Shown here piece after piece: positions 1-64,000 of a stretch of 64,000 bases of DNA. The position numbers and the translations under genes are program-made. How positions within the stretch are numbered: the first letter of the stretch is position 1; each line of letters starts with the position of its first letter. The stretch lies in IMG/VR virus record IMGVR_UViG_3300017971_000228, positions 1-64,000 of that record; one strand, written 5' to 3'. The notes below the pieces were generated by a model. The model had not been told where the DNA came from, searched no databases, and was given only the letters and a program-made list of their open reading frames with translations. Source of the DNA: a virus.

Positions 1-11
1 ACAACCTAGGC

Positions 12-167
12 ATGTACCGCATGAGTACATTCAACCCACCAGACCCATGCCTACACCATCCTGAGCTCAAGCTCGATCTCGACACCTACGAAGATTATCA
101 AAGACTGCTGGCCAGCGGGGTGGACATAGACATGACGGCGGCTGAGATTGTGAGGTGCTTCCTATGA
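12..167 (+). CDS. Small hypothetical protein, possibly truncated at the window edge
   Basis: A 51-residue frame starting at an ATG at position 12 and ending in a TGA that overlaps the next gene's start codon (ATGA). The frame stays open to the window edge, so the true start may lie upstream. The product is acidic in the middle and has no motif I recognise. The stop/start overlap suggests it belongs to the same operon as the NeuB-like gene that follows. Confidence 0.5.
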   Translation: MYRMSTFNPPDPCLHHPELKLDLDTYEDYQRLLASGVDIDMTAAEIVRCFL

Positions 168-1222
168 CGATCACTGAAGTATTCGACAAGTCCCCATCAT
201 ATCCCCTTCTGCGTCGCCCCTATCTCATCGCTGAGTGCGGCGTGAATCATGAGGGGAGCCTGGATCTGGCGCTGGAGCTGGTGCGGCTAGCAGCGCACGG
301 GGGAGCGGACGCGGTAAAGTTCCAGGCGTACCGCGCTGAGACGCTGGCTGTTACAGACAGTCCCGCATACTGGGACTTGCGTGAAGAACCGACGCTGAGC
401 CAGCGGGAGCTGTTCGCCAAGTACGACTTGTTGGGGGATGACGACTACCGCAGGCTGAAGGAAGAGTGCGACAAGTGCGGCGTGGACTTCCTGTTGACGC
501 CCTTCGATTTGCACTTCATCGAGCTGGCGGGTGAGCTGTGTCTGGCCATCAAGATTGCGTCGGCTGACATCACCTGCAAGCCGCTAGTGGAAGCGGTGGC
601 ACAGCAGGGCAAGCCGATACTTCTGTCCACGGGTGCGGCTACGTCGGAAGAGGTGGAGGACGCTATCGTCTGGACGCATGCCCTGCCGTTGGTACTTAGC
701 CATTGCGTTCTGAACTATCCGACGAAGGACATCAACGCCAACCTGAAGTACATCCCAGCGATGAAGGAGCGGTGGCCACAGTATTGGATGGGGTACTCGG
801 ACCACACTTTGCCGGGGGGCATGGAGGCGCTGGAAGCGGCGTGGTTGCTGGGCGCAGTGGTCTTGGAGAAGCACTTCACCCACGATAAGTACCTACGCGG
901 TAACGACCATTACCACGCCATGGACTGGCACGACATCGAAGACTTCCGCAAGTGGACGGACAGGGTGCTGAGGATGAGCCAGGTGGAGGACTTGACGAGC
1001 CAGGCACCTGCCATCCAGCACGCCAGGAGAAGTTTGGTGACGGCGGGGGTGCTGCCAGCGGGGCACAGGATCGACTACGATGATCTGACTTGGAAGCGTC
1101 CTGGCCACGGCATCAGCCCGAAGTCGGTAGACATCGTGGTGGGGATGATCACGTCGGGTTCGCTGGCAGCGGATCAGGTGCTGCAGTGGGAGAACTTGGT
1201 AATGGAGGTTAAGCATGGATAG
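164..1222 (+). CDS. neuB: N-acetylneuraminate synthase family protein (NeuB-like) with C-terminal SAF domain
   Basis: Predicted to condense phosphoenolpyruvate with an N-acetylated hexose to make a sialic-type nine-carbon sugar. The N-terminal TIM barrel shows the family strings IAECGVNHEG, AVKFQAY, IKIASADI and ILLSTGAAT. The C-terminal SAF (antifreeze-like) domain shows RRSLV and LTWKRPGHGISP, which match NeuB/PseI/LegI enzymes. The length of 352 residues is normal. I chose the ATG at 164 over a GTG at 155 because it forms an ATGA overlap with the upstream stop. The substrate (Neu, Pse or Leg type) cannot be told. Further genes of such a pathway lie at 4250, 6021 and 14480. Confidence 0.9.
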   Translation: MTITEVFDKSPSYPLLRRPYLIAECGVNHEGSLDLALELVRLAAHGGADAVKFQAYRAETLAVTDSPAYWDLREEPTLSQRELFAKYDLLGDDDYRRLKEECDKCGVDFLLTPFDLHFIELAGELCLAIKIASADITCKPLVEAVAQQGKPILLSTGAATSEEVEDAIVWTHALPLVLSHCVLNYPTKDINANLKYIPAMKERWPQYWMGYSDHTLPGGMEALEAAWLLGAVVLEKHFTHDKYLRGNDHYHAMDWHDIEDFRKWTDRVLRMSQVEDLTSQAPAIQHARRSLVTAGVLPAGHRIDYDDLTWKRPGHGISPKSVDIVVGMITSGSLAADQVLQWENLVMEVKHG

Positions 1223-1415
1223 ACTGCTCTGGATGGCTTTGCACAGCGTGTTCCACATCGTGCTGATGATCGCGTTTCTGAAGCTGCTGGGCAAGGTATT
1301 GGACATGACGATGCTGGAGAAGCGGCAGAAGAAGGCGTGGAGGTGGATGCTGTTCTTGCTGGTGTTTATCTATGGGGTGAGCAAGATGTGGTTTGCGAGA
1401 ATGTGGCTAGTATGA
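1215..1415 (+). CDS. Small membrane protein with two predicted transmembrane helices
   Basis: This 66-residue protein overlaps the end of the NeuB-like gene by 8 bases. Two hydrophobic stretches, about residues 5-25 and 44-60, are separated by a charged turn (EKRQKKAWR), which fits a two-helix inner-membrane hairpin. No family is recognised. Its position suggests co-expression with the sugar cargo genes. It could be a membrane anchor or a small exclusion protein, but nothing in the sequence decides this. Confidence 0.6.
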   Translation: MDRLLWMALHSVFHIVLMIAFLKLLGKVLDMTMLEKRQKKAWRWMLFLLVFIYGVSKMWFARMWLV

Positions 1416-1426
1416 AAGGAGAAGGA

Positions 1427-1711
1427 ATGTACAGACAGGGTGACTTGCTGATAGTGCCAGTGGAGAAGATACCGGACGATGCGCGGAAGGCTGATGACAC
1501 GGTGCTGGCCTTCGGTGAACAGACGGGCCATACGCACAGGCTGGTCGGCGGCGAGGTGATGCTGACGAAGGATCAGGTCTACTTCACCGTGGCTATCCCG
1601 ACGCCACTGGAGCATGATGAGCATGCGACGCTGGTCATTCCGCCAGGGGACTGGAAGGTAGTACAACAGCGGGAGTACTACGGGGAGAGAGAACGTCCTG
1701 CGTATGACTGA
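1427..1711 (+). CDS. Conserved phage hypothetical protein (RQGD...GHxH type)
   Basis: A 94-residue protein. The ATG at 1427 is preceded by a strong purine-rich ribosome site (AAAGGAGAAGGA); an in-frame ATG at 1412 lacks one. The pattern MYRQGDLLIVPV, then GEQTGHTHR, then IPPGDWKVVQQREY is, from memory, that of a widespread short phage/plasmid protein of unknown role. It is probably a small beta-barrel-like fold. The His pair in GHTH could bind a metal, but this is a guess. Confidence 0.65.
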   Translation: MYRQGDLLIVPVEKIPDDARKADDTVLAFGEQTGHTHRLVGGEVMLTKDQVYFTVAIPTPLEHDEHATLVIPPGDWKVVQQREYYGERERPAYD

Positions 1712-2495
1712 AGCCTACGATTGGGTTGCTGAGCACATCATGGGGTTGGAATCTGGTGCTAAGTTCACAGGAACAGAACTGGCGGAACGACTCCGATCCC
1801 ATGATTTCAGCAAGCAATATGGTCCCACTGTTGACGGATTGATTCTGCATCGGGCTGACTGGGTAGGCTCATCAGGTTACTGGGACATGCGCGGCAGTTC
1901 ATGTTTCAATGGTGTCAGACTTGAGTTTGTTTGTGAACATATCAGATCCTGGGCGGCTCAGCATGTGACTCTGAGTCAACGAAGGACTGATGGGACTGAT
2001 GATGTTCGCCTCTGCCACGAATGTCACTTTTGGCAGAACTCCACTGATTCAGAGGGGAACAGTTACTGGCGATGTCATTGGCTCGCACAAGGCACCAGAA
2101 GGCCCCGAAGTTGGTGGGCTGCCCAGACACCAGACGGGGTACGTTCATGGGCAACTACGGAGGATACGCCTGGGTGTAGCGAGTGGCAGGGTCGTGGACT
2201 GCACGGCATCATCAATCAGATTGGCCAGAGATGGCACCGGCAAGACAGATCTGATCCCAGAGTTGTTGTCCGTGATCCGGATCGCAGACGAGAGTGGGGC
2301 GTGTTGGACTACAAGAAAGACTATATCCTGCTTGGCGTTAGAGGCTGGCGTCTGTTGGTCGCCAGGGATCCCAATGCTGGTGGTGGATGGCATGTTCTTC
2401 GGGTTCCACCGAATATGGAGACGGTAGAAGAAGCCCATGCATGGACCTTCGACATCAGCACAGATGATTATCACAAGATCAAGGAGCAGTCATAG
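1704..2495 (+). CDS. Hypothetical protein with Cys-rich centre and a C-terminal domain shared with its neighbour
   Basis: A 263-residue protein of unknown function. The middle has a possible zinc site (LCHECHFW followed by YWRCHW). The C-terminal ~75 residues (DPDRRREWGVLDYKKDYILL, then LLVARDP, WHVLRVP, TVEEAHAWTF) are clearly related to the C-terminus of the next gene product. It overlaps the preceding gene by 8 bases, and the next gene's start codon directly follows its stop. The two proteins look like different zinc-type N-termini fused to one common module. Confidence 0.7.
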   Translation: MTEAYDWVAEHIMGLESGAKFTGTELAERLRSHDFSKQYGPTVDGLILHRADWVGSSGYWDMRGSSCFNGVRLEFVCEHIRSWAAQHVTLSQRRTDGTDDVRLCHECHFWQNSTDSEGNSYWRCHWLAQGTRRPRSWWAAQTPDGVRSWATTEDTPGCSEWQGRGLHGIINQIGQRWHRQDRSDPRVVVRDPDRRREWGVLDYKKDYILLGVRGWRLLVARDPNAGGGWHVLRVPPNMETVEEAHAWTFDISTDDYHKIKEQS

Positions 2496-2909
2496 GTGGT
2501 TACAAAGTGCTATAGCTGCAGTCACTATGGCCACATGGTGTATCCGCTGGCAGGTGGAGAGAAGTGGGATTGGGTATGTAACCTTTGGAAACATCCGAAC
2601 GGCCCAGAGGGTAGTTGCGAATGGCACAGTCGCAATGCAGATGCGCAATCTGCCCCTGTGACACAATCTGATCCGCGCGAAGTTCGGGAAGATCCTGAAA
2701 GACGCAGGCAGTGGGGAATCATAGATCATGATGAAGATTACATTCTCATGAGAGATATGGATCGGAGGTTCTTGCTGGCCAGAGACCCGCATCCGGCCCG
2801 GGAATGGCATGTCCTTCGCGTTCCGGCTGATATGCTAACGGTAGAGGAAGCCCATGCTTGGACGTTCGGTCTGGCAGAAGATGAGTATAGGGTAGAACGA
2901 GAGTCATGA
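2496..2909 (+). CDS. Hypothetical zinc-type protein, paralogous C-terminus to upstream gene
   Basis: A 137-residue protein starting at a GTG directly after the upstream TAG. The N-terminus has Cys/His pairs (CYSCSHYGH, then CNLW and CEWH) that could form a treble-clef or zinc-ribbon fold. The rest repeats the domain seen in the upstream protein (DPERRRQWGIIDHDEDYIL, LLARDP, WHVLRVP, TVEEAHAWTF). Duplication of this domain is direct sequence evidence; the function is unknown. Confidence 0.7.
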   Translation: MVTKCYSCSHYGHMVYPLAGGEKWDWVCNLWKHPNGPEGSCEWHSRNADAQSAPVTQSDPREVREDPERRRQWGIIDHDEDYILMRDMDRRFLLARDPHPAREWHVLRVPADMLTVEEAHAWTFGLAEDEYRVERES

Positions 2910-3988
2910 TTGATGAACTTCGCTCCTACATGGAACGCCTCTTCCCGCTGCCTCGCTACCTGACAGGCGAGCCCAACCGAGAGACGCTGCGGATCCTGCG
3001 CGAGATTGTGCCGTTGACCATGATAGAGTACCCCTCGGGCATGCAGCTCTACGACAAGTGGGTCGTGCCAGATGAATGGCAGTGGGGCGCCAGACCGCTG
3101 CCACATGAGCAGATTCTGGGAGACGACGGGCGCCTGGACTTGAGCAAGCACGACGGTCAGTTCGTCAAGGGGGGAATGACGGTTGGCGAGTACCGACTGA
3201 AGGGCAAGTATCCACAGGAGTATCTCGTCTCCACCTACATTTGCCACCCATCCACGGCCAACGACAACCTGAGCGGCATGGTGCTGACGGCATTCCTGGC
3301 GCGGGAATTATCAAAGCTGGAGTTGAACTATTCGTGGCGGTTCATCTGGGTGCCGGAGACCATCGGGGCCATAGCTTACTTGCACGAGAACGAAGCGGAG
3401 ATGCAGGCCATAGACTGCGGGCTGGTGGTGACGTGCGTGGCGGGGCCGGGGGAGATTGGGTGGAAGATGTCCTTTGAGCCAGGACACAGGCTCAACAACA
3501 TTGTCACTACTGTCGTGGATACGTGGGCGGGGGGAGATACCCGCTATCCCTATGACACCGACGGCTCTGACGAACGTCAGTACAGCAAGCCAGGATTCGG
3601 GATCAACTGCTGCTCCATTCATTCAGGCAAGTACTATGAGTATTCCCAGTATCATACCAAGGCCGATGATCTGAGCTTTATCAGCTACGAACGAATGGTG
3701 AGGATGCGGGATATTTATTTGCGTGTGTGCTTGGTCATGGACCTAGATTTGGTTTACCTAAACTTGCAGCCGATGTGCGAGCCGAAGCTGGGGGAACGGG
3801 GGCTGTACGGAGACGACACCGTAGACGCAACGCTGGCGCTGTGCCAGTGGGCGGATGGAACGAGGCCGTTGTCTGTCATAGCACGGGATACGGGGATAGG
3901 GTTTGACAAGCTACATGGAGCGGCGAAACGGATGGTGAGATTGGGATTGCTGAAGGAGGGGGCGGTATGCAAACATACGTTGAGATGA
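2906..3988 (+). CDS. DUF4910-type M28-like aminopeptidase with C-terminal winged helix
   Basis: This 360-residue protein carries the hallmarks of the DUF4910/DUF2172 zinc peptidase-like family: LYDKWVVPDEW near residue 50, STYICHPSTANDNLSG with the metal-binding His and Asp near residues 112-121, and YHTKADDLSFIS near residue 250. The last ~60 residues look like a winged helix (SVIARDTGIGFDKLHGAAKR). Such proteins are frequent in bacterial surface-polysaccharide and nonulosonic acid clusters, which fits the neighbouring NeuB-like and DegT-like genes. The actual substrate is unknown. Confidence 0.8.
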   Translation: MIDELRSYMERLFPLPRYLTGEPNRETLRILREIVPLTMIEYPSGMQLYDKWVVPDEWQWGARPLPHEQILGDDGRLDLSKHDGQFVKGGMTVGEYRLKGKYPQEYLVSTYICHPSTANDNLSGMVLTAFLARELSKLELNYSWRFIWVPETIGAIAYLHENEAEMQAIDCGLVVTCVAGPGEIGWKMSFEPGHRLNNIVTTVVDTWAGGDTRYPYDTDGSDERQYSKPGFGINCCSIHSGKYYEYSQYHTKADDLSFISYERMVRMRDIYLRVCLVMDLDLVYLNLQPMCEPKLGERGLYGDDTVDATLALCQWADGTRPLSVIARDTGIGFDKLHGAAKRMVRLGLLKEGAVCKHTLR

Positions 3989-4269
3989 GGTATAGACCGC
4001 CTGGGAAACCGACATCTCCTGGCAAGATCATTCGAGATGAGTTGAAAGCCAGGGGGTGGACGCAGAAGTATCTCGCTAAACTGATGGGCAGGCCAGAGCA
4101 AGCTGTGAGTGAGATCGTCAATGCCAAGAAACGGATCACTCCAGAGACTGCAGTCCAGCTAGGGGAGGCATTCGGGACATCAGCACTGTTTTGGGCAAAC
4201 CTGGAGACTCGTTATCGCATGGATCTCTTAGCAGAGTACGAAAGGGCACATGCCCAAGACAGCCATTGA
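3967..4269 (+). CDS. higA: HigA-type helix-turn-helix antitoxin/regulator without a HigB partner
   Basis: A 100-residue XRE-family protein of the HigA (VapI) group. It shows SPGKIIRDELKARGWTQKYLAKLMGRPEQAVSEIVN with the recognition helix near residues 35-55, followed by ITPETAVQLGEAFGTSALFWANLE, typical of this group. It overlaps both neighbours (22 bases upstream, 20 bases downstream). No RelE/HigB-like toxin is beside it, so it is an orphan antitoxin or a repurposed regulator. A GGAGG 9 bases upstream supports the ATG at 3967. Confidence 0.85.
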   Translation: MQTYVEMRYRPPGKPTSPGKIIRDELKARGWTQKYLAKLMGRPEQAVSEIVNAKKRITPETAVQLGEAFGTSALFWANLETRYRMDLLAEYERAHAQDSH

Positions 4270-5380
4270 CCTACTAGCGGACCAGCACCAACGCTCGCAC
4301 GGCATCCTCACCGGCTCCGGCACGTCTGCGCTCATATTGTCATTGTGGGCCCTGGGGCTGAGGGGCAAGACCGTCGCCATTCCCAACGGGGTATGCTATT
4401 CGGTGCCGATGGCGGTGTATCTGTCGGGGAACAAGCCGATGTATGTGGATCTGGACTTAGACACACTGAGCCTGGGCATCACCGAGTTTGAGAAGTGGCG
4501 AAGTTACGATGCCGTAATTGCGGTTCACAATTATGGGGCGCGGTGCCACATCGAAGCTCTGAACAGGTTCTGCGCAGATCACAAGGTGCCCCTTATCGAG
4601 GACTGCTGCGTTTCGCTGGGTGCCAAGGACATAGGCCATTGGGGCGACTTGTCGGTATTCAGCTTTGGCAGCGGCAAGATCCTGGACGCGGGTGGAGGCG
4701 GCGCGATTCTCGGGGATGACGCCAGGCTGCTCCAGACAGCGCACTTGCTCCAGCAGAGCTTTGGCCCACGGGACGGGATGTTCAACGCAGAGGCTGCGCT
4801 GTCCATGGCGCACACGGCGCTATACAACCAGCATTACGCTACATCCCGACGTAAGTTAGTGGTATTCAAGTCAATGGTGGATCTGATGGGACCAAGGACG
4901 CTATGGAGTCCGGGATTCATGCAGCAGCATGGCATTCTCTACGACCTGCTACCCAAGCTCTGGCATATCGTCGGGGAACGCGAACGCAAGTGGCAGTACC
5001 TGCATGATGAGCTGAAGGACGTGGTGGACATTTTCATTCCGCCCGAAGGCTCAGTTCATTGGCGCTTCAACTGCTTCATCGAGAAGGATCGCGACGGGCT
5101 GATGCATCATCTGCAAGCCAAGGGTTACAACGCCAGTTCGTGGCATGCGCCAGGGGATCTGTTTTTTGAGCAGGGTTCGAGATGCGGCAGTTTTGATTGG
5201 TTAGACCAGATGTTGGTTGAGAAACCCAACTACAATGATGCGTGGGCATATTGGCCCGTCACCGACTGGGTAGCAGATCACATTCTCAATCTGTGGGTGG
5301 ATCAGGCAGCGGATGAAGACTATCTGAAGGGGGTGGTGAAGGAGGTGAGGGGGTGGCACGCAACTACGACCAGCTCGTAG
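4250..5380 (+). CDS. DegT/DnrJ/EryC1 family PLP-dependent sugar aminotransferase
   Basis: A 376-residue protein of the DegT family, which transaminates keto-sugar nucleotides. Visible are the N-terminal TGSGTSALILSLWALGL, the AVHNYGARCHIEAL stretch, PLIEDCCVSLGA, and FSFGSGKILDAGGGGAIL with the likely PLP-binding lysine near residue 143. It lies between the antitoxin-like gene and small unknown genes. It is a natural partner for nonulosonic acid synthesis. The length is normal for the family. Confidence 0.9.
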   Translation: MPKTAIDLLADQHQRSHGILTGSGTSALILSLWALGLRGKTVAIPNGVCYSVPMAVYLSGNKPMYVDLDLDTLSLGITEFEKWRSYDAVIAVHNYGARCHIEALNRFCADHKVPLIEDCCVSLGAKDIGHWGDLSVFSFGSGKILDAGGGGAILGDDARLLQTAHLLQQSFGPRDGMFNAEAALSMAHTALYNQHYATSRRKLVVFKSMVDLMGPRTLWSPGFMQQHGILYDLLPKLWHIVGERERKWQYLHDELKDVVDIFIPPEGSVHWRFNCFIEKDRDGLMHHLQAKGYNASSWHAPGDLFFEQGSRCGSFDWLDQMLVEKPNYNDAWAYWPVTDWVADHILNLWVDQAADEDYLKGVVKEVRGWHATTTSS

Positions 5381-5550
5381 ATCAAGAGACCTTCGCCGCC
5401 TGTGACTTCTTCCGTCTGCTGAAGGGCTGTGATACGAGGGGCCAATGGGAGCGGATGGACTTGGGGGAAGTCAGGGATGCGTTGGATCGGTGGATTGAGG
5501 CGAGGGAGGAGGTGGAGGGGTGGTCAAAGCAAGAACACTTGGGAAGCTGA
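5353..5550 (+). CDS. Small hypothetical protein
   Basis: A 65-residue, charged protein starting at a GTG inside the end of the aminotransferase gene, preceded by GGAGGTGAGG. It has no recognised motif and no membrane segment. It is followed by an overlapping GTG start. Confidence 0.5.
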   Translation: MARNYDQLVDQETFAACDFFRLLKGCDTRGQWERMDLGEVRDALDRWIEAREEVEGWSKQEHLGS

Positions 5551-5714
5551 GCGGTGTAGTTACGAAGATCAAGGAGATGCAATCCAGTGTTTGGGAGATG
5601 AAGGACACTATTGACAGCTTTGAGATGAAGCTGGAACTGGTAGGAGTGCATGAAAGACTGCAAAACGTGAAGGGAAAACTACTTGAGGTAATGGGCCTGA
5701 TAGAGCATGGCTAG
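5520..5714 (+). CDS. Small coiled-coil hypothetical protein
   Basis: A 64-residue protein, GTG start, preceded by GAGGAGGTGGAGG. From about residue 10 it shows regular heptad-like hydrophobic spacing (VVTKIKEMQSSVWEMKDTI, FEMKLELV, RLQNVKGKLLEVM), so a short coiled coil is likely. The function is unknown. Confidence 0.55.
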   Translation: MVKARTLGKLSGVVTKIKEMQSSVWEMKDTIDSFEMKLELVGVHERLQNVKGKLLEVMGLIEHG

Positions 5715-6024
5715 ATACTCCCTAAAGGATATTCCAATAGATGGCGTAGCAGTAACCGGCATAGCGCCCAAAGTACTCATCTACAAAGATTGCCGTCCTG
5801 GAGGTACTGCGACAGGCCAGTATGCCTATTGCGAGGGTTCACAGAAGTGGACGCTCTGGGACGAATGGATACGCATTCCGTACTTTCGCTTGCCAGGAGG
5901 TGAAATCATCTGGGGGCATCAGTGTTGGTGGACACTAGCTGACGGGACTGAAGGAACCGTGGAGGAAGAACAGGCCGCTTTGGAAGAACGCCTAGCAGAA
6001 ATGCGCGGGATGTTTCAGCCATGA
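5707..6024 (+). CDS. Hypothetical protein
   Basis: A 105-residue protein with an aromatic-rich centre. Its N-terminus (MARYSLKDIPIDG) resembles that of the next protein (MSSRYSLDRVPLDN), which may be a small duplicated segment. It overlaps both neighbours by a few bases. The function is unknown. Confidence 0.55.
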   Translation: MARYSLKDIPIDGVAVTGIAPKVLIYKDCRPGGTATGQYAYCEGSQKWTLWDEWIRIPYFRLPGGEIIWGHQCWWTLADGTEGTVEEEQAALEERLAEMRGMFQP

Positions 6025-6986
6025 GTTCGCGGTACTCCCTAGACCGAGTTCCCCTGGACAACGCCTGGGACGAGTTCGTTCAATCGTCTCCCGATCGCAC
6101 CATCTTCGCCCGCAAGCCTTACTTGGAAGGCGTGGGCGCTCAGCTCGGGACGTGGTTTTGCACCAAGGGGGAGCAGATCAAGGCAGCGTTCTTCGGTGTA
6201 GAGGGGGCGCATGGGCTAGAGGAAGATGACTTGGTGATCTATTCAGGCGTCCTTCACCAGAAGCCCGAGCCGGACCAGAATATCTCCCAAGCACGGTCTG
6301 ACAGGTTCAAGGTGATGGAGTTCATCGCGGCGGAGCTGCCCAAGACCTACAAAGTGATGGATTTTCAATTCAACACCAGCATCGTAGACATGCGTCCTTG
6401 GCTCTGGCATAACTATCACGAAGGCCCAAGGTATCAGGTGGAGGCGCGGTATACGAGCTACTTTGCGATTGGGCAGTATGGGTGGGGAGAGGAGGGTTCC
6501 AAGAGAGCGGGTGAGCAGATGAGCCAGAGCCGCCGGCAGCAGATCGCCTACGCGCAGCGGGACGGGATCAAGGTCATCCATACGAAGCCCTGCATAGACG
6601 CCTTCCTGAACTGGTACGGGCATACGGTAGAGGGGACGGATGCCTGGTTCGTATCACGCCTTCGGCACCTGCTGATTCATCTGGACAAGGTGAATCTGAC
6701 ACGGTGGTATGTGGCCCTGTCGCCGATGGGTGAGGGCAGGGCCTTGGCGGTCTTTGGTGTGGACGGGGGAAGGGCCTACTATCTCTGGGGAGCACGCCAG
6801 CCGGATCACAAGGACAGTCCGGCGGGCACGGAGGTGGTCTGGGAAGCGATGGTGGATCTGGCGAATCAGGGGATTCCGTGGACGGATTTGGAAGGCGTGA
6901 ACAGTCCGCGACGCGGATGGTTCAAGCTATCCTTTGGCGGAAGCCTGATTCCCTATTTCAGAGTGAGGTATGACGCATGCGTCTGA
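6021..6986 (+). CDS. FemAB/GNAT-like transferase
   Basis: A 321-residue protein resembling FemAB-type GNAT-fold transferases seen in exopolysaccharide clusters. It has an N-terminal acceptor-like half (residues 1-130) and a C-terminal half with SRRQQIAYAQRDGIKVIHT, then WYVALSPMGEGRALAVFGVDGGRAYYLWGA and a final FKLSFGG, which follows the usual FemAB ending. It probably transfers an acyl or aminoacyl group to a sugar or lipid-linked acceptor; the donor is unknown. The ATGA overlap with the upstream stop supports the start. Confidence 0.7.
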   Translation: MSSRYSLDRVPLDNAWDEFVQSSPDRTIFARKPYLEGVGAQLGTWFCTKGEQIKAAFFGVEGAHGLEEDDLVIYSGVLHQKPEPDQNISQARSDRFKVMEFIAAELPKTYKVMDFQFNTSIVDMRPWLWHNYHEGPRYQVEARYTSYFAIGQYGWGEEGSKRAGEQMSQSRRQQIAYAQRDGIKVIHTKPCIDAFLNWYGHTVEGTDAWFVSRLRHLLIHLDKVNLTRWYVALSPMGEGRALAVFGVDGGRAYYLWGARQPDHKDSPAGTEVVWEAMVDLANQGIPWTDLEGVNSPRRGWFKLSFGGSLIPYFRVRYDACV

Positions 6987-7174
6987 TGTGGGAGGTAACT
7001 GATTGGGAAAGATACAACTATCACCATGAATGGCCCTGGTGGGTACGTCGTTGTGATTACAACCCTGTGCGGAGAAGCGTTCTGTTTGCCAGCATGCCTG
7101 TTGCTTTGATCTGGCGGTTCACGCGATGGGTGCAACGTAGACTGTATAATTCAAGGGAGAATACTTGCGCGTAA
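6977..7174 (+). CDS. Small basic hypothetical protein
   Basis: A 65-residue, Trp- and Arg-rich protein overlapping the preceding gene by 10 bases. A weak hydrophobic segment (SVLFASMPVALIW) is flanked by arginines, so peripheral membrane association is possible. No family is recognised. Confidence 0.45.
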   Translation: MRLMWEVTDWERYNYHHEWPWWVRRCDYNPVRRSVLFASMPVALIWRFTRWVQRRLYNSRENTCA

Positions 7175-7377
7175 AGACTCGGGAATTTGAGGGCCAGCTA
7201 TGGATGCCGACAGGGCTTAAGTGTCCTGACTGTGGTATGGAGATGTGGGTTCAGGTTGATCCTGACTGTACTGAGCCAGGTGGGTGTCTGGAATGTGGGT
7301 ATCGCGGATGGAAGCATGGAGGATTCATGCCGAGCACTGAGGAGATGGTGGAGGAGTTTCTGAAATCATGCAAATAG
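7165..7377 (+). CDS. Small zinc-ribbon protein
   Basis: A 70-residue protein, probably starting at the TTG at 7165, with CAAGGGAGA upstream. It contains CPDCGMEMW, then a second pair CLECGYRGW, a four-Cys zinc ribbon. It is one of many tiny CxxC proteins in this genome. The function is unknown; it may bind nucleic acid or protein. Confidence 0.6.
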   Translation: MRVKTREFEGQLWMPTGLKCPDCGMEMWVQVDPDCTEPGGCLECGYRGWKHGGFMPSTEEMVEEFLKSCK

Positions 7378-7850
7378 CACGACGCCAGTTCCTGAAGATG
7401 ATGGGGGCCTTCGGCGCATCATTGGCGGCTGAAGGCTTGGCACCCAAGGGGATTATCAAGCCAGCGGAGCTGGTGCTGCCCAAGGAGCCAACGGTGGTGG
7501 GGCCTATGCCAAGGAAAGGTGGTGGCATATCCAACTTCGTTGAGATAGGCTTGGCTGGGCATACAATCACAATAGAGAATCCCCTCATTACGGATTACAC
7601 AGTTGACGGAACTTTGTTGTACGTTGATCGGCCGTCGTATGCGACTGTGAACATAACGATGTTGGTAGATGGTGTAGCGTTATCTCTTGTAGATAACTGG
7701 GTCGCCACCAATATGCACGGCAAGGGGGGTATTCTTCGCATTCCACAGTATGCAGCAGAATGGCTCTGTGTTTTCTGTGGTTCGCCGCAACCGATGATTC
7801 GGACGCACTGCTCTCAGTGCGGAGGAGCTAGAGATTGGGTGGTAGAATAG
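7368..7850 (+). CDS. Predicted Tat-exported protein with C-terminal zinc ribbon
   Basis: A 160-residue protein with a textbook twin-arginine signal: ARRQFLK at residues 4-10, then a moderately hydrophobic stretch (MMGAFGASLAAEGLA). The mature part is beta-rich (DYTVDGTLLYVDRPSYATV) and ends in a four-Cys zinc ribbon (CVFCGSP, then HCSQCGGARDW). Folding around a metal before export would explain use of the Tat route. A TatA-like protein is encoded at 13907 and a second RR-signal protein at 14086. The function is unknown; a cell-surface or exclusion role is speculation. Confidence 0.7.
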   Translation: MQIARRQFLKMMGAFGASLAAEGLAPKGIIKPAELVLPKEPTVVGPMPRKGGGISNFVEIGLAGHTITIENPLITDYTVDGTLLYVDRPSYATVNITMLVDGVALSLVDNWVATNMHGKGGILRIPQYAAEWLCVFCGSPQPMIRTHCSQCGGARDWVVE

Positions 7851-7866
7851 ACAGAAAGGGATAACG

Positions 7867-8031
7867 ATGGATGCTCAAACTTCAGAGGTTACAATCACTA
7901 AGGCCAAAGGGGGCTACGTAATTGATCCGCTGACTGGCAAGCTAGAAGTCTATACTAATCCCGTGGTGGCCTTGGATCAGATCAGGGTGTTACTTGACAT
8001 GAGTGGGGTTGAAGTTAGGGAGAAAGAGTGA
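7867..8031 (+). CDS. Small hypothetical protein
   Basis: A 54-residue frame from the ATG at 7867 (preceded by AAAGGGATAACG) to a TGA that overlaps the next GTG start (GTGA). The sequence is mixed-charge with a single predicted strand-helix pattern (GGYVIDPLTGKLEVY, then VALDQIRVLLDMSG). The tight spacing argues that it is a real gene. Confidence 0.55.
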   Translation: MDAQTSEVTITKAKGGYVIDPLTGKLEVYTNPVVALDQIRVLLDMSGVEVREKE

Positions 8032-8846
8032 CGCTCCCCATCACCGTCGCCGTCTGCACCAAGAACGCCGAGTCCTACATCGAACGCTGCCTGGAAGCGG
8101 TGATCGCCAATCAGCCAGCGCAGATCATCGTCGTGGACGCCTGCTCCGGCGACAAGACCTGGCACATCATCAAGGACTGGCCGGGGATCTTTCCCGTCGC
8201 CAAGTACGGAGTCGGGTTAGCGTCGCAGCGGCAGATCGCCTTGAGCTACACCAACCAGCCCTACTACGCAGCCGTGGACTGCTTCCACATCCTCTACCAA
8301 CGCTGCTTGCTGGACTTGATGCGCGAGATGGACTGGTACGGGTTCCAGGCCATCCAGGCCAGGGAGTGGCAGGTGCCCAGCGAGAACTGGTGGACCAACG
8401 CCCGCGCCAGTGCGAACTACGACATCACCACCATGCCGCACGTCGAGGAGACCAACATGGTGGGCAGGCCGGCGCTGTACCGAACCAAGGCACTGAGGGC
8501 CATTGGGGGCTTCGATAGCAAGTTCGACTTCGTGGGCGATGAAGACACGGACGTCAGTATCCGCATGGAGATGGCGGGCTATCGCATGGGGCACGGGACG
8601 GGCATCGCCAAGCGGCTCGACGAGCTGGATTATCATTCGGCCATGCGGAAGTTCGTCAAGTACGGACGAGGCGACGCCAGGATCGTTCGCAAGTACCCAC
8701 GGAAGCGATTGGCGATCATCCGGCACCAGCTGTGGACGTATCCCTGGAGGCGGGGGCTGAAGCATCTGGAGTATTGGCCCTACTACGCATTGTGCGGGTG
8801 GGTGAGGTTTGGAGCGATGATGAAGGAGTTGACACGTGGCGAATGA
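8028..8846 (+). CDS. Family 2 glycosyltransferase (GT-A fold)
   Basis: A 272-residue protein. The N-terminus (ITVAVCTKNAESYIERCLEAVIAN, then IIVVDACSGDKTW) is the GT2 nucleotide-binding start. A variant metal site lies around YYAAVDCFHIL, and there is a C-terminal acceptor region (AIGGFDSKFDFVGDEDTDVSIRM) typical of this family. It probably adds a sugar to a glycan or protein acceptor. One exact copy of the dispersed motif (8628-8638) lies inside the gene, coding Asp-Tyr-His-Ser. Start GTG overlaps the upstream TGA. Confidence 0.88.
   Translation: MTLPITVAVCTKNAESYIERCLEAVIANQPAQIIVVDACSGDKTWHIIKDWPGIFPVAKYGVGLASQRQIALSYTNQPYYAAVDCFHILYQRCLLDLMREMDWYGFQAIQAREWQVPSENWWTNARASANYDITTMPHVEETNMVGRPALYRTKALRAIGGFDSKFDFVGDEDTDVSIRMEMAGYRMGHGTGIAKRLDELDYHSAMRKFVKYGRGDARIVRKYPRKRLAIIRHQLWTYPWRRGLKHLEYWPYYALCGWVRFGAMMKELTRGE
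8628..8638 (+). repeat. Dispersed motif GATTATCATTC, exact copy 1
   Basis: Exact 11-base copy inside the GT2 gene, read as Asp-Tyr-His-Ser. It is one of eight exact copies in the window, all on the + strand. Confidence 0.75.
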
Positions 8847-9078
8847 TCGGCTCTGGCTAGAGTGCAAAAAGTGCCATGAACGGATCATGCTCTACAAGTA
8901 CTATCCGAGTGGCGGTTACGTTCCGATTGATTCGATTCACAGCATCGGCGAGTTCATTCGCTATCATGCCCTGAATTGCTCAGGCGATGGATTGGACTTG
9001 GGTAGACCAGAAGATTGGCTTGGATTGGTGTCAGACTTGAAGGAGTACTGGGAGGGCTATGATGGGCGCGTGGTATGA
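8836..9078 (+). CDS. Small zinc-type hypothetical protein
   Basis: An 80-residue protein with a GTG start overlapping the GT2 gene. CKKCHERIMLYK gives one CxxCH pair, with a later His/Cys (HALNC) that could complete a metal site. No family is recognised. Confidence 0.55.
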   Translation: MANDRLWLECKKCHERIMLYKYYPSGGYVPIDSIHSIGEFIRYHALNCSGDGLDLGRPEDWLGLVSDLKEYWEGYDGRVV

Positions 9079-10099
9079 CCGACTGGCAGACACCGTTCCC
9101 GCATGGCTGGCAACGCTGAAGTCTCCCAACGGACTCTACAAGCACTCTGCTTCAGCCTACCACGAAGAATCGCTGGACGCGACGACGCTGGCGCTGGATC
9201 TGGAGCAGATGCTGAGTATGCTTCCATCGAAGTCCGGCGTCAAGTTCATCAAGTCCTGTCAGAACGGAACAACTGGTGAAGTACGGGAGCCGTTCTATCG
9301 GGAGCTGAGTGCCGAGGGACGCTTGCGCGAGATGGCGCATACCTACTCTGGTTGCCAGGTAGCGGCGCTGTTCATGGCGATAGACGCCCATCTGCAGAGT
9401 GAGTTCAAGTTCTACCGCCAGTTCCTATATCCAGGGGCGATCTCCCACTACATGATTCACAACATGCCTTGGGATACCAAACCCATGGGCGCGGGCAACA
9501 TGGTGGACGCGGCGGCGACCATGATGCGGTACAACGTCCGCATGCAGCACAAGCACGCCTACTGGCACGTCATCAATGAGATGTACCAGTGGCTAGATGA
9601 GCACCAAAGAACCTGGGAACACGGTTTCTGGGGCAGTGAGGCTGAGCAGGGCGTCAGCGGCGTAGTGCAAGCGGGCTATCACATATTGAGGGGACTGCAC
9701 TGGCAGGATGGGCGATACTATACGGACAATCACATGGAATCCACCGTCTTTGAGGCCATGGATCACCCATCAGCACCCAAGGACGCTTGTCACTACATGG
9801 ACTGCACAGTACTGGCAGAGCATTTGAGTCAGCTATGCCCTGGCTGCAAGATTGACAGGGAAATCGCGGAACTGGCAATAGAAGACCTAGAAGAGTTCCA
9901 TCGTGACGACGGCGCATTTTCATTCAGTCCCGACGGGGCCATAGACAACCACAACCTGTACGACGTGAGTCCTGGCAACCTGGAGTCCGACATCGTGGGG
10001 ACGGTGTTCTGCATGCAGGCGCTGAGATCGGCGCTGCATGTGCTGGGGGAGGAGGTGCCGTGGGGAGAATCAGCTACGCATGGAGTAAGGAGAGGATAG
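9059..10099 (+). CDS. Putative alpha-toroid (six-hairpin or prenyltransferase-like) protein
   Basis: A 346-residue protein, mainly helical, with repeated Trp/His/Gly helical hairpins. Toroid-like signatures include EESLDATTLALDLEQML, DGAFSFSPDGAIDNHNLYDVSPGNLESDIVGT and regularly spaced helix pairs, as in terpene cyclase or glycoside-hydrolase (alpha/alpha)6 barrels. The closest family cannot be named by eye. Its place between a GT2 enzyme and methyltransferases suggests a role in sugar or lipid modification. Confidence 0.5.
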   Translation: MMGAWYDRLADTVPAWLATLKSPNGLYKHSASAYHEESLDATTLALDLEQMLSMLPSKSGVKFIKSCQNGTTGEVREPFYRELSAEGRLREMAHTYSGCQVAALFMAIDAHLQSEFKFYRQFLYPGAISHYMIHNMPWDTKPMGAGNMVDAAATMMRYNVRMQHKHAYWHVINEMYQWLDEHQRTWEHGFWGSEAEQGVSGVVQAGYHILRGLHWQDGRYYTDNHMESTVFEAMDHPSAPKDACHYMDCTVLAEHLSQLCPGCKIDREIAELAIEDLEEFHRDDGAFSFSPDGAIDNHNLYDVSPGNLESDIVGTVFCMQALRSALHVLGEEVPWGESATHGVRRG

Positions 10100-10387
10100 A
10101 TGGCTGAAGACAAGTTCACTGCCCAAGACATTACGCATATCCAATTCTGGCGTTGGACCGTACTGGAGACGGAAACGAAGGCCGAAGCGATCACGCATCT
10201 CTACGTTCCCACGGATGCACCGCAAGAGGATCATGACAGAGCGGATGAGCTTTTGTGCATCATTCGTCCTGCGATTCAGGAAGCAGCAGATCGCGGGTGG
10301 TACTTTGAGACGTTCTACAAGATGAGTACGCCTCTGGAGCAGTTGAATGAAGAGTGGCAGGTTGTCATGAAACAGGAGGAGGGGTAA
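10100..10387 (+). CDS. Hypothetical protein
   Basis: A 95-residue acidic protein beginning directly after the previous stop, with AAGGAGAGGATAG upstream as ribosome site. No motif is recognised. Its stop codon (TAA) shares a base with the next ATG. Confidence 0.55.
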   Translation: MAEDKFTAQDITHIQFWRWTVLETETKAEAITHLYVPTDAPQEDHDRADELLCIIRPAIQEAADRGWYFETFYKMSTPLEQLNEEWQVVMKQEEG

Positions 10388-10527
10388 TGCCTGATGCGAA
10401 GGTAGTGCTAGTCTGCCCGGAATGCTATGGGACGGACGTAGCGATTGAGGAACGGAAGTCGCCGGGGGGTGCGGGTGATGATGACGGAGCTACGCCAGAT
10501 CCGATTGCCGGGGTCTCTAGTAGGTGA
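10387..10527 (+). CDS. Small protein with one CxxC; possible first half of a zinc ribbon
   Basis: A 46-residue frame from the ATG at 10387 to the TGA at 10525. It contains VLVCPECYGTDVAI, half a zinc ribbon, and then a Gly/Asp-rich linker. The matching second half (ATCKECGYEVEW) is read in the +1 frame of the overlapping gene. Either the two are separate overlapping genes, or one zinc-ribbon gene has been split or uses frameshifting. Confidence 0.45.
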   Translation: MPDAKVVLVCPECYGTDVAIEERKSPGGAGDDDGATPDPIAGVSSR

Positions 10528-10639
10528 TGGGATGGTTTACTGGGTGGCGACGTGCAAGGAGTGTGGCTATGAAGTGGAGTGGGTGACGCGCAGGGAGGGT
10601 GGCGCTGGCGACAGCGACGTTCAGCAAGCAGAACTATGA
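10478..10639 (+). CDS. Small protein with one CxxC; possible second half of a zinc ribbon
   Basis: A 53-residue protein starting at one of the ATGs at 10478 or 10481, out of frame with the preceding small gene. It carries ATCKECGYEVEW. Alone it has only one Cys pair; joined to the upstream frame it would make CPEC plus CKEC, a full ribbon. Its 3' end overlaps the methyltransferase start by 41 bases. Confidence 0.45.
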   Translation: MMTELRQIRLPGSLVGDGMVYWVATCKECGYEVEWVTRREGGAGDSDVQQAEL

Positions 10640-11192
10640 CGCCTATCGCGGCGAAGTAGAGTTCCTTGCGCCCTGCGTGGCAGCGGCAATCGTAGAAGTG
10701 CTGAATCCCAGCAGCGTAGTAGAGCTAGGCTGTGGGCTGGGGATCTATCTTCGAGAACTGGCAGAGTTGGGTGTGAAGGTACGGGGGTATGAGTTCTCGC
10801 CGGACGCTATCACCTTCACGGAAGCTCCGGAGGGGACAGTACTGCGGCACGATCTGACATCGGCGCTATTCGCTCACCGTCGGTACGACCTAGCGCTATC
10901 CAACCAGGTGGCGGAACACATCGAGGAGCGGTTCGCCGACCATCTGGTGCATCTGATGACGGACCTGAGCGACGTAGTGTACTGGTCGGCGGCAAGGCCG
11001 GGGGCCGGGGGGCAGCATCACGTAAACGAGCAGTGGCCACCCTACTGGCACAAGCTCTTTGGAAGGAGGGGATACCGACAGGACGAAGAGTTGGCAGAAC
11101 GAGTGAAAGCGGAGATCAAGACACGGTGCCCCCGCGTCGGGTGGGGGCACCACATCTATACCGATTGCATGATGTACGTCAGGGATTCATGA
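10599..11192 (+). CDS. Class I SAM-dependent methyltransferase
   Basis: A 197-residue protein. Motif I is VVELGCGLGIYLREL with VRGYEFSP as the acidic strand-2 end; a motif IV region (YDLALSNQVAEHIEE) follows. It is short for the fold but complete through the main strands. The target is unknown; a small-molecule or sugar methylase is likely from the surrounding genes. The GTG at 10599 has GGGAGGG upstream. Confidence 0.8.
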   Translation: MALATATFSKQNYDAYRGEVEFLAPCVAAAIVEVLNPSSVVELGCGLGIYLRELAELGVKVRGYEFSPDAITFTEAPEGTVLRHDLTSALFAHRRYDLALSNQVAEHIEERFADHLVHLMTDLSDVVYWSAARPGAGGQHHVNEQWPPYWHKLFGRRGYRQDEELAERVKAEIKTRCPRVGWGHHIYTDCMMYVRDS

Positions 11193-11899
11193 TGTCAGAT
11201 TATCATTCAGTGGCAGGCGTTGTGCCTGAGTGGGTAGAGACTAGGACAAGGAGGGCGGGATTGACGACCTGGAATGACTGTTATGAGGGGGGCATGGGGA
11301 ATCTGAGGTATCCGGATGAAGTGATCGTCCAGAGCATCCACCATCTGGGGCTTCATCCCTACCAGGCAAAGAAGGCGCTGGATCTGGGGTGCGGGAGCGG
11401 GCGGCATCTGGAGATGTTACACCGGCAGGGGTATGAGGTGTGGGCGGTAGACGGTGAAGAACGGGCGCTGAAGCTGGTACAGAGCCGCTGGGAGTTGCCT
11501 GGGCTGCATACGGTTCAGATGCGGTTCCCGCCGGTGAAGTTCCCCGACGGATTCCTGGATCTGGTGCTGATGGTGAACGTGCTGGAGCACAACGTCGCTG
11601 AGGATCGGGAAGAGTTAGTGCGGGAGGTGTACCGGATGCTGGGTAGTGGGGGCACCTTCATCTCACGCCATGCCGGGTGGACGGGCGCTCCACCGGACGG
11701 GGCCACGAAGCAGGTAGAGGAACGCAGTTGGCAGCGGGACAAGGATACCTTTGTCCATCTGTACACGGAAAGCGAACTGCTGGAGATCATGGTAGAGGTA
11801 GGATTCTCAGGAGTGCAGGTAGGTAGCCGGCGGGGGACCTACCCCTGGCTGAAGTGGGTGGATGAGAAGGAAATCTACGTGGTGGCCACCAAAGCGTGA
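11189..11899 (+). CDS. Class I SAM-dependent methyltransferase
   Basis: A 236-residue methyltransferase. It has motif I ALDLGCGSGRHLEML, VWAVDGEERAL, and LDLVLMVNVLEHNVAEDREELV as the post-I/IV region, a pattern of the Methyltransf_11/25 group. The ATG at 11189 overlaps the upstream TGA. The dispersed motif lies at codons 4-7 (11198-11208), coding Asp-Tyr-His-Ser, so it sits right behind the start codon. Confidence 0.85.
   Translation: MMSDYHSVAGVVPEWVETRTRRAGLTTWNDCYEGGMGNLRYPDEVIVQSIHHLGLHPYQAKKALDLGCGSGRHLEMLHRQGYEVWAVDGEERALKLVQSRWELPGLHTVQMRFPPVKFPDGFLDLVLMVNVLEHNVAEDREELVREVYRMLGSGGTFISRHAGWTGAPPDGATKQVEERSWQRDKDTFVHLYTESELLEIMVEVGFSGVQVGSRRGTYPWLKWVDEKEIYVVATKA
11198..11208 (+). repeat. 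Dispersed motif GATTATCATTC, exact copy 2
   Basis: Exact copy immediately behind the start codon of the second methyltransferase gene, where a bound protein could affect transcription or translation. Confidence 0.75.
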
Positions 11900-12978
11900 A
11901 CGAACGCGAACGCTTCCACGCAGTAATGCACTATGAGGCTGCGGACCGAGTACCCTTCTGGGAGGTGGGGTTCTGGGATGAAACGCTGATCCGGTGGTAC
12001 GAAGAGGGGTTGCCGATCACGGACAATTCCTGGGACCAACTGAAGACCTTGGGTCTGGACTGGTCCTTCGCCATGACCAACATTGCCATCGCTGAGTTCC
12101 CTCTGGCAGCGACGGAGGTGCTGGATGAGACGGACCAGCGGCAGCTATATCGGGATGAGTACGGCCGGATAGGCTGGCGACTGAAGGCACAGACAAGCAT
12201 GACGGAATTCGTCAGCTATCCGGTGACGGATCGAGAGAGCTGGGAGAAGGTACGGGAGCAGTACGTTCGGGTCTTCGACGCACGGGATCGCTACTGGATG
12301 GCGCACGCTATCGGCAGCAAGCGTCCCATCCCCATGGGGTTGACGGTAGGGAGCTTCTACGGGGAGCTGAGGGCCCTTCTGGGGTTTGAACGCTTCTGCA
12401 TCCTACTGTATGACGATGCTGACTTCATCAGGGAGATGCTAGCCTTCTTGACGAACGAGATGCTGCGACGGATGGAGGGAACGCGGCATCTGGAGTTTGA
12501 CTACGCCAAGTTCTGGGAGGACATGGCCTACAGCGGGGGGAGCTTCATGTCTCCGGCGATGTGGCGGGAGTTCCTGCAGCCCTGCTACGCAGCGGTAGCG
12601 GATGCACTACACGCACGAGACATCGACATTATCATGGTGGATTCGGACGGGGACGTGAACGAACTGATCCCGCTGTGGCTGGAGGTAGGCATCAACTGTC
12701 CCTTCCCCATGGAAGCGAGATACCATGACCTGATGGCGCTGAAGAAGCAGTACGGGCGAGAGTTGCGGATGTGTGGTGGGGTGAACAAGCAATCGCTGTA
12801 CGGCACGCGGGAGTGGATAGATCGGGAGGTGTTTCTGAAGACACGATACTTGATTCGGCAGGGGGGGTATATCCCAACGGTGGACCATGCCGTGCCGCCG
12901 CACGTAAGCCTGAGCAACTATGCGTACTTCCGGCGGGCGCTGGCGTTGGTGGCGGATGAGGTAGGGTGGGATGCGTGA
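11896..12978 (+). CDS. Uroporphyrinogen decarboxylase-like (URO-D superfamily) protein
   Basis: A 360-residue URO-D fold protein. The start NERERFHAVMHYEAADRVPFWE is the standard URO-D/MtaA opening, and there are internal stretches such as HARDIDIIMVDSDGDVNELIPLWLEVGINCPFPME and a C-terminal GGYIPTVDHAVPPHVSLSNYAYF. The superfamily covers heme-precursor decarboxylases and corrinoid methyltransferases. The C-terminal pattern looks more like the large uncharacterised methyltransferase-like group of anaerobes than true HemE. Its GTG start overlaps the upstream TGA. Confidence 0.8.
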   Translation: MNERERFHAVMHYEAADRVPFWEVGFWDETLIRWYEEGLPITDNSWDQLKTLGLDWSFAMTNIAIAEFPLAATEVLDETDQRQLYRDEYGRIGWRLKAQTSMTEFVSYPVTDRESWEKVREQYVRVFDARDRYWMAHAIGSKRPIPMGLTVGSFYGELRALLGFERFCILLYDDADFIREMLAFLTNEMLRRMEGTRHLEFDYAKFWEDMAYSGGSFMSPAMWREFLQPCYAAVADALHARDIDIIMVDSDGDVNELIPLWLEVGINCPFPMEARYHDLMALKKQYGRELRMCGGVNKQSLYGTREWIDREVFLKTRYLIRQGGYIPTVDHAVPPHVSLSNYAYFRRALALVADEVGWDA

Positions 12979-13468
12979 GGTGACCAAGTTGCTACTCGTG
13001 CCGCACGCTAGTACAGACTGGAATGAGATGGGGAAGTATCAGGGGTGGCGTGATATCCATCTCAATCAGCGTGGACGGAAAATGGCTAATGAACTTGCAA
13101 GGCGACTAGCGTCTGAACCTATAGCGGCAATCTATAGCAGCGACCTAAGCCGAGCTATGGAGACAGTACGCGCGGTTTGGACCACTCACCAAGTACCTTG
13201 GTACGTTGAACCCAGGTTGCGAGAGTTCAGGCAGCCTAGCGACCAGCGGATGCTGGCAATGTGTGATCAAGTCTATGATGCCCTGGAATCCATTGCCCAG
13301 GCTTATGTAGGCATGACGGTGCTTGTCGTCATGCACGGTGGTCCGCTACGGGTGTTCCTGCGCAGGATCATCCTTGACTATGCAGATGAATGTAGGGGGC
13401 TCCAATGCCATGTGAATCGTGTAAACTACTTGGACGGCAAGTGGGAGGTGGTAACTCTGGATGAATGA
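12971..13468 (+). CDS. Histidine phosphatase (phosphoglycerate-mutase-like) with altered RHG motif
   Basis: A 165-residue member of histidine phosphatase branch 1: LLLVPHASTDWNEMGKYQGWRDIHLNQRG at the N-terminus, YSSDLSRAMETV, and a second His in VVMHGGPLRVF. The canonical Arg-His-Gly is Pro-His-Ala here, so the catalytic His is kept but the phosphate-binding Arg is lost. The protein is also shorter than the usual ~200 residues in the centre. It may act on sugar phosphates, as GmhB/cobalamin-type relatives do, or be a weak enzyme. Confidence 0.8.
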   Translation: MREVTKLLLVPHASTDWNEMGKYQGWRDIHLNQRGRKMANELARRLASEPIAAIYSSDLSRAMETVRAVWTTHQVPWYVEPRLREFRQPSDQRMLAMCDQVYDALESIAQAYVGMTVLVVMHGGPLRVFLRRIILDYADECRGLQCHVNRVNYLDGKWEVVTLDE

Positions 13469-13498
13469 GCAGCCGTATACCCAGCACGAGGATAAGGG

Positions 13499-13885
13499 GT
13501 GGTGAAGAAGGCTGAACGCAAATTGCTGTTCTCGGTAACGCGCAATGACTTCGAAGTGCAGACGTTTCGATCCGGTGGGCCGGGTGGGCAGTACCAGAAC
13601 AAGCGAGATTCGGGGATACGCATCATCCACAAAGCGTCTGGTGCTCGTGGTGAAGCGAGAGATCAACGAAGTCAGGCGCAGAACAAGAAGGCGGCATTCA
13701 GACGCATGGTAGCAACGCCAGAGTTTCAGACCTGGCTCAAGGTGCGGGCGGGAGAAGCTGCACTGACAGAGGGGCAGAAAGAGTTGCTGCGCCAGCGGAT
13801 GGAACGGGCAGTAGATAGGCAGATGGCAGGAGAGAACCTTTTGGTAGAACACAAGGTTGATGGGCAATGGGTGGTACAGACATAG
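13499..13885 (+). CDS. Peptide-chain release factor-like protein (GGQ domain only)
   Basis: This 128-residue protein is a stand-alone RF-1 domain. FRSGGPGGQYQNKRDSGIRI holds the GGQ tripeptide (near residue 27) that triggers peptidyl-tRNA hydrolysis, followed by a basic tail (EARDQRSQAQNKKAAFRRM). It lacks codon-recognition domains, as in ArfB/YaeJ or PrfH-type proteins, which rescue stalled ribosomes. It probably acts on host ribosomes during infection or lysogeny. It is separated by 21 bases from the tatA-like gene. Confidence 0.85.
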   Translation: MVKKAERKLLFSVTRNDFEVQTFRSGGPGGQYQNKRDSGIRIIHKASGARGEARDQRSQAQNKKAAFRRMVATPEFQTWLKVRAGEAALTEGQKELLRQRMERAVDRQMAGENLLVEHKVDGQWVVQT

Positions 13886-13906
13886 ATAAGCAATGAAGGG
13901 GGAAGA

Positions 13907-14074
13907 ATGCCAACACTAGGACCGCTGGAACTGGGGATCATACTGGTCATCGCCATCGCCATCTTCGGCGTTGGTAAGATAGCCGACATCGGCAAGGAAG
14001 CCGGGCGCAGTGTGAAGGAGTTCAAGAATGCACTGCGAGAGACCAAGGGGCTTGATGACGTTATCAATGAATAG
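13907..14074 (+). CDS. tatA: TatA/TatE-family twin-arginine translocase subunit
   Basis: A 55-residue protein, start ATG 13907 with a GAAGGGGGAAG ribosome site. It matches the TatA plan: short N-terminus GPLELGIILVIAIAIFG (one helix with the conserved Glu near residue 8), the hinge FGVGKI, then an amphipathic helix (IGKEAGRSVKEFKNALRE) with the conserved FK. TatA forms the oligomeric pore-like element of Tat export. The next gene, 12 bases downstream, encodes a protein with a possible RR signal, and another lies at 7368. A Tat component on a phage is unusual. Confidence 0.88.
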   Translation: MPTLGPLELGIILVIAIAIFGVGKIADIGKEAGRSVKEFKNALRETKGLDDVINE

Positions 14075-14085
14075 GGAGGACAACA

Positions 14086-14490
14086 ATGGATCGACGCGAA
14101 CTGCTCAAGAAGCTGCTGGGGGGAGCCGCTGGGGGAGTGATAGCCCTGGGCTTGCCCAAGGATATGGACATCGATACCTGCGATGAGGACGTGCTGGACT
14201 TACTGGCAGAGAAGATCGCAGAGAAGGTGGCAGAGCGGATAGGGCCCGCAGAGGATGATTTGATAGATGCGTCTCCGATGATGCCATACCCAGAGGAACC
14301 TATCATCACGATTAGAACGGTGCCATATCCACAGACTGTTACGGACAATTCAACTGGTTCGTATGGGATAGATTGGGGTACAGGCGGCAGTGTACTCTAT
14401 GACGACAACTCTACTGCGTGGAAGTTCTCAGGAAGTGGCGGGGTAGTATCGTGTTTGGGAGTAGCCGGATCAGCGGTTGATGTCTCCTAA
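14086..14490 (+). CDS. Putative Tat-targeted or membrane-anchored protein
   Basis: A 134-residue protein starting MDRRELLKKLLGGAAGG. It has twin Arg followed by LLKK and a hydrophobic stretch (LLGGAAGGVIALGLP), resembling a Tat signal or tail anchor. A helical acidic linker (LDLLAEKIAEKVAERIG) and a Gly/Ser/Asp-rich C-terminus without recognised domain follow. It is directly downstream of the TatA-like gene, with GGGAGGA upstream of the start. The RRELLKK motif is weaker than the RRQFLK of the protein at 7368. Confidence 0.6.
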   Translation: MDRRELLKKLLGGAAGGVIALGLPKDMDIDTCDEDVLDLLAEKIAEKVAERIGPAEDDLIDASPMMPYPEEPIITIRTVPYPQTVTDNSTGSYGIDWGTGGSVLYDDNSTAWKFSGSGGVVSCLGVAGSAVDVS

Positions 14491-15529
14491 CACCATCATC
14501 GCCATCCGCGCACGGACGCGGAGTTCACGGCTACACTCAAAGTGCCTGCAACCACTGGCAGGGAAGCCAGCTATCGTCCACGTAGGCGAACGGGCGGGGT
14601 TACTGCGGGACGTAGCGGATCGAGCGGTCTTCTGCATTCCTGACGGCAGGGCTGATGACGAACTGGCGGCGGTGCTAGGGGAACACTTCGGGGAGGATGA
14701 TTTCTACGCTGTCCACCGCGGACCGGAGTGGGACCCGGTGAGGCGGACGTGGGGCGCCATCGAGGAACACGAGGCGCAGATTATCATTGAGGGGCTGCAT
14801 GGGGATGCACCGCTGGCCTACATGGGATTCGTACGCCCGGCACTGCAACTGTTGGGACAACGCCCAGATCTGGACTGCGTCCGCTACGAGAACCTGGAAT
14901 GCCAGGTGACGATGGAGCATCTGGCCTGCCACGCCTGGCCAGTACGGCGAAGCTGGTGGGAGAAGACGGTCACGCTGAGGCCCAAGTCGGCAGGCTATCA
15001 GGAGCACCCCACGGCCTTCTTCACCGGCTACCCGGAGCAGTTCAAGGTGGGATTCCTGCCGGATGAGAACTTCTTCAGGCTGAGGCAGGACAGGTTTGGT
15101 CGGCCCTGGGATACCCGCTACTGCCTAGACTACCCGGAAGATCTGGTGTTCCTGGGAACGCTCTTCGAAGAGCTGTACAAAGACAAGCCCATCACGCTGA
15201 AGGAGGCAGTGCAATACGTGAACGCCCGTCCGCACCTACGGGCGCTGAACGCTTCCAGGGCAGAGTCGGTTCTGGTATACCCGACGGCGGTGCAGAAGCG
15301 GAAGTGGCGGCGGGCCTACGGGGAATGGGCGACGCCGGAGGGGTGTGAGCCGGTGCTGTGTGTGAACGGCAGCTGCTTCCTGGGGTGGGTGGATCCAGAA
15401 GACCGTGACAGGGACCAGCGACTGCATGGTTTGGACGGGAGCGTATGGAAGCGGGGGACGGTGAACTGTGAGTGCGGGGCGGGGCGAAGCGCAGTATGGA
15501 CGGGGGACAGGCGAGTCTGGCTGAAGTGA
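14480..15529 (+). CDS. CMP-sugar synthetase (NeuA/SpsF-like cytidylyltransferase)
   Basis: A 349-residue GT-A-fold nucleotidyltransferase. The N-terminal signature IIAIRARTRSSRLHSKCLQPLAGKPAIVHV is that of NeuA/KdsB/SpsF cytidylyltransferases, and a DTRYCLDYPEDLVFL stretch follows near residue 215. It would activate a nonulosonic acid made by the NeuB-like enzyme. The C-terminal ~110 residues are an unexplained extension with several Cys residues (VLCVNGSCFLGW, then VNCECGAGRS). Start: ATG 14480 rather than the adjacent TTG. Confidence 0.82.
   Translation: MSPNTIIAIRARTRSSRLHSKCLQPLAGKPAIVHVGERAGLLRDVADRAVFCIPDGRADDELAAVLGEHFGEDDFYAVHRGPEWDPVRRTWGAIEEHEAQIIIEGLHGDAPLAYMGFVRPALQLLGQRPDLDCVRYENLECQVTMEHLACHAWPVRRSWWEKTVTLRPKSAGYQEHPTAFFTGYPEQFKVGFLPDENFFRLRQDRFGRPWDTRYCLDYPEDLVFLGTLFEELYKDKPITLKEAVQYVNARPHLRALNASRAESVLVYPTAVQKRKWRRAYGEWATPEGCEPVLCVNGSCFLGWVDPEDRDRDQRLHGLDGSVWKRGTVNCECGAGRSAVWTGDRRVWLK
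14779..14789 (+). repeat. Dispersed motif, variant GATTATCATTG
   Basis: Ten of eleven bases match the best form; it lies inside the cytidylyltransferase gene, read as Ile-Ile-Ile, a frame different from copies 1-3. Confidence 0.65.
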
Positions 15530-15993
15530 ATGCGGGTCCGCTGACGGATGATCTGGTCGCTGAGAGGGTGATGGGGTGGCAGCGGAAGTGGGTATTGGCC
15601 AAGAGTCCCGGTGTTTTCTGGGGCGGACTCTATGCCACCAAGCTGGAATGCACCAACTACCAGCGGCGAAGCGGAATTGACAGAGATTATCATTCGACAT
15701 TGGTATGGGCAGAGGGGGATCGGATTGCAGCGTGGAGGGAGGAGTGGAAGCCGTCAACGGACGTGGGCGTGGCCATGCAAGCCGTTGAACACGTCCAGGG
15801 CTTGCCGTGTCTGGGGATAGGATTTGATCTGCATTCACGGGGAGATGTGAAGGTCCATCGGGAGAAGTGGACGGCTGAGATGAGCATGCCGGGGCTATAT
15901 CGACGGCAGGAATGGTGCGGTCATGGAGGTACGGCGGCGCTGGCCATCTGTCGTGCGCTGCTCGAATGGGCAGTATTCTTGACAGAACGCTGA
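15496..15993 (+). CDS. Hypothetical protein of the phage ABA-sandwich (BC1872-like) type
   Basis: A 165-residue protein. LTDDLVAERVMGWQRKW, then WKPSTDVGVAMQAVEHV and TAALAICRALLEWA follow the layout of the small phage ABA-sandwich domain proteins, whose role is unknown. I prefer the ATG at 15496; an upstream GTG at 15472 is also in frame. The -35 box of the promoter for the head genes lies at its 3' end, and the gene contains an exact copy of the dispersed motif at 15685. Confidence 0.65.
   Translation: MDGGQASLAEVNAGPLTDDLVAERVMGWQRKWVLAKSPGVFWGGLYATKLECTNYQRRSGIDRDYHSTLVWAEGDRIAAWREEWKPSTDVGVAMQAVEHVQGLPCLGIGFDLHSRGDVKVHREKWTAEMSMPGLYRRQEWCGHGGTAALAICRALLEWAVFLTER
15685..15695 (+). repeat. 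Dispersed motif GATTATCATTC, exact copy 3
   Basis: Exact copy about 300 bases upstream of the head-gene promoter, inside the ABA-sandwich-like gene (Asp-Tyr-His-Ser). Confidence 0.75.
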
Positions 15994-16007
15994 TTCGGTG
16001 GTACTAT
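15979..16007 (+). promoter_or_regulatory. Strong sigma70-type promoter for the portal operon
   Basis: TTGACA at 15979-15984, a 17-base spacer, and TACTAT at 16002-16007. The -35 box overlaps the end of the upstream coding region. The transcript would start near 16014 and meet a terminator hairpin about 30 bases later. Confidence 0.75.
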
Positions 16008-16043
16008 ATGATTACAATACAAGAGCCAACTTCTGAGATGTAA

Positions 16044-16077
16044 GGGCGACTCAGCACCATTGAGTCGCCCTTTTTTT
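16044..16077 (+). terminator. Intrinsic terminator hairpin ahead of the portal gene
   Basis: GGGCGACTCA (16044-16053) and TGAGTCGCCC (16061-16070) form a perfect 10-base-pair stem with a 7-base loop, followed by seven T. It lies between a strong promoter and the portal gene, so it acts either on readthrough from the cargo operon or as an attenuator of the promoter's own transcript. A near-identical hairpin occurs at 25381. Confidence 0.88.
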
Positions 16078-16096
16078 GTTGCTTGAAGGATAACCG

Positions 16097-17572
16097 ATGC
16101 CAGATGAGACAAAACTGACGAGGGCCACCTTTGGCGAGTTGGGGGCGGCGGGCCTGAACCGCTATGGCGGCACGGTAGACAACGACTTCATCAAGGACCT
16201 GGAGCGAGCGACTTCCCGGTTCAAGATATTCACGGAGATGCGGCTGAACGATCCGGTCATTGGCGCGATTCTGTTCCTGGTGGAGCAGATGCTGCGCCGT
16301 GTCGTTTGGATGGTAGAACCTTCAGACCCGACGGATGACGTGGCCGTAGAACGGGCAGAGTTCATCGAATCCTGCATGGCAGACATGAGCCACACCTGGA
16401 ATGACTTCATCAGCGAAGCCATCACCTTCCTGCCCTACGGGTGGAGCTGGTTTGAACAGGTTTTCAAGAAGCGGCTAGGTCCAAAGCCGAAGAACTACTG
16501 CAAGGATCCCGCCCCATCATTGCACAACGACGGGCTAGTGGGCTGGCGCAAGTTCGCCGTTCGGGCGCAGGAATCCCTAGACCGATGGGACTTCGACGAG
16601 AACGGCGGCATCCAGGGCATGTACCAGCGACCAGCGCCGGACTACGTAGAGCGGTACATCCCTATTGACAAGTCGCTGCTGTTTCGGACGAGAGTAGAAC
16701 TGAACTCGCCGGAGGGGCGGAGTGTCCTGAGACACGCCTACCGCAGTTATCACTTCAAGAAAAATCTTGAGGTCATCATGGGCATCGGCGCGGAACGAGA
16801 TCTGGCGGGTATGCCGGTGATCTACCTGCCGCCGGGGGCCACGAAGGATGACTACGACCAGGCGCGGAAGGTCGTGGAGCGAGTAAGGGTAGACGAATAC
16901 TACGGACTTACCATCCCCGGTCCCAAGGCGACCAACATGGAGGCAGCCAGGGAGGGTGGGTGGTTGTTCGAGCTGGTCGTCAGTGGCGGGCGGCACTCCT
17001 TTGCCCTGGTGGAGATGCTGGAGTACTACGACCGACGCATGTCCATGGCCGTGCTGGCGCAGTTCATCATGCTGGGCAGCGGTTCGGTAGGCAGCTTCGC
17101 ACTTTCACGGGACCATTCGGAGATCTTCCTAAAGGCGCTGGAGGGGTGGGCGACGATGATAGCGGAGACCATCAACCGTCACGCCATCCCCAAGCTGATG
17201 CGCATGAACGGCTGGGATGAAGCACAGTCCCCGCAGCTGAAGCCTTCGGGTCTACTGAGAGCTGACATCGGCGAATTGAGTAACCTGATCATGGCCTTTG
17301 GCCAGGCGGGGTTGGATCTGCGTGACATCGAGGACCATATCCGGTCGCAGGCGAACCTGCCGCCCAGGACGGAAGAGGCGAAGCTGGTAGAGCCGATCAA
17401 GCCCATGAACCAGCGGAAGCCTGAAGTACCTGAAGAAGAAGAAGTAGAGAAGGCGGAACCCTGGCATCTGGTGGGGCGGATTCCGACGAGGGATGAGATT
17501 CTGGCGGGCTACCGGATCACGCCAGCGGATAGGGAACTGGTCGCAGCGGAGTTCGAGAAGGTGCTGGGGTGA
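16097..17572 (+). CDS. Phage portal protein (DUF935/Mu gp29-like)
   Basis: A 491-residue portal subunit, the dodecameric ring through which DNA enters the head. Portal-like features are FKIFTEMRLNDPVIGAILF near residue 45, a clip/stem region around residues 200-300, and SMAVLAQFIMLGSGSVGSFALSRDHSEIFL near residue 315, typical of DUF935-type portals. The acidic C-terminal tail (PEVPEEEEVEKAEP) is common. It is the first gene after the late promoter/terminator leader. No terminase is adjacent. Confidence 0.88.
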   Translation: MPDETKLTRATFGELGAAGLNRYGGTVDNDFIKDLERATSRFKIFTEMRLNDPVIGAILFLVEQMLRRVVWMVEPSDPTDDVAVERAEFIESCMADMSHTWNDFISEAITFLPYGWSWFEQVFKKRLGPKPKNYCKDPAPSLHNDGLVGWRKFAVRAQESLDRWDFDENGGIQGMYQRPAPDYVERYIPIDKSLLFRTRVELNSPEGRSVLRHAYRSYHFKKNLEVIMGIGAERDLAGMPVIYLPPGATKDDYDQARKVVERVRVDEYYGLTIPGPKATNMEAAREGGWLFELVVSGGRHSFALVEMLEYYDRRMSMAVLAQFIMLGSGSVGSFALSRDHSEIFLKALEGWATMIAETINRHAIPKLMRMNGWDEAQSPQLKPSGLLRADIGELSNLIMAFGQAGLDLRDIEDHIRSQANLPPRTEEAKLVEPIKPMNQRKPEVPEEEEVEKAEPWHLVGRIPTRDEILAGYRITPADRELVAAEFEKVLG

Positions 17573-18168
17573 CGATTATCATTCGAAAGCAGCACCCAGC
17601 CCTTCTGGACGCTGAGACACGACGGGTACTGGCAGAGGCAAGACGAGACGCCTTTGACCGTCGGGTAGCGGCGCTGATGGCGTTGCTGAGGGATGGGGAG
17701 ATCGAACTGGTAGAGTGGGTAGAGGAGATGAAGGCGGAGATCAAGAGCCTTCACGTCTCTTCAGCCGTGATTGGCAGGGGCGGGCTGGAAGAGATGACAC
17801 CCGAGGACTGGGAAGCGGTAGAAGCTGAACTGCTGGAGCAGTACGACTACCTGCGGGGGATGGTGGATGAGCTAGTAGCCAATGACGGGCAGGACTTGGG
17901 GCCGCGTTGGGACTGGCGGGCCATTCTGTACGGAGGTGCTGCCTGGGGGACGTTCAACCAATCCGAACTGGCGTGGATGGAAGCGGAAGGGATGACGGAG
18001 TACCAATGGACTCTGGGCTACGCAGATCATTGTGCTAGTTGTGTAGACTATGCGAGCTACGGGTGGGTTCCGCTAGGAATGTTCCCCGGAGTGCCTGCAG
18101 ATGGGACAAGTACCTTATGTGGAACTAATTGCCATTGTCACCTGGAGTATAGAGAGGGGACGGAGTGA
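17569..18168 (+). CDS. Minor head (Mu F-like) morphogenesis protein
   Basis: A 199-residue protein placed right after the portal. Its C-terminus (DHCASCVDYASYGW through STLCGTNCHCHLEYR) is the Cys-rich ending of the Mu F/SPP1 gp7 family, which joins portal and capsid during head assembly. The GTG start overlaps the portal stop. The dispersed motif fills codons 2-5 (Ile-Ile-Ile-Arg). Confidence 0.8.
   Translation: MTIIIRKQHPALLDAETRRVLAEARRDAFDRRVAALMALLRDGEIELVEWVEEMKAEIKSLHVSSAVIGRGGLEEMTPEDWEAVEAELLEQYDYLRGMVDELVANDGQDLGPRWDWRAILYGGAAWGTFNQSELAWMEAEGMTEYQWTLGYADHCASCVDYASYGWVPLGMFPGVPADGTSTLCGTNCHCHLEYREGTE
17574..17584 (+). repeat. Dispersed motif GATTATCATTC, exact copy 4
   Basis: Exact copy directly behind the GTG start of the minor head gene, coding Ile-Ile-Ile. 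Confidence 0.75.
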
Positions 18169-18980
18169 TGCTGAGTCTCAAGGAGCAACACGAACGGATG
18201 TTGTACCCGGAAGTGCGAGTGCGATCCGGCAAAGCGATGGGGTCGGGAACGATTCTGTACTCAGCCCCTCTGCCCGAAAGTGACGATGGCCGTCACGAGA
18301 CCTACATTCTGACCAATGAACACGTAGTGGACGATCTCATCAAGGTCGAGACCAAGTGGTCGGCGCTGCTGAAGCGGGAGCGCAAGGTAGATGTGCTGGG
18401 GACGCCTTCCATCGAGGTATTCACCTATGACTTCATGAGCCGCGTCATCGGTGGCACGATGTACCAAACGGACATCGTGTGTTACGACAAGGACGAGGAC
18501 TTGGCGTTGCTGCGGGTTCGGGCGCCTAACCAGTTCCCGCACGTCGCTGAGATGTATCCCAGGGCTGAAGTGGACGAGCTGAAGTCCTTCATGCCGGTGG
18601 TAACGGTTGGCTGTGGATTGGGTGCGAAGCCGGTCATCACCTTTGGCTACATCTCTGGGTTTGGGTACGAGATAGAGAACCGCGATTTTGTCCTCATGAG
18701 TGCAGCGAGTATCTTCGGAAACTCCGGTGGGGCTACCTTCCTGCTGGATACGGGGCAGTTCATCGGCGTTCCTTCGCGGCTGGCGGTGAACTGGGGCGAT
18801 GCGATTACGCATTGCAGCTATTCAATACCTGTGTGGAGGGTATACCAGTTCCTAGAGGATCAGGTATTCCACTTCGTCTTTGACGATTCCGTGACTAGCG
18901 CAGAGTGTGAGGAAATGCGTCGGGCGAAGCGGGAGAACGAAGAGTACCAGATGTTGGCAGAGGATCGGGGCAAGAACTAG
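18168..18980 (+). CDS. Trypsin-like (S1-type) serine protease
   Basis: A 270-residue chymotrypsin-fold protease with all three catalytic residues in context: His near 52 (TNEHVV), Asp near 111 (DEDLALL) and Ser near 186 (GNSGGATF). There is no signal peptide, so it acts in the cytoplasm or inside the virion. Its position between minor head and XkdF-like protease genes suggests a role in prohead processing or as an ejected protein. Phage prohead proteases are usually of other folds, so this gene is atypical. Confidence 0.85.
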   Translation: MLSLKEQHERMLYPEVRVRSGKAMGSGTILYSAPLPESDDGRHETYILTNEHVVDDLIKVETKWSALLKRERKVDVLGTPSIEVFTYDFMSRVIGGTMYQTDIVCYDKDEDLALLRVRAPNQFPHVAEMYPRAEVDELKSFMPVVTVGCGLGAKPVITFGYISGFGYEIENRDFVLMSAASIFGNSGGATFLLDTGQFIGVPSRLAVNWGDAITHCSYSIPVWRVYQFLEDQVFHFVFDDSVTSAECEEMRRAKRENEEYQMLAEDRGKN

Positions 18981-18982
18981 GG

Positions 18983-19092
18983 GTCACCTGCTGGGCCAGC
19001 ATGTCTAGTACATTCAGAGACAACACAGAACTTTGGGCGCGAGGTCTGCGCGGGTTCTAAACGGTGACGAGCGGAGGCATGGCTGGCCCAGC
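18983..19092 (+). ncRNA. Candidate structured RNA or paired-site element with possible pseudoknot
   Basis: The gap between two head genes holds GCTGGGCCAGC (18990-19000) paired with GCTGGCCCAGC (19082-19092), extended by ATG/CAT. GTCACC (18983-18988) can pair with GGTGAC (19063-19068), crossing the first helix. An inner hairpin (AGAAC 19027-19031 with GTTCT 19054-19058, CGCG inside) is also present. Each outer arm is itself a near palindrome, so a protein-binding site pair is an alternative. Confidence 0.4.
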
Positions 19093-19109
19093 TTGACAAG
19101 GAATCATTG

Positions 19110-19391
19110 ATGGGATTATTGGCGCAACTGAACAAGGCCACCGAAGACTACCACCGTCGCCTAGTAGACCAACTCCGCCCCTTCGTGAGCCGTCATACTT
19201 TCGAGCACGCTCATCGCAGGGCACGGGGGTATGCTGGTGGACGGGCGAGTCCGAAGCAGCCTACAGGACTAGTAGATGCGTTGAACTCAGGCGTCTTGCG
19301 GCAAGCGTCAGACAAGGATCTGCTGAAGCTGTATGAGATGGTGCAGCAGTTGTCAGTAGTAGAGGAACAAGAAGATGACCTTACTGACTAG
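19110..19391 (+). CDS. Hypothetical head-region protein
   Basis: A 93-residue basic, helical protein from the ATG at 19110. Its start (MGLLAQLNKA) resembles the N-terminus of the next protein (MTLLTRLNKG) and an internal stretch of it (LTLLAQLNKASF), suggesting a repeated docking or cleavage element. It overlaps the next gene by 17 bases. Confidence 0.55.
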   Translation: MGLLAQLNKATEDYHRRLVDQLRPFVSRHTFEHAHRRARGYAGGRASPKQPTGLVDALNSGVLRQASDKDLLKLYEMVQQLSVVEEQEDDLTD

Positions 19392-20289
19392 ACTCAACAA
19401 AGGACCAACTCTATCCTCCCTCCACGTCAACCAGCCGATAGGCGCTGACGGACCGCCGCTGGAATGGCCCGAATGGGACTGGGAAGCGGTCCGTGGTGCT
19501 ATTCTGGAAGAGATGGAGAGGCGGGGGATGGAGATTGTAGACAAAGACGATGGCTTGGAGGGGGACGGGGTAGAGAAGGGCTACGAAGTCCCCATCGTCA
19601 AGTATGATGACTTCAAGGGGCTCGTGTACGGGGTTGTACTTGAACCAGGATCGGTGGATTCTCAGGGTGACATTATCTCCGAGGAAGAAATCGAGAAGGC
19701 TTGCCACGACTTCATGCGACGCGGGCATCGGCTGGATCTCCAGCACCACCGTGACGTTCAGGACGACGAAGCTGAAGTCGTCGAGAACTACATTGCGCCA
19801 GGGGACTTCGAAGGTGTGAAGAAGGGTTCCTGGGTGATGGTGACTCAACTCAAGACGGATGAATTCAAGAAGCAGGCCCAGGAAGGTGAGATAGCCTTCT
19901 ACAGCATTCGGGGGCGGGGGATGCGACAGAGCGTGGAGCTGGGGGTAGAAAAGGCGGAGACGGTAGAGGAAGTGCTGACGCTGCTGGCCCAACTCAACAA
20001 AGCCTCCTTCACCAACGACGCCTGGGACAAGAGCGTGACGAACCGGCTCAGCGCGGCGGAGTACTGCCGGTGCTGTCTGGTGGACGGGAACGCTCCAGGC
20101 GAAGAGAAGGTGAAGGCAAAGTGCAAGCTCCCCATCCGCGCCACGCCAGGGGGACCCATCTACCGGGCGGCACTGCGTAACGCGGCCTCGCGCATCTCCC
20201 AGATGACGGAAGTGTCGGCTGAGGATCGAGCCAAAGCAGCCAGACGATTGGAGAACCTGAAGCAGCAGGCGGGGGTGGGCGAGGAGTGA
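19375..20289 (+). CDS. XkdF-like phage protease/prohead protein
   Basis: A 304-residue protein. GLVYGVVLEPGSVDSQGD, ACHDFMRRGHRLDLQHHRD and GSWVMVTQLKTDEFKKQAQ match the XkdF-type putative phage serine protease family, thought to process head proteins. The C-terminal ~80 residues add a Cys-containing segment (YCRCCLVDG, KCKLPI) and a helical ISQMTEVSAEDRAKAARRLENL. It sits downstream of the portal, as expected for a maturation protease. Confidence 0.78.
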   Translation: MTLLTRLNKGPTLSSLHVNQPIGADGPPLEWPEWDWEAVRGAILEEMERRGMEIVDKDDGLEGDGVEKGYEVPIVKYDDFKGLVYGVVLEPGSVDSQGDIISEEEIEKACHDFMRRGHRLDLQHHRDVQDDEAEVVENYIAPGDFEGVKKGSWVMVTQLKTDEFKKQAQEGEIAFYSIRGRGMRQSVELGVEKAETVEEVLTLLAQLNKASFTNDAWDKSVTNRLSAAEYCRCCLVDGNAPGEEKVKAKCKLPIRATPGGPIYRAALRNAASRISQMTEVSAEDRAKAARRLENLKQQAGVGEE

Positions 20290-20468
20290 ACGCAGAACCC
20301 GCCCGACGCTGGGAGCTGGCACCGCAGGTGACACGTTCCATCTTCACCGATCAGGTAATGGGCATCTGGCTGCGACCTGGGGAGTATGTTCGCTGGAAGC
20401 TACTGAAGATGCCGGACGGGACCAGGGAGGTGATTGGGTACAAGATCATCTCCCGACTCAACGCCTAG
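20286..20468 (+). CDS. Small hypothetical protein
   Basis: A 60-residue basic protein with a GTG start overlapping the upstream stop. No motif is recognised. It is the last gene before the second cargo island. Confidence 0.5.
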   Translation: MNAEPARRWELAPQVTRSIFTDQVMGIWLRPGEYVRWKLLKMPDGTREVIGYKIISRLNA

Positions 20469-20469
20469 C

Positions 20470-21063
20470 ATGGGCTATCACTGGGCGCCGGATGACAGCT
20501 ACAAAGAAGGGTGGCAGCGGGCAAGGGAGACCGTAGCGCGGGTAGTCCGGAACTCGGTGGGCGTCCCCTCCAGCAAGGGTGAGGTGCTGTACGTGGCGGC
20601 GCGGTACGGCCTCGGCGAGGGACGGGTGGTAGAGATCGGCGCAGCCTACGGGCGATCTGCCATCTACCTGGCCAGCGGGACCAGAGACGGCAACCGTGGG
20701 AAGGTATGGAGCGTGGACCCGCACACGGAGTATCGGAGTGGTGAGGCGTTCCTTCAGAACCTGCGCGAAGCCGACCTAATCAACTGGGTAGTGCCGCTGG
20801 TCTGCACGTCACGGGAAGCGTATCTGGGGTGGGATGGAAGCCCCATTCGGGTACTGTTTGTGGACGGCGACCATTCGACTTCAGCGGCGAGAGAGGATCT
20901 GGGGTGGTGGGTGCCGCTAGTGGTTCCCGGCGGGGTGGTCATCGTAGACGATTACGGGAGCTATAGCAGCGTGGCCACGGCGGTGGATGAGTTCTGTCGG
21001 GCGGAAGGATATGAAGTGGCCGTATGCGATCAGATGGCGATACTGAGTGTAAAGGAGGACTGA
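20470..21063 (+). CDS. SAM-dependent methyltransferase (Methyltransf_24-like)
   Basis: A 197-residue protein with VVEIGAAYGRSAIYLA as motif I, VWSVDPHTEYRSGEAF, and RVLFVDGDHSTSAAREDLGWW followed by GGVVIVDDYGSYSSVA. This pattern is typical of the Methyltransf_24/O-methyltransferase group often found in glycan clusters. A GTAAAGGAGGAC ribosome site follows its 3' end for the next gene. Confidence 0.85.
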   Translation: MGYHWAPDDSYKEGWQRARETVARVVRNSVGVPSSKGEVLYVAARYGLGEGRVVEIGAAYGRSAIYLASGTRDGNRGKVWSVDPHTEYRSGEAFLQNLREADLINWVVPLVCTSREAYLGWDGSPIRVLFVDGDHSTSAAREDLGWWVPLVVPGGVVIVDDYGSYSSVATAVDEFCRAEGYEVAVCDQMAILSVKED

Positions 21064-21079
21064 ACTGAGCGAAAAGAAG

Positions 21080-22411
21080 GTGTTACTGGTGTACCCTCAC
21101 GTCCGCCCCTACATGGCGGACAAATGGATTCCCACGTCTCACGTATTTCTAGCCTCATCGCTATTGGCCCTGGGCTACGAACCTATCCTCATAGACGACC
21201 GATTCAGCAGAGAGCGCACATTATCATTATTGGCCCGGCACCTGGATGATGCACTGTTGGTGGGCATCGGGACGGCGACGGGTTCCCAGCTGCGGAACGC
21301 CCAGGACCTGGCCAGGTGGTGCAAGGAGAAGCGACCGGACGTTCCAGTCGTCTTCGGGGGGCCCTTCCCCTCAGCGAAGCCGGACCTGATGCTGGAGAGT
21401 CCCTACGTGGACGCGGTGGTGACGGGGCAGGGAGAGTGGGCGCTGCCGTACCTGTGCGAGTCCTTCCACGAAGGGGTGGTCCGGGGCCAGCGGGTGAACA
21501 TCGACAACCTGCCACCGCTGCCCTATGCGGACAGAGAGTTCATGCGGGTGAAGGACTATCTCAATCCGTACACGGTGGCCCTCAACTTCGCCACGTCGTC
21601 GGGGTGCGTGGGACACTGTGGGTTCTGCTACTGGCATGAGGACTACGGGTATAGTCGATTCTCTGCCGGCAGGGTAGGGCGCAACCTGGAACTGTTGGTG
21701 GACGCCTTCGGGATCGAGAACGTCCAGTTCGATGACGGGACGTTCTTCGTGGGACAGAAGCGGACTATGGAGATCGTGGAGGCCATCGCCGGACTGGGCA
21801 TCCGCTGGCGGGCCAACGGAAGAGTGGACACGCTGGCCAGCTTCCGGGAGGGGGATTGGTGGCGGATTGCGGAGGCAGGTTGCCACCTGATCCACATCGG
21901 GTTGGAGCATGTGTCGGGGCGGATTCTGGCGCTGATGGACAAGCGCATCGACCCGGTAGGCTGTCTACCTATCGTGCGACGGGCAAAGGAAGTGGGGATT
22001 GGGGTGCGGTTCCACCTGCTGCTGGGGAACCCCACGGAGACGGTAGAGGACCTGGAAGCAGTAGGGGAATGGCTGGCGCAGATGCTGGAAGCCTACCCTG
22101 ATCTGGACTACACCTGCAACTGGTTCACGCCGTACCCCGGATGCGCGATGACGGAAATCGCCAAGCGTCATGGCTACCGAGAACCAACGACGCTGGAGGG
22201 GTTCGAGCGGCTGGAGCTGGCAAACTACGTAGCACTACCCGAAGACGACCGCGAGATTATCAAAGAGACGTCGCCCTGGGAAGTGGACTACAGAGTCCCA
22301 TGGTTCACGGATGAGGAAAACGCGGAGTACATGCAGACCTTTCGGCGGGTGATTCCGCAGAGAGGGACGATTGAGACGACGGGAGGAAAGCGAGATGAGA
22401 TCTACGCCTGA
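21080..22411 (+). CDS. B12-binding-type radical SAM enzyme
   Basis: A 443-residue protein. The N-terminal ~140 residues resemble a cobalamin-binding Rossmann domain (LLVYPHVRPY, LLVGIGTATGSQ, VVFGGPFPSAKP). The radical SAM core then shows CVGHCGFC (Cx3Cx2C, near residue 180) for the [4Fe-4S] cluster, and NPTETVEDL. Such enzymes methylate unactivated carbons or rearrange sugars. Start: the GTG at 21080 is poorly placed relative to the strong AAAGGAGG at 21053; an in-frame CTG at 21065 fits that ribosome site better and would give an N-terminus LSEKKVLLVYPH. Confidence 0.88.
   Translation: MLLVYPHVRPYMADKWIPTSHVFLASSLLALGYEPILIDDRFSRERTLSLLARHLDDALLVGIGTATGSQLRNAQDLARWCKEKRPDVPVVFGGPFPSAKPDLMLESPYVDAVVTGQGEWALPYLCESFHEGVVRGQRVNIDNLPPLPYADREFMRVKDYLNPYTVALNFATSSGCVGHCGFCYWHEDYGYSRFSAGRVGRNLELLVDAFGIENVQFDDGTFFVGQKRTMEIVEAIAGLGIRWRANGRVDTLASFREGDWWRIAEAGCHLIHIGLEHVSGRILALMDKRIDPVGCLPIVRRAKEVGIGVRFHLLLGNPTETVEDLEAVGEWLAQMLEAYPDLDYTCNWFTPYPGCAMTEIAKRHGYREPTTLEGFERLELANYVALPEDDREIIKETSPWEVDYRVPWFTDEENAEYMQTFRRVIPQRGTIETTGGKRDEIYA
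21219..21229 (+). repeat. Dispersed motif, variant CATTATCATTA
   Basis: Nine of eleven bases match; it lies in the radical SAM gene, read in the third frame (Leu-Ser-Leu-Leu). Confidence 0.5.
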
Positions 22412-23258
22412 CACCGTCTGCATCTTCCTGGGGCCGCTGAACAACCTGACGACGCTGACGGCGACGGCGCTGGCCTTCCATCCGAATGTACAGGTGCTGA
22501 ATCATGGGGCACGGTATCTGTGGGAAGCGCGGGGGTGTAACTTCCTGTGTGACTTCACCGAAGCCAACTACCAGCGATTCATTGACGAGGCCGTTACCCT
22601 GTCGCTATCATCAGGTCTGTGCCGCTATGATGGGGGGTCCATTCTCTCCTCGCATACTTTCGAGGGGAACCCGGAGATGATTGCCCGCTACATTGAGATG
22701 CACGGTTCGGGCAGTCTCAAGGATGATATCCGGTGTTTGGTATGGAAGGACCCGATGGAAGTGGAGCGGATGATTGAGGGGACGATGCTGGACTTTCACC
22801 GGCTCTTCGCGCAGGATGGAGGCCGACTGCGGTTCCTGCTACCGATTCGCAATCCTCTGGATACGATGGTATCCATATCGAATGGCCAGCACTGGAAGCT
22901 GTTACAGGGGCTGAACAACAACGAACTCAGCCCCATTCTAAACCGTCTCTTCGCCATGATTCGCCGGTTTCTGAACCGAGAGAGGGACTTCCCCAAGAGG
23001 TTCTTCCACTTCACTCAGAGCGAGTTTGCAGAAACGGAGACATTACAGGCACTGGCAGAGTTCCTGCGGCTGGAACCGGACGAGGGGTGGATGGAGGTAT
23101 GCAAGGACATCTGGCAGATAAGACCATCCTATGCGCTGGATGAGACCAGTCGGAAGATCTATGCCCTTATCAGCAGGCTACAGTTGAGCCAGTTCCCGGA
23201 GGATATGGGCAAGCTGATGGGCTTCGCTGAACTAGAGGGGACGAGGCCGTTGCCATGA
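22395..23258 (+). CDS. Sulfotransferase-like protein 1
   Basis: A 287-residue PAPS-dependent sulfotransferase-like protein. FLGPLNNLTTLTATALAFHP occupies the place of the 5'-phosphosulfate loop, VWKDPMEVERM is a conserved middle element, and LLPIRNPLDTMVSISN matches the 3'-phosphate-binding Arg...Ser motif. It is a tandem paralogue of the next gene. I chose the ATG at 22395 (GGGAGGAAAGCG upstream) over a TTG further up. It probably sulfates a glycan together with the neighbouring enzymes. Confidence 0.72.
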   Translation: MRSTPDTVCIFLGPLNNLTTLTATALAFHPNVQVLNHGARYLWEARGCNFLCDFTEANYQRFIDEAVTLSLSSGLCRYDGGSILSSHTFEGNPEMIARYIEMHGSGSLKDDIRCLVWKDPMEVERMIEGTMLDFHRLFAQDGGRLRFLLPIRNPLDTMVSISNGQHWKLLQGLNNNELSPILNRLFAMIRRFLNRERDFPKRFFHFTQSEFAETETLQALAEFLRLEPDEGWMEVCKDIWQIRPSYALDETSRKIYALISRLQLSQFPEDMGKLMGFAELEGTRPLP

Positions 23259-24145
23259 ACCCCAACACGCTCTGCCTGTTCCTGGGGCCCTATCGGAACC
23301 TGACATCACTGACGGCAGTGATGCTGTGGCTTCATCCTCAGTGCCAGGTGCTGAACCATGGCTACCGGCTGGTGGGCGGGGAGCGGATGAGATGGTTCCT
23401 GACGGCTGAGGACTCGGAGCGGTTCAACATTTTCATTCGCTTGCTTACTGAGCTATCGACGCAGGTAGTGGACAAAGAAGAGTGCAGCCCACACGTCCTG
23501 CAGGTAGTCCAGGACAACGCAGGGGTAGAGGACGCCTTCGGACGGCTGCATGGCGTTCCACCGGTGGCGATGGTAAAAGACCCGATGAAGTGTCTGGTGT
23601 GGAAGGAAAGCCAGCTGGTGATGAACGAGCTGCTGGCGATAGACATCCAGTGGGATGAACTCTTCGCCCAGAACAGCAAGCTACGGTTCATCATGCCCTT
23701 CCGCAACCCCATGGAATGTGCGGTATCGAACCACCGGCAGCGCAAGTGGATCTTCTTCTTGGGGCTCAACGACAACGACCCCCTACTGATGCTCAGGGCG
23801 GTGCTGGCAGAGTTTGCCTGGTTCGTAGGAATGGAGCAGCGGTACCCGGAACGGTTCTTCCACTTCTACGAAGACCTGACGGCGGAGACACTGACAGAGC
23901 TACAGCAGTTCCTGGGTCTGGACTACCATCAGGAGTGGGTGGATACGGTGTTGGGACTGTGGAAGATCCGCCATCCCTACCTATTCTCATTCGAATTCGT
24001 CCAGTACTATCTGCACATGGTACGCCTGCACTTCGGGGCGTGGCCGGAGGAGGAGAAGCGTCTGGTGGACTATGTAGACGGGGGCAGGGTACAGAAGCTG
24101 AGAGGAAGGGACTGGGATCGGGTGGGGCAATATGCCGACAGATAA
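23255..24145 (+). CDS. Sulfotransferase-like protein 2 (tandem paralogue)
   Basis: A 296-residue protein clearly related to its upstream neighbour: LCLFLGPYRNLTSLTAVML at the start, QVLNHGYRL, KCLVWKESQ, and FIMPFRNPMECAVSNHRQ as the 3'-phosphate element. The pair likely arose by duplication and could modify two positions or acceptors. It overlaps both neighbours, so the island is translated as one unit. Confidence 0.72.
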   Translation: MNPNTLCLFLGPYRNLTSLTAVMLWLHPQCQVLNHGYRLVGGERMRWFLTAEDSERFNIFIRLLTELSTQVVDKEECSPHVLQVVQDNAGVEDAFGRLHGVPPVAMVKDPMKCLVWKESQLVMNELLAIDIQWDELFAQNSKLRFIMPFRNPMECAVSNHRQRKWIFFLGLNDNDPLLMLRAVLAEFAWFVGMEQRYPERFFHFYEDLTAETLTELQQFLGLDYHQEWVDTVLGLWKIRHPYLFSFEFVQYYLHMVRLHFGAWPEEEKRLVDYVDGGRVQKLRGRDWDRVGQYADR

Positions 24146-25262
24146 CGGCAAGACACCCTACAATGTCCTGCTGCTGGTAGTGGACTGCCTGCGCTACGAT
24201 CATCTGCCGCTATTCGAGAGGACGCTGGGGCATCTGGGGACGAAGGTGTGGTTCTCCAATGCCTGGAGCATGGCCCCGATGAGTGACCCGAACTTTGCTA
24301 CGCTGATGACAGGCCAGCATTCAGATACCCACGGGGTACTGACGCAATGCATGGACACGGAGCTGATGACGCTGCAGGAGGCGTTGAGCTGGCGGGGGTA
24401 CAACACGCTGGGGGGTAGTGTGAGGTATTCAGGGGGGCCACCCGAGGGGCTGAGCGGCTTCTACTTCCGCGGCTTCGATGAATGGATATGGCTGAAGTGG
24501 CTTGACTTTGATTCGCTGGCAGTAGCGGAACGGATAGGGGCCTTGGAGCGTCCCTGGTTCGCCATGCTGCGACCGATGGACCTACATGAATCAGCACCGC
24601 AGAAGTACGACTATGATCGCTGCTGCCGCGATCTGGACCAGCGCCTGGATCTTCTACTGGGCATGGTAGTAGAAGAGAATACGGTAGTGGTCCTCACCGC
24701 CGACCATGGCCAAGGGCTGGGAGAACGGGGCATGTGGCACCATCGAGAGGGACTATGGCAGTTTCTATCACACGTGCCGGTCGTGTATGCTCACCCATCC
24801 TTTCATGCCAGGGAATGCGGGGCGCTGTACCAGCACATGGACACCACGGCGACGATTGCCGGGCTGTGCGGAGCGGACTTCGAGACCCAGGGCATCGACT
24901 GGTCACGGTACCTGACGGATACGCTGGTTCCGGACCGCATGCGGGAGTACGTGATTCTGTATTCCATGGGGTCGGAGAAGAGGGCGCACCTGGAGTTCTC
25001 AAAGCTATGGCGATATCGAGCCATCCGAAGCTACTTCTGGTCCTACTATGAGAGTCGCCGGCAGGGGGAAGAGGGGGAGCCGGAGCTGTACTTCACGCTC
25101 ACCGATCCGCTGGAAGAACACAACCTAGCGACTCTCAAGCCGACGGATAAGCTGGCGGCGCAGTGGTCACAGATGCTGAACTGGCCTGAAGATGGGGGCT
25201 ACACAGCGGAGGAAGAGGAAGTGGTTTTGGAGCGATTGAGGGCGATTGGGTACGCAGATTGA
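24132..25262 (+). CDS. Sulfatase/phosphatase superfamily enzyme
   Basis: A 376-residue alkaline-phosphatase-fold protein. VLLLVVDCLRYDHL carries the first metal-binding Asp, MSDPNFATLMTGQHSDTHG is the nucleophile region, and VVLTADHGQGLGERG holds the later Asp-His pair. The usual C/S-x-P-x-R has Ser first and Phe in place of Arg, so formylglycine maturation or a Ser/phosphoglycerol-type mechanism is uncertain. Paired with two sulfotransferases it may edit sulfate or phosphate esters on a glycan. Confidence 0.82.
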   Translation: MPTDNGKTPYNVLLLVVDCLRYDHLPLFERTLGHLGTKVWFSNAWSMAPMSDPNFATLMTGQHSDTHGVLTQCMDTELMTLQEALSWRGYNTLGGSVRYSGGPPEGLSGFYFRGFDEWIWLKWLDFDSLAVAERIGALERPWFAMLRPMDLHESAPQKYDYDRCCRDLDQRLDLLLGMVVEENTVVVLTADHGQGLGERGMWHHREGLWQFLSHVPVVYAHPSFHARECGALYQHMDTTATIAGLCGADFETQGIDWSRYLTDTLVPDRMREYVILYSMGSEKRAHLEFSKLWRYRAIRSYFWSYYESRRQGEEGEPELYFTLTDPLEEHNLATLKPTDKLAAQWSQMLNWPEDGGYTAEEEEVVLERLRAIGYAD

Positions 25263-25289
25263 TGAGTTTGGACGTTTTGTAGTGGATTC

Positions 25290-25318
25290 TTGACATCCTG
25301 AAAGGAATCTGCTATTAT
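25290..25318 (+). promoter_or_regulatory. Strong sigma70-type promoter for the scaffold/capsid operon
   Basis: TTGACA at 25290-25295, 17-base spacer, TATTAT at 25313-25318. The start point would be near 25325, exactly where a long palindrome begins. A terminator hairpin follows about 55 bases downstream. Confidence 0.8.
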
Positions 25319-25325
25319 AGACTCG

Positions 25326-25350
25326 TACATCGTGCATTATGCACGATGTA
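25326..25350 (+). promoter_or_regulatory. Perfect 12-base inverted repeat at the transcription start (operator candidate)
   Basis: TACATCGTGCAT and ATGCACGATGTA flank a single T. Overlapping the predicted start point of the promoter, it is well placed to be an operator; as RNA it would be a very short-loop 5' hairpin. No second copy was seen in the window. Confidence 0.7.
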
Positions 25351-25380
25351 TCAACGGAATAGCCGTGTGCTGAGAAGTTC

Positions 25381-25414
25381 GGGCGACTCAGATCCAACGA
25401 GTCGCCCTTTTTTT
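25381..25414 (+). terminator. Intrinsic terminator hairpin ahead of the scaffold gene
   Basis: GGGCGACTC (25381-25389) pairs with GAGTCGCCC (25399-25407), loop of nine bases, then seven T. The descending arm, T-run and following GTTGC are identical over 21 bases to the hairpin upstream of the portal gene (16062-16082). It sits between a strong promoter and its first gene. Confidence 0.88.
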
Positions 25415-25430
25415 GTTGCCAGGGGGGCCT

Positions 25431-26183
25431 ATGCCTGAAAAGGTGACGGAACTATTCGACGTTGAGGTGGAAACGGTGGGCCTTGTGAAACGCGGGGCCA
25501 ACAAGAGACCATGGTTTCTGATGAAATCAGAGGAGGGCAATACTATGGCAGAGGAAAAGGACGTGCTCGAAGTTCTCACCGAAATCGAGCAGGTCGAAGA
25601 GGGCGATCTGGAGATCAAGCACGTCCGCGGGCTTGCCAGCATCGTCAAGGGGCTGTTTGGTTTGACGACCAAGGAGCCAGAGCCTGAGCCAGAACCCGAG
25701 CCTGAGCCAGAACCGGAACCAGAGTTGGATGTGAGTGCCAGGTTGGATGCGCTAGAGAAGGCACACCAGACGGCGCTGGAGAAGGCGATGGTTGAGGTGG
25801 AGAAGGCACAGGCGGAGGCGGCGGAGGCCAAGGCGCAGGCGGCTGAGATGGCTGAGGCGAAGCGCAAGGTAGAGCTGGAGCCCATTGCCAAGAGTGCGGG
25901 GATGGACGTGGACATCTTCTATCGCCTGGAGAAGATGGACAAGGAGATCTTTGACGCAGTGACGGAGCGGTTCCGGGCACTGGACGCCCAGGTGACTGAA
26001 GCGGGCCTCTTCGAAGAGAAGGGCAGCACCCAGGCGGGTGAGCAGGATCCCAGCCAGCTGATTCTCAATCGGGCGGCTGAGCTCCAGAAGTCAGGCATGT
26101 CCGCTGATGAAGCCATTGCGGCTGCGGCCAGGGAAACGGGTGGGTATGGTGAAGCCCGCAACCAGGCCATGGAGGGTAAGTAA
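25431..26183 (+). CDS. Scaffold-like/capsid assembly protein with Glu-Pro repeat
   Basis: A 250-residue protein. The N-terminus (ELFDVEVETVGLVKRGANKR) matches the short leader seen in phage XkdF-type and scaffold proteins. A (Glu-Pro) repeat near residues 80-100 is followed by a long Ala/Glu/Lys coiled coil and a helical C-terminus (MSADEAIAAAARE). High charge and coiled coil fit a scaffolding protein just upstream of the capsid genes. Start is ATG 25431. Confidence 0.65.
   Translation: MPEKVTELFDVEVETVGLVKRGANKRPWFLMKSEEGNTMAEEKDVLEVLTEIEQVEEGDLEIKHVRGLASIVKGLFGLTTKEPEPEPEPEPEPEPEPELDVSARLDALEKAHQTALEKAMVEVEKAQAEAAEAKAQAAEMAEAKRKVELEPIAKSAGMDVDIFYRLEKMDKEIFDAVTERFRALDAQVTEAGLFEEKGSTQAGEQDPSQLILNRAAELQKSGMSADEAIAAAARETGGYGEARNQAMEGK
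25678..25725 (+). repeat. Glu-Pro codon repeat in the scaffold-like gene
   Basis: A short tandem run of six-base units (GAGCCA, GAACCC and similar) coding alternating Glu and Pro, a rigid extended linker between the N-terminal element and the coiled coil. The variant codons show protein-level rather than DNA-level conservation. Confidence 0.8.
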
Positions 26184-26185
26184 CT

Positions 26186-26605
26186 ATGCCCATTGGAGCC
26201 TTCGATCATATTACCGATTACTTCCCCGGAGTGAACGCATCTCCGGACATGACTGCTAAGCAGTACTACTCGGTGTACCTGGCCAGTGCGACGCAGGTGA
26301 CACTCCCGGACGGATCGGCGTCTGAGTGCCCCATCGGCATCCTTCAGAACGAGCCGGGGTCGGGCATGACGGCCCAGGTGGCCTACCGACCCGGTGACAT
26401 CTGCAAAGCCTTTGCGAGCGTTTCTACATGCCAGATCACCTACTGGAACCCACTCTACGCTGACTCCAGCGGGTATGTCATTCGGCAGGCGACGGCTGGT
26501 TGTCCCGCCTTCGCACGGGCGTTGGTGTCCACTACGGCATCAGGCGTGATCCCGGTCATGCTGTGCAACCCCTGGCGGGTAACTACACCCAGCCTCAACA
26601 GCTAA
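26186..26605 (+). CDS. Putative capsid decoration protein 1
   Basis: A 139-residue beta-rich protein placed between scaffold and capsid genes, with PGDICKAFAS and a Cys-containing core (TCQITYWNPLYADSSGYV). The position and small Gly/Ser/Thr-rich beta pattern fit DUF2190-like or lambda D-like head decoration proteins. The next gene is a clear tandem paralogue. Confidence 0.65.
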   Translation: MPIGAFDHITDYFPGVNASPDMTAKQYYSVYLASATQVTLPDGSASECPIGILQNEPGSGMTAQVAYRPGDICKAFASVSTCQITYWNPLYADSSGYVIRQATAGCPAFARALVSTTASGVIPVMLCNPWRVTTPSLNS

Positions 26606-26619
26606 GGGGGTAAGGGACT

Positions 26620-27039
26620 ATGCCAATCGGGGCGTTTGACCACATAACTGACTACTACCCAGGCGTAAGTGCATCCATCGACTTGACGGCGAAGCAGTAC
26701 CATGCGATGTACCTATCCAGTGCAACTACGGTGACCATTGCCAGGGGTTCGGCTTCGGAGGTCCCGGTAGGGATTCTCCAGAACGAGCCGAACACGGGGC
26801 ATACGGCGCAGGTAGTGTACCGAGAGGGGGACATCTGCAAGGCGTTCGCCAGCGTGACTACTTGCGACATTTCCTACTGGGATGCGCTCTACTCCGATTC
26901 CAGTGGGTACGTCATCAAGCAGGCAACGTCAGGATGTCCGGCCTTCTGCCGGGCCTTGGTAGCGACTACGGCTTCGGGCGTGATTCCCGTCATGGTGTGC
27001 AACCCATGGCGGATCACCACGGCCAGCCACAAGACGTAA
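26620..27039 (+). CDS. Putative capsid decoration protein 2 (tandem paralogue)
   Basis: A 139-residue protein of the same length as its neighbour, with the same start (MPIGAFDHITDYYPGV) and the same motifs (GILQNEPNTGHTAQV, GDICKAFASV, ATTASGVIPVMVCNPWRI). The DNA is diverged at many third positions, so both copies appear under selection. Two copies could occupy different sites on the head lattice. Confidence 0.65.
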   Translation: MPIGAFDHITDYYPGVSASIDLTAKQYHAMYLSSATTVTIARGSASEVPVGILQNEPNTGHTAQVVYREGDICKAFASVTTCDISYWDALYSDSSGYVIKQATSGCPAFCRALVATTASGVIPVMVCNPWRITTASHKT

Positions 27040-27082
27040 TTCAACGAATCCTGAGTGATGGACGGATGAGGGGCTGAAGGGT

Positions 27083-27292
27083 ATGAGTAGAGTACAGGTG
27101 AGCTACGTTCATGGGGAGCATCCTTCCACCAGGACGGAAAGCCTGGAGGGATTGAAGGTTGGATTTGAATTTGACGATCCGCGTGATGGAATGTTCAAGA
27201 TCTGGGCGAACAGTGAGGGCAAGGAACAGACATTCTTTGTCCGTGAATCGAATGTAATCTGTTGGGATATTGAGATCGACAAGGCGCGGTGA
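27083..27292 (+). CDS. Small hypothetical protein
   Basis: A 69-residue protein from the ATG at 27083, with GGGGCTGAAGGGT upstream. It has a short beta pattern (FEFDDPRDGMFKIW, KEQTFFVRESNVI). No family is recognised. It lies just upstream of the capsid gene. Confidence 0.55.
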   Translation: MSRVQVSYVHGEHPSTRTESLEGLKVGFEFDDPRDGMFKIWANSEGKEQTFFVRESNVICWDIEIDKAR

Positions 27293-27344
27293 ACCGAGAG
27301 GGGGGTTCATCATTTCAGGTGTAGGGCACATAGGAGGATAACCA

Positions 27345-28307
27345 ATGCCCTCACCAACTCTCAAAGATTTGCATGTTAACAGCGTGCTAACGGAGATGTC
27401 CATCGCCTATCGGAACGATGCGTACATCGCAGACCGGGTTTTTCCCTTGGTCAATGTTGACAAACAGTCTGATATCTATGCTCTGTACACCAAGCAAGAC
27501 TGGTTCCGAGACGAGGCGCAGCGGCGTGCTCCGGGTGAAGAGGTGAAGACTAGTGGGTGGAACGTTGACACAACGAACACCTACTACTGCATCAACTACG
27601 CTCTGGGCAAGGACATCCCTGACGAAATCGCCGCCGGCGCAGATGACGTGTTCGACCTGGACCGGGACGCCACCATCTTCGTGACGGACAAGCTGCAGCT
27701 CAGGCGTGAGATCGAGTGGGCGGCAGACTTCTTCACCACGGGCGTGTGGGGAACGGATGCCACCTTCAGTGCCACCACACGGTGGAATGTGTACGCCAGC
27801 TCGGATCCACTGAGCGACGTGCATGACGGCATCGAGACCGTTCTACAGAATACGGGCAAGCGGCCCAACAAGTTCGTCATGGGCTACCAGGTGTTCAATG
27901 AGTTGCTGGACCACCCGGACATCCTGGATCGGATCAAGTACGGGGCGAGTTCCGGCAATCCGGCAGTGACCACGGAGATGGCACTGGCGCAGCTCTTCGG
28001 CGTGGATGAAGTGCTGGTAGCACGGGCCATCAAGACCACGAATATCGAGAAGAACGAATCGCCTACCATGAGCTTCGTGTGGGGGCAGCATGCGCTGCTT
28101 CTGTACGTGGCGCCACGGCCCAGCAGGCTGGAACCCAGTGCGGGCTACACCTTCGTGTGGAACCCGATGGGCGGACGCGGCCCTCAGATTATCAATCAGA
28201 GGCGTGATTCGGCCCGACACTGCGACGTGGTGGAAGCCATTGGGTACTGGGATTCGAAGCGTACCGCACAGGATTGTGGATATTTCTTCTCATCGGTCAC
28301 GGCGTGA
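27345..28307 (+). CDS. Major capsid protein (HK97-like fold)
   Basis: A 320-residue protein. PTLKDLHVNSVLTEMSIAY, YIADRVFPLVNVDKQSD, then RREIEWAADFFTTGVW and KRPNKFVMGYQVFNELLDHPDIL are typical of the capsid group found in many uncultured siphoviruses. A C-terminal VAPRPSRLEPSAGYTFVWNP and IGYWDSKRTAQDCGYFFSSV complete it. The strong AGGAGGATAACC ribosome site suits high expression. There is no long N-terminal delta domain; the separate scaffold-like protein may substitute. Confidence 0.85.
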   Translation: MPSPTLKDLHVNSVLTEMSIAYRNDAYIADRVFPLVNVDKQSDIYALYTKQDWFRDEAQRRAPGEEVKTSGWNVDTTNTYYCINYALGKDIPDEIAAGADDVFDLDRDATIFVTDKLQLRREIEWAADFFTTGVWGTDATFSATTRWNVYASSDPLSDVHDGIETVLQNTGKRPNKFVMGYQVFNELLDHPDILDRIKYGASSGNPAVTTEMALAQLFGVDEVLVARAIKTTNIEKNESPTMSFVWGQHALLLYVAPRPSRLEPSAGYTFVWNPMGGRGPQIINQRRDSARHCDVVEAIGYWDSKRTAQDCGYFFSSVTA

Positions 28308-28324
28308 GTTCTTAACGAATCTTT

Positions 28325-28344
28325 GGATGGTAACATCACCATCC
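28325..28344 (+). promoter_or_regulatory. Stem-loop downstream of the capsid gene
   Basis: GGATGGT and ACCATCC (7 base pairs) around loop AACATC. It opens a run of three hairpins in the 132-base gap between capsid and next gene. No T-run follows, so it is not a simple terminator. Confidence 0.55.
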
Positions 28345-28360
28345 GAGTATTCATCGTACT

Positions 28361-28425
28361 GACCGAAGCGGAGTGCGGTCTGTTTCACTCCGCATGACCG
28401 GGCCTCGGCGGTCTGTCTCCGGGGC
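28361..28425 (+). ncRNA. Tandem hairpin/pseudoknot element upstream of the post-capsid gene
   Basis: Two modules with the same plan. Module A is GACCG (28361-28365), an 8-base-pair stem (GCGGAGTG/CACTCCGC) and loop CGGTCTGTTT. Module B is GACCG (28396-28400), a 7-base-pair stem (GCCTCGG/CCGGGGC) and loop CGGTCTGTCT. Stems differ in sequence but stay paired, while GACCG and the loop are conserved; GACCG can pair with CGGTC in the loop. This looks like a conserved RNA structure, possibly a translational control element. Confidence 0.6.
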
Positions 28426-28439
28426 AGGGATAACAACTC

Positions 28440-29495
28440 ATGAACAAATTCCGACGAACAACGCAACTCAACGGTCCGCTGACCGTTGGCTACAGTGATA
28501 CCGGCTATGACGTGGTGATGTATGGAGCCACGGCAGGCTGCAATGTCACCTGGGATGAGTCGGCGGATGAACTAGATATCAGCGCCACCACGGAAATCCA
28601 GGCGGCGCACAAGCTACAGTTCCGTGATACGGCCATCTTCCTCCAGTCAGGGGCGGATGGGCAGCTCGACATCGACGCCGATGGCAAGATTGATCTGGCT
28701 TCTGCCTCCATCACCATGACGGGTGAAGTCAATATCACCGGATCGCTGAACGTCACCGGGTCGCTGTCCATGACGGCAGCTTCGACCAACCTGAGCGGTG
28801 AACTCAACGTCACTGGGTCGGCGGATCTGTCATCGAGCATGAATGTGTCAGGGTGTGCGACCTTTGAAGATGCCGTTGGGATCACCAAGAACCTCAACGT
28901 AGCGGGGTCTTCCCTCTTCGGAAGCAGCGCCAGCTATAGTAGCTTTGACGCTGACGGCACGCTGACGATGACTGGTACGGCGCGGGTCATCAAGTCTCTG
29001 TGGCTCCAGCCGCGTGATGTTCGAGCCGATGTCAATGGCAACTGGACAGCAGGTTCTAATGCCAACGCGTCTACTTTCGCTTGGCAATACGGAAGCTCTG
29101 GCACGGCGGGATGTGCCCAGATCGGCTTTGCTGTACCGACGGACATGGATACTACGGCAACGGGCTGTGTAGACGTGCTGTGGTCGGCAGGGTGCGTAGC
29201 TGCGGCCAACGCCTCGATGAACATCACCTATCTCTACTATGGCATCGGGGACGGATCGACACCGGGTGGTACGGGCACACTCACAGGGGCGGAGGGATCG
29301 GGTACAGGTGGAGCCAGTGCCTTTGAGTATACGAACGTGACGGACGCACTGGTAGCACCGGCAGCAAGCACGCGGCACATGACGCTTACGCTCTGCTACA
29401 CACCCAACACAGCTCAGTCAAGTGCAGGGTCTACCTTCCAGCTTAACGGGATGGTCGTCAAGTACCTCTCGAACAAGCTCGGAACAGCGACGTAG
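28440..29495 (+). CDS. Putative virion fibre/head-associated protein 1
   Basis: A 351-residue protein. The N-terminus (LNGPLTVGYSDTGYDVVMYGATAGCNVTWDESADELDI) is a short module found in many phage structural proteins. A Thr/Ser/Gly beta-helix-like run (LNVTGSLSMTAASTNLSGELNVTGSADLSS) and a jelly-roll-like C-terminus ending NKLGTAT follow. Related at both ends to the next protein. Probably a head fibre or surface protein. Confidence 0.6.
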   Translation: MNKFRRTTQLNGPLTVGYSDTGYDVVMYGATAGCNVTWDESADELDISATTEIQAAHKLQFRDTAIFLQSGADGQLDIDADGKIDLASASITMTGEVNITGSLNVTGSLSMTAASTNLSGELNVTGSADLSSSMNVSGCATFEDAVGITKNLNVAGSSLFGSSASYSSFDADGTLTMTGTARVIKSLWLQPRDVRADVNGNWTAGSNANASTFAWQYGSSGTAGCAQIGFAVPTDMDTTATGCVDVLWSAGCVAAANASMNITYLYYGIGDGSTPGGTGTLTGAEGSGTGGASAFEYTNVTDALVAPAASTRHMTLTLCYTPNTAQSSAGSTFQLNGMVVKYLSNKLGTAT

Positions 29496-29503
29496 GGGGG
29501 TGA

Positions 29504-30226
29504 ATGATGGAGAAAGATAGACGTCAACGCAACATCCTGGGACCGATGACGGTCGGTATGGATGATTCCGGCCACGACGTGACCTTCTACGGCGCAACGG
29601 CAGGCAGTAAGCTACTGTGGGATGAATCAGCGGACAAGCTGTACGTCCAGGGGATTCTCAATACCACGGGGGCAGTCACACTGGAGGGGGCGGGCAGGGT
29701 CTACAAGGAAAAATGGTTCGGGGCCCGTGAGTTCGATGTCACGGCTTCGGGCGCGACAGCGGGGCAGTATAGCTCTTCCATGCCCACCATCACCATCACC
29801 TCAACGAACTCGAACAATACCTTCGAAGATGTCTACGTCTGGGCACCGACACCTGATGACCTGGACACGACGGCCTGCATGACGGCCTACTGCTGGTGGT
29901 CCTGTGATACGGCAACCGGGGGTGATGCGCACTCTACCAGCCAGTATTCACAGATGGCGCTGCAGTGGGGCCACTACGCCGCTGGAGAGGCGTCACCGGC
30001 GACGACAGCTTCTACGGACGTAGCCAAGTTCATCGCAGCCAGTTCCGGCGCGAACTATATGACCAAGAGCACACTGACTTCCTCAGTCGATCCGCCTTCA
30101 GCGGGGGAGATGATGGGATTCAAGCTCCGAGTTTGGTCTAGTGGAAGTGCGACAACTGGCTCTGACATGCAGGTGCATGGCCTACAGATTCGGTATAGGG
30201 CGAACAAGCTGGGAACAGCGACGTAG
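29504..30226 (+). CDS. Putative virion fibre/head-associated protein 2 (paralogue)
   Basis: A 240-residue shorter relative of the upstream protein. It shares ILGPMTVGMDDSGHDVTFYGATAGSKLLWDESADKLYV and the ending IRYRANKLGTAT but lacks the long beta-helix-like run. Two such proteins side by side could form alternative or mixed surface fibres. Confidence 0.6.
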   Translation: MMEKDRRQRNILGPMTVGMDDSGHDVTFYGATAGSKLLWDESADKLYVQGILNTTGAVTLEGAGRVYKEKWFGAREFDVTASGATAGQYSSSMPTITITSTNSNNTFEDVYVWAPTPDDLDTTACMTAYCWWSCDTATGGDAHSTSQYSQMALQWGHYAAGEASPATTASTDVAKFIAASSGANYMTKSTLTSSVDPPSAGEMMGFKLRVWSSGSATTGSDMQVHGLQIRYRANKLGTAT

Positions 30227-30229
30227 CCT

Positions 30230-30841
30230 ATGCTGGAATACAACCGGATATATCAGGGTGACTTTCAGGATCTTCTCGTAGGGCTGGGTTCGGGCTGGGC
30301 AGACCTCATCTGCACCGGACCCAGCGCCTACGGGCAGGGACAGGAGCATCTGGACCGACTGACGCGGTGGGCACGACGGTTCAGGGAAGCACTCAGGCCA
30401 AAGGGAGTACTGTTTTCGATCTGGCCTGAGCTACGGGTATGGACCTTTGCCCAAGCAGCCCTGGATGCTCGGTACGTTACCATCCAGGTACAGCACAATA
30501 TCTGCCAGGGGCAGCCTCTGGCGTTGGCAGGACAGTGTACCGTCATCGCCACGCCGCAGACGCCTGAAGCTCTGCCGATGTATGATGGGGAACTGGCGAG
30601 CATCACTGCACCCCCCTGGACGTCGGGCTTCCCGGTAGAGCTAGCAGAACGGGCGATAGAGACCTATTGCCCCCCGGAAGGGGTAGTCTTCGATCCGTTC
30701 ATGGGGCTGGCCACCACGGCCATCGCTGCGATACGACTGGGGCGTCGGTGGGTGGGCTGCGAACTGGACGAGAAGCGGATCAAGTCAGCCTACGAACGCA
30801 TCACGCAGGAGACGGGATGGGAGCCAGATGCGGTTCAGTGA
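30230..30841 (+). CDS. Beta-class DNA methyltransferase-like protein 1 with altered motif IV
   Basis: A 203-residue protein with the circular order of beta-class DNA amino-methyltransferases. A catalytic-region stretch comes first (DLICTGPSAYGQ), and the SAM-binding motif I is C-terminal (VVFDPFMGLATTAIAAIRLGRRWVGCELDEKRI). The usual T-S-P-P-Y/D-P-P-Y is T-G-P-S-A here, the same change as in its neighbour. It may modify another base or act non-catalytically. Lying among virion genes is unusual. Confidence 0.75.
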   Translation: MLEYNRIYQGDFQDLLVGLGSGWADLICTGPSAYGQGQEHLDRLTRWARRFREALRPKGVLFSIWPELRVWTFAQAALDARYVTIQVQHNICQGQPLALAGQCTVIATPQTPEALPMYDGELASITAPPWTSGFPVELAERAIETYCPPEGVVFDPFMGLATTAIAAIRLGRRWVGCELDEKRIKSAYERITQETGWEPDAVQ

Positions 30842-31415
30842 GGCCCTGGAAGGACAGATCCATGCGGTAGACTGCGTAGACTTCATGCGGTCACTGGAGC
30901 CGCACTGGGCGGACGCCATCATCACCGGACCCAGCGCCAACGAACAGGGCAAGTGGGTCAAGCGTGAGCGTCGCTGGATGGTGAACTTCGCCAGGGCGCT
31001 GAGGTTCGGCGGGGTTCTGGCCCTGTTGGGCCGTCCGGGGTGGTGTAGCCGGCAGGAACGGGCGGTTCGCCGGGTAGGCTTCAACGTGCTGGGCATCTGC
31101 GGCACACCGGAATCTAGCTTCTCGGGCAAGGAAGTGCTGGTGGCGGTACTGGGAAGCCAGGTAGAAGTCAGGCAACCACCCAATCCCTGGAAGATGGTCT
31201 GTTCCAGGGTGCAGTGGGGGTCCAGTGTCCCTGTAGAGCAAGTAGTAGCGATAGTGGAAGAGTACACGAAGCCGGGGGAGCTAGTGTTCGATCCCTTCAT
31301 GGGGTTGGGAACGACGGCCATGGCCTGCGAGCGCACGGGCAGACGATGGGTAGGATGTGAGATCGAGGCTGGGCGTGCGCAGGATGCGACTAGGCGTATC
31401 GAAGCGATACGATAG
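30828..31415 (+). CDS. Beta-class DNA methyltransferase-like protein 2 with altered motif IV
   Basis: A 195-residue paralogue of the upstream protein, overlapping it by 14 bases. It shows VDCVDFMRSLEPHWADAIITGPSANEQG at the N-terminus and FDPFMGLGTTAMACERTGRRWVGCEIEAGRA as motif I. The catalytic tetrapeptide is again replaced (GPSA). The two proteins may work as a heterodimer. Identity outside motif I is low, so the duplication is old. Confidence 0.75.
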   Translation: MRFSEALEGQIHAVDCVDFMRSLEPHWADAIITGPSANEQGKWVKRERRWMVNFARALRFGGVLALLGRPGWCSRQERAVRRVGFNVLGICGTPESSFSGKEVLVAVLGSQVEVRQPPNPWKMVCSRVQWGSSVPVEQVVAIVEEYTKPGELVFDPFMGLGTTAMACERTGRRWVGCEIEAGRAQDATRRIEAIR

Positions 31416-31429
31416 ATCAGAGAGGCCAG

Positions 31430-31440
31430 GATTATCATTC
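31430..31440 (+). repeat. Dispersed motif GATTATCATTC, exact copy 5
   Basis: Exact copy in a short non-coding gap, 20 bases ahead of the C2H2 zinc-finger gene; this copy is not coding in any annotated gene. Confidence 0.75.
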
Positions 31441-31460
31441 CGGCTGAGGAGGGATAGGCA

Positions 31461-31730
31461 GTGCCGTTCAAGGCAGAGATCACCTATGTGGCAGCGCGGC
31501 CCTTTGAGTACTTCAGCGGTGAAAAGCTGAAGCGGGGGGACGAAGTCCCGTTGATGGGGGCGCCGAACGACCCGCGTCTTCTGAGTACGCCGCTGGTACG
31601 GCAGGAGATTCAGTTTGTCTGCCGGCAGCGGGGGTGCTATCGGAAGTTCCCCAACATCGCCAAGCTGTTGAGCCACGAGGCGACGCACAAGAAGGACGAC
31701 GAGGAGTCGTCCGAAGACAGCGAAGAGTAG
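31461..31730 (+). CDS. Small protein with a classical C2H2 zinc finger
   Basis: An 89-residue protein. Residues ~53-74 hold C-x4-C-x12-H-x3-H (CRQRGCYRKFPNIAKLLSHE...H), the spacing of eukaryote-style C2H2 fingers. An acidic Asp/Glu/Ser tail ends the protein. The first half contains KLKRGDEVPLMGAPNDPRLL, common in phage head proteins. Start GTG 31461. It may be a capsid-associated or DNA-binding factor. Confidence 0.72.
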   Translation: MPFKAEITYVAARPFEYFSGEKLKRGDEVPLMGAPNDPRLLSTPLVRQEIQFVCRQRGCYRKFPNIAKLLSHEATHKKDDEESSEDSEE

Positions 31731-31786
31731 TTGAACCTATGCCCGGTGTACTCCCGCCTGGGCCTAAAAGACACTAGGAGCAAGTA

Positions 31787-31912
31787 ATGATCACCACATG
31801 CAGCTCTCATCATGGGCACCGACCCACCCGCAAGGATGGGCGTGTTTGCCGTGCATGGGAGCTGCTTTACGCATGGCAGAGGCCGCAGCGTCCGGCGGTG
31901 CGGCGTTGGTAG
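31787..31912 (+). CDS. Small basic hypothetical protein
   Basis: A 41-residue frame from the ATG at 31787 with TAGGAG six bases upstream. It is rich in Arg, His and Trp. Good ribosome spacing and placement between genes support it. No motif is recognised. Confidence 0.45.
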   Translation: MITTCSSHHGHRPTRKDGRVCRAWELLYAWQRPQRPAVRRW

Positions 31913-31923
31913 GGGAGTGAACT

Positions 31924-32496
31924 ATGTCAGGGAAATCAGCTCCGCATCGGCAGGGCGCAGTATCGGCATGCACCAGTGGCTCGGAAGTGGCCCCCATGCT
32001 CATGGGGGGGATGTACATCGCCAGTCCATCAGCAGTCACGGATTTGGATGTCACGTGGGCGCTGACGGATTCCTACGGTCGGCTTCTGGTAGTCCCAACT
32101 GCCTATGACGGCAACTCTTCTGGGACGCTACTGGCTAGTGCCAGCCGCATATCCAGTAGCAACAGTGGGGACTTGACCAATCGAGGAGCCAGGGGTGCTG
32201 TTGTGTGGATGGACATCAGTGCCACGACCGCTGTGTCAGGTTCAGACAACTTGACGCTGGCAGTAGAAGCCAAGAACCCCGTCAGCGGCTGCTATCACAA
32301 CATGCTGGTATCAGCTTCGCTGACGGCTGTTGGGGCGTATATGTACGTTGTCTACCCCACGGGTGCATCTTGCATGACCACTGAGGAAGTGACGGAAACG
32401 GTAAGCCTGCCACTTCCCAGAACCTGGCGGGTAAACATCGCGGCGGACAGTGGGTGTTCGTTTACCTACTCACTGGGGTATGAGTATTTGATCTAG
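31924..32496 (+). CDS. Putative virion-associated beta protein
   Basis: A 190-residue Ser/Thr/Gly-rich protein, start ATG 31924 with GGGGAGTGA upstream. The beta-sandwich-like pattern (DLDVTWALTDSYGRLLVV, NLTLAVEAKNPVSG, SFTYSLGYEYLI) fits a structural or head-surface protein, in line with its neighbours. Confidence 0.55.
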   Translation: MSGKSAPHRQGAVSACTSGSEVAPMLMGGMYIASPSAVTDLDVTWALTDSYGRLLVVPTAYDGNSSGTLLASASRISSSNSGDLTNRGARGAVVWMDISATTAVSGSDNLTLAVEAKNPVSGCYHNMLVSASLTAVGAYMYVVYPTGASCMTTEEVTETVSLPLPRTWRVNIAADSGCSFTYSLGYEYLI

Positions 32497-32505
32497 GGGA
32501 ACATC

Positions 32506-32602
32506 GTGTGTGTTCAGTTACTTTGTTGGGTGCAGATTACAGTACCATTGACTGGTCCCTTGTTGAAACTGAAGCAATGAATACTGTAAACCGAACACAC
32601 AC
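32506..32602 (+). ncRNA. Candidate long nested stem-loop RNA
   Basis: GTGTGTGTTC (32506-32515) pairs perfectly with GAACACACAC (32593-32602). Inside, TTACAGTA (32537-32544) pairs with TACTGTAA (32582-32589), and CATTG (32546-32550) with CAATG (32575-32579), giving a nested hairpin of about 97 bases. It fills most of the gap before the next gene and has no T-run. It could be a leader RNA or a remnant of a small mobile element with terminal inverted repeats. Confidence 0.5.
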
Positions 32603-32622
32603 TACAGTTCTAGGGGGTGAAC

Positions 32623-33177
32623 ATGGCAGACCAGAAGGTTACAGCTTTAGATGAAGAAACGACTCCAGCACTGGGAGACTTGCTCTACATAGTTGATGAC
32701 CCTTCAGGATCACCGACGAGCAAGAAAGTTACCGTACAAAATGTGCTGGACGTAACGAATTTTGAAGGGTTCAGGGCATACACAGATGGCGACCAGGCCA
32801 TAACAACTGGAACAAAGACCACCGTGCAGTTTGACCAGGAATCATTTGACATAGGGGCTAAGTATTCGGCAAGTACCTATCGATGGATACCATCAGCAGG
32901 ATATGTCGTAGTGGGCTTGAACTTATACTACAACGACTCTGAATCGGATGGACAATGGGCTCTCATTAGTATGAACGGCAGTGATGTTGCACAGACGAAA
33001 GTCAATCCAGCAACTGGCGCTGGAGTCCAAACTTCTGTGACCGCTGTATGGATGGGTGCTGCCGATGGTGATGACTATTTCGAGGGTAGGGCACTTCACT
33101 ACAAGGGTTCCAACATGAACGTGAATGCAGATAATCTGAAGACATTCTTTTGGGGGTATCGCATTCCCCAAAGTTAG
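32623..33177 (+). CDS. Hypothetical virion-associated protein
   Basis: A 184-residue protein whose start (MADQKVTALDEETTPALGDLLYIVDDPSGSPTSKKVTVQNVL) is the common N-terminal module of phage tail fibres and head fibres. The rest is a beta-sandwich-like domain. Start ATG 32623, following GGGGGTGAAC. Its DNA is visibly more A/T-rich than the surrounding genes, hinting at recent acquisition. Confidence 0.65.
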   Translation: MADQKVTALDEETTPALGDLLYIVDDPSGSPTSKKVTVQNVLDVTNFEGFRAYTDGDQAITTGTKTTVQFDQESFDIGAKYSASTYRWIPSAGYVVVGLNLYYNDSESDGQWALISMNGSDVAQTKVNPATGAGVQTSVTAVWMGAADGDDYFEGRALHYKGSNMNVNADNLKTFFWGYRIPQS

Positions 33178-33188
33178 CGTGGACTCAA

Positions 33189-33326
33189 ATGGCAGATAAG
33201 GTACTCAAAGAAGATAGTGATGTCATACTGCTGGAAACTGGAGATTCGCTTCTCCTAGAAGGGGAAGAAGAAGTTACAATAGTTCTACAGGCAATGTACC
33301 ACTATCGGGTGAGGAGGGCGACCTAG
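33189..33326 (+). CDS. Small acidic hypothetical protein
   Basis: A 45-residue frame (ATG 33189, TAG at 33324) with the recurring pattern SDVILLETGDSLLLEGEEE, seen as a short phage linker protein. It abuts the start of the giant repeat protein. Confidence 0.55.
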   Translation: MADKVLKEDSDVILLETGDSLLLEGEEEVTIVLQAMYHYRVRRAT

Positions 33327-36300
33327 ATGCCCTTTCTGAAGCAAGCTACTGCGGCCTGCCTGATGATGGGGCCGTTCGTGTCGGAGGATGACGGTTATTC
33401 AGCCTGCAATGACATTTCCATTGACGCCTCCATGGTACTCTTATCAAAGGCAGGCGCAGCTATAGCTGCCATGAACTCATCCACTAGCCCAGAACACTCA
33501 GGGAGTGGGTACTTCCAGGTTACGCTGGACACGACGGATACCGGAACGCTGGGAACCCTGAAGGTCGCAGTTAGCGTTAGTCCGACTCTTCCGGTCTGGG
33601 AGACCTATGATGTGCTGAGTTCCTGCGTCTGGGATGCCTGGTTCTCCGACGGCGCCAAGATGACGGTGGATGTGGACGGCGGGGTAGTCAGTGCATCAGA
33701 TCTGGTCAGCGCTTCAGACATCACCAGTGCGGTGATTCCAGCATCCAACATAGATGCCCAGATGAGTACGCTGGCGACGGCAGCAGGTGTTATCAGTGCT
33801 TCGGATGTCCTGGCAGCTTCCGATGTTCAGGCCAGTGCCTGCGCTGCCCTTTCAGCCTACAAGTTGGATCACTTGGTCTTTGAGGCAGATGCCGACGATC
33901 CTGCCGATAACTCCATCATCGCCAAGTTGGCTGCTTCGGGTGGAGACTGGAGTACTTTCACGGCTAGTCTAAACTCCCTTGAGGCGATGACGGATAATCA
34001 ATCAGACATTGTCACAGACACAGCTGAGATAGGTGCCGCAGGGGCCGGGCTTACGGCCGTACCATGGAATAGCGACTGGGATACCGAAGTCGAATCAGAA
34101 GTCGATGATGCCCTGGGGGGTGGTACTGGAACTGCTTTGACGGCCGTACCCTGGAACAGCGATTGGGACGCAGAGGTCCAGTCCGAAGTCAATGATGCCT
34201 TGGTAGCGTTGAAGCTGGATCACCTCATCGCTACATCAGAGGCCGATGACCCAGTAAACAACTCGATCATAGCGAAGCTGGCAGCTTCCGGGGGCGACTG
34301 GAGTACCTTTACCGCCAGTCTAAACTCACTGGAAGCCATTACGGACGACGTGGGCGATGTCAACGCTGCTACCGGAATCAGCGCCAGTGACGTGCTGAGT
34401 TCCAGCGATCTGGACAAAGCCCTGACAGACATCAACCTGGATCACCTGCTGAAGACGGCGACGGCCGGTTCAGATATGACCACCGAAGTCGCTGACAATA
34501 CCGTCATGGCCCGAATCCTGGCCAATGGTGACACTTCGGCCTTCGATCAGGGAACTGACGGACTACAGCTGATTCGAGACAAGCTAACGGACATTGAGAC
34601 TGATACCGGGGAAATTGGCGCTGCAGGGGCGGGCCTGACCCAGCTCGGGGGCATGGCAACCTCCATGATGGCAGAAGTGCAGTCTGAAGCGAATGATGCG
34701 CTAGTCGCCTTGAAGTTGGATCATCTAGTTGCAGCCGCTGAGAGTGACGATCCGGTAGACAATTCAATCATCGCCAAACTGGCAGCGAGTGGTGGTGATT
34801 GGAGCACGTTCACAGCAAGCCTGAATGCTCTGGAAGCGTTGGCAGATAATCAATCAGACATCGTAACGGATACGGCGGAGATAGGTGCGGCAGGTGCTGG
34901 GCTCACAGCCGTGCCCTGGAACAGTGATTGGGACACGGAAGTTGAGTCAGAAGTCGATGACGCACTGGGCGGTGGAACCGGGACAGCCTTGACGGCGATT
35001 CCCTGGAACTCTGACTGGGATACTGAGGTACAGTCCGAAGTGAACGACGCACTGGTAGCCTTGAAGCTAGATCACCTCATCGCCACCTCGGAAGCTGATG
35101 ACCCGGCGGACAATTCCATCATCGCCAAGCTCGCAGCCAGTGGGGGTGACTGGAGTACCTTTACCGCTAGCCTGAATTCACTGGAAGCTATCACGGATGA
35201 CGTGGGCGACATCAGTGCCGCCCAGAGTATCGCTGCATCTGATGTGCTAAGCTCTAGTGACTTGGACAAGGCACTGACCGACATCAATCTGGATCACCTA
35301 CTCAAGACAGCCACCGCTGGGTCAGATATGACGACTGAGGTGGCAGACAATACGATCATGGCCCGAATCCTGGCGAATGGCGATACATCAGCCTTCGATC
35401 AGGGGACTGACGGACTGCAACTGATCCGAGACAAGCTAACGGATATCGAGACGGACACCGGGGAGATTGGAGCCGCCGGGGCAGGTCTGACACAACTGGG
35501 CGGCATGGCAACCTCGATGATGGCAGAAGTGCAAAAAGAGGTTGACGACGCGCTAGTAGCTCAGAAGCTAGATCATCTAGTAAACGTAGCCGACAGCGAT
35601 GATGCGGCCGACAATTCACTGATAGCGAAGCTGGCGGCCAGTACGGGCGACTGGAGTGACTTCACGGGAAGCCTCAACTCGCTGGTGGTCATCACGAACA
35701 ACCAGGCCAACATTGAGACTGATACCGCAGAAATAGGCGCGGCTGGTGCCGGACTCACGCAACTGGGCGGATTATCAACCTGCATGATGGCTGAAGTTCA
35801 AAGCGAAGTCAACGACGCCCTGGTGGCAGTGAAGCTGGACCACCTCGTCTTCGCAGCGGAAACAGATGATGCGGCCGACAACTCTATCATCGCCAAGCTC
35901 GCTGCGTCAACAGGCGATTGGAGCGACTATACAGCCAGCTTGAATTCGATGGTCATCCAGACCACGAATCAGGCCAATATCGAAGCGGATACTCAGGATC
36001 TACAGTCACAGATCGGAACTGCGGGGGCCGGTCTCACGCAGTTGGGTGGTATGGCTACTTCTATGATGGCGGAAGTCCAGTCAGAAGTCAACGATGCTCT
36101 TGTGGCTCTGAATCTGGACCACCTGCTGGCCACAGCAACGGCTGGCTCGGACATGACGACAGAGGTAGTGGACAATACCATCCTGAGTAGGGTACTGGCC
36201 AATGGAGATACTTCAGCCTTTGACCCGACTACGGACGGGTTGCAGCTCATCAGAGACAAGCTATCAGACATTGAAACGGATACTGGAGAGATAGGTACGG

Positions 36301-37574
36301 CCGGGGCGGGGTTGACCCAACTCGGCGGAATGTCCACATCCATGATGGCTGAAGTGCAAAGTGAAGCCAATGATGCTTTGGTTGCCCAGAAGTTGGATCA
36401 CCTAGTCGCTGTAGCTGATGGCGATGATCCGGTCAATGATTCTATCATCGCCAAGATCACTGCCAGCACCGGTGACTGGAGTGACTTCAGCGCAAGCACC
36501 CAGTCCCTGGTTGTGCTGGCGACCAACCAGGCAAACATCGAGACCGATACGGCCGAAATAGGTACGGCGGGGGCTGGCCTTACCCAACTGGGCGGACTCT
36601 CCACCTGCGCTATGGCTGAAGTCCAGAAGGAAGTTGATGACGGTCTGGTTGCACAGAAACTGGACCACCTGGTTAACGTAGCTGACTCTGATGATCCTGC
36701 CGACAATTCCATCATGGCGAAGCTGGCTGCGTCGGGTGGGGACTGGAGTACCTTCAGCCCCAGTTCTGACGCCCTGGAAGCTCTGGCGGACAACCAGTCC
36801 GATATCGTGACGGACACAGCAGAGATAGGCGCAGCCGGGGCAGGGCTGTCAGCGATTCCCTGGAACTCTGACTGGGACACGGAGGTGGAGTCAGAAGTTG
36901 ACGATGCGTTGGGCGGGGGTACGGGAACATCACTCACAGCTGTCCCGTGGAATAGCGACTGGGACACGGAAGTCCAGAGCGAGGTCAACGACGCGCTGGT
37001 TGCGCTCAAGCTAGATCACCTGGTAGCAGCATCGGAATCTGACGATCCCGTTGACAACTCCATCCTAGCCAAGCTGGCTGCCAGCGGAGGGGATTGGAGC
37101 GCCTTCAGTCCCTCAAGCGATGCTCTGGAAGCGGTGACTGACAATATCAACCAGGTCAGCACTGCGACCGGACTCAGTGCTTCAGATGTACTGAGTGCCA
37201 GTGATCTGATAGCGGCGTCGGACATCGCCGACGCAGTCTGGGATGAAACCAGCGCGGGGCATACCGATGCCGGCAAGGCCGGGCTACAGATGTGGACCGA
37301 CGTCGATGCCATCCTATCAGATACGGGAACGGACGGGGTGGTCCTATCTACGGCGACGCAGCAGTCCATTGCCGATGAAACGCTGAAGCGGGATGTGTCC
37401 AACGTAGAGAGCAGTGCTTGTGATCACTCGCTGACGACTATCGTTCTGGCCACACTGGAATCCAGTACGGCGGCCTCGGTCTGGACCATCAAGCAGACGG
37501 ATGGGTCCACAACCTACCAGACGAAGACACTGACGCTTGACGGCTCGGCGAGCGCGATCACTGGGGTGTCCTAG
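33327..37574 (+). CDS. 1,415-residue repeat protein with N-terminal BppU-like domain
   Basis: The N-terminus (residues 1-100; FVSEDDGYSACNDISIDASMVLLSKAG..., YFQVTLDTTDTGTLGTLKVAV) resembles the small beta domain of upper-baseplate or head-fibre proteins. The body is about nine long imperfect repeats built from LDHL, DNSIIAKLAAS, DWS, AEIGAAGAGL and WNSDWDTEVESEVDDAL or QLGGMATSMMAEVQ blocks. The C-terminus (VWTIKQTDGSTTYQTKTLTLDGSASAITG) is a separate small domain. A long, probably trimeric helical fibre is likely. It lies between head genes and connectors. Confidence 0.7.
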   Translation: MPFLKQATAACLMMGPFVSEDDGYSACNDISIDASMVLLSKAGAAIAAMNSSTSPEHSGSGYFQVTLDTTDTGTLGTLKVAVSVSPTLPVWETYDVLSSCVWDAWFSDGAKMTVDVDGGVVSASDLVSASDITSAVIPASNIDAQMSTLATAAGVISASDVLAASDVQASACAALSAYKLDHLVFEADADDPADNSIIAKLAASGGDWSTFTASLNSLEAMTDNQSDIVTDTAEIGAAGAGLTAVPWNSDWDTEVESEVDDALGGGTGTALTAVPWNSDWDAEVQSEVNDALVALKLDHLIATSEADDPVNNSIIAKLAASGGDWSTFTASLNSLEAITDDVGDVNAATGISASDVLSSSDLDKALTDINLDHLLKTATAGSDMTTEVADNTVMARILANGDTSAFDQGTDGLQLIRDKLTDIETDTGEIGAAGAGLTQLGGMATSMMAEVQSEANDALVALKLDHLVAAAESDDPVDNSIIAKLAASGGDWSTFTASLNALEALADNQSDIVTDTAEIGAAGAGLTAVPWNSDWDTEVESEVDDALGGGTGTALTAIPWNSDWDTEVQSEVNDALVALKLDHLIATSEADDPADNSIIAKLAASGGDWSTFTASLNSLEAITDDVGDISAAQSIAASDVLSSSDLDKALTDINLDHLLKTATAGSDMTTEVADNTIMARILANGDTSAFDQGTDGLQLIRDKLTDIETDTGEIGAAGAGLTQLGGMATSMMAEVQKEVDDALVAQKLDHLVNVADSDDAADNSLIAKLAASTGDWSDFTGSLNSLVVITNNQANIETDTAEIGAAGAGLTQLGGLSTCMMAEVQSEVNDALVAVKLDHLVFAAETDDAADNSIIAKLAASTGDWSDYTASLNSMVIQTTNQANIEADTQDLQSQIGTAGAGLTQLGGMATSMMAEVQSEVNDALVALNLDHLLATATAGSDMTTEVVDNTILSRVLANGDTSAFDPTTDGLQLIRDKLSDIETDTGEIGTAGAGLTQLGGMSTSMMAEVQSEANDALVAQKLDHLVAVADGDDPVNDSIIAKITASTGDWSDFSASTQSLVVLATNQANIETDTAEIGTAGAGLTQLGGLSTCAMAEVQKEVDDGLVAQKLDHLVNVADSDDPADNSIMAKLAASGGDWSTFSPSSDALEALADNQSDIVTDTAEIGAAGAGLSAIPWNSDWDTEVESEVDDALGGGTGTSLTAVPWNSDWDTEVQSEVNDALVALKLDHLVAASESDDPVDNSILAKLAASGGDWSAFSPSSDALEAVTDNINQVSTATGLSASDVLSASDLIAASDIADAVWDETSAGHTDAGKAGLQMWTDVDAILSDTGTDGVVLSTATQQSIADETLKRDVSNVESSACDHSLTTIVLATLESSTAASVWTIKQTDGSTTYQTKTLTLDGSASAITGVS
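33860..37140 (+). repeat. Long imperfect repeats inside the giant fibre-like gene
   Basis: About nine diverged coding repeats, recognisable by the recurring Ala-Gly-Ala-Gly-Leu peptide. DNA copies differ mainly at synonymous positions, so the protein pattern, not the DNA, is conserved. Two repeat types alternate: one with WNSDW and one with QLGG(M/L). Confidence 0.8.
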
Positions 37575-37834
37575 TGGCCAAGACGCGGGACCTTCTGAAC
37601 TGGGTTCTGCACTGGCTGTCGGCTGGTGCCGAACCCACGCGGAGGGTATCCGTTGACCTGACTTCTGATGTAGCGCGGAGCTTCGTGGTCATCTGTGACA
37701 TGGACCGGACTACAGACTTTACCCACGACATAGCGCGGAGCTTCACGCTCGTCTTTGACGTGGATCGCACGCCGGACTTCACGCACGACGTGGCGCGTAG
37801 TTTTACAGTGACAACGGACAGGAAAAATGCCTGA
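37574..37834 (+). CDS. Small protein with three short internal repeats
   Basis: An 86-residue protein, GTG start sharing one base with the preceding TAG. Residues ~25-80 contain three copies of an ~18-residue unit (DVARSFVVICDMDRTTDFTH, then DIARSFTLVFDVDRT, DVARSFTV). The repeat is probably a beta hairpin stack. The function is unknown. Confidence 0.6.
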   Translation: MAKTRDLLNWVLHWLSAGAEPTRRVSVDLTSDVARSFVVICDMDRTTDFTHDIARSFTLVFDVDRTPDFTHDVARSFTVTTDRKNA

Positions 37835-38132
37835 AGTTCACATGAACGATACGGGGGCCTCCATCATCTGCCTCATCCGGGAGGGGACGGCGGCCCTGGA
37901 CATAGGATCTGCTACGGCGATGGCCATTCACTATCAGAAGCCGGATGCTACAACGGGATCCTGGTCGGCGTCGCTGTACACCGACGGTTCGGACGGGAAG
38001 ATGTTCTACGAAACGGCGGCCTCTTCGGACCTGTCTGCGTCGGGGTGGTGGAGCATCCAGCCAGCCTTCACGCTGGGCGACTGGACAGGGCGGGCGGAGA
38101 CCAAGGAATTCGAGGTGCTGGCGAACATCTAG
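37827..38132 (+). CDS. Hypothetical beta protein (BppU-like)
   Basis: A 101-residue protein (MPEVHMNDTGASIICLIREGTAALDIGSAT..., FYETAASSDLSASGWWSIQPAFTLGDWTG). The pattern is that of a small immunoglobulin-like/BppU-type phage domain, often next to long fibre proteins. It may cap or anchor the 1,415-residue protein. Confidence 0.6.
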   Translation: MPEVHMNDTGASIICLIREGTAALDIGSATAMAIHYQKPDATTGSWSASLYTDGSDGKMFYETAASSDLSASGWWSIQPAFTLGDWTGRAETKEFEVLANI

Positions 38133-38135
38133 GGG

Positions 38136-38146
38136 GATTATCATTA
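38136..38146 (+). repeat. Dispersed motif, variant GATTATCATTA
   Basis: Ten of eleven bases match. The motif lies in the gap and its last base is the first base of the connector gene's ATG, so binding here would cover the start codon. Confidence 0.65.
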
Positions 38147-38676
38147 TGGCTTACGGTAGCGCATCGGGGGTCGCAGCCCTCTGCAAGCACCTCACTAACG
38201 AAGGCGACGGGGCCTTCAACAACGACACGACACCTACTCGTCGGCAGGTGCTGGCCTTCCTGGACGACGGCTCTGCGCTGATGGACGCGGAGATCGCCCA
38301 GCATGGGTTTACTACACCCGTCTCTGCCAGTCTGGTGGTAGCGGTACTGGACCCCATCGCGGAGTACTACGCCGCGGCCATGGCGGAGAGCATCGAAACG
38401 GTCTCCCGTTCTGACTGGCAGGGGACCAGCGAGAGCTCGAAGCCGACGCACTGGATGGACATGCACCGCGACTCCATGGACCGGATCCTGTCGGAACGGG
38501 GACGGGCGCTGGCTATTCTGGGAGCGGGGAGGGGCGTGGACCTGTCGGAGTACCTGCATGCCGGCGGGCTGAGTGAGGATGAGAAGGACACCTGGGAAAG
38601 TGACAGCGACTTCATTCAGCCACGGTTCAAGGTGGGGATGATGGAATACAAGACGGTAGACTGGAGAACGGTGTAG
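38146..38676 (+). CDS. Head-tail connector/adaptor protein
   Basis: A 176-residue helical protein located where the head-completion adaptor is expected, before HK97 gp10-like and terminator genes. MAYGSASGVAALCKHLTNEGDGAFNNDTTPTRRQVLAFLDDGSALMDAEI... and a C-terminal helix follow the usual adaptor plan. Start ATG 38146. Confidence 0.6.
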   Translation: MAYGSASGVAALCKHLTNEGDGAFNNDTTPTRRQVLAFLDDGSALMDAEIAQHGFTTPVSASLVVAVLDPIAEYYAAAMAESIETVSRSDWQGTSESSKPTHWMDMHRDSMDRILSERGRALAILGAGRGVDLSEYLHAGGLSEDEKDTWESDSDFIQPRFKVGMMEYKTVDWRTV

Positions 38677-39179
38677 TGCCGGTCCTTCTGAAGATCTCCA
38701 CCCAGGGTTTTGAGGCGACGGCGGGGCGGTTCGCACGGGCGCAGAGCTTCCTGCCGCATAGCTTCCAGCAACGGCTGGGAGAGCTGATGCGCAGCATCCG
38801 GGACGTGGTGCGGGCCGAAGCACCGCCCAATCTGAGCCGATACGTGACGCACCGAACGGAGATGCTATCCCATAGTCCGGCAAGGGCGCTGGGGAAGATC
38901 GACCTGGAGCAACCGCCGAACCCACCCTATCCAGCGGAAATCTGGGACTACATCATCAAGGGGACGAAGCCCCACCCGATTGTACCACGTCGGGCGCGGG
39001 CGCTGGCCTTCTACTGGGAGAAGGTAGGGGCGGACGTAGTACTGCCCCACGTAAATCATCCCGGTACGGACCCCAACGACTTCCCGGCGAGGGCGTGGCG
39101 CAGGATCGGGAGGGGGCATCTAGAGCGGACGGCGGCGAAGATCGGGCTGGACGTGGTGGGAGTGCTGGGGGGACAATGA
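38676..39179 (+). CDS. HK97 gp10-like neck/tail completion protein
   Basis: A 167-residue protein. A helical N-terminus is followed by YPAEIWDYIIKGTKPHPIVPRRARALAFYW and VNHPGTDPNDFPARAWRR, a stretch typical of the HK97 gp10 family. GTG start shares one base with the upstream TAG. Confidence 0.75.
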   Translation: MPVLLKISTQGFEATAGRFARAQSFLPHSFQQRLGELMRSIRDVVRAEAPPNLSRYVTHRTEMLSHSPARALGKIDLEQPPNPPYPAEIWDYIIKGTKPHPIVPRRARALAFYWEKVGADVVLPHVNHPGTDPNDFPARAWRRIGRGHLERTAAKIGLDVVGVLGGQ

Positions 39180-39598
39180 GCTGGACGGGGGTACGAAGCG
39201 GGGCCTGTAGCCTGCTGATTGCGACCAGCATCTACGAAGCTGACAATAATACAGGCTGGATTGACCCAGGCGTACTGGACACGACGACATGTCGCTGGGC
39301 GGCCATCTTCGCACCGGGGCCTATTGAGATCCCGCGTACGACCTTCGGCAGCCATCACGTCACTTGGTCGCTCATCCTGCAGACCTGGATTATCAATGAC
39401 GGCAACTTCGACAACTGGCAGGACGACCACGATACGGTGATCCAGGACACGGTGGATGCGCTGCGGTCGGATGATACGCTGGGGGGGAGCTGTGACAACG
39501 CCGTCATCAGCCTGGTAGACATCAGCGTAGAGGAACGGGGAAACCGGCGGTACGACGTGTTGAGCTGGCTAATAGAAGCAGAAGAGTACGGACTGTAG
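39176..39598 (+). CDS. Tail terminator-like protein
   Basis: A 140-residue protein from the ATG at 39176 (GGGGGGACA upstream). Its alpha/beta pattern, length and position after the gp10-like gene fit the tail terminator that closes the tail tube. Contains a motif-like GATTATCAATG at 39388. No strong sequence signature, so the call rests on order. Confidence 0.55.
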   Translation: MSWTGVRSGACSLLIATSIYEADNNTGWIDPGVLDTTTCRWAAIFAPGPIEIPRTTFGSHHVTWSLILQTWIINDGNFDNWQDDHDTVIQDTVDALRSDDTLGGSCDNAVISLVDISVEERGNRRYDVLSWLIEAEEYGL

Positions 39599-39622
39599 AT
39601 GGACTGAGTCGAAAGGAAGGAG

Positions 39623-40801
39623 GTGCGGTTGCGATTTCTGTTCGTAGTAGCGGACAGCGCCCGCGAATGGAACTGTTCGGAATGGCGGGTGGCAATCCCG
39701 ATGAGGGCGATTAACAACACAGAGGGTCACAGCGCAGTGGCGATAAACTGGGAGCAATTCGGGCATTTTGAGAGACCGGATGTCCAAGACGTGGTTATGC
39801 CGGCGGATCTGGTGATCTACCAGCGGAATCTCTTTTGTGAACCGTACTTCTCAGCCGTCGAGTACTTCCAGGGGCTGGGCAAGCCGTTCATCCTGGACCT
39901 GGACGACTCCTATCCCATCTTGCCCTGGAGCAACCCAGCCCATGGGTTCTGGATCCAGAACGTCCGGAAGATGGACCCGGAGCCGCTGAAGGGGCTGGAG
40001 ATCGGGGTACAGCTGGTGGACGCGGTGTCGAGTCCCAGCAAGATGATCTGCCAGGACTGGGCGCATCTGAACACGCCGATCTGGCTACCCAACTTCGCAG
40101 AAGGTGGATGGTACAAGGACTTGCCGGGCAAGGCGGAAGAACTGAAGGACCGGATTGTCATTGGCTGGGGGGGCAGCATCAGCCACTATGATGGGTTCTG
40201 GCTCTCAGGGGTGCGGCAGGCGCTGGAGAACATCTGCCAACGAAGACCGGAGGTACTGTTCAAGTTCTGCGGGAACGACGGGCGAATCTATCTCCAGCTT
40301 CCGGTAGGTACATCGCAGAAGATGTGGCAGCAGGGGGTGCCGCCCAGCCAGTGGCCCAAGGTCATCTCTACCTTCGACATCGGGCTGGCGCCGCTAGACC
40401 TTATCGGGGGGTATGAATCACGCAAGAGCTGGCTGAAGGGGCTGGAGTACATGCTGGCAAAGGTGCCCTGGATAGGTAGCGATGGGCCATCCTACAGCGA
40501 CCTGCGGCATCATGGGCTGATGGTAGGCAACAGCCCGGCAGAGTGGGAAGAGGCACTGGAATACATGATAGACCATCTCGAAGAGGAGAAGGAGAAGGCG
40601 GCGGGTGAACCCTATGAATGGGCGCAGACGCTGACGATGGAGAACAACGTAGGGTTCTACGTTCAACTGGCACAGAAGATGGCGGGGCTAAGGTCGGCGG
40701 CAATGGGGCTGCCGGGGTTAATGCACGTAGGGGCGAAGCGACCGATAAGCGTGAAGGACGTGACACCACTGGAGGATCTGATCTATGTCAAAGCTGCTTG
40801 A
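39623..40801 (+). CDS. GT-B glycosyltransferase (family 4-like)
   Basis: A 392-residue protein. The N-terminal Rossmann half (RFLFVVADSAREWNCSEWRVAIPM, DLVIYQRN, FILDLDDSYPIL) and C-terminal half (IVIGWGGSISHYDGF, LFKFCGNDG, STFDIGLAPLDLIGGYESRKSWLKGLEYM) fit retaining GT4-type enzymes. The Glu in GYESRKSWLKGLEY matches the E-x7-E-like region. It lies between tail terminator and tail tube genes, an insertion of glycan cargo in the tail cluster. Confidence 0.8.
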   Translation: MRLRFLFVVADSAREWNCSEWRVAIPMRAINNTEGHSAVAINWEQFGHFERPDVQDVVMPADLVIYQRNLFCEPYFSAVEYFQGLGKPFILDLDDSYPILPWSNPAHGFWIQNVRKMDPEPLKGLEIGVQLVDAVSSPSKMICQDWAHLNTPIWLPNFAEGGWYKDLPGKAEELKDRIVIGWGGSISHYDGFWLSGVRQALENICQRRPEVLFKFCGNDGRIYLQLPVGTSQKMWQQGVPPSQWPKVISTFDIGLAPLDLIGGYESRKSWLKGLEYMLAKVPWIGSDGPSYSDLRHHGLMVGNSPAEWEEALEYMIDHLEEEKEKAAGEPYEWAQTLTMENNVGFYVQLAQKMAGLRSAAMGLPGLMHVGAKRPISVKDVTPLEDLIYVKAA

Positions 40802-40994
40802 CGTTGAGGGGTTGCTGGACGAACGGGAGCCGCTGCAGCGCGGGGTATACCAGTTCGTGACGACTTGGTATGAACGACTGAAGCTAGAATACGAAGGAGT
40901 GAATCTGGGAGAATGCCTACAATACAACCTGAGCCAACTGTGCAACCATCGGGTGCTGGCGGAGATGGAGAAGGCACGGGCCAAACCGCTGTGA
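40785..40994 (+). CDS. Small hypothetical protein
   Basis: A 69-residue helical protein overlapping both neighbours, located between two glycosyltransferase genes. No motif is recognised. Confidence 0.55.
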   Translation: MSKLLDVEGLLDEREPLQRGVYQFVTTWYERLKLEYEGVNLGECLQYNLSQLCNHRVLAEMEKARAKPL

Positions 40995-42265
40995 AGCCGG
41001 TCATCGTCCTGAGTGGGGGGCCCGCGGTCGTTCCCCTGGTAGCGAAGTTCGACGGGGACGGGAAGGTGACGGACCCGCTACTGTCGGGGGAGTACGATCT
41101 GGCATTCCTGTACCCGCAGGTAGCAGACCAGTTCAGGGGACGGGGACTGGAGTGCTTCAAGATTGACGACGGGACGACGGGGCAGGACAACAACGACGCT
41201 ATCAACTGGGCAGTTCAGAAGGCGATGCCGCTTCTGGCGTCACTGAAGGGTAGAAAGCAAAGCCGAATACGGGAGTGCTTCCCGCAGGACCAGCGGATTC
41301 TCAAAGTGGTGAGCGGGGGGTTGCTGGACTGGATGCCGGGGTACGTGGTCTCGTCGATGGCGCGGATGCACATGCGCATCACGGTCTGGAAGCGGTTCTG
41401 GGATTCGCATGACGTCCGGCTGGTGGTGACGCACGAGGACGTGGCAGAGGACACGAAGGCCCTGGTGCAGTTTGCCAGGGCGCAGGGAACGCCGACGCTG
41501 CACGTGCCGCACTTCAACCATGGCAGTCTGCCGAGGCCCATGCCGGACCTACATGACTCTATCAACTGTGACTACGCAGCGGTAGCAGGGACCTACATGC
41601 GGGGGTGGCTGGCGGAGAGGGGCATGGACCCGGACCATATCCGCATCACGGGGCATCCTGCCTGGGACCGATACGCGCACATCAACCCGGACCGCTACTG
41701 GGCGCGGGCGATGATGCGGCTGAATCCGGCAAGGAAAGCGGTCTGCTATGCAGCGGACTGGGTGCTCTGGACGACGCTATGCTACCACGAGCATACCCCG
41801 CAGGCAGGGTGGCGGGCGATGCTGGGAGCAGCCAAGGCGCTGACTCAGGAGGGGTGGATACTCATCTGCAAGGCACACCCGGGGGCCAAGGAGACCAACG
41901 CGGCATGGCACGCTAAGACAGCGGAGGACACAGGCGTGGAATGCGTGGTCACTGACAGGCATCTGGATGTGGTGCTACAGGCTGCGGATGTGTTTGTGAG
42001 CAACGGATTCTCAAACATCATCGCTGAAGCGGCCATGGCGGGGGTGCCGGGCATCACGCTGGGGCCGGGGTATCTGGATGAACCGGCGGTGCCGGGGGTA
42101 GAGTACGATGCGGAGGCGCTGTACCTGAAGATCAAGGAGGTCCAGGCGACCAGGGAGGCATGGCAGGAGAAGTTGCTGCCGGCTTTCATGACTCGCTTCG
42201 TCGGGCCGAATGACGGGCAGGCAGCGGATCGCATCGTGGAGTGGTGTCGGGAGTTGGCAGGATAA
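40991..42265 (+). CDS. GT-B glycosyl/polyolphosphate transferase-like protein (CDP-glycerol transferase-like)
   Basis: A 424-residue protein. GTG 40991 overlaps the upstream TGA. The C-terminal half (RITGHPAWDRY, KAVCYAADWVLW, ILICKAHPGAKETNAAWH, VVLQAADVFVSNGFSNIIAEAAMAGVPGITLGPGY) shows the nucleotide-sugar-binding layout of CDP-glycerol glycerophosphotransferase or UDP-GlcNAc epimerase-like GT-B proteins. It is the last gene of the third cargo island; the terminator-like hairpin follows. Confidence 0.78.
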   Translation: MKPVIVLSGGPAVVPLVAKFDGDGKVTDPLLSGEYDLAFLYPQVADQFRGRGLECFKIDDGTTGQDNNDAINWAVQKAMPLLASLKGRKQSRIRECFPQDQRILKVVSGGLLDWMPGYVVSSMARMHMRITVWKRFWDSHDVRLVVTHEDVAEDTKALVQFARAQGTPTLHVPHFNHGSLPRPMPDLHDSINCDYAAVAGTYMRGWLAERGMDPDHIRITGHPAWDRYAHINPDRYWARAMMRLNPARKAVCYAADWVLWTTLCYHEHTPQAGWRAMLGAAKALTQEGWILICKAHPGAKETNAAWHAKTAEDTGVECVVTDRHLDVVLQAADVFVSNGFSNIIAEAAMAGVPGITLGPGYLDEPAVPGVEYDAEALYLKIKEVQATREAWQEKLLPAFMTRFVGPNDGQAADRIVEWCRELAG

Positions 42266-42299
42266 GCTGACCTAACGGAATAGTCTAGCGGACTTATCG

Positions 42300-42349
42300 G
42301 GCGACCGCGTCTCTCTGTCCTTGGGGGCAGGGGGTGGTCGCCTTTGTTT
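42300..42349 (+). terminator. Terminator-like hairpin ahead of the tail tube genes
   Basis: GGCGACC (42300-42306) pairs with GGTCGCC (42336-42342); inside, CTGTCC (42315-42320) can pair with GGGCAG. TTTGTTTTT follows. The start of the stem (GGGCGAC) matches the two hairpins at 16044 and 25381, and like them it closes a cargo island. No convincing promoter was found upstream. Confidence 0.7.
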
Positions 42350-42363
42350 TTGAGGAGGATCCA

Positions 42364-42819
42364 ATGCCGCACGTACACGGCAAGAACGTCGATGTGAAGA
42401 TACTGGACGTGGACGCTGTAGAGCAGAACATCACGTCGGACGGCAACAGCGTCACGCTCACCTGGACAAATGATATCGCTGAACTTAGGGCCTTTGGTGC
42501 GGCGGCACTGGAGAAGCTGGAAGGTGTCCCGGACTGGGGCTGGGAGTTCGCCGGATACTACCATACCACGGCATCGCAGATAGACGAGATTCTGGGCAAC
42601 ATCGCTACCTGCGTGTCCAGTTCTACAGCCGCCTGCATTGCCTTCGGGGGTGCGGGGGCGACGGAAGTGGGGTGTCCCTTCTGGTATGGCAACTGTATTC
42701 TGGCAGAGTATGCAGTCGAAGCACCGTCTGACGGGCCGGTGACGGTAACAGCCACTTTCGCGGGCAGTGGTGCTCTATCGCGGGCAGCCATCGCCGCTGG
42801 CGGGTCCTGGACTCCATAA
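42364..42819 (+). CDS. Major tail tube protein 1
   Basis: A 151-residue protein placed before the tail chaperone genes. It has MPHVHGKNVDVKILDVDAVEQNITSD, SVTLTWTNDIAELRAFG and a Gly/Ser beta-rich C-terminus ending FAGSGALSRAA. The order (tube, chaperone, tape measure) supports the call. A strong GAGGAGGATCC ribosome site suggests high expression. The next gene is a close paralogue. Confidence 0.75.
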   Translation: MPHVHGKNVDVKILDVDAVEQNITSDGNSVTLTWTNDIAELRAFGAAALEKLEGVPDWGWEFAGYYHTTASQIDEILGNIATCVSSSTAACIAFGGAGATEVGCPFWYGNCILAEYAVEAPSDGPVTVTATFAGSGALSRAAIAAGGSWTP

Positions 42820-42840
42820 CAGTAGGTAGGAGGACAACAC

Positions 42841-43266
42841 ATGCCACACGTGCATGGTAAGAACGTAGACCTGAAGATCATCACCGTAGACGGCAGTCTC
42901 CGCCGGATCGAAACCGACGGCAACTCTGTCACGCTGACCTGGACCAACGACATCGCTGAGCTGCGACCTTTCGGGGCAGCGGCCATGGAGAAGCTGGAGG
43001 GGGTGCCTGACTGGAACTGGGAGTTTGCAGGCTACTACCACACGGCAGCCAGCCAGATTGACGAGCATCTGGCCAACATCGCCACCTGCGTGTCCAGCTC
43101 TACATCGGCATCCATCGCCTTTGGCGGAAGCACGGCAGGCTGCCCGATGTGGTACGGCAACTGTATTCTGTCGGAGTATGCCGTGGAAGCGCCAAGTGAC
43201 GGGCCGGTGACGGTGACAGCTACTTTTGCGGGAAGCGGGGCGTTGAGCCGAGCTGCAGTAGCCTAG
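42841..43266 (+). CDS. Major tail tube protein 2 (tandem paralogue)
   Basis: A 141-residue protein very similar to its neighbour along its full length (MPHVHGKNVDLKIITVDGSL, GNSVTLTWTNDIAELRPFGAAAMEKLEGVPDWNWEFAGYYHT...). Two tube-like proteins suggest a mixed tube or a specialised tube end. The AGTAGGTAGGAGG ribosome site is strong. Confidence 0.75.
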   Translation: MPHVHGKNVDLKIITVDGSLRRIETDGNSVTLTWTNDIAELRPFGAAAMEKLEGVPDWNWEFAGYYHTAASQIDEHLANIATCVSSSTSASIAFGGSTAGCPMWYGNCILSEYAVEAPSDGPVTVTATFAGSGALSRAAVA

Positions 43267-43278
43267 TGAGGGAGTAGG

Positions 43279-43605
43279 ATGAACATACGGATTGACTGTT
43301 CGGTCGAAGGGCATGAAGGGGAGTATGTGGAGTACAAGCCGCTGCGGCTGAAGGACCGACGGCGGTTCATGGAAAGTGTAGGTGAGGAGAACATCTGGGC
43401 AGCCGTCCGCGACTGTTTGGTACGGTGGAAGCTCACCGACGCGGACGGTGGGGCGGTCGCGGATGTCGCGCCTGATACCACGCTGGACGATCTGGGGGAA
43501 CTGGAAGAGCCGATGTACTCCTGGCTCGTCGGTTCCTTCACCGAGTGCATCATCGAGGGGAGGCGACGGGCACAGTCCTCCCCTTTCTCCGAGACGTCGC
43601 CCTAG
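43279..43605 (+). CDS. Tail assembly chaperone (gpG-like)
   Basis: A 108-residue protein ending in a TAG inside the overlapping downstream frame. In long-tailed phages this position encodes the G/GT chaperones that coat the tape measure protein. RLKDRRRFMESVGEENIW and the position right after tube genes fit. See the frameshift product. Confidence 0.75.
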   Translation: MNIRIDCSVEGHEGEYVEYKPLRLKDRRRFMESVGEENIWAAVRDCLVRWKLTDADGGAVADVAPDTTLDDLGELEEPMYSWLVGSFTECIIEGRRRAQSSPFSETSP

Positions 43606-43925
43606 CCTATCGGGGCGAAGGGGCCCTACCCTACGAAGTGGAAGTGGTGATGACGGCGAAGGAGTTCGGCGTCACGCCCAGCGAAATTGAAGATGAAGAG
43701 GATGCACTGCTCCACATTGGGCTGGAAGGGCAAGCGGTGTTGCGGGCGCTGGCCGCCAGAGACGCCTTCCTGGGGTCCAAGGGAAGGGTCCGGTGGACGC
43801 CGGCGCAGGGGCGCATCATCATGCGGGTTGACGAGATACTGAAAGAAGAGGGGGTGGAGAAGGAACGGGAGTTCAAGGAGGACTTCGTTGAGTCGGATCT
43901 GGCGGGGATCAACATAGAGGACTAG
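43279..43925 (+). CDS. Predicted -1 frameshift fusion of the tail chaperones (GT-like)
   Basis: The second frame (43545-43925) is open one base behind the first and overlaps it. A canonical slippery heptamer C CCT TTC lies at 43581-43587 in the zero frame (X XXY YYZ), just before the TAG of the first frame. A -1 slip yields ...QSSPF-LRDVALAY... and continues to a 215-residue product with a helical, acidic C-terminus (ILKEEGVEKEREFKEDFVESDL). The separate start (GTG 43545) is weak, which favours frameshifting. Confidence 0.75.
43581..43587 (+). other. Slippery heptamer for -1 frameshift
   Basis: CCCTTTC read as C CCT TTC in the zero frame; after a -1 slip both tRNAs can re-pair as CCC TTT. 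It matches the known pattern of siphovirus tail chaperone genes. Confidence 0.7.
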
Positions 43926-43926
43926 C

Positions 43927-46575
43927 ATGGCGTCACGAAGTGTCATTATCATTGAGGCTCAGGATCTGGCAACCCAGAAGCTGTCATCTGTTGAACGACA
44001 GATGGGGCGAATGGGTGGTGTGCTGGTTGGCATGTCCCAGGAAATCGGCCATCTCAACCTGCGGAACCAACAGAACAATGAAGAGCTAGACCAGACCCCA
44101 CCCAAGCTCAACCTGTTCAGCCAGGCCGTGGGAGGGCTAGTCAAGAATCTCGTCTCCCTCGGTTCTGCCTATGCCAGCATCAAGGGACTTCGGATCGTTC
44201 ACGATTTGGCACTACAGGGCGCCCAGGCTGAGATGACTGAGGCATCCTTCTCTCGGATGCTGGCCAGCGTGGGGGCCTCACCCGAAGTCCTGAACCGAAT
44301 GAAGGCTGCGGCCGGGGGCACCATTCCGGAAATGAAGCTCATGCAGGCGTTGAACACGTCACTGATCGGGGTCAGTGACGAGTTCGGCAACGCCATGGCC
44401 AGAGCCTACCCGCAGCTCATCCAGATGGCACGTGCGGCCAACATTGCTAACCCGGCGCTGGGCACGACCGACTTCATGCTCCAATCACTGGCCATCGGTC
44501 TAAAGCGAAACTCCATCAAGATCATCGACAACCTGGGCATTCAGGTCAAGCTGACCGAGGCGAACCAACGCGCGGCGGAGATGTACGGCAAGTCTACGAA
44601 GGCGCTGACTGAAGAAGAGAAGGCGATGGGGTTGCTGAACCTCACGCTGGAACGGGGGATGCGTCTCGTCGATCAGGTGGGCCTGTCAAACGACAATGCA
44701 GTAGTCAAGCAGCAGGTGCTGACGACGGCCGTGGCGGACACGAAGATCGAACTGGGCAAGTCGATAACAGCCATCCTGAGCTACCAAGGTGTGCTTGCCG
44801 GTGCAGTGACGATTCTCGGGGAATATGCCAGCAGGAGCAATGAGGCCAGAGATGCTGGTGTGTTGTTCCAAACTGCTCTCAATGAAGCAGCGGGGTCTGG
44901 AGAAGGCCTCCATCTTCAGGCTCGCATACTTGAGCTGCGCCTACGCAACCTACAGAACTCCTTCAAGAATGGATACATCACCGCCAACGAATTCAACACC
45001 CAACTGGTGGAAATGGCTACGGCGGCGGGTATCGACACGGAAGCCATCCGTAGACTGGACCCGGCGGTTCAGAGGCTATTGCAGGGTCTTGGAAGCATTG
45101 AATTCAAGGGCTTCACCGGCGGTGCGGAATTGGCAGAAGGTGCCTTCGATACAATAGGGGCAGCGACGGACGCTTTCAACGCAAAGTTGGCTGCACTGCT
45201 GGAGAACGAACAGGTCACGGGCGACCAGGCACTGAGACTGTCAGCGATTGTCCAGACACTGGCAGACAGCTTCGAGCCGGGTACGGTCAACACGGCTAAA
45301 CTCGTCGAGCGAATCGCGGAGTTGACCGGCACGCTGCCGGACCTTCAGGACAATGCAGTAGAAGCCGCAAAGGACATTCTCAAGACCGATAGCGCAATGA
45401 GCGCAGCAGCGAAGGGATTCAGTTCTGCGGCACCAGGGTTTGACGATATCCAGCGTGGCTACCGGGGAATTGCCGCTGAAGCCAAGGCGGCGGCTGAAGA
45501 AGCAGAAAAGGCCACGGCGAAGATCGTCGATCCTATCACTAGCCAAGCGGGCAAGATCGCAGCGGAATATGCCGACATCGTCCCGATGCGAACTTTGCAG
45601 GCACGCTACGCTCGGGTAGAAGAGTGGGCGAAGCAGAACGCCGAACGCCTAGCGGGAATGAGCGAATGGCAGCGGGACGTAGAAGTCCAGACCTTCCTGG
45701 ACGGGCTGTTCGCCAAGGAACAGGGGCTGAGGGACAGCCTGGAACGCCAGACCCAACTGCAAGAAGAGGCGGCGCGGGTTCGGGAACAGGCCAACCAGAA
45801 GATGCTGTCGGACATCCAGGGGCTGATGAAGCCGACGGTGGACGAATCCATCTGGAAGGATGCGCTACCCCGAGAAGATACGTGGGATGAATGGGCCAGA
45901 CGGGCAGCTACCGTAGCGGCTGAGGGGTGGGGGTCCGAATGGCTAGATGATATGCAGGCTCTGGATCCCGACTTCCAGGCACTGCTCGAAGAGATGGGGG
46001 ATCCGAAGGCGGCAGCCGCGGTATGGATCGACCAGTTCTACAAAGGGATGCATCCCGAAGCGGTAGATGTGGACAAAGTCGCCCAGGACTACATCGACAT
46101 GATCAAGGCGTCGGAACGGTGGGCTGAGATTGCCAATGTCGTGGCTGACAAGGTACGCGCGGCGGGATATGACCCTTCTGAGGAAGCCATAGCAGCACTG
46201 GCTCAGGGGGACAAGATCACGGCCATGGACCTCATCGAAGAAAACTTCGAGGATAACATCAAGACGACGGGTACGAGCGCCGGCACGGCACTGAGTGAGA
46301 CCTTCGGGGAGGAAGTCACCACGCCTTCCTACATCAGCGACATGCTGACGGCGTTGAACGAACAGTTTGACGAACAGCAGGATGAGTGGGATGCGCTGGG
46401 GCTGAGGATGGGGGAAACGCTGAGTACTGGAGTGCTGAAGGCTCTGACTTCCAGCGGGTTCATGGCGGGGCTGGTCAGCCGGCTGGCACCGGAGATTCTA
46501 CGCTACATCGGCGAAACGGGATGGGGGCGATGCGTGGTGCAGCAGCAACAGGCGGGGGGGAGGCCGGGGCTGTAG
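43927..46575 (+). CDS. Tape measure protein
   Basis: An 882-residue, mostly helical protein in the right place after the chaperones. It has coiled-coil stretches (N-terminal and residues ~490-620) and hydrophobic segments (GGLVKNLVSLGSAYASIKGLRIVHDLALQGAQ). It determines tail length and is ejected. By the usual relation of about 1.5 angstrom per residue this gives a tail of roughly 130 nm. The dispersed motif (CATTATCATTG) lies at codons 7-10. Confidence 0.82.
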   Translation: MASRSVIIIEAQDLATQKLSSVERQMGRMGGVLVGMSQEIGHLNLRNQQNNEELDQTPPKLNLFSQAVGGLVKNLVSLGSAYASIKGLRIVHDLALQGAQAEMTEASFSRMLASVGASPEVLNRMKAAAGGTIPEMKLMQALNTSLIGVSDEFGNAMARAYPQLIQMARAANIANPALGTTDFMLQSLAIGLKRNSIKIIDNLGIQVKLTEANQRAAEMYGKSTKALTEEEKAMGLLNLTLERGMRLVDQVGLSNDNAVVKQQVLTTAVADTKIELGKSITAILSYQGVLAGAVTILGEYASRSNEARDAGVLFQTALNEAAGSGEGLHLQARILELRLRNLQNSFKNGYITANEFNTQLVEMATAAGIDTEAIRRLDPAVQRLLQGLGSIEFKGFTGGAELAEGAFDTIGAATDAFNAKLAALLENEQVTGDQALRLSAIVQTLADSFEPGTVNTAKLVERIAELTGTLPDLQDNAVEAAKDILKTDSAMSAAAKGFSSAAPGFDDIQRGYRGIAAEAKAAAEEAEKATAKIVDPITSQAGKIAAEYADIVPMRTLQARYARVEEWAKQNAERLAGMSEWQRDVEVQTFLDGLFAKEQGLRDSLERQTQLQEEAARVREQANQKMLSDIQGLMKPTVDESIWKDALPREDTWDEWARRAATVAAEGWGSEWLDDMQALDPDFQALLEEMGDPKAAAAVWIDQFYKGMHPEAVDVDKVAQDYIDMIKASERWAEIANVVADKVRAAGYDPSEEAIAALAQGDKITAMDLIEENFEDNIKTTGTSAGTALSETFGEEVTTPSYISDMLTALNEQFDEQQDEWDALGLRMGETLSTGVLKALTSSGFMAGLVSRLAPEILRYIGETGWGRCVVQQQQAGGRPGL
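43944..43954 (+). repeat. Dispersed motif, variant CATTATCATTG
   Basis: Nine of eleven bases match; it lies near the start of the tape measure gene (Ile-Ile-Ile-Glu). Confidence 0.55.
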
Positions 46576-46941
46576 ATGGCTAGTGCATGTGCAACCTATC
46601 TGGGCATCGCGGGGGCTTCAGCCCTGCTGCCCGACCCGGTAGTGTGCAACCGGGAGTTGCTGAGGATCGGCACCTACCGTCGGATGGCGGATTCGACGCT
46701 GCGCTATGACTACTCCGGCAGTGGCCTGCGCTGGCAGCTGGGGTGGCAGCTACTGGATGGGACGAACAAGGCGACGCTACAGGCGGAAGCAGAACGGACG
46801 GCGAGCATGCTCTTCAGCCCGCCGACGGCGGGCACCTGCTGGAACGTGCTGGTGATGAATTACGCTGAAGAGGCCGTCCCCATGGCGGGGGGAACGGTGC
46901 GCTGGAATGCGACCCTCACAGTGGAAACGGTAGACGACTGA
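46576..46941 (+). CDS. Distal tail-type protein
   Basis: A 121-residue beta-rich protein starting right after the tape measure stop. RYDYSGSGLRWQLGWQLLDG and a C-terminal GGTVRWNATLTVETVDD pattern fit a small distal tail or hub-adaptor protein. Order supports the call; the family is not recognised. Confidence 0.55.
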   Translation: MASACATYLGIAGASALLPDPVVCNRELLRIGTYRRMADSTLRYDYSGSGLRWQLGWQLLDGTNKATLQAEAERTASMLFSPPTAGTCWNVLVMNYAEEAVPMAGGTVRWNATLTVETVDD

Positions 46942-48488
46942 TGGCGCAGAGCATCGCCGGCACGAGTCTGTGCGCCAACGCCATATCACACAACCGCAAG
47001 GTGCTATGCCAGGTGGACGTGGCCTGGGGGCAGACCTGGGCTACCCTGTCAGCCTCGGACTGGGTAGACGAAAGCGCCCACGTCCTGGCGGTAGACGGCA
47101 ATATGTCGCTGGCGGAACCGGGGGTGGGACTCACCCGAACGGGCGCAGCGGACGTCAACACGGCTCGGGTGACGCTGCGGAACTACGACAACCGTTACAG
47201 CCCCTGGAACACGAACAGCGCCATCTATGCCTCCACCTGTGGCGGGCAGCTCTTCATGACGCCTATCTCTGTCTGCGTCGGATTTGACGCCGCCGGCACA
47301 CCGGAGATGCTGCACCAGTTCGCTGGCGTCATCGCGCGACCCACAGAAGAAACCATCTCCAAGACGGCGACATGGGAATGCAAGGACCGAAGCTGGACCT
47401 TTCGGTCCACGAAATATGCCACCAGCGTCTGTACGGACATCACGCCTGACGCCTATCTGGGAGCACTGTGTACCCAGGCCAGCATTGCAGCAGCGGATCG
47501 GACCTTTGATGAGGGATCGCTGAGCTTTCCCTACGCCTGGATGGATGAAGAGAACATCGCCGCAGAGATGCAGGACGTGGCCCAGGCGGATGGGGGGATG
47601 CTGTACTTCAACAAGTCCGGCAGCCTGATCTATGAGAACATCAATCACTGGCTATCGGATACTGACTGCATTGACACGGCGGGAACCTTCGACTTCACGG
47701 TAAGCGACTTCCAGGAATTGCAGCCGGAGTTCACGCACAATGAAGTCTACTCAGGTGTCATTGTCGAACAGAACGTGCGAGAGCGGGGGGCCATCCATAC
47801 CGTCTATTCGCGGACGGACCCCATCTACATCGAGCCTGCGGGAACCCAGACCATCAAGTGCCGGCTGAACAAGCCCATATTATCATTGGAGACACCGGAA
47901 GAGGATACGGACTATCTGATCATGACGGGGGGCGGGCGCAAGGTGTCGGGGAGCGTAAGCATCACGTCCACTTCCTACGCCCAGCAGGTAGACGTGACCT
48001 TTACGAACTCTTCCAGCGCCTACGGCATGTATATCACGCGATTCGAGTTGCGGGGGGAGGCGCTGTGGGGTGGCCCCGTGGCGGAGAGCAAGGAAGAATC
48101 GACCGGGGGCTACATCGAGGAAGAGAAGCTGCTGGAACTGAGGGGCAATTCCTACATCCAGCGGCAAGCCCAGGCGGACATGCTGGCCAAGTTCCTGCGG
48201 GATCGGACGGAACGGCCTCGGGAGATCTACCACCTGTCGGGGGTGCCGGGCATTCCCTGGCTGGAACTGACGGACCGTATCTCCATCACCGAGGCGGACT
48301 CGGGTATCACGGCCTGCGCCCACATCTTCGGGCTGGGGTGGCGATTCATCGGCGGTGCGGGGGCGCTCTATGAGCAGGACATCACGGCGGTGAACGCTGC
48401 GAACCTATTCCCCTATGATAGCGCAAGTTACTTTGTGATCGGTTCCTGCGAAATGAGCGGTAGCGACAGTGCAATCCTGGCGTATTAG
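46941..48488 (+). CDS. Tail tip/hub protein
   Basis: A 515-residue protein located where the tail-associated hub is expected. The N-terminal ~170 residues (VDVAWGQTWATLSASDWVDESAHVLAVDGNMSLAEPG) and a central beta-domain (NVRERGAIHTVYSRTDPIYIEPAG) resemble gp27/hub-like proteins. It carries a motif-like TATTATCATTG at 47878. Confidence 0.55.
   Translation: MAQSIAGTSLCANAISHNRKVLCQVDVAWGQTWATLSASDWVDESAHVLAVDGNMSLAEPGVGLTRTGAADVNTARVTLRNYDNRYSPWNTNSAIYASTCGGQLFMTPISVCVGFDAAGTPEMLHQFAGVIARPTEETISKTATWECKDRSWTFRSTKYATSVCTDITPDAYLGALCTQASIAAADRTFDEGSLSFPYAWMDEENIAAEMQDVAQADGGMLYFNKSGSLIYENINHWLSDTDCIDTAGTFDFTVSDFQELQPEFTHNEVYSGVIVEQNVRERGAIHTVYSRTDPIYIEPAGTQTIKCRLNKPILSLETPEEDTDYLIMTGGGRKVSGSVSITSTSYAQQVDVTFTNSSSAYGMYITRFELRGEALWGGPVAESKEESTGGYIEEEKLLELRGNSYIQRQAQADMLAKFLRDRTERPREIYHLSGVPGIPWLELTDRISITEADSGITACAHIFGLGWRFIGGAGALYEQDITAVNAANLFPYDSASYFVIGSCEMSGSDSAILAY
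47878..47888 (+). repeat. Dispersed motif, variant TATTATCATTG
   Basis: Nine of eleven bases match; it lies inside the hub gene in the third reading frame. Confidence 0.5.
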
Positions 48489-48499
48489 GGGAGACGGGC

Positions 48500-49927
48500 A
48501 TGCTTGAGTGGGAGGATCCGCCCTCATTCTCGTCATCACAATCCAGCGGCGTTAACGTGGTACTGAGTGCCACGAAGCTGCGGATGTTGAACAAGGACGT
48601 GGACTTCCTGCAGGGCAGGGCCGACGGGCCTCACACCGTCTTTGCGGGGACGTATTGCCAAGCGACGCCCTCATCTAGCGGGACGATCTGGGAAGGGTGG
48701 ATTCGGCACAAGAAGGACGCCCTGCGTTACGGTGCTTTCGTTGCGGGTTCTTCTTCGGCCAGCATCCAGATTGAGGGGGATGAGGATGCCTGGGAGACGC
48801 TGGCGACCTGTGACTTTGGGGAAGCGACGGGGGCCTGGGTGGAGATCGGGGCCAGTACGGACATCTCTTCAGCCTGCATCACCTCGGGGTGCTGGTATCG
48901 TATGCGGGTGGGGTTGAACGGTGCCGGGGGGTCCATCCATCTGGCGATGCTGGAAGAGACCTGCCCGATTCAGGGATGGGTAGCACCACCTACTTTCTCG
49001 GCATGTACGGAAGATCTGGCTGCCAGTCTGAACACACTCCGCGATGACCTGAATGCGCTGAAGGCCAATAGTGATGCGCCTTTCGGGGCCTTCGGCGGCA
49101 TGACTACGCCCATTGAAGATTCCACCGCTTCGGACGTATGGTACAAGGACGACTCCTACAACAACGCACCGCACTATGACAACTGCTACTTTGGTGGGGG
49201 GTTCTACTATCCCGCTTGGTCAGCGGGCAGTGCCTTTGTGAAGTATGTCTACAAAGTCGGCTCTGGCAGCCTCTCGGGCAGCATTTACGCTGATGCGGGG
49301 GCGGGGCTGTCAGGCGATGCAGAGGGCACCTTCTCCTGTTCTGAAGGGGATACATACGAAGGGAGGGTGAACATCACCGGCGTAGCGGATACGGCGGGGT
49401 GTCTGTGCCGTCTGAGGATGCGAATTGAGGCAGACCCATCAGCCTGTGGGGCAGATCAGTTCAACCTTCTGTACCTGAGTGTGTACGCTGATGAGACGGA
49501 TTCCATCGCGGGCTGTTCGTTGCGCCACTGGGAAAGCGGGTGTCACATCGACTTCGCCGACCTGAACATGACGGGCAGCCGGATGGATCTGCTGGACGGG
49601 GCGGGGAAGCTGGCCTACTGGCGCAATGCAGCCATCAAGCGGATAGGTATCACGACCCCCAACGAAAATGAGGGATTTCGCATTGGTCTTCACCGGCGAC
49701 GGGGGTTCCCTATCCTTCACTACTACAGCAACAGTGGTCATGAGAACCCCCACCTCAAGTTCCCCGATCCATCAGAGAATGACTGGCATACCCAGAAGCT
49801 GGACACGGTATTGGATACTTGGCACACGATAGATCTGGACCAGGTGCGGGGGTTGTACGAGGGCATGTACTACAATGCTGATGAGGTTGAAGTAGCGCAG
49901 GAGTGGGATGAGGGCCTGAATGCCTAA
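48500..49927 (+). CDS. Putative tail tip/receptor-binding protein
   Basis: A 475-residue Ser/Gly-rich protein. Two likely jelly-roll domains (residues ~60-160 and ~215-330) are separated by a helical linker (DLAASLNTLRDDLNALKANSD), a plan typical of trimeric receptor-binding proteins. Located between hub and smaller tail genes. The ligand is unknown. Confidence 0.55.
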   Translation: MLEWEDPPSFSSSQSSGVNVVLSATKLRMLNKDVDFLQGRADGPHTVFAGTYCQATPSSSGTIWEGWIRHKKDALRYGAFVAGSSSASIQIEGDEDAWETLATCDFGEATGAWVEIGASTDISSACITSGCWYRMRVGLNGAGGSIHLAMLEETCPIQGWVAPPTFSACTEDLAASLNTLRDDLNALKANSDAPFGAFGGMTTPIEDSTASDVWYKDDSYNNAPHYDNCYFGGGFYYPAWSAGSAFVKYVYKVGSGSLSGSIYADAGAGLSGDAEGTFSCSEGDTYEGRVNITGVADTAGCLCRLRMRIEADPSACGADQFNLLYLSVYADETDSIAGCSLRHWESGCHIDFADLNMTGSRMDLLDGAGKLAYWRNAAIKRIGITTPNENEGFRIGLHRRRGFPILHYYSNSGHENPHLKFPDPSENDWHTQKLDTVLDTWHTIDLDQVRGLYEGMYYNADEVEVAQEWDEGLNA

Positions 49928-50381
49928 GAAGGACACCACTCGCTGGATTGACCTTCCCTACCTGAGTGAGCGTGATGCGATTGACCTGATCCGTCGTAGT
50001 ACGGACAGTAGCGAGGCTGCAGTAGCGGCCAATTACACGCGGCAGGTGCTGTTCTACGTTCCCGGTGCTGCGGTTACGGGGACCAGTGTATCGGGGGAAC
50101 CGGTATGGCGCGGTGAGGATGGGATACCGCAACGGATTGACGCAAGGGCAAAGGGAACGCCGACAGGGGCGGCACTGCAGTATACCGTCAAGGCGGGGGG
50201 AACAACCGTCGGAACCGTCACCATTGCGGATGGAGCCACAGCGGGAACGACAAGCACCATGTCGGTGAACTCCATTGATCCCAACACGGCGATTACACTG
50301 GACTGCGATCAGGTAGGGTCTACCACGTCGGGTTCGGACGTGACCGTGACGCTGGAATGTCTGGTGGCGACAGAAAGCTAG
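49920..50381 (+). CDS. Small tail protein
   Basis: A 153-residue protein with a helical N-terminus (YLSERDAIDLIRRSTDSSEAAVAANY) and a Thr/Gly-rich beta C-terminus (TVTIADGATAGTTSTMSVNSIDP). It overlaps the previous gene by 8 bases. Probably a fibre or tail tip accessory. Confidence 0.5.
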   Translation: MPKKDTTRWIDLPYLSERDAIDLIRRSTDSSEAAVAANYTRQVLFYVPGAAVTGTSVSGEPVWRGEDGIPQRIDARAKGTPTGAALQYTVKAGGTTVGTVTIADGATAGTTSTMSVNSIDPNTAITLDCDQVGSTTSGSDVTVTLECLVATES

Positions 50382-50390
50382 GTAGAGCGA

Positions 50391-51134
50391 ATGGCAACGA
50401 CGTGCGTTATTTCATCATGTACCTATACCTACCTTTCCATCGCTGCAGGATGTCCGGGAGCGGGTTATGGTTCCTATGATGAAGCGTCCTCACCAGCCTT
50501 TTTCTCAGCAGCGAAGCCGACGACATACAAGATCGGTCAGATGGTATATGACAACGGGGCACAGCTTATCTACTACATCAACCGTTCATATCTGAGCTTT
50601 GATACGTCGGTCATTCCAGGAGCAATTCTGGGGGCTTCGCTTTGGCTCACCGGGGCAGCAGATTATGCACTCAGTGGTCCCTACTGTACCGGGACGTGTG
50701 GTGAAGACTTTGACGTAGAAGTATACCGCTTTGACTTTACACTAGACGCCAATGGTGACCTCGCTCCTGATGATGCCACAGGTTCAGCCAACTGGTATGG
50801 TGCCTTCGGGGATGCTGCCAGCCACGTAGGTACGCTATCATCCACATCTGCTGATTACTGGGAGTACGCTGCATCTTCCCTCTCGAACTTTGGTATGGAA
50901 ATCCCAGCTTCCATGATTGACACAGCAGGATGTACGAGATTCACATTGGTTTCATCACGAGATATCAGTGCAACTGATCCTGGCATCTCAGCGAGCGATC
51001 TGAATGCCTATGACTGGTGGTGGGGGGCTGTATGGGCTGCGGGTATGCACCCCACGAGCTATGGGGGAAGTGACGGTTGGCCACGTCTAGCAGTTACCTA
51101 TGCTGCAAGTGGAGGCTATGCCTGGATATTCTGA
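50391..51134 (+). CDS. Putative tail protein with jelly-roll-like domain
   Basis: A 247-residue protein of Tyr/Ser/Gly-rich beta composition: SCTYTYLSIAAGCPGAGYGSYD, YINRSYLSFDTSVIPGAILGASLWLTG. The pattern is like DNRLRE or carbohydrate-binding jelly rolls. It is likely displayed on the tail tip. Its DNA is more A/T-rich than its neighbours, hinting at recent exchange. Confidence 0.55.
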   Translation: MATTCVISSCTYTYLSIAAGCPGAGYGSYDEASSPAFFSAAKPTTYKIGQMVYDNGAQLIYYINRSYLSFDTSVIPGAILGASLWLTGAADYALSGPYCTGTCGEDFDVEVYRFDFTLDANGDLAPDDATGSANWYGAFGDAASHVGTLSSTSADYWEYAASSLSNFGMEIPASMIDTAGCTRFTLVSSRDISATDPGISASDLNAYDWWWGAVWAAGMHPTSYGGSDGWPRLAVTYAASGGYAWIF

Positions 51135-51146
51135 GAAGGAGACTCT

Positions 51147-52226
51147 ATGGGAGTATGGGGCGATACCCAGATGGCCATGCTGCACGAACTGGGACCCAAG
51201 GTGCAAGACAATGAGATGTCCTGGAACGATGCAGCAGAGATCATCAGCAAGACGGGGGAACGCCGGAGCGCACAGGGATGCAGGAACCGATGGAAGCGAG
51301 AGAGATTACAGCCTAGAAAAGAACAGACGCCGGAAGCTGTACCGATAGAGTTAACGGATCCCAGCGTAGACTGGGACGAGTGGATCACGCACCTTATCAA
51401 ACGACAGGAGATGGTGGAGGAAGCTGACCCCATCTTCACGTACGGCCGGACCCGCATCGACACGGACAAGCCGATCATTTACCAAGCTGTGGGCGACATC
51501 CACATGGGTTCGCGCTACGTGGAGTACAAGGAGTTCCGTGCAACCGTCCACCGGATGCTGGATACGCCCAGGGTCTACTGGGGCATGCACGGTGAGGACG
51601 TGGAGGGGTTCAATACCAGCTTCAAGGACGCTTCAGGTGTCCTGAACCAGCTGGTACAGCCGAAGATCCAGCGGGCTTTGGACCAACGGCTGCTGACGAT
51701 GCTTCACGAGAAGGGACGGCTGCTGTACGGGTGCGCCGGCACGCCCGGACACGGTGTCATCAAGATCATTGGCCAGGACTTAGTACAGGACTTGTACCAG
51801 GGACTGCATGTCTGGTACTTCGTGGGCAAGGCCATCTTCGTCCTGGAGGTGGGGGAGCAGCAATACGTGTTCATGGTGGGGCATCGACTTCCCGGAACCA
51901 GCATCTATAACCCCAACCACGCCCAGATCCGTGCGCTGCTCTACGACTGTCCGGTAGCGGACTTCATCGTCTCGGGCCACACGCATGCCTATGGCTACCA
52001 GGAGTATATGCATCACGAGTTGGCCTACCGTGCGGGGGTGATGCCGACCAACCGAACCCATCTCGTGAACGTCGGTACGGCGAAGACGGGGCCGGACCCC
52101 TACACCATGAGCAATTGGCGGCAAGGGGTGATGGAGTACCCAATGTTTTCGCTTCATCCCACACGCCATGAAATCAAAAGGGTCTATGGATGGGATGACA
52201 TGGACCATTATCTGGGACTGAACTAA
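51147..52226 (+). CDS. Calcineurin-like metallophosphoesterase with N-terminal DNA-binding-like domain
   Basis: A 359-residue protein. Residues 1-55 (MSWNDAAEIISKTGERRSAQGCRNRWKRE) look like a Myb/SANT-type helix-turn-helix. Later, VGDIHMGSRY (D-x-H), GMHGEDVEGFN, CAGTPGHGVIK and SGHTHAYGYQ (GHTH) provide the metal ligands of calcineurin-like phosphoesterases. The usual GNHE motif is altered. Phage versions act as nucleases or phosphatases; position next to lysis genes is unusual. Confidence 0.8.
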   Translation: MGVWGDTQMAMLHELGPKVQDNEMSWNDAAEIISKTGERRSAQGCRNRWKRERLQPRKEQTPEAVPIELTDPSVDWDEWITHLIKRQEMVEEADPIFTYGRTRIDTDKPIIYQAVGDIHMGSRYVEYKEFRATVHRMLDTPRVYWGMHGEDVEGFNTSFKDASGVLNQLVQPKIQRALDQRLLTMLHEKGRLLYGCAGTPGHGVIKIIGQDLVQDLYQGLHVWYFVGKAIFVLEVGEQQYVFMVGHRLPGTSIYNPNHAQIRALLYDCPVADFIVSGHTHAYGYQEYMHHELAYRAGVMPTNRTHLVNVGTAKTGPDPYTMSNWRQGVMEYPMFSLHPTRHEIKRVYGWDDMDHYLGLN

Positions 52227-52237
52227 CGGGAGTTCTG

Positions 52238-52525
52238 ATGGCGGATAGACTAGAAGTCGACAGCCAATGGGTTGTCGCAACACTGAATACCATCTGCACC
52301 CAGGTCGCTGTGTTACCAAGCATAGAACAGCACCTGGCCAGACAGAACGACTCGATTGCGAAGATGCAGCAGAGAGCGCAGTTACGGGAAGACAGGTTGC
52401 GTGAACTGGAGCGACAGGCGCAAGCTAAGACGGCGCGGTGGAAGAGCTACTGCGCCTCTGGCATCAAGATCCTGGAAGCCCTGATCATTGCGTTCCTGCT
52501 GACCAAAGTTCTTGGAATGAGCTAG
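52238..52525 (+). CDS. Coiled-coil protein with C-terminal membrane helix
   Basis: A 95-residue protein: helical coiled coil (residues ~25-70; RLRELERQAQAKTARWK) and one C-terminal transmembrane segment (ILEALIIAFLLTKVLGM). It lies just before the endolysin, so a role as holin, antiholin or spanin-like protein is plausible. Confidence 0.6.
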   Translation: MADRLEVDSQWVVATLNTICTQVAVLPSIEQHLARQNDSIAKMQQRAQLREDRLRELERQAQAKTARWKSYCASGIKILEALIIAFLLTKVLGMS

Positions 52526-52548
52526 AGCATAGCAGGAGGGAATAGAAT

Positions 52549-54045
52549 ATGGGAAGCAAGCTGGGGATCCACGTCAACGTTCCGGAAGATGAGAATCGGT
52601 ACGTTGAGTTCTGCCGGGTAGCCAAACCTGCGGCTGTTCTACATCTGGACTTGGGCAACACGTCATTTCCAAGGCGAGTGAAGGAAGTTTCGCCCAACAC
52701 GCTCATCATCGGGCGGAAGTGGTTCGCGTCGCAACCGCTAGACAATCCAGAATCCCGAGCGGACCGTGCCGTTGGGGCAATGCTGGATTCAAGCTGTGGG
52801 CGTGAAGGGCTGATAGACGTCTGGGTAGTCTATAACGAGATTGGCCCCCACATCACCCATGACTACATGCGCTTTGACATGCGAGCCATGCAGCGACTTC
52901 ATGAAGCCAATCAGAAGGGGGCTGTTGGTAACTGGAGCGTCGGAACCCCCGACATCTATGACTGGTACTCGGGGTGGTTCCACGAGACGCTACGAGTTGC
53001 TGATTACCTTGCCATTCACGAGTACTGTGCCCCTGCGATGGATAGTCCCAGGGGGCTAGATGCTGCCAATCCAGGTGAGGGGTGGTTTACGTTGCGCTAC
53101 CGCAAGATGATGAGGGCCCTGCGGGAACAGAACCTGGGATTTTCAATCCCGCCACTGCTCATTACAGAGTGCGGCATTGATTCCGGCGCTGCTCATTGGG
53201 ACCCTGGAGCGCAAGGGGGGTGGCGTTCCTTCGCTTCGCCGCAGGAGTACCTGCGCCAGCTGAAGTGGTACGATTCCTACTTGCAGGGTGACGACTACGT
53301 AGCCGGAGCCGCCACCATCTTCTGCTGTGGGACGCACGACCCCACCTGGGACAGCTTCGACGTTCAGGGCGAGATGCTGGATCTGCTGCAGAACTACTTG
53401 GTGGAAGAGCAACAGGGCGACGACATTATCATTCCGCATCCCGACTGGCTGATGGACTTGCGCCACATACTCCCCAGGCACGTCACCAAGACCTACAGTC
53501 GGCGCAGCCTGGCCAACGTCACCCAAGTCGTCATCCACCATTCTGCCGTCGCCCCAACCGTGGGGCCCTGGCAGATAGCGGAGTATCACGTCGGTGTCAA
53601 GGACTGGCCTGGGCATGGCTATCATGCTGACATCGCCATGGACGGACGCGTGTGGCAGTGCCAGGATTGGGAGACTTGGTCCTACCATGCTGGCGCCGTC
53701 AACCCAACGTCCATCGGCATCTGCTTGCTGGGCAACTTCATGGGTGGTAGTGAACCTACGGACGCACAGATCGAGACCGCCCGCAAGCTCATCAGCCACC
53801 TGGAACAAGTGGTAGGGCATGACCTGGAAGTCGTGGGGCATCGGGAAGTCATGGACAACCGCGATTGCCCTGGCGACTCATTCCTTGGTGGGTGGAAGCA
53901 GCGGTTGTTGGATGGGGTGGAACCTGAGCCCGACTGGGAGGAGATGTACCACGCAGTTCAAGAGCGGTACGAAGCAGAAGTCGCAGAGAGTGGCAGATTA
54001 TCAACCTTGTTGGCAGATATCGAAGAGTTGGCGAAAGAGAGGTAG
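52549..54045 (+). CDS. Endolysin: glycosidase-like domain plus N-acetylmuramoyl-L-alanine amidase (Amidase_2)
   Basis: A 498-residue lysis enzyme. Residues 1-290 resemble a TIM-barrel glycosidase (GIHVNVPEDE, VVYNEIGPHITHDYMRF, IHEYCAP, PPLLITECGID as acid/base-like Glu sites). Residues ~320-450 are a PGRP/Amidase_2 domain (VTQVVIHHSA, YHADIAMDGRVWQCQ, GICLLGNF, GHREV, DCPGDSF) with the zinc His/Cys ligands. It ends in a short coiled tail. It would cut peptidoglycan with two activities. Variant motif CATTATCATTC lies at 53424. Confidence 0.82.
   Translation: MGSKLGIHVNVPEDENRYVEFCRVAKPAAVLHLDLGNTSFPRRVKEVSPNTLIIGRKWFASQPLDNPESRADRAVGAMLDSSCGREGLIDVWVVYNEIGPHITHDYMRFDMRAMQRLHEANQKGAVGNWSVGTPDIYDWYSGWFHETLRVADYLAIHEYCAPAMDSPRGLDAANPGEGWFTLRYRKMMRALREQNLGFSIPPLLITECGIDSGAAHWDPGAQGGWRSFASPQEYLRQLKWYDSYLQGDDYVAGAATIFCCGTHDPTWDSFDVQGEMLDLLQNYLVEEQQGDDIIIPHPDWLMDLRHILPRHVTKTYSRRSLANVTQVVIHHSAVAPTVGPWQIAEYHVGVKDWPGHGYHADIAMDGRVWQCQDWETWSYHAGAVNPTSIGICLLGNFMGGSEPTDAQIETARKLISHLEQVVGHDLEVVGHREVMDNRDCPGDSFLGGWKQRLLDGVEPEPDWEEMYHAVQERYEAEVAESGRLSTLLADIEELAKER
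53424..53434 (+). repeat. Dispersed motif, variant CATTATCATTC
   Basis: Ten of eleven bases match; it lies in the endolysin gene (Ile-Ile-Ile-Pro) near the domain linker. Confidence 0.6.
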
Positions 54046-54051
54046 CTTAGA

Positions 54052-54390
54052 ATGGATCTATTGCAGGCGTTCGCACAGGATCCGAGGGTTCGCACACTAG
54101 GGGGGCTGATTGTCCTGGATGTGGTGCTGGGCATTGCGGCCGCCCTCAGAACAGGTGAGTTTGACTGGCAGGAAGTGGGGCGGTTCTACACGTCCATGGT
54201 GCTTCCCATGATCCTGGGGTTCGCAGCGGTGTGGTTCGTGACCCCCTATCTGGTAGCGGACCTTCTCGGGCAGTACAGTGAAGTTCTGGGCCAGGCATTG
54301 GTGCTCTTGGCCTGGGGTACGTTAGTGGCACAGTTGGTGGCTTCTATCTTAGCTCACGTCAAGGAACTATGGGGCGCGGTTCCCGAGTGA
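54052..54390 (+). CDS. Holin-like membrane protein
   Basis: A 112-residue protein directly after the endolysin. It has three hydrophobic stretches (GGLIVLDVVLGIAAAL, VLPMILGFAAVWFVTPYLVADL, ALVLLAWGTLVAQLVASILA), consistent with a class I type holin. It is the last gene of the rightward late region. Confidence 0.7.
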   Translation: MDLLQAFAQDPRVRTLGGLIVLDVVLGIAAALRTGEFDWQEVGRFYTSMVLPMILGFAAVWFVTPYLVADLLGQYSEVLGQALVLLAWGTLVAQLVASILAHVKELWGAVPE

Positions 54391-54410
54391 GCTAGTTTCT
54401 CCCTTCTTGG

Positions 54411-54483
54411 CGGGAACGCATCGGAAACCCAGGTAAGGGTCAACTCCTTCGCCCGGAGAGTCCTGCTATTCGGTGCGTTCCCG
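54411..54483 (+). ncRNA. Candidate three-way-junction RNA between holin and integrase genes
   Basis: CGGGAACGCA (54411-54420) pairs with TGCGTTCCCG (54474-54483), extendable to ~13 pairs with one wobble. Inside, ACCC/GGGT (54427-54430, 54437-54440) and CTCC/GGAG (54444-54447, 54455-54458) form two hairpins. The 73-base size is tRNA-like but the long closing stem is not. It may be a late transcript 3' element; a role in attP is an alternative. No T-run follows. Confidence 0.4.
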
Positions 54484-54528
54484 TTCCCCTGGACTTTTGG
54501 AATCTAAAAGTATGTCCTATGTGTATGA

Positions 54529-54549
54529 AGAGATCTTGAGCCGTCCTTC
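54529..54549. terminator. UUCG-capped hairpin in the convergent intergenic region
   Basis: AGCCGTCC, loop TTCG, GGGCGGTT gives an 8-base-pair stem (with two G.U pairs). It lies between the rightward holin and leftward integrase genes; a strong T-run is missing on both sides, so termination may be weak. The rest of the 54391-54609 gap contains the three-way-junction candidate and no gene; attP may lie here but no core was identified. Confidence 0.45.
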
Positions 54550-54609
54550 GGGGCGGTTCTTGCATCTAGGGGATGGGTACTATGGAGATGACGCATGCAG
54601 ATGAATACC

Positions 54610-56136
54610 CTACATAGCACCCGCAAGCCAGAGACCGGTAACTTCGTCGTCTTCGATGAGGATGGCGCGTAGGACGCTGGTGAGGTTGGCGCGGAGGGCC
54701 TGCCGTTCCTGGGGGGTGAGATTATCATTCGCCAGCAGGCTGATGTGTTGGGGCAGTTCGTGGATGAGCAGATCGCGCAGCTCGTCACGTTCTCGGACTC
54801 GCTGCCGTTCTGCGTCAATCCTGGCAAGTTCCTGAGTGTTCTTGTCCAAGCGGGCCTTGAGGGCCCTGGCCCGTTCGGTGAAATCGGGAAGGGTGATGAC
54901 ACCGGATTCATAGGCTTCCCAGACACGACGCTGGCGCAGTTGGGTGTCATCCCGGTCAGCCAGTAATCGCCGTTCTTCCATCTCCCAGCCCTGGTCATCG
55001 GGGGCTTCCATCTGCCCCAAGAGTTCATCCAGTATGCGGGGGTTTCGGGCCAGCCTGATGAAGTAGTCCACCACCTTCTGGTGAATGACGTGGGTTCGCA
55101 TGGAATGGATACGCCAGTCTCGGGTAACGCTTCGACACCGATAGTACCGTCCGCCCCATTCTCGCTGATTGCCGGTGAAGAACCTATCATGGTGGACGCA
55201 GTAGAGTAGTTGGCTAAGTAAGAACGGTGCATTGCGGGAACGGGGGTGGTCCCCATCACGGCGACGCTGTTCGGCCTGTACTCTGTCCCACATGGATGGA
55301 TCATACAGTCCCTCAAAGGTGGCTTCGGCCAGTATGCAGTCTTCCCAGGGGAAGACGACGGCCGTCCGTTTTCCATTCCGCCTGATGTAGCGCCGCCGGC
55401 CGTAGGCTACCATCCCATAGTAGGCGGGCTGGTTCAGGATCCGATTGATGAGATCCTTGCCCCACTTTCCGCCTCGGGACGTGGCCAGACCGAGGCTGTT
55501 AGCTTCTTCGATGATCCACTTCTTGGTGACGCCACGAAGGAAGCTGTCTATCACGAAGCGGACGGTACGTTCGGCCTCGGGATCGACGAATTGGACGCGG
55601 GGCTTGCCCGAACCGTCCGACACGTAGGCGAACCCGAAGGGCAATCGAGATGGGGGAGAGCCGCGGCGCACCCTGGCCTTCATGCCCATCTCCCGACGCT
55701 GCTTGAGACGCAGGACTTCAGCCTCGGAGTAGCCAGACTCAATAGCCTCTCCCCAGACGTCCGCCTCCGTCCGTTCGTCGGTATTCGAGGGGGGCATGGT
55801 ACGGGAGTATACCCTGACACCGTGATCCTGCAAATAGTCGGCGACGGCCCGATTGAGGCGGCGAGTACGGGCCAGTCTATCGCGGGACTTGACGATGATC
55901 CACTGGATGTTGCCTGACGTGGCATGTTCCTGCAACGTGCGGTAGGCGGCGAGGTTCTTGACAGCATCGGCCATGCGATGATAGGATCGGGATTCGCCGG
56001 GGACGGTGATGTCCGCCACCAGTTCCCAGTCCAACGCTTCAGCCAGCGCATGGTTCAACCGATGCTGGTCATTGAGGGATTCCTTCTCAGCCTGGGGTTT
56101 GGAGGATACGGCAGCCCAGGAGATGGCTCGGGTCAT
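54610..56136 (-). CDS. Large serine recombinase (phage integrase)
   Basis: A 508-residue site-specific integrase. The N-terminal catalytic domain shows AISWAAVSSKPQAEKESLNDQ (nucleophile Ser near residue 11-12) and VKSRDRLARTRRLNRAV. The recombinase domain (RLPFGFAYVSDGSG, FVIDSFLRGVTKKWIIEEANSLG, INRILNQPAYYGMVAYGR) and zinc region (LLYCVHHD, YRCRS) follow, then a coiled coil. It implies lysogeny. It is the last leftward gene. It contains an exact dispersed motif copy at 54720 in the + direction, antisense to the gene. Confidence 0.9.
   Translation of the reverse strand: MTRAISWAAVSSKPQAEKESLNDQHRLNHALAEALDWELVADITVPGESRSYHRMADAVKNLAAYRTLQEHATSGNIQWIIVKSRDRLARTRRLNRAVADYLQDHGVRVYSRTMPPSNTDERTEADVWGEAIESGYSEAEVLRLKQRREMGMKARVRRGSPPSRLPFGFAYVSDGSGKPRVQFVDPEAERTVRFVIDSFLRGVTKKWIIEEANSLGLATSRGGKWGKDLINRILNQPAYYGMVAYGRRRYIRRNGKRTAVVFPWEDCILAEATFEGLYDPSMWDRVQAEQRRRDGDHPRSRNAPFLLSQLLYCVHHDRFFTGNQREWGGRYYRCRSVTRDWRIHSMRTHVIHQKVVDYFIRLARNPRILDELLGQMEAPDDQGWEMEERRLLADRDDTQLRQRRVWEAYESGVITLPDFTERARALKARLDKNTQELARIDAERQRVRERDELRDLLIHELPQHISLLANDNLTPQERQALRANLTSVLRAILIEDDEVTGLWLAGAM
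54720..54730 (+). repeat. Dispersed motif GATTATCATTC, exact copy 6
   Basis: Exact copy inside the leftward integrase gene but still oriented on the + strand, showing that orientation follows the genome, not the gene. Confidence 0.75.
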
Positions 56137-56606
56137 GTTTCCGATTCTGGCAGGGCTTCTCGTATGTTGATGCCGTATAGCAGCATGGCCAAGCCCACAA
56201 AGGCCGCGCCGTAGGTAATGGTGCGTTCAATTCCCCAGGCGATCTGCAAGTAGACTACACTACAGAGCATGACTGCCACGCCGATGCCGCCCACGATCCT
56301 GCCGGTCAGCGAGACGGGGCCCTTCGGCTTGTTACGCTGAGTAGAGAACGTGGGGGTGACTTCGCTCTGACAGTAGGGGCACTTGGTGGCTGCGGGGTCC
56401 ACGGTCTTCTTGCAGTAGGGACAGGGGTTGCCAGCTTCACCGACACAAAGTGCTATGATGAGGGCCAGGGGGCCCAGCAGGGCGCCGACGATGAACCACG
56501 CCAGGGCGCTACGTCGTTTGTTGCCGGCGACTATGGAGCACACAAAAGCGGAACCTAGCCAGATCAGCAGCCATGCCATCGCCCATCTCCCTTCAGCGAT
56601 TATCAT
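56133..56606 (-). CDS. Membrane protein with central zinc ribbon
   Basis: A 157-residue protein with two N-terminal transmembrane helices (AWLLIWLGSAFVCSIVAG, AWFIVGALLGPLALIIAL), then a double CxxC zinc ribbon (NPCPYCKKTVDPAATKCPYCQSEV), then two more helices. It overlaps the integrase start by four bases. The start codon overlaps an exact dispersed-motif copy; an internal Met at residue 10 is another possible start. It may be an exclusion protein expressed in lysogens. Confidence 0.7.
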   Translation of the reverse strand: MIIAEGRWAMAWLLIWLGSAFVCSIVAGNKRRSALAWFIVGALLGPLALIIALCVGEAGNPCPYCKKTVDPAATKCPYCQSEVTPTFSTQRNKPKGPVSLTGRIVGGIGVAVMLCSVVYLQIAWGIERTITYGAAFVGLAMLLYGINIREALPESET

Positions 56607-56608
56607 TC
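56598..56608 (+). repeat. Dispersed motif GATTATCATTC, exact copy 7
   Basis: Exact copy overlapping the start codon of the leftward zinc-ribbon membrane protein gene and the stop of the gene before it. Confidence 0.75.
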
Positions 56609-56824
56609 CAGCCGTCGGATATTTCCTAGCTGATCAATCTCGAACCAGATGCGTATGGGAACATTTAGCCAGTGTGCAAGGAAGAGTTGGGAGGGTGGTG
56701 TCAAACGCTTCACAAACCAACCGAAGAGGTATTCGTTGATGCCGTTGGGGAGGTGCCTACTCGGCCTTGCAGGTACGCCCATCACAATACGCAGTACAGG
56801 CTTCGTGGCATCCAGGTGGGCCAC
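56603..56824 (-). CDS. Small hypothetical protein
   Basis: A 73-residue protein in the leftward immunity/integration operon, with ATGA overlap to the next gene. FGWFVKRLTPPSQLFLAHWLNVPIRIWFEID suggests a helical, partly hydrophobic protein. No family is recognised. Confidence 0.5.
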   Translation of the reverse strand: MAHLDATKPVLRIVMGVPARPSRHLPNGINEYLFGWFVKRLTPPSQLFLAHWLNVPIRIWFEIDQLGNIRRLE

Positions 56825-56966
56825 AACATGAAGAACACTGCACCATGATTCTCCCGAGAAGTTGCTGCTGGCACGGTCTCAGCGACCGGATAATCTTCAC
56901 AAATAAGTCCTCTAACTCATCATGCGGGAATGCGTGTGGGTGAGTGCGGGTGTCTGGTCGCGGCAT
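56757..56966 (-). CDS. Small Cys-rich hypothetical protein
   Basis: A 69-residue leftward frame with AGGATG upstream of its ATG. It ends in a Cys-rich tail (VQCSSCCGPPGCHEACTAYCDGRTCKAE), which could bind metal. It overlaps the next leftward gene by 68 bases, so one of the two may be spurious. Codon pattern gives no clear decision. Confidence 0.4.
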   Translation of the reverse strand: MPRPDTRTHPHAFPHDELEDLFVKIIRSLRPCQQQLLGRIMVQCSSCCGPPGCHEACTAYCDGRTCKAE

Positions 56967-57040
56967 TGGGTAGACATCCTATTGAGTTCTGTGCTGACTT
57001 TGGACGCCAGCGTAATGTGTCGGAGGTCGCTATCGTGGCC

Positions 57041-57463
57041 TCACTCCTCTAGGTCTTGACCCTGTGTGGTCGGTGGCCCTTCGTCATCTCCGATGATGCG
57101 TGGGTGTCGGGTACGCTGCTGGTGCTGCTGCAGGAATTGCACCATGTTCAGGATCGTGCGTTGTTCATCTTCTGGGAACTTACGAAAGTCATCCAGCAAT
57201 TGCCATTCGAGTTCGGTTCGGGGGGTGGAGGTTTGGTCGGCAAGCCAGTGCTGATCACTGAGACCGAGGAGATAGTCGGTAGTAGTATTCAGAGCTTCTG
57301 CAATCTTGCCCAGAGTTATTGCTGAAGCATTGGGCCGTTCGCCACTGAGCATGCGATAGATATGACCAACGCTTACACCCGAGCGATAGGACACCTGCCC
57401 CGGTGTAAAGTCCAGTGCCTCCATGCGTTCTCTGATTCTGTCGGTACGGATTCGTTCTGCCAT
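57041..57463 (-). CDS. Repressor-like XRE-family helix-turn-helix protein
   Basis: A 140-residue protein. RIRERMEALDFTPGQVSYRSGVSVGHIYRMLSGERPNASAITLGKIAEALNTTTDYLLG is a full XRE helix-turn-helix domain; the C-terminus is a short helical dimer element (EDEQRTILNMVQFLQQHQQR). It is divergent from the Cro-like gene, the arrangement of a phage CI/Cro switch. The -10 box lies only six bases from its ATG, predicting a leaderless message. It lacks a peptidase (LexA/CI) domain, so induction must differ from lambda. Confidence 0.82.
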   Translation of the reverse strand: MAERIRTDRIRERMEALDFTPGQVSYRSGVSVGHIYRMLSGERPNASAITLGKIAEALNTTTDYLLGLSDQHWLADQTSTPRTELEWQLLDDFRKFPEDEQRTILNMVQFLQQHQQRTRHPRIIGDDEGPPTTQGQDLEE

Positions 57464-57467
57464 GCGC

Positions 57468-57480
57468 CTATTATAGCATA
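57468..57480 (-). promoter_or_regulatory. Leftward repressor promoter (extended -10)
   Basis: On the minus strand TATGCTATAATAG contains TGCTATAAT, an extended -10 (TATAAT at 57475-57470). The -35 region is weak. The predicted start is at or next to the repressor ATG (57463). The 13 bases are an exact inverted copy of those at the rightward -10. Confidence 0.7.
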
Positions 57481-57490
57481 TTCCGAAGGC

Positions 57491-57546
57491 AATTTGACCG
57501 TTTGGCGAAAGTCGTGGCAAATTGGATTTGACAAGTGGCCAAAAGT
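57491..57546. promoter_or_regulatory. Operator-like repeats between the divergent promoters
   Basis: ATTTGAC followed after a few bases by TNGGC/GGCC and AAA occurs twice (from 57492 and from 57526), about 34 bases apart, one overlapping the rightward -35. TTTGGC and its complement GCCAAA also face each other here. These are plausible repressor/Cro binding sites. Confidence 0.5.
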
Positions 57547-57556
57547 ATGCTATAAT
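57528..57556 (+). promoter_or_regulatory. Rightward early promoter, perfect consensus
   Basis: TTGACA (57528-57533), 17-base spacer, TATAAT (57551-57556): a perfect consensus promoter firing into the Cro-like gene and early region. Confidence 0.9.
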
Positions 57557-57588
57557 AGTAGCCAGGTGACAACAACGGAGGGAGGATA

Positions 57589-57825
57589 GTGAACAAGCTA
57601 TTGGAGGCACTGGAGCAGAAGCGCGGAGATACGTCGATAGTGGAGTTTGCTGAAGGACTCGGTATGCACTTCAGTTCATACTACCGACTTCTCAGGGGTG
57701 AGCGCGGGATAGGTGCGGATCTGGAACGACGGATCATGCGCCGGTATCCCGAACTCACCCTTGTTTTTTTGCAGCAATTTTCGCCAAGTGAGCACCAAGA
57801 AGTGCCAACTGAGCACCAGGAATAG
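57589..57825 (+). CDS. Cro-like helix-turn-helix protein
   Basis: A 78-residue protein, first gene of the rightward early operon, GTG start with GGAGGGAGGATA upstream. SIVEFAEGLGMHFSSYYRLLRGERGIGADLERRIMRRYP is an HTH with recognition helix near residues 25-35. The C-terminus repeats EHQEVPTEHQE. It likely counters the divergent repressor. Confidence 0.75.
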   Translation: MNKLLEALEQKRGDTSIVEFAEGLGMHFSSYYRLLRGERGIGADLERRIMRRYPELTLVFLQQFSPSEHQEVPTEHQE

Positions 57826-57929
57826 CGTCTAGCAGGCCGTAGGATCAATTCTAAGCATCGGTGGGCGTGTTTCAGGGCGATTAGGACTTCCGATACCTCA
57901 AACAGCTAGAGAGCGTCTAGGGGGCTTAG

Positions 57930-58337
57930 ATGGTTACGATGACAGAAAAGATCAGCCAAGAGTTCGCAGGTAGGACACGGCAAGACGGCCCCGAGTTCCG
58001 CCCCACGTTCTCCAGGACCAACGGAAGTCTGATCTTCCAGTCACCCCGACGCGGCATCCTCAAGGGGTGGCTCGGGTGGGTGAAGATCCACCTGCCCATG
58101 TTCGCTTACGATCTGGAACGCCAATGGTGGGAAGCACCCCTGGGCGAAACGTCCTACGCCAAGGCAGTCTGGGCGGCGCATCGCCTACACGGCAAGGTGA
58201 ATTGGAGTGAGGGGATTCGGGAGTGGGCTGAGTCTCAGGGGCTAGAGACAGACGAATGGCGGGTCACCAAGCAGGAACGAGATGATGCGCTTCCCGCTTA
58301 TGTGGATCGACCAAGCCGAATGAGTATGTTCAAATGA
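57930..58337 (+). CDS. Early hypothetical protein
   Basis: A 135-residue protein rich in Trp and Arg (RGILKGWLGWVKIHLPMFAYDLERQWWEAPLGE). ATG at 57930 or 57939. No family is recognised. It might be an early regulator; the phage's presumed antiterminator has not been identified and this is one of few unassigned early proteins. The preceding 104 bases (57826-57929) hold no gene or clear signal. Confidence 0.55.
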   Translation: MVTMTEKISQEFAGRTRQDGPEFRPTFSRTNGSLIFQSPRRGILKGWLGWVKIHLPMFAYDLERQWWEAPLGETSYAKAVWAAHRLHGKVNWSEGIREWAESQGLETDEWRVTKQERDDALPAYVDRPSRMSMFK

Positions 58338-58537
58338 CGATCCGAAGATACCCCGATCCCGAACGATATCCCTACAACTGTACTCTCTGTAAGTTCTACG
58401 TGCCGACAGGCAAGCGGATGTGGGCCTGTGGGCATCTGAGGGGCTACGCGGGGTGCAAGGGGCAGAATGAATGGATAGCAAAGTCGGTCGAAGAGCGTCG
58501 TACCACCAAGGCGCCCAGATTTGCGAAGGAGGAATGA
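58334..58537 (+). CDS. Small Cys/His-rich early protein
   Basis: A 67-residue protein with CTLCKFYVPTGKRMWACGHLRGYAGCKGQ, likely one zinc site. Its stop overlaps the next ATG. The function is unknown. Confidence 0.6.
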   Translation: MTIRRYPDPERYPYNCTLCKFYVPTGKRMWACGHLRGYAGCKGQNEWIAKSVEERRTTKAPRFAKEE

Positions 58538-58620
58538 TGGCAGATCCGATGGCGATAGCGTGGGGCATCTTTGCGGTAGTAGCGATCGTGCTGGCCTTTG
58601 CGCCAAGGAAGACCCAGTGA
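58534..58620 (+). CDS. 28-residue single-span membrane peptide
   Basis: ATG 58534 overlaps the previous TGA (ATGA), with GAAGGAGG ahead. The peptide is one transmembrane helix (MAIAWGIFAVVAIVLAFA) with a basic end (PRKTQ). Tight coupling on both sides supports translation. Confidence 0.55.
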   Translation: MMADPMAIAWGIFAVVAIVLAFAPRKTQ

Positions 58621-58826
58621 TCCCCGAAGACGCGATTATCATTCGATACGGAGAAGTCCCCAGCATGAAGGCATCCCAGCGGTTTGCCAGCATGCTGAAG
58701 GGGATCATCGAGATAGGGAGGCAACATGAACGCATACATGCCATTGTTCCTGCTGGTGCTGGCCGTGCCGCTGGCGATGCTGATGGACTTGGCGCAGCGG
58801 ATACTCGGGTGAGGGAGGCCGCGTGA
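58617..58826 (+). CDS. Small early protein
   Basis: A 69-residue frame, GTG 58617 overlapping the previous stop. The first ~40 residues (IPEDAIIIRYGEVPSMKASQRFASMLKGIIEIGR) look protein-like; the Ala/Gly-rich rest overlaps another small frame (58726-58812) and could be shadow. An exact dispersed motif copy covers codons 7-10. Confidence 0.5.
   Translation: MIPEDAIIIRYGEVPSMKASQRFASMLKGIIEIGRQHERIHAIVPAGAGRAAGDADGLGAADTRVREAA
58634..58644 (+). repeat. Dispersed motif GATTATCATTC, exact copy 8
   Basis: Exact copy just behind the start of the small early gene at 58617 (Ile-Ile-Ile). Confidence 0.75.
58726..58812 (+). CDS. Nested 28-residue membrane peptide
   Basis: ATG 58726 with GGGAGGCAAC upstream, read one frame off from the host gene 58617-58826. 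It encodes one hydrophobic helix (MPLFLLVLAVPLAMLMDLA) and a short polar end. A good ribosome site and hydrophobicity support it, but the overlap makes it uncertain. Confidence 0.45.
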   Translation: MNAYMPLFLLVLAVPLAMLMDLAQRILG

Positions 58827-59095
58827 AGTTCTACCCCGATGCTGACTACTACTGTGGGGCTTGCGAAGCGGTCCGGTCCGGATGGGAGGACCCCCGACTG
58901 TGGGACATGCGATCCTACGGCGGGGGGCTGTATGTCATGGCCAACTGCCCGCACTGTCATAGTTCTAGGCTGATTGTAGAGCTGGAACGCAGACAGATGC
59001 TGGCCAGGAGTTTGGAAGGAGACCCCGATGAAAGTCATCGCCATCAACGCCTACACGCAGGACTATCCCCGAATCATCTTTTGTCGTCCGCATAG
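58823..59095 (+). CDS. Small zinc-ribbon early protein
   Basis: A 90-residue protein: YYCGACEAVRSGW and ANCPHCHSSRLIVE supply two CxxC pairs. GTG start overlaps the previous stop. The last ~20 residues overlap the next gene. Confidence 0.6.
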   Translation: MKFYPDADYYCGACEAVRSGWEDPRLWDMRSYGGGLYVMANCPHCHSSRLIVELERRQMLARSLEGDPDESHRHQRLHAGLSPNHLLSSA

Positions 59096-59210
59096 AAATC
59101 GCTGCTACGTTCTTACCCAGAAGCGGGCGCAGACGCTGATCCCGATTATCAATGACAGTGGCTCACGCCGCATTCATCATGATGGGTGGGCGTGGGTAAG
59201 GGGGGCGTGA
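59028..59210 (+). CDS. Small early protein
   Basis: A 60-residue basic protein from ATG 59028 (GGAAGGAGACCCCG upstream) with MKVIAINAYTQDYPRIIFCRP. No family. A motif-like GATTATCAATG lies at 59144. Confidence 0.5.
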   Translation: MKVIAINAYTQDYPRIIFCRPHRNRCYVLTQKRAQTLIPIINDSGSRRIHHDGWAWVRGA

Positions 59211-59575
59211 TGGATATTGTGAACGAATATCTACAGGAAACTCGGAAGAGCATGGAGGGCTTGCCCCGCGGGCTTCGGGAGATGCTGGATATTAGGCCCA
59301 AGATCATCTGTGCTGATGGGTTTACCGTGTCAGTGCAAGCAAGCCTAACGCACTACTGTAGCCCTAGAGACAACTATGGGCCCTACAGTGAAGTAGAGCT
59401 GGGGTTCCCGTCGCAGGAAGAACCCGACATCATGGATTGGGCTGAAGATCCCGATGCTCCTACAGGCACAGTCTACGGGTATGTTCCCGTGACTGTAGTC
59501 GCAGCAGTCATTGACAAGCATGGTGGGATTGATCGCAATGCGACGCTGCGTGGTGGTGCGAAGGGGGGCACGTGA
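59210..59575 (+). CDS. Early hypothetical protein
   Basis: A 121-residue protein, ATG 59210 overlapping the previous TGA. Acidic, with VNEYLQETRKSMEGLPRGLREML as an N-terminal helix. No family is recognised. Confidence 0.55.
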   Translation: MDIVNEYLQETRKSMEGLPRGLREMLDIRPKIICADGFTVSVQASLTHYCSPRDNYGPYSEVELGFPSQEEPDIMDWAEDPDAPTGTVYGYVPVTVVAAVIDKHGGIDRNATLRGGAKGGT

Positions 59576-59576
59576 G

Positions 59577-59681
59577 ATGTTCCGCTACTGTGAGCACTGC
59601 AAGGCAATGACCGTCCACCACCAGAAGCATGGTGAATGGGTATGTGGGAAGTGCGGTGAGAAGTACGGAAGGAGTGAATGA
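59577..59681 (+). CDS. 34-residue zinc ribbon
   Basis: ATG 59577. YCEHCKAM and VCGKCGEKYG form a complete CxxC-x14-CxxC zinc ribbon with a minimal size. The stop overlaps the Rad52-like start. Likely a nucleic-acid or protein-binding accessory. Confidence 0.6.
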   Translation: MFRYCEHCKAMTVHHQKHGEWVCGKCGEKYGRSE

Positions 59682-60412
59682 TGAACCAGGAACAGCTAGA
59701 ACGCCTGAAGTCTCCGTTCCCAGCTGAGGAAGTCCAGTGGCGGGCAGGTGCCACCAACAAGGATGATACCAAGGCTCTGGCCCTGGCCTACATTGACGCT
59801 CGTGCGGTAATGGAGCGACTGGATGAAGTAGTAGGGCCCATGAACTGGACCGACACCTATGATGAGTGGAAGGGTGGTGCAGTCAAGGCTGGCATCGGCA
59901 TCCGCAATGAAGAGGGCTGGGTGTGGAAGTACGACGGGGCGGATGATTCGGACTTTGAAGCTACGAAGGGTGGGTTCTCTGATGCCTTCAAGCGTGCGGC
60001 CGTCAAGTGGGGCATCGGACGCTATCTCTACCAGCTTCCAGCAGTTTGGGTTCCGTGCCAGAAGTACGGCAAGACCGTCAGATTATCAACCACACCAGCA
60101 CTGCCCAAGTGGGCCCTGCCCGACGGCGATACTTCATCCCCAAGATCCGAACCACAACCAGAACCTACCGAGGAACCAACAGCTGAAGAACCCACGACTG
60201 GGAAACCAAAGCCCTGGGTGGTCAACAATAGTACCCGTGGGCGCTTCTGGGGATGGGCCAAGAAGGCTGGCTTGTCCCACGATGACGTTCACACCGCCCT
60301 TGGCATAGACAGCCTCATGGACTGCGATCTGGACTATGGCGAGGCCCAGAAGGAAGCCCTACGCTGGCGGGACCAGCAGAAGCAAGCGGAACCCGAAGCT
60401 CTACCACTCTAA
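59678..60412 (+). CDS. Rad52/22-family single-strand annealing protein
   Basis: A 244-residue recombination protein. QLERLKSPFPAEEVQWRAG, ALALAYIDARAVMERLDEVVGPMNW, and GGFSDAFKRAAVKWGIGRYLYQLP are the signature of the Rad52/22 (Sak/DdrA-related) fold that anneals ssDNA. A Glu/Pro-rich linker leads to a short C-terminal domain. It is the likely recombinase of the phage replication module. Confidence 0.88.
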   Translation: MMNQEQLERLKSPFPAEEVQWRAGATNKDDTKALALAYIDARAVMERLDEVVGPMNWTDTYDEWKGGAVKAGIGIRNEEGWVWKYDGADDSDFEATKGGFSDAFKRAAVKWGIGRYLYQLPAVWVPCQKYGKTVRLSTTPALPKWALPDGDTSSPRSEPQPEPTEEPTAEEPTTGKPKPWVVNNSTRGRFWGWAKKAGLSHDDVHTALGIDSLMDCDLDYGEAQKEALRWRDQQKQAEPEALPL

Positions 60413-60430
60413 GTTCTGTGGGAGGATGCC

Positions 60431-60634
60431 ATGAAGCATTTCGTTGATGGGAACATGCTCTGCATAGTCAAGGATGACTTCGAGAATCTTCAGGAAAGCA
60501 ATGCGGTGTTCCTGCCCCTCAAGTCAGAATCTGCCCAGACAATCATCAATCGTGGTTTCAAGGCTCTGCCCATTGGGGATCTGATGGGTATTTACATGGA
60601 ACTACAAGGCGCTACGCCAGTAAGATTGAAGTAG
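60431..60634 (+). CDS. Small hypothetical protein
   Basis: A 67-residue protein with GGGAGGATGCC upstream. FLPLKSESAQTIINRGFKALP hints at a helix-rich fold. No family is recognised. Confidence 0.55.
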   Translation: MKHFVDGNMLCIVKDDFENLQESNAVFLPLKSESAQTIINRGFKALPIGDLMGIYMELQGATPVRLK

Positions 60635-60688
60635 TCGTGAATGCCGGCACGGAGGCTTAATGATGCTCGCTCTCTCTAGGGAAACACC

Positions 60689-60842
60689 GTCCGGCCCGTC
60701 TAGCCGGATACCGTGCAACGGAGAGGGGATCGCTGCTAGGGATCAGTCCGACGATCCACGTTAGGCTAGGTGGGGATAGGCCACCCCTATCCCCACCGCA
60801 ATCAGAGGCAAGGGGGTAGGGGAAGTTGAGGCCCCTGCCCCC
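60689..60842 (+). ncRNA. Highly structured non-coding gap
   Basis: The 230-base gap (60635-60864) holds four stem-loops: TCCGGC/GCCGGA (60690-60708), GGATCG/CGATCC (60727-60757), GTGGGGATAGG/CCTATCCCCAC (60770-60796, 11 perfect pairs, 5-base loop) and GGGGGTAGGGG/CCCCTGCCCCC (60812-60842, 11 pairs with one wobble). The last is 22 bases from the next ATG and overlaps no T-run. A structured leader, ncRNA or replication-related site is possible. Confidence 0.45.
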
Positions 60843-60864
60843 ACAATCAAAGGAGGCCAACATC

Positions 60865-61239
60865 ATGATCGACCTCCATACTGAACAGAGACGATACACT
60901 CAAAGCAGTCTGTGGGACGGGTTGACGGAACGAGGCAACCTCACCCACACAGCCATCCGACACATCGAGAACGCCCAATCGGAGTTATGGGGCGCCTGCG
61001 AAGTCTTCCTCGAACGACGCAAGGTTACCGAAGCCCGACACGCATTATCAATCCAGTTAGCAACCCTAGAAGCCAGAGAAGCGAAGCTGGTGACCAGGGG
61101 CGAGAACCTACTGCGACGATGCATGCTGGTGATGGGGGATCTGAGGCACATGCGACGAGTATGTTCTTCAGCGGAGTACCAGCAACGCGCAGACGACTGG
61201 CGCGACGGCCATCTTTACCAGGCATGTCCAAGCAACTAG
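60865..61239 (+). CDS. Helical hypothetical protein
   Basis: A 124-residue protein from ATG 60865 (AAAGGAGGCC upstream), with a long helical centre (TAIRHIENAQSELWGACEVFLERRKVTEARHALSIQLATLEAREAKLV), possibly a coiled coil. Function unknown. Confidence 0.55.
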   Translation: MIDLHTEQRRYTQSSLWDGLTERGNLTHTAIRHIENAQSELWGACEVFLERRKVTEARHALSIQLATLEAREAKLVTRGENLLRRCMLVMGDLRHMRRVCSSAEYQQRADDWRDGHLYQACPSN

Positions 61240-61472
61240 AGGAGGTGATCCGACTCTCTCTCCCCGGTGACACCCGCTTCCCACTTCTAGGCCCCATCTG
61301 GGAAGTACAGGATGACGGGGAGTACGTCCAAGTCGAGGGGGCCCGATGGCATAGAGAGGGGGACAGGATCATAGCAGACTACACACGTGAAGAACTTGAG
61401 TTGCTGTACGGGATGCTGGAGTACTCAGAGAACGGTGACACGAACGGGAACGGTTGGTGGTGGCTAGAGTAG
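61224..61472 (+). CDS. Small hypothetical protein
   Basis: An 82-residue acidic protein from ATG 61224, overlapping its upstream neighbour by 16 bases. It has a short beta pattern (WEVQDDGEYVQVEGARWHREGDRIIADYT). No family is recognised. Confidence 0.55.
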   Translation: MSKQLEEVIRLSLPGDTRFPLLGPIWEVQDDGEYVQVEGARWHREGDRIIADYTREELELLYGMLEYSENGDTNGNGWWWLE

Positions 61473-61485
61473 AACGGAGGAATGA

Positions 61486-62409
61486 ATGAAGATCGCACTT
61501 AACAATATCAAGCCATCGCCTCACCCAATACGCACATCATGGGATGAGGACAAGCTGAATGAGCTGGCACAGTCCATCAGGGAGCAGGGGCTGATCGTGC
61601 CGGTGAAGGTGAGACCAGTGAACGGGTCGTATGAGCTGGTGTACGGCCATAGACGGACAGAGGCAGCACGTCGGGCAGGGCTAGCGGAGCTTGAGTGTGT
61701 GGTGGAGGGATTGGATGATACCGATACGCTCATTCAGGCATTGATTGAGAATGTGCAGCGAGAAGATCTGTCAGCAGTAGAGAAAGCCAAGGGTCTGCAT
61801 AGACTCATAGAGCAGACGGGATGGAGTCGCAATGAAGTGGCTAGGCGTGGGATCATGGACCTCAGCTTTGTCTCTCGATTGCTGTCTTTGCTGGAAGAGC
61901 CGGCACCGATATTGGCTAAGCTATCACCCATTGTCCAGGGCAATGACTTTCACATCACGGAAAAGCATATCAGGCAACCACGGGAGGTTGGCCTTTCCCC
62001 AAATGAGCGCATCAGCGTGATTGATAAGGCTGAGCGAGAAGAACTCACATCGACTGAGACCCGTCAAGTCGCAGAGTCGTATTCTGCTGCCGAGGATGAC
62101 GCTGAGCGCGAAGCCATCCTCAGCACTGACTACCACGATCCCGCCTTCCAGCAACTGGTAAGGGCTAAGGCTACGGTCAAGCGCCGCCAACAACGAAAGG
62201 AGCAGAAAGAACGACAAGACAACCCACGCGAGGTCAAGGAGTACATCGAAGCGGTTCAGACGTTTAGTGCCGCTGTCCAGCTAGCTATCAAGGTCGCTGA
62301 CTTCGGCAAGTTCTCACCAGAGGCAGGCCAGTTCCTGAAGGGCTGGCACAACAGTGTCCGCAATGGACTAGACAGACTAGAACAGGTATGGGAGGAAAAG
62401 AATGCCTAA
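61486..62409 (+). CDS. ParB-like nuclease/DNA-binding protein
   Basis: A 307-residue protein with the ParB N-terminal domain (ELAQSIREQGLIVPVKVRPVNGSYELVYGHRRTEAARRAGLAELECVV), including the GHRR nucleotide-binding box, and the central HTH (LIENVQREDLSAVEKAKGLHRLIEQTGWSRNEVARR). The C-terminus is divergent and helical. It could serve plasmid-like partition, or act as a regulator or nuclease in replication. Confidence 0.85.
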   Translation: MKIALNNIKPSPHPIRTSWDEDKLNELAQSIREQGLIVPVKVRPVNGSYELVYGHRRTEAARRAGLAELECVVEGLDDTDTLIQALIENVQREDLSAVEKAKGLHRLIEQTGWSRNEVARRGIMDLSFVSRLLSLLEEPAPILAKLSPIVQGNDFHITEKHIRQPREVGLSPNERISVIDKAEREELTSTETRQVAESYSAAEDDAEREAILSTDYHDPAFQQLVRAKATVKRRQQRKEQKERQDNPREVKEYIEAVQTFSAAVQLAIKVADFGKFSPEAGQFLKGWHNSVRNGLDRLEQVWEEKNA

Positions 62410-62905
62410 GTTCAAGAGTGAAGAGTCACGGCAGGCGTTCTGCGAGCAGTATGCCGCCGTCAAGGAATGGAGAACCGATGTGGTGTGTGACCTGATTCGC
62501 AAGGTCATGCCCACGGGAAGCGAGAAGGCGATTCCCAAGAATGGGGTGGCCAGGGTCGCCGTTGACTACTATGAGAAGCATGCTGACGAGATCCGAGATG
62601 GTGACGCCATGTTTGATGCGCACAAGGACTCGTTCATCTGCATACGGTACATCCTCAATCACTGGTCTGACGTGACAGGGCGGCTGTCCGACATGGGGGT
62701 CACGGTCTGCTACTGCCATAAGGGGCAGTTCATCTCCGGCAAAAGGGCAGACATCGAAGCTGTGTTTACCCACAGGGACACCATCATTCGCAAGACAACT
62801 GAGAGGCGCAACTTGCTGGCTGAGAACGCCAACCGCAAGCGGTATATCGCTCTTCCGATGCTGACCCTAGACCTCTATCTGCCAGCGGTCTCTGTAGCTG
62901 CATAG
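62402..62905 (+). CDS. Early hypothetical protein
   Basis: A 167-residue protein overlapping the ParB-like gene by 8 bases. SDVTGRLSDMGVTVCYCHKGQFISGKRADIEAVFTHR in the centre; no family recognised. Confidence 0.55.
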   Translation: MPKFKSEESRQAFCEQYAAVKEWRTDVVCDLIRKVMPTGSEKAIPKNGVARVAVDYYEKHADEIRDGDAMFDAHKDSFICIRYILNHWSDVTGRLSDMGVTVCYCHKGQFISGKRADIEAVFTHRDTIIRKTTERRNLLAENANRKRYIALPMLTLDLYLPAVSVAA

Positions 62906-62942
62906 ATCATTGGGAACAGGAAACCTATACACATTATCAAAG

Positions 62943-62960
62943 CCTGGGGGCTGCCCCAGG
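62943..62960 (+). other. Short perfect hairpin upstream of the primase gene
   Basis: CCTGGGG and CCCCAGG (7 pairs) around GCTG. No T-run; it may be a pause, processing or binding element in the 86-base gap before the primase. Confidence 0.4.
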
Positions 62961-62991
62961 TTGGACTCATACATAGAACGAGGGACACGTC

Positions 62992-63933
62992 ATGGAAGAC
63001 GCAGCCAGAATCAAGGAAGCGGTGGATTGTCGGGATTGGGTAGCAGCGACGTTAGGCGAACCAGAGTACAAGAACGGTGATCACTGGAAGTGGACATGTC
63101 CGTTTCATGGCGATACCGATCCGTCCCTTGCGGTGTACCAAAATGGATTCTACTGCTTCGGGTGTGATGCCAAGGGTGACGTGATTGACTGGGTGATGGA
63201 GTTCCAGAACCTGGACTTCAAGGCGGCAACGCAGGTGATAGAGTCCGGCATACTGACTTCGGGATCATACCGCGCCCAGGCCCAAGTCCACCAACGTATT
63301 GCCAAGGCCAAGAAGCAGCGAATCCGAGTGCTGGCAGCGGAAGTCAAGTGGCATGAAGAGTACGCTGATGCCCTACTGAAGCACGCTGAAGCGTTGGAGT
63401 ACCTAGAACAGCGGGGCGTGGACTACACGATGGCGGAACACTTCGGGCTAGGCTATCGAGAATCGCCCTGGGGCCCAGCGATAAGCATACCCTGGAAGGT
63501 GGGCGGTGAGTTACGGGGCATCCAGTACCGAATGATCCACGGGGACGGCCACATGCGCTATCGGTGGGAGAACCGCATGGAATCCAACCCGACGATTTTC
63601 AATGCCGACACCATCCATTCGGGTAGCAAGCCACTGTGGATCACGGAAGGCGCCCTCAAGAGTGTCATTCTCGTGAAGCATGGCCTGGACTCATGTGCGA
63701 TTATCAATAAGCAGGGCTGGAAGGCGGGCTGGGCCCCGCACTTCCACCAGCGCCAAGTCTATGTGGCCCTAGATCCCGATGCCCGAGATGAAGCGCAGAA
63801 GATCGCGTCCGACATAGGATCCAACGCGAAGGTGGTACAGCTGCCAAGGAAGCCGGATGACTTGTTGGTGGAAGATGGGTGGAAGGTAGAGAACTTGTTG
63901 GCGTGGGCGAGGAGTGGGAGGGTCGCTGAGTAG
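62992..63933 (+). CDS. CHC2 zinc-finger/Toprim primase
   Basis: A 313-residue primase-like protein. TCPFHGDTDPSLAVYQNGFYCFGCDAKGDVIDWV is the CHC2 zinc-binding domain; WITEGALKSVILVKHGL and VYVALDPDARDEAQ are Toprim metal motifs. It is short compared with DnaG (~600 residues) and lacks a visible helicase part. It makes RNA primers for phage replication, possibly with a helicase encoded beyond the window. Confidence 0.85.
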   Translation: MEDAARIKEAVDCRDWVAATLGEPEYKNGDHWKWTCPFHGDTDPSLAVYQNGFYCFGCDAKGDVIDWVMEFQNLDFKAATQVIESGILTSGSYRAQAQVHQRIAKAKKQRIRVLAAEVKWHEEYADALLKHAEALEYLEQRGVDYTMAEHFGLGYRESPWGPAISIPWKVGGELRGIQYRMIHGDGHMRYRWENRMESNPTIFNADTIHSGSKPLWITEGALKSVILVKHGLDSCAIINKQGWKAGWAPHFHQRQVYVALDPDARDEAQKIASDIGSNAKVVQLPRKPDDLLVEDGWKVENLLAWARSGRVAE

Positions 63934-64000
63934 ATGGCATATATCCAGAGCAAGCGGCACTTCATCAACTATCTGAACAAGGCGCTGCGAAACTCTGATG
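63934..64000 (+). CDS. Start of the next early gene (cut off)
   Basis: A frame beginning MAYIQSKRHFINYLNKALRN at ATG 63934, next to the primase stop, and running off the window. Too short to identify. Confidence 0.45.
   Translation, partial: MAYIQSKRHFINYLNKALRNSD

Follow-up and report, generated by a model that had tools for sequence, protein, structure and literature searches.

We analysed a 64,000-nucleotide stretch of viral DNA (the window), which comprises positions 1-64,000 of the 98,106-bp IMG/VR record IMGVR_UViG_3300017971_000228. On its plus strand lies tatA (13907..14074), a gene for a TatA-type subunit of the Tat translocase (MPTLGPLELGIILVIAIAIFGVGKIADIGKEAGRSVKEFKNALRETKGLDDVINE, 55 residues; PF02416, TIGR01411 and PDB TatA matches), preceded by a good ribosome site, AGGGGGA. 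Directly upstream is a gene resembling RF-1 domain peptidyl-tRNA hydrolases (13499..13885, +; PF00472, 60 bits; phrog_3122). Downstream, with its start codon 11 nt past the tatA stop and a good ribosome site, AGGGAGG, of its own, is a gene for a 134-residue candidate Tat substrate starting MDRRELLKKLLGGAAGGVIALGLPKD (14086..14490, +; hereafter 14086), the 3' end of which is overlapped by a cytidylyltransferase-like gene (14477..15529, +; PF02348, 27.7 bits). A second candidate substrate of 160 residues, starting MQIARRQFLKMMGAFGASLAAEGLAPKG, is encoded 6.5 kb from tatA (7368..7850, +; hereafter 7368). Its start is overlapped by the 3' end of a gene for a 70-residue protein that is CxxC-rich in sequence (7165..7377, +), an overlap through which the two are probably translationally coupled. 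A first-pass annotation had singled out tatA and both candidate substrates, and we found all three at these coordinates.

On sequence grounds the tatA product is a genuine TatA-type protein. The family search agreed with the identity that the first-pass annotation had proposed, matching Pfam PF02416 with an E-value of 1.3e-13 and a score of 50.4 bits (cut-off 21). The protein also matched TIGR01411 (tatAE) with 50.6 bits over 43 of 47 positions; this is slightly under the naming cut-off of 53.9, and we therefore classed it via Pfam and its nearest homologues. Its best matches among solved structures were B. subtilis TatAd, chloroplast TatA and E. coli TatA, and alignment to TatA of known structure revealed that Glu8, the F20-G21 hinge and F39-K40 are kept. 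AlphaFold2, working from a shallow alignment, predicted one continuous helix over residues 6-53 (pLDDT 74), a model that is no evidence for or against the L shape. The C-terminal tail is very short, almost none; in TatA this tail is dispensable (PMC9527704).

The N-terminus of 14086 reads DRRELLKK, with 15 uncharged residues after KK. Both the RR motif and the hydrophobic stretch to which the annotation had pointed are present, but the match to the TIGR01409 Tat signal reached 14.7 bits, under the cut-off of 16.7. We saw no AxA site, so the segment is possibly an uncleaved anchor. The protein had no Pfam or PHROG match and no known homologue. In 7368 the signal described as textbook has a perfect ARRQFLK motif, but Glu22 cuts the uncharged stretch to 11 residues, compared with the RR motif and ~13 or more uncharged residues of the TATFIND rule, and none of the Tat-signal profiles was reached; we regard this signal as the weaker one. 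The C-terminus of 7368, CVFCGSPQPMIRTHCSQCG, contains a CxxC-x10-CxxC zinc-ribbon motif, and the earlier assertion that this ribbon must fold before export goes beyond the evidence. Searches of Pfam, PHROG and NCBIfam gave no family for 7368, and viral and genome scans gave no homologue. Weak Chloroflexota matches were generic zinc ribbons or unrelated, and a single-sequence model (pLDDT 40) did not have the quality needed for a fold search. Between the candidates, position gives us more confidence in 14086 and the motif gives us more in 7368, though neither convinces us completely.

We formulated a strict Tat rule that combines RR.[FL][LIVMF] within 14 residues with 11 uncharged hydrophobic residues. 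Among the ~150 genes of the window virus it selected only 14086 and 7368, and it selected none of the 223 genes on 16 control viral contigs, a small set and a rule written after the first matches had been seen. The RR N-termini of the two proteins are more than chance.

The first 123 bases of the record are an exact repeat of its last 123 bases, so the genome of the window virus is circular or terminally redundant, at ~97,983 bp, and the record is complete. IMG/VR classes the record as linear despite this end repeat. Across the join, ~28 kb lead from the terminase (84845-86299 in record coordinates) to the phage portal protein (16097..17572, +; PF06074, 105.6 bits; phrog_113), a span with many captured genes that has the tat genes inside it. 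The tat genes share a surface-sugar island with PseC-, PseG- and NeuB/PseI-like enzymes and cytidylyltransferases of a nonulosonate pathway, all below naming cut-offs, including a NeuB/PseI-type nonulosonate synthase (155..1222, +; PF03102, with TIGR03569 and TIGR03586 below cut-offs). Further along lie the major capsid protein (27345..28307, +; phrog_1005, E 1.3e-85) and a lysis cassette (52238..54390, +) that consists of a TM protein (52238-52525), an Amidase_2 endolysin (52549-54045) and a holin-like protein (54052-54390), as well as a serine recombinase (54610-56136) and a repressor-like HTH protein (57041-57610). TatC was not found anywhere in the whole record, and any function of this TatA must therefore use host TatC.

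A TatA alignment run against 2.9 million contigs of IMG/VR yielded one confirmed locus, L012 (IMGVR_UViG_3300044981_000021). An IMG/VR scan with the L012 TatA added L015 (IMGVR_UViG_3300050821_002969) and L016 (IMGVR_UViG_3300036760_000091), and a scan of IMG/VR with the L016 TatA gave no further locus; the window TatA as a single sequence retrieved nothing from the viral scan. A degenerate DNA pattern had 13 matches in IMG/VR, namely the same three loci and 10 sequences that were not TatA. The portal and capsid relatives of the window phage had no tatA in the DNA examined. Among named-phage records no TatA match was convincingly of phage origin: those in the Listeria and human-faecal entries inspected were bacterial fragments with tatC adjacent, and those in Staphylococcus, Salmonella and Acinetobacter phage records were set aside on size or annotation only.

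L012 (~101 kb) and L015 (~103 kb) are mutually related and both have exact end repeats, so that such repeats mark the genome as complete in three of the four tatA viruses; L016 is 58 kb and has a P22-like portal. The three further viral tatA genes come from two more phage lineages, and each has one or two adjoining genes with a textbook MNRR[KRH]FL... signal. In L012 and L015 the gene that overlaps tatA starts MNRRKFLQLAGLTGGGLVASATMAEAGAFAE or MNRRRFLQLAAGAGVATATMAEVGFFAE (MNRR[KR]FLQ...), and in L016 tatA lies downstream of two MNRR.FL genes, starting MNRRHFLQSLLAVPALTLALA and MNRRRFLHLLTMAASAVAVS. The viral TatAs, that of the window included, measure 55-58 residues, and TatC is absent from all four genomes. 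Comparison of L012 with L015 gave a dN of 0.13 and a dS of 0.90 for tatA, which is under purifying selection in this pair, and a dN of 0.30 and a dS of ~2.4 (near saturation) for residues 1-50 of the substrate. This N-terminal part is likewise conserved, and the remainder of the substrate has diverged.

Part of the major capsid protein of the phage group to which L012 and L015 belong recurs in their cargo. Alignments of the two cargo proteins with the L012 capsid protein (phrog_1357) scored 100 and 86, where shuffled sequences reached at most 52 and 50, and the L015 virus has the same capsid match at its own record end. The larger L016 cargo weakly resembles its own capsid family (phrog_283, E 0.077; 5/300 shuffles). 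Alignment of the window substrates with the capsid protein revealed no resemblance.

To place the phage proteins among bacterial TatAs we used a tree of 44 rows and 56 columns, with rows chosen as best matches. The window TatA was placed among Chloroflexota TatA (96/87), the L012 and L015 pair had Acidobacteriota as its nearest bacterial rows, and the L016 TatA stood apart from both positions. Forcing the four phage rows together cost 31 log units with a p-AU of 0.061; separate captures of the phage TatAs are favoured by this comparison, short of formal proof. A fairer count agreed with the tree for the window: at E<=1e-8, matches to its TatA were present in more than 80 of the 393 genomes from a Chloroflexi class and in 4 of 296 from Acidobacteriota. 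The bacterial relative of the window capsid protein with the highest identity came from a Chloroflexi bin (60% over the best segment). We therefore conclude with moderate confidence that the host of the window phage is probably a member of the Chloroflexota.

Tat transport relies on the clustering of TatA at a substrate-loaded TatC (or TatBC) receptor, which lets folded proteins pass. Because a TatA-only gene stands beside twin-arginine cargo in three phage lineages, the best reading of phage tatA is added Tat capacity, and we think it reasonably probable that the gene is an auxiliary one by which the phage augments the host Tat pathway for phage-encoded twin-arginine cargo, mostly uncharacterised. 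A host-derived tatA carried as an auxiliary export gene would supply a TatA that inserts into the host membrane and joins host TatC, together with TatB if the host has one. As extra subunits clustering at substrate-loaded receptors, this TatA would aid export of the phage twin-arginine proteins. The cargo would be first of all 14086, which adjoins tatA, and probably 7368 too. No other Tat subunit functions as readily with foreign partners as TatA (PMC1550398), and TatA is on that account the one part a phage could usefully bring alone. We infer the export itself, the partnership with host TatC, the final location of the cargo, the timing (lytic or lysogenic) and the benefit. The pairing of tatA with Tat-signal genes in two other lineages, together with the lack of TatC in all four genomes, strengthens the first-pass proposal that the phage supplements the Tat route of its host, while the surface placement of the cargo and its role in the lysogen, which were part of the same proposal, both go beyond the evidence.

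More tentatively, and with belief somewhat short of even, we suggest an undescribed module in which a minimal TatA, acquired by each of several unrelated phages and probably from the phylum of its host, is coupled to Tat cargo that the phage itself makes. In one lineage clearly, and perhaps in a second, this cargo would contain part of the phage's capsid protein. The module would give the phage a way of getting folded viral proteins out of the cytoplasm in the course of infection or lysogeny.

Other readings have to be weighed against added Tat capacity. The island is full of captured host genes and the signals of the window substrates are sub-threshold, as might be expected if tatA came with host DNA as a passenger that does little and the nearby RR N-termini are coincidental. 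We consider this unlikely, since the pairing of tatA with Tat-signal genes is repeated in three lineages, strict signals were not found in control contigs, and purifying selection is seen between L012 and L015. The phage TatA could instead poison or retune host Tat as a dominant-negative or competing subunit, for example to bring about envelope change or phage exclusion. Some E. coli TatA variants, F39 mutants, are dominant negative (PMC1550398), and the phage encodes no TatC; however, F39 and other critical residues are intact in the window TatA and the linked Tat-signal genes favour use over blockade, which leaves such a role improbable.

We give slightly less credence still to a holin or membrane permeabiliser that resembles TatA by chance, even though small holins are frequent in phages and one of them, TpeE, has the TatA plan (PMC9527704). 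The window protein has true TatA sequence homology, including residues absent from TpeE, and profile searches with holin family models gave no match to it. The locus lies outside the lysis cassette at 52238-54390, the phage endolysin has its own holin-like neighbour 38 kb from tatA, and every viral tatA found adjoins Tat-signal genes. Finally, the tat genes might belong to the host and lie in a chimeric contig or at a prophage edge, which would fit a record classed as linear with those genes near one end, but the exact 123-bp end repeat puts these genes between terminase and portal and chromosomal neighbours such as tatC are absent, so that this explanation is excluded in practice.

Known phage borrowings include enzymes, photosystem parts and sugar pathways. 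The TatA family and the phage habit of capturing host genes are already known, but for a component of a general protein-export machine carried by a phage with its own cargo we found no account. Our search of the open literature returned no description of a phage TatA or of a Tat subunit that a phage couples to cargo of its own, in line with the first-pass statement that no described phage system of this content is known, as far as searchable open literature extends. Apparent mentions of TatA in two phage papers were TATA-type promoter motifs. If added Tat capacity is the true function, then Tat capacity can limit phage fitness, evolution has produced a minimal TatA of 55-58 residues, and a viral tatA beside an RR gene provides a rule for finding unknown phage proteins that act outside the cytoplasm.

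Compared with known systems, the window TatA shares its fold plan, Glu8, FG hinge and F39 with the TatA/TatE/Hcf106 family (PF02416, TIGR01411), and differs from it in being phage-borne, without TatC, only 55 residues long and almost tailless. The Tat-signal genes that adjoin the window tatA do not encode cellular Tat enzymes. The loci of L012/L015 and L016 are like that of the window in their TatA of 55-58 residues, lack of TatC and adjacent Tat-signal genes, but they belong to other phage lineages with other TatA subtypes and unrelated cargo, and the L012/L015 cargo has a capsid-protein segment that the window cargo is without. The small holins TpeE and BhlA (PMC9527704) resemble the window TatA in that a short transmembrane helix precedes an amphipathic one, yet they have no sequence relation to TatA and need neither a twin-arginine signal nor TatC. 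Like the auxiliary genes with which phages change the envelope (lysogenic conversion, O-antigen, nonulosonate), the window locus has host-derived genes that sit within a surface-sugar island; unlike them, it brings a protein-translocase subunit and candidate cargo rather than an enzyme.

The virus record from which the window is taken is complete or circular, despite its linear class, because an exact 123-bp repeat occurs at both ends of the record, with one copy at window 1-123 and the other at 15984-16106 of L003, the stretch of the same record that reaches its far end. The joined ends are spanned by a SpsF-like cytidylyltransferase gene (L003 15458-16106 plus window 1-167), which carries an in-frame TAA mid-gene. 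A large share of a nonulosonate pathway of the pseudaminic or legionaminic type (window 155-15529 plus L003 10328-16106) lies in the interval between terminase and portal genes. Between the portal and capsid genes, window 21080-25262 encodes a Radical-SAM/B12 protein, a sulfatase and two unnamed sulfotransferase-like genes that are related to each other. Several DNA methyltransferase-like genes were found in L002 (e.g. starts 3128, 6949, 9602 and 16501).

Two records deposited as phages, L010 and L118 (Listeria phage LM 4-14-1 and Bacteriophage sp. MT837480), were rejected as bacterial chromosome pieces with tatA-tatC. In L016, a viral tatA locus of a further phage lineage, the terminase is split into separate ATPase and nuclease genes (L016:2569-3408 and L016:6836-7528) 3.4 kb apart, and the tat genes sit between them.

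The virus of L015 (G008) has an additional Tat-signal gene, MNRREFFAALFGSLPALPIISVLF (L033:13229-13597), distant from tatA. Among Tat-signal genes adjoining viral tatA, those at L012:5791-6387 and L015:8165-8650, from one phage lineage, clearly contain a segment of their own phage's major capsid protein, and L016:3993-4376 shows a weak resemblance to a segment of its own.

Follow-up and report, generated by a model that had tools for sequence, protein, structure and literature searches.

Sulfated sugars on phages are, to our knowledge, hardly known. The closest described enzymes are the PAPS-dependent sulfotransferases, among them tyrosylprotein sulfotransferase-2 (TPST2), the heparan 3-O-sulfotransferases (3-OST) and members of the Pfam families Sulfotransfer_1/3. 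Here we describe a phage locus that encodes two proteins, ST1 and ST2, of a family that shares with these enzymes an R...S motif resembling their 3'-phosphate-binding pair. The predicted structure of ST2 shares in addition their overall fold (residues 1-280). Identity to the known sulfotransferase structures amounts to 12-14%, and the family stays below the Pfam cut-offs and carries the loop RNLT[TS]. ST1 and ST2 form a family of their own that spans bacteria, archaea and phages.

For viruses, two systems come closest. The genomes of cyanophage S-SRM01 and of OM43 phages encode sulfotransferases (reported as Pfam Sulfotransfer_3 proteins) whose function was stated to be unclear (PMC10580990). 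These tailed phages and the present record have in common that they encode sulfotransferases. Here, however, the genes belong to a different family, form a tandem pair within the head module and are accompanied by methyltransferase, radical SAM and AP-superfamily genes. Megavirinae giant viruses use bacterial-like sugar pathways for their capsid fibrils (PMC10117803), which is likewise virus-encoded synthesis of rare sugars with a proposed decoration of the particle. In contrast to these eukaryotic giant viruses, we deal with a tailed phage in which the putative tailoring genes lie inside the capsid operon. While phage sulfotransferases as such are already known, what is new is this family, its occurrence in tandem, the set of genes around it and the location.

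A five-gene block inside the head module

The analysed window comprises bases 1-64000 of a 98,106-base IMG/VR virus record. Between positions 20470 and 25262 it contains five packed genes on the + strand, flanked by an XkdF-type head protease and a scaffold-like gene:

16097-17572, + strand: portal protein gene, opening the head unit that the cassette closes (phrog_113, E 4e-75)
19375-20289, + strand: XkdF-type head maturation protease, upstream neighbour (Pfam Peptidase_S78_2, 2.9e-27; phrog_3017, 2.9e-34)
20286-20468, + strand: 60-aa ORF in the interval between protease and MT, no family match above cut-off
20470-21063, + strand: MT, SAM-dependent methyltransferase (Pfam PF13578, Methyltransf_24, 6.6e-23; TylF, 6e-7)
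21080-22411, + strand: rSAM, cobalamin-binding radical SAM enzyme (Pfam B12-binding, 5.5e-13; Radical_SAM, 7.2e-13)
22395-23258, + strand: ST1, divergent sulfotransferase paralogue with NNLTTL loop (identity to ST2, homologues, residue table)
23255-24145, + strand: ST2, divergent sulfotransferase with RNLTSL loop (AF2 model, Foldseek/VIA structure matches)
24132-25262, + strand: AP-superfamily hydrolase/transferase, "sulfatase-like" (PF00884, 6e-14; alignments; motif check)
25413 or 25431 to 26183, + strand: scaffold-like gene, downstream neighbour (weak phrog_3017 match, 4.7e-8)
27345-28307, + strand: major capsid protein gene (37-70% identity to the loci L005/L004; annotated as major capsid protein in phages)

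A preliminary description had placed the five genes between an XkdF-like protease and a scaffold gene, with which the coordinates and the Peptidase_S78_2 match agree. It had also called all of them overlapping. This applies to the last three junctions (rSAM/ST1, ST1/ST2 and ST2/AP-superfamily gene), while MT and rSAM are 16 bases apart. The scaffold-like gene, set apart from the cassette by a promoter and a terminator in the intergenic region 25290-25415, precedes decoration and capsid genes in the same order as in relatives.

We consider it somewhat more probable than an even chance that the five genes are expressed late and form a glycan-tailoring cassette, which sulfates and methylates the phage's own nonulosonate-type glycan. 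This glycan would probably be built by the nonulosonate-type pathway and the glycosyltransferases of the phage. ST1 and ST2 would transfer sulfate from host PAPS to sugar hydroxyls, MT would add an O-methyl group to the glycan, and the B12 radical SAM enzyme would alkylate or otherwise rearrange carbon of the same glycan or of a precursor. The fifth protein may carry out a phospho-ester step, for which a precursor linked to a nucleotide or a lipid is a possible substrate. Sulfotransfer, the substrate, the order of the steps, the late timing and the site of the product (virion or host surface) are what we infer from the findings below.

Two promoter-terminator modules bound the unit

Two modules of promoter and intrinsic terminator are located in the head region:

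15979-16075, + strand: module 1, TTGACA-17-TACTAT, short leader and intrinsic terminator (GGGCGACTCA..TGAGTCGCCCTTTTTTT; terminator at 16044-16070), directly 5' of the portal gene
25290-25415, + strand: module 2, TTGACA-17-TATTAT and intrinsic terminator (25381-25407), directly 5' of the scaffold gene

Both promoters are near-consensus; that of module 2 (25290) matches at 11 of 12 positions, and the module (z -5.5) contains a perfect 12-bp inverted repeat at 25326-25350. When the whole record was scanned for strong perfect-stem terminators, only these two were found, and they are near-identical to each other (39 bases, 90%; BLAST). In phage lambda the promoter pR' is followed at once by the terminator tR' and then by the late genes, a layout that both modules resemble. 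The modules bound the stretch from portal to cassette as one unit, which suggests late expression. The codon usage of the cassette is that of the late genes. A quick scan of relatives revealed no modules of the same layout. Rfam gave nothing over threshold; a match of module 2 to sRNA71 (20.7 bits at a cut-off of 50) was taken as chance.

ST1 and ST2 are sulfotransferases at the level of the fold

ST1 and ST2 are true paralogues with 32% identity (E 3e-39). Curated profiles assign ST1 to no family, and for ST2 they provide only a sub-threshold match to Pfam Sulfotransfer_1 (E 0.029). Since a profile of the ST family run against the PDB sequences returned no sulfotransferase but chance matches only, a fold search was needed. 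A structure model of ST2 was built by AF2 from an alignment of 15 sequences, with a pLDDT of 85 and a pTM of 0.86. The best 50 PDB structure matches from Foldseek and VIA were sulfotransferases or proteins of the same fold, e.g. retinol dehydratase. For TPST2 we obtained a Z of 14.8 (rmsd 3.7, 219 residues), for the sulfotransferase domains of curacin and olefin synthase a Z of about 12.6 and for 3-OST a Z of 11.7. For ST1 we infer the sulfotransferase fold from its identity to ST2. The two paralogous sulfotransferases of the preliminary description are upheld by these data, and the structure search linked ST2 to neither kinases nor unrelated P-loop proteins. On the basis of the model, the assignment of both proteins as sulfotransferases thus holds at fold level, from which their activity is predicted.

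Three residues of ST2, R150, S158 and K117, recur without change in each of 16 homologues, and their equivalents are kept in ST1. R150 and S158 belong to a motif of the R-x-P-x6-S type, and by their position they correspond to the Arg/Ser pair that binds the 3'-phosphate in PAPS-dependent sulfotransferases. The pairing of the family's RNP...S with the canonical RDP...S by hhalign is weak (E 0.007 for a single pair, probability only 5%). The invariant lysine of the family sits in a WK[ED] motif, and we take K117 to correspond by position to a catalytic lysine in the TPST structure. The 5'-phosphosulfate loop, canonically [RK]SGTT, reads RNLTS in ST2 and NNLTT in ST1. Its position and the threonine are kept, while all members of the family have N-L, in one case N-M, in place of S-G. 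PAPS binding by ST1 and ST2 is therefore a prediction only, as their loop, RNLT(T/S) or NNLTT, departs from the canonical one. R14 of the PAPS loop is missing from ST1 alone and the histidine at position 83, which in ST2 adjoins a poorly modelled stretch, is missing from ST2 alone, such that each phage copy has lost a different family residue. In the family tree ST1 and ST2 have the longest branches. The pair may have arisen either by tandem duplication or by two acquisitions. An APS kinase was not found in the record, so that PAPS would have to be supplied by the host.

Searching from the two-sequence alignment, we found relatives of ST1 and ST2 in 14 genomes, which represent about eight phyla (the taxa are Sumerlaeota, Planctomycetota, Chloroflexota, Desulfobacterales, Calditrichota, Bacteroidota, Neomarinimicrobiota and Altiarchaeales). 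One other phage also has a member, so that the family revealed by the cassette includes two unrelated phages. The cellular members have glycosyltransferases and canonical sulfotransferases as neighbours. In the other phage, an unrelated 170-kb contig, the family member lies directly 3' of a Methyltransf_24 gene and near genes for FkbM-type and family 2 glycosyltransferases and methyltransferases. Isolated phages gave no match to ST1 or ST2, and single-sequence patterns detected no close relatives of ST2, the AP-superfamily protein or rSAM in IMG/VR. As far as the searched libraries show, the family, with the signature GPYRNLTTLTA...HPNCQVLNH, is undescribed.

Methyltransferase and radical SAM enzyme

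The methyltransferase and the cobalamin-type radical SAM enzyme, both named as such in the preliminary description, are well recovered by profile searches. MT lies far above the curated Methyltransf_24 cut-off of Pfam (82 bits compared to 26.3). The radical SAM enzyme combines its B12-binding domain with the cluster motif CxxxCxxC (CVGHCGFC, residues 176-183) and thus belongs to the B12-binding radical SAM enzymes. It matched no characterised subfamily; its best NCBIfam matches, ApyD (1.9e-22) and HpnJ, are far below cut-off. An assignment as anaerobic sulfatase-maturating enzyme was ruled out because of the B12 domain and the low number of cysteines (nine in all), which include no SPASM-like set.

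ApyD is a RiPP enzyme, and methyltransferases, B12 radical SAM enzymes and sulfotransferases co-occur in natural-product clusters. The product of the cassette could accordingly be a small molecule or peptide, made or modified by its enzymes (RiPP-like or a nucleotide), instead of a glycan, in line with the tyrosylprotein sulfotransferase as nearest solved fold to ST2 and with the curacin and olefin synthase domains that also match it. We regard this as very unlikely: the scores of HpnJ and further enzymes of lipids or sugars come near that of ApyD, the proteins scanned included no recognisable precursor peptide or synthase, homologous sulfotransferases occur in glycan loci and sugar genes abound in the record.

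The fifth protein belongs to the AP superfamily

The fifth protein (376 aa) matches PF00884 over residues 11-247. D18, S51 and D191-H192 coincide with the metal-ligand Asp, the nucleophile and the DHG positions of the AP superfamily, which places it in this superfamily. The preliminary description had taken the protein for a sulfatase. However, the formylglycine motif CxPxR reads SDPNF here (residues 51-55, with S51 as predicted nucleophile), and a motif check for [CS]-x-P-x-R gave no match anywhere in the protein. The sulfate-binding element GK-x-H is also absent, being replaced by GSVRY in the choline sulfatase alignment. The idea of making and removing sulfate esters in one operon is therefore not supported in its second half, since the protein lacks both CxPxR and GK-x-H, the residues that define a sulfatase.

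With the PF00884 members that do not use formylglycine the protein shares D18, the Ser/Thr nucleophile position, D191-H192, H152 and the general layout. Homologues in L031 (TxPSH) and in L115, an unrelated phage contig, lack CxPxR as well, while the serine in SDPNF differs from both the CxPxR sulfatases and the TxPSH proteins. The nearest cellular homologue found, from a genome in the phylum of L008, is of the TxPSH type, i.e. has a threonine nucleophile. A search for AP-superfamily homologues gave one in 201 genomes of that phylum, and for the phylum of L009 none at 1e-15 in 247 genomes. The homologue in L115 is short and adjoins presumed capsid genes. Judged from these residues, the fifth protein is likelier a Ser-nucleophile phosphohydrolase, phosphodiesterase or phosphotransferase than a formylglycine sulfatase.

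A sulfate-ester cycle, in which the sulfotransferases add and a true sulfatase removes sulfate on the same glycan, would agree with the PF00884 match and with the C-terminal half of the protein, which is choline-sulfatase-like. Given the altered CxPxR and GK-x-H elements, no apparent signal peptide, a radical SAM enzyme of the B12 and not the sulfatase-maturating type and a nearest cellular homologue of the TxPSH type, we find such a cycle hardly credible.

Sugar genes elsewhere in the record

The glycan-tailoring reading gains from a set of sugar genes at 92.3-98.0 kb and 0.15-15.5 kb of the record, which strengthens the glycan role proposed in the preliminary description. Within the window these are:

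155-1222, + strand: NeuB, nonulosonate (sialic-acid-type) synthase (Pfam NeuB, 2.6e-58, and SAF; NCBIfam NnaB, 1.1e-70, below equivalog cut-off)
4250-5380, + strand: DegT-type sugar aminotransferase (PF01041, 4.7e-32)
6021-6986, + strand: FemAB-like acetyltransferase (Acetyltransf_6, 2.6e-5)
8028-8846, + strand: family 2 glycosyltransferase, GT2 (PF00535, 4.2e-15)
14477-15529, + strand: cytidylyltransferase-like protein (CTP_transf_3, 3e-6)

The record furthermore encodes a PseG-like hydrolase (3.6e-32), PseC/LegC-like aminotransferases, Fe-ADH and DUF4910 proteins, and the CTP_transf_3 proteins number two. None of the sugar genes reaches an NCBIfam equivalog cut-off, such that the sugar can be named only as nonulosonate-type. 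NeuB and its companions likely make the substrate of the cassette. They are situated upstream of the portal gene and near the opposite end of the record, and no gene links them physically to the cassette.

A TET-associated glycosyltransferase (TAGT, 1.1e-38; L003:3330-4166) and several N6/N4 DNA methylases in the record would fit a cassette that modifies the bases of the phage DNA (hypermodified, glycosylated DNA). We deem this extremely improbable, since the TAGT gene lies next to the terminase genes and remote from the cassette, a TET/JBP dioxygenase was not found in the record (with a weak control for the search model), and the neighbours of the sulfotransferases elsewhere are glycan genes.

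Capsid relatives and the site of the product

Relatives were collected by their major capsid protein, which provided 80 phage loci. Searching the about 80 loci by tblastn with the five cassette genes revealed none that carries any of them. Whole-record searches of 40 relatives found neither PF00884 nor Sulfotransfer_3; here tblastn is the better test of absence, because the Sulfotransfer_3 model misses the ST1/ST2 family. In the 40 loci with hits for both protease and capsid protein these hits are 1.2-3.8 kb apart, compared to about 7.4 kb in the present record. In L005 the site of the cassette is empty, with a gap of 45 bases between protease and scaffold gene.

Head modules of this lineage accept unrelated cargo: L056 carries cytidylyltransferase, formyltransferase and NeuB genes inside its head module, and Arthrobacter phage Ottawa has an RNA ligase, a nuclease and small ORFs between the portal and scaffold-like genes. 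The head site could thus be a tolerated insertion point for a cassette that is unconnected with the virion and, in the infected or lysogenic cell, remodels the polysaccharide of the host surface (receptor masking, superinfection exclusion); phages often carry sugar genes in order to change surface glycans. This alternative is possible but rather unlikely in our view. As the last part of the portal-protease unit the cassette would be expressed late, at which time a change of the host surface is less useful, and a non-exhaustive scan of the genes recognised no flippase or polymerase.

For the product of a glycan-tailoring cassette we slightly favour the virion over the host surface, because the unit is probably late and genes of this kind occur in the head modules of other phages. 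The more specific picture, in which the phage mounts its own sulfated and methylated nonulosonate-type glycan on the capsid and ST1 and ST2 work as a pair, appears unlikely as a whole. If the cassette acts on the particle, the virus would coat its capsid in a charged glycan, which would affect adsorption, stability and recognition. A sister record of L056 also contains NeuB, so that two capsid relatives carry this gene; in this lineage, surface-sugar genes find their way into capsid operons.

Promoter-terminator modules and further genes of the head region

Upstream of two head genes the window carries near-identical modules, each combining a promoter with a terminator:

15979-16075, promoter-plus-terminator module 1, immediately 5' of the portal gene
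25290-25415, promoter-plus-terminator module 2, immediately 5' of the scaffold gene

By the scan used, their terminators are the only strong intrinsic ones in the 98-kb record. Within module 2 a perfect 12-bp inverted repeat (25326-25350) is located where the transcript would start from the predicted promoter. Their layout suggests either antitermination or attenuation in the manner of pR'-tR', or else a short RNA.

Besides XkdF the head module encodes a second, trypsin-like protease (18165-18980; Trypsin_2, 1.3e-13). Two decoration-type genes, near-duplicates in tandem (26186-26605 and 26620-27039), lie upstream of the capsid gene, and their products are possible carriers of a virion glycan.

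Sugar and DNA-modification genes

A nonulosonate-type sugar gene set was found at both record ends, i.e. in the window and in L003, a further stretch of the same record:

Window 155-15529 and L003:12328-17982, NeuB, PseG-like, DegT aminotransferases, CTP_transf_3, Fe-ADH, DUF4910
Same two stretches, further members: GT2, FemAB-like, Methyltransf_11, URO-D-like

If the genome is circularly permuted, the two parts would join into one stretch. In a capsid relative, the head module (L056:2679-6495) holds NeuB, cytidylyltransferase and N-formyltransferase genes between a MuF-like gene and the protease; a sister record of L059 has NeuB as well.

A TET-associated glycosyltransferase gene (TAGT, 1.1e-38; L003:3330-4166) adjoins the terminase genes, with no TET/JBP enzyme detected. 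An N6/N4 DNA methylase frame of 1043 aa (L002:10602-13733) matches an intein splicing domain. The record holds several additional N6/N4 methylases, one of them 3' of the capsid gene (window 30230-30841).

Related genes in other phages

In an unrelated phage contig a short AP-superfamily 'sulfatase' gene (L115:5968-6927), whose product lacks the CxPxR motif, lies directly 3' of the presumed capsid genes. The isolated Streptomyces phage SF3 carries a B12-binding radical SAM gene (L022:7401-8900), which is 26% identical to the radical SAM enzyme of the cassette across half its length and is neighboured by thymidylate-kinase and NUDIX genes.

Follow-up and report, generated by a model that had tools for sequence, protein, structure and literature searches.

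The element described here lies in a window of 64,000 nt, the whole stretch of DNA that was analysed, which belongs to a 98,106-nt virus record. On the + strand, the gene for the major capsid protein ends with a stop codon at 28305-28307, and the next gene, at 28440, encodes a product presumed from its position to be a virion surface protein. A Pfam search gave no match for this product, which resembles those of neighbouring late genes; its first ~45 residues are similar to those of the neighbour at 29504 and of genes in a related phage contig (L120), and its N-terminal domain is encoded, in part, by 12 further loci. Two tandem modules, A and B, occupy the region between the two genes, and the features are, in order:

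27345-28307, + strand: major capsid protein gene, upstream of the modules (PHROG 1005, E 1.3e-85; Phage_cap_E)
28317-28352, + strand: separate hairpin with the core GGATGGT-AACATC-ACCATCC, between the capsid stop codon and module A; absent from L120
28361-28393, + strand: module A, predicted H-type pseudoknot, found by geometry scan and kept at L120 1942-1975
28361-28365 with 28376-28380, + strand: predicted stem 1 of module A, 5 bp, GACCG/CGGTC
28366-28367, + strand: loop 1 of module A, 2 nt
28368-28375 with 28386-28393, + strand: stem 2 of module A, 8 bp
28381-28385, + strand: loop 3 of module A, 5 nt
28394-28395, + strand: inter-module spacer, 2 nt; the L120 spacer is equally long
28396-28425, + strand: module B, predicted H-type pseudoknot, found by geometry scan and kept at L120 1978-2007
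28396-28400 with 28409-28413, + strand: predicted stem 1 of module B, 5 bp, GACCG/CGGTC
28401, + strand: loop 1 of module B, 1 nt
28402-28408 with 28419-28425, + strand: stem 2 of module B, 7 bp with one U-G pair
28414-28418, + strand: loop 3 of module B, 5 nt
28426-28439, + strand: presumed ribosome-binding stretch, with AGGG at 28426-28429 directly 3' of module B as the putative Shine-Dalgarno sequence
28440-29495, + strand: downstream gene with a 351-aa product, presumed to be a virion surface protein

Module A reads GACCG-AA-GCGGAGTG-CGGTC-TGTTT-CACTCCGC and module B reads GACCG-G-GCCTCGG-CGGTC-TGTCT-CCGGGGC, with a repeat period of 35 nt in the window and 36 nt in L120. Reading of the sequence confirmed to the base the module boundaries given in the original prediction, together with its observations that both modules begin with GACCG, that they share a 10-base loop (9 of 10 bases identical between A and B), and that their second stems pair in spite of unlike letters, the stem of module B including one U-G pair. 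The element also lies 3' of the capsid gene as had been proposed, whereas the gap to the ATG at 28440 is 14 nt and not 15. In both modules the segments follow one another as GACCG, short loop, stem 2 strand, CGGTC, 5-nt loop and stem 2 partner, and this a-b-a'-b' order is that of an H-type pseudoknot; the two stems and the groove-crossing loops that define the class, along with this order, are present in the letters of both modules.

The complementarity of GACCG to the CGGTC of each loop had been thought to allow either an H-type pseudoknot within each module or a kissing contact between the modules, and of these the former is favoured, since it accommodates loops of 1-3 and 5 nt and since its rough energy is ~4-7 kcal/mol better than that of the best nested fold (-16.7 to -18.9 versus -12.1 to -13.2 kcal/mol, with the pseudoknot penalty of 9.6 of the Dirks-Pierce model). 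Kissing between the modules, or a domain swap, is allowed by the letters and appears unlikely, as 0 nt would be left between stem 2 and the loop segment to cross the groove. Stem 1 would form by exact complementarity, with fitting loop lengths and the rough energy estimate in its favour, and both modules probably fold as the predicted H-type pseudoknots. The ordinary nested folding energy of the element is unexceptional (z = -0.06), so that the claim does not depend on folding energy, and the evidence consists of geometry, repetition and comparison. Pairing of ATCGGTCA, near the end of the capsid gene (28286-28299), with TGACCGA where module A begins (28360-28373) is a possible alternative to stem 1 in the window; L120 is without this pairing.

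The pattern GACCG N7-14 CGGTCTGT occurs twice in the window, against 0.02 matches expected, and none of 100 shuffles of the window reached two; the two matches are also the only ones to this two-part pattern in the whole 98,106-nt record. When the window was scanned for pseudoknots with a 5-bp stem 1, a loop 1 of 1-4 nt, a stem 2 of 7 bp or longer, allowing a single G-U pair, and a loop 3 of 3-8 nt, the matches on the + strand were exactly modules A and B, and one unrelated site was recovered on the - strand. Dinucleotide shuffles (n = 500) gave a mean of 0.5 scanner matches per strand and a tandem within 20 nt in none of the 500.

One close relative was found, L120 (IMGVR_UViG_3300009034_000902, 5,022 nt, the same contig as L053), whose capsid protein is 69% identical and in which the same gene pair flanks both modules. 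The comparison therefore covers two phages, hence four modules. Alignment of the element gave 66 columns, 52 identical and 14 variable, the latter falling in stem 2 (9), loop 1 of module A (3), the spacer (1) and loop 3 of module B (1). Compensatory substitution of both partners is seen at four pairs of stem 2 and a shift to G-U at one, and no pair is lost; the 25 proposed pairs all form in each phage, and slid registers gave no two-sided change. When an equal number of substitutions was placed at random in simulation, both stems stayed paired with P ~1.2e-4, and a two-sequence shuffle control, which is a weak one, reached the observed value in 36 of 500 cases. On this covariation, stem 2 very probably pairs in both modules. 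Stem 1, by comparison, never varies and so gains no support from covariation: GACCG/CGGTC, CGGTCTGT and the TGT that follows are invariant in all four modules, while stem 2 differs both between A and B and between the phages, a division which suggests that these letters are recognised by something. The U-G pair of module B in the window and the G-U pair of module A in L120 would be A-C mismatches on the opposite strand, which points to an RNA of the + strand, the strand of the genes.

Together, these results establish a conserved RNA element. Selection at the RNA level, which had been argued from the differences between A and B, is supported, mainly because L120 keeps both modules with a compensated stem 2; the argument from A versus B taken alone is weak. 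The pairing of the stems in relatives had been named as the test of the structure, and L120 retains every stem pair. The alternative named at the same time, a recent duplication of a short hairpin for which no fold was selected, would explain the letters common to A and B; it is very improbable, given that two phages differing by 31% in their capsid proteins each retain a recognisable A-type and a recognisable B-type form and that the changes in stem 2 are compensated. The separate hairpin at 28317-28352, missing in L120, lies outside the conserved core.

The element keeps its place more closely towards the downstream gene. From module B to the ATG there are 14 nt in the window and 11 nt in L120, whereas from the capsid stop codon to module A there are 53 and 16 nt, respectively, and this steadier spacing to the downstream start in two phages is suggestive. 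The ribosome-binding stretch of the window reads AGGGATAACAACTC, and in L120 GAGGAG directly follows module B. This stretch lies outside both modules, so repression cannot be read directly from the sequence. Several other roles were rejected for the region. It is non-coding, as the two phages share no reading frame of common phase across the element and a 1-nt difference in loop 1 of module A puts them out of frame. A terminator was rejected since no T-run follows either module and a terminator scan placed no site here. Stimulation of stop-codon readthrough or of frameshifting is unlikely, given the unlike distances to the capsid stop codon and the further in-frame stops in between.

Further members were sought by sequence and by gene neighbourhood. 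Scans with GACCG..CGGTCTGT patterns in viral and genome contigs covered 283 sequences and returned at least 267 matches, counting repeat copies of the window and L120; among the matches listed there was no third tandem, and a single stem-like match was present in each of eight further loci. A pattern that relaxed stem 1 to R/S/Y matched the L120 contig only, and blastn against phage records gave matches at chance level only. The sequence 3' of the capsid gene in 20 capsid relatives besides L120 (29-42% identity) contained the element in none, L132 and L133 offering just 37 and 6 nt downstream and L137, L148 and L150 having been left out. With stem 1 set at 4 bp, a scan of 19 of these relatives produced weak matches in just L129, L130 and L131, and in each case a plain hairpin of greater length overlapped the match. 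A covariance model built from the two phages, with the pseudoknot left out of the model, recovered only the two source sites at E <0.2 across 30 whole records, three other records giving chance-level scores of 12-14 bits; a second covariance search, of 49 sources, returned the two source sites and one match at E 2.3.

Other structured sites were seen in further phages. A locus with another capsid type (L277), one of the 12 that encode part of the N-terminal domain, has at 2843-2878 a single pseudoknot-like site, AGGCT..AGCCT, with a 5-bp stem 1 of different letters, an 8-10-bp stem 2 and a 5-nt loop; it lies 6 nt past a stop codon and just upstream of a gene with a related surface-protein domain. 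Among the 31 loci fetched for this comparison, L289 (the same contig) and L297, L314 and L318 (which end at the capsid gene) were excluded, and no such site was present in the 27 other loci with related capsids; the L277 site is an unconfirmed lead. Plain G-rich hairpins occur between virion genes, 3' of the capsid gene, in the HK97-type phages L289 and L292, suggesting that structured intercistronic RNA is common in phages of this type.

Among known systems, the element resembles the pseudoknot of T2/T4 gene 32. This pseudoknot has a short loop 1, a likeness to module B. Like the modules, it is an H-type pseudoknot in phage mRNA upstream of a start codon, and PMC3014915 and PMC535899 describe it as an operator of translation located 5' of its gene. 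The T2 pseudoknot is reported to have helices of 5 and 7 bp, the lengths found in module B, where loop 1 is 1 nt, module A having a stem 2 of 8 bp and a loop 1 of 2 nt (PMC5684407). The gene 32 pseudoknot, as described, is a single copy about 67 nt upstream, whereas here two copies end 14 nt from the ATG (PMC3014915). In gene 32, A+U-rich UUAAA repeats lie between pseudoknot and start, and 28426-28439 is without such repeats; gene 32 encodes a single-stranded DNA-binding protein that binds its own operator, whereas here the gene is a virion gene, the letters are unrelated, and the SSB gene is elsewhere (78787-79113 of the record). The element may therefore work like the gene 32 operator by analogy, yet it is not a member. 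The E. coli S15 (rpsO) operator is single, overlaps the start region and belongs to a ribosomal protein gene, and is in these respects unlike the element. It likewise contains a pseudoknot, according to PMC3014915. STAXI (RF01728) is described as a tandem pseudoknot motif (PMC2864571), but it occurs close to DNA-handling genes and frequently with UUCG tetraloops, features not seen here, and its covariance model found no match at E <=10 in the 98-kb record. Rfam 15 gave no match in the window at the gathering score, and on L120 three weak matches far under the gathering scores. Literature listings on tandem pseudoknots with phage and capsid, and on phage pseudoknot operators, showed no report of this element.

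The reading placed first here, at a little short of an even chance, is that the dyad is a cis-acting translational operator of the 28440 gene, recognised sequence-specifically in the style of gene 32 but in tandem. The late mRNA of a tailed phage would carry, in the gap from the major capsid gene to the virion gene that follows, two pseudoknots sharing stem 1 and loop sequence; a putative ligand, most likely a phage protein, would recognise the invariant GACCG/CGGTCTGT face of each, and the two copies would allow cooperative binding. Stabilised beside the ribosome-binding site, the knot would then lower initiation at the 28440 gene compared with the capsid protein, which is far more abundant. 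That capsid relatives at 29-42% identity do without the element counts against this reading. A passive barrier in the mRNA is unlikely, though less so than the other alternatives: the dyad would block 3'-to-5' exonucleases or mark a processing site, with no specific ligand, and the capsid message would as a result last longer than the remainder of the operon. Such a role would suit a dyad that adjoins the 3' end of the gene whose product is required in the greatest number, as well as its high calculated stability and the plain hairpins found after the capsid gene or between virion genes in other phages (L129, L130, L131; L292). The letters of a barrier, however, should drift in stem 1 and the loop as they do in stem 2; their fixity in four of four modules suggests recognition of letters and not a mere roadblock, and the spacing is better kept to the downstream start than to the capsid stop codon.

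ToxI antitoxins are described as tandem 34-36-nt repeats whose monomers are H-type pseudoknots (PMC5086642), and phage TE is reported to have a pseudo-ToxI escape locus (PMC3475682); the tandem units of about 35 nt seen here, each a predicted H-type pseudoknot, resemble both. By these precedents, the element could be a decoy or antitoxin-like RNA that is released from the abundant late mRNA and neutralises an endoribonuclease toxin of the host. This is improbable: whereas ToxI is reported with 2.8-5.5 repeats upstream of its toxin gene (PMC5086642), the element has just two non-identical copies with an unlike stem 2, it adjoins a start codon, and it matched no Rfam family; a ToxN match was absent from the record, a weak point given that control genomes were equally silent. 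Riboswitch-like control, in which the pseudoknots would sense a small molecule or an ion and regulate the downstream gene, is marginally less probable still. Small H-type pseudoknots with invariant core letters beside a ribosome-binding stretch would fit it, and some riboswitches occur in tandem; tandem glnA RNAs are mentioned in PMC2864571. A virion gene would, however, be an unusual target, and no Rfam family matched the window region at E up to 5.

Should the operator reading hold, a conserved tandem dyad placed where the capsid gene meets its downstream neighbour would extend known control to virion stoichiometry. Because stem 1 and the loop are invariant and stem 2 drifts, the recognition surface lends itself to direct testing. 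It is conceivable, if rather doubtful, that the element represents a new class of phage RNA operator: a pseudoknot dyad in which the recognition face GACCG/CGGTCTGT is fixed and the second stems are free to drift, and to which a phage late protein would bind cooperatively so as to set the capsid-to-surface-protein ratio of a dsDNA phage.

The surrounding operon has further features of its own. A B12-binding radical SAM gene (21080-22411) and a sulfatase-like gene (24132-25262) lie between the head protease/portal and capsid genes, and a virion operon would not usually carry such cargo. Beyond the surface protein genes, a short ORF at 30230-30841 resembles N6/N4 DNA methylases, and a similar-looking ORF occupies the same place in L120 (3447-4103).
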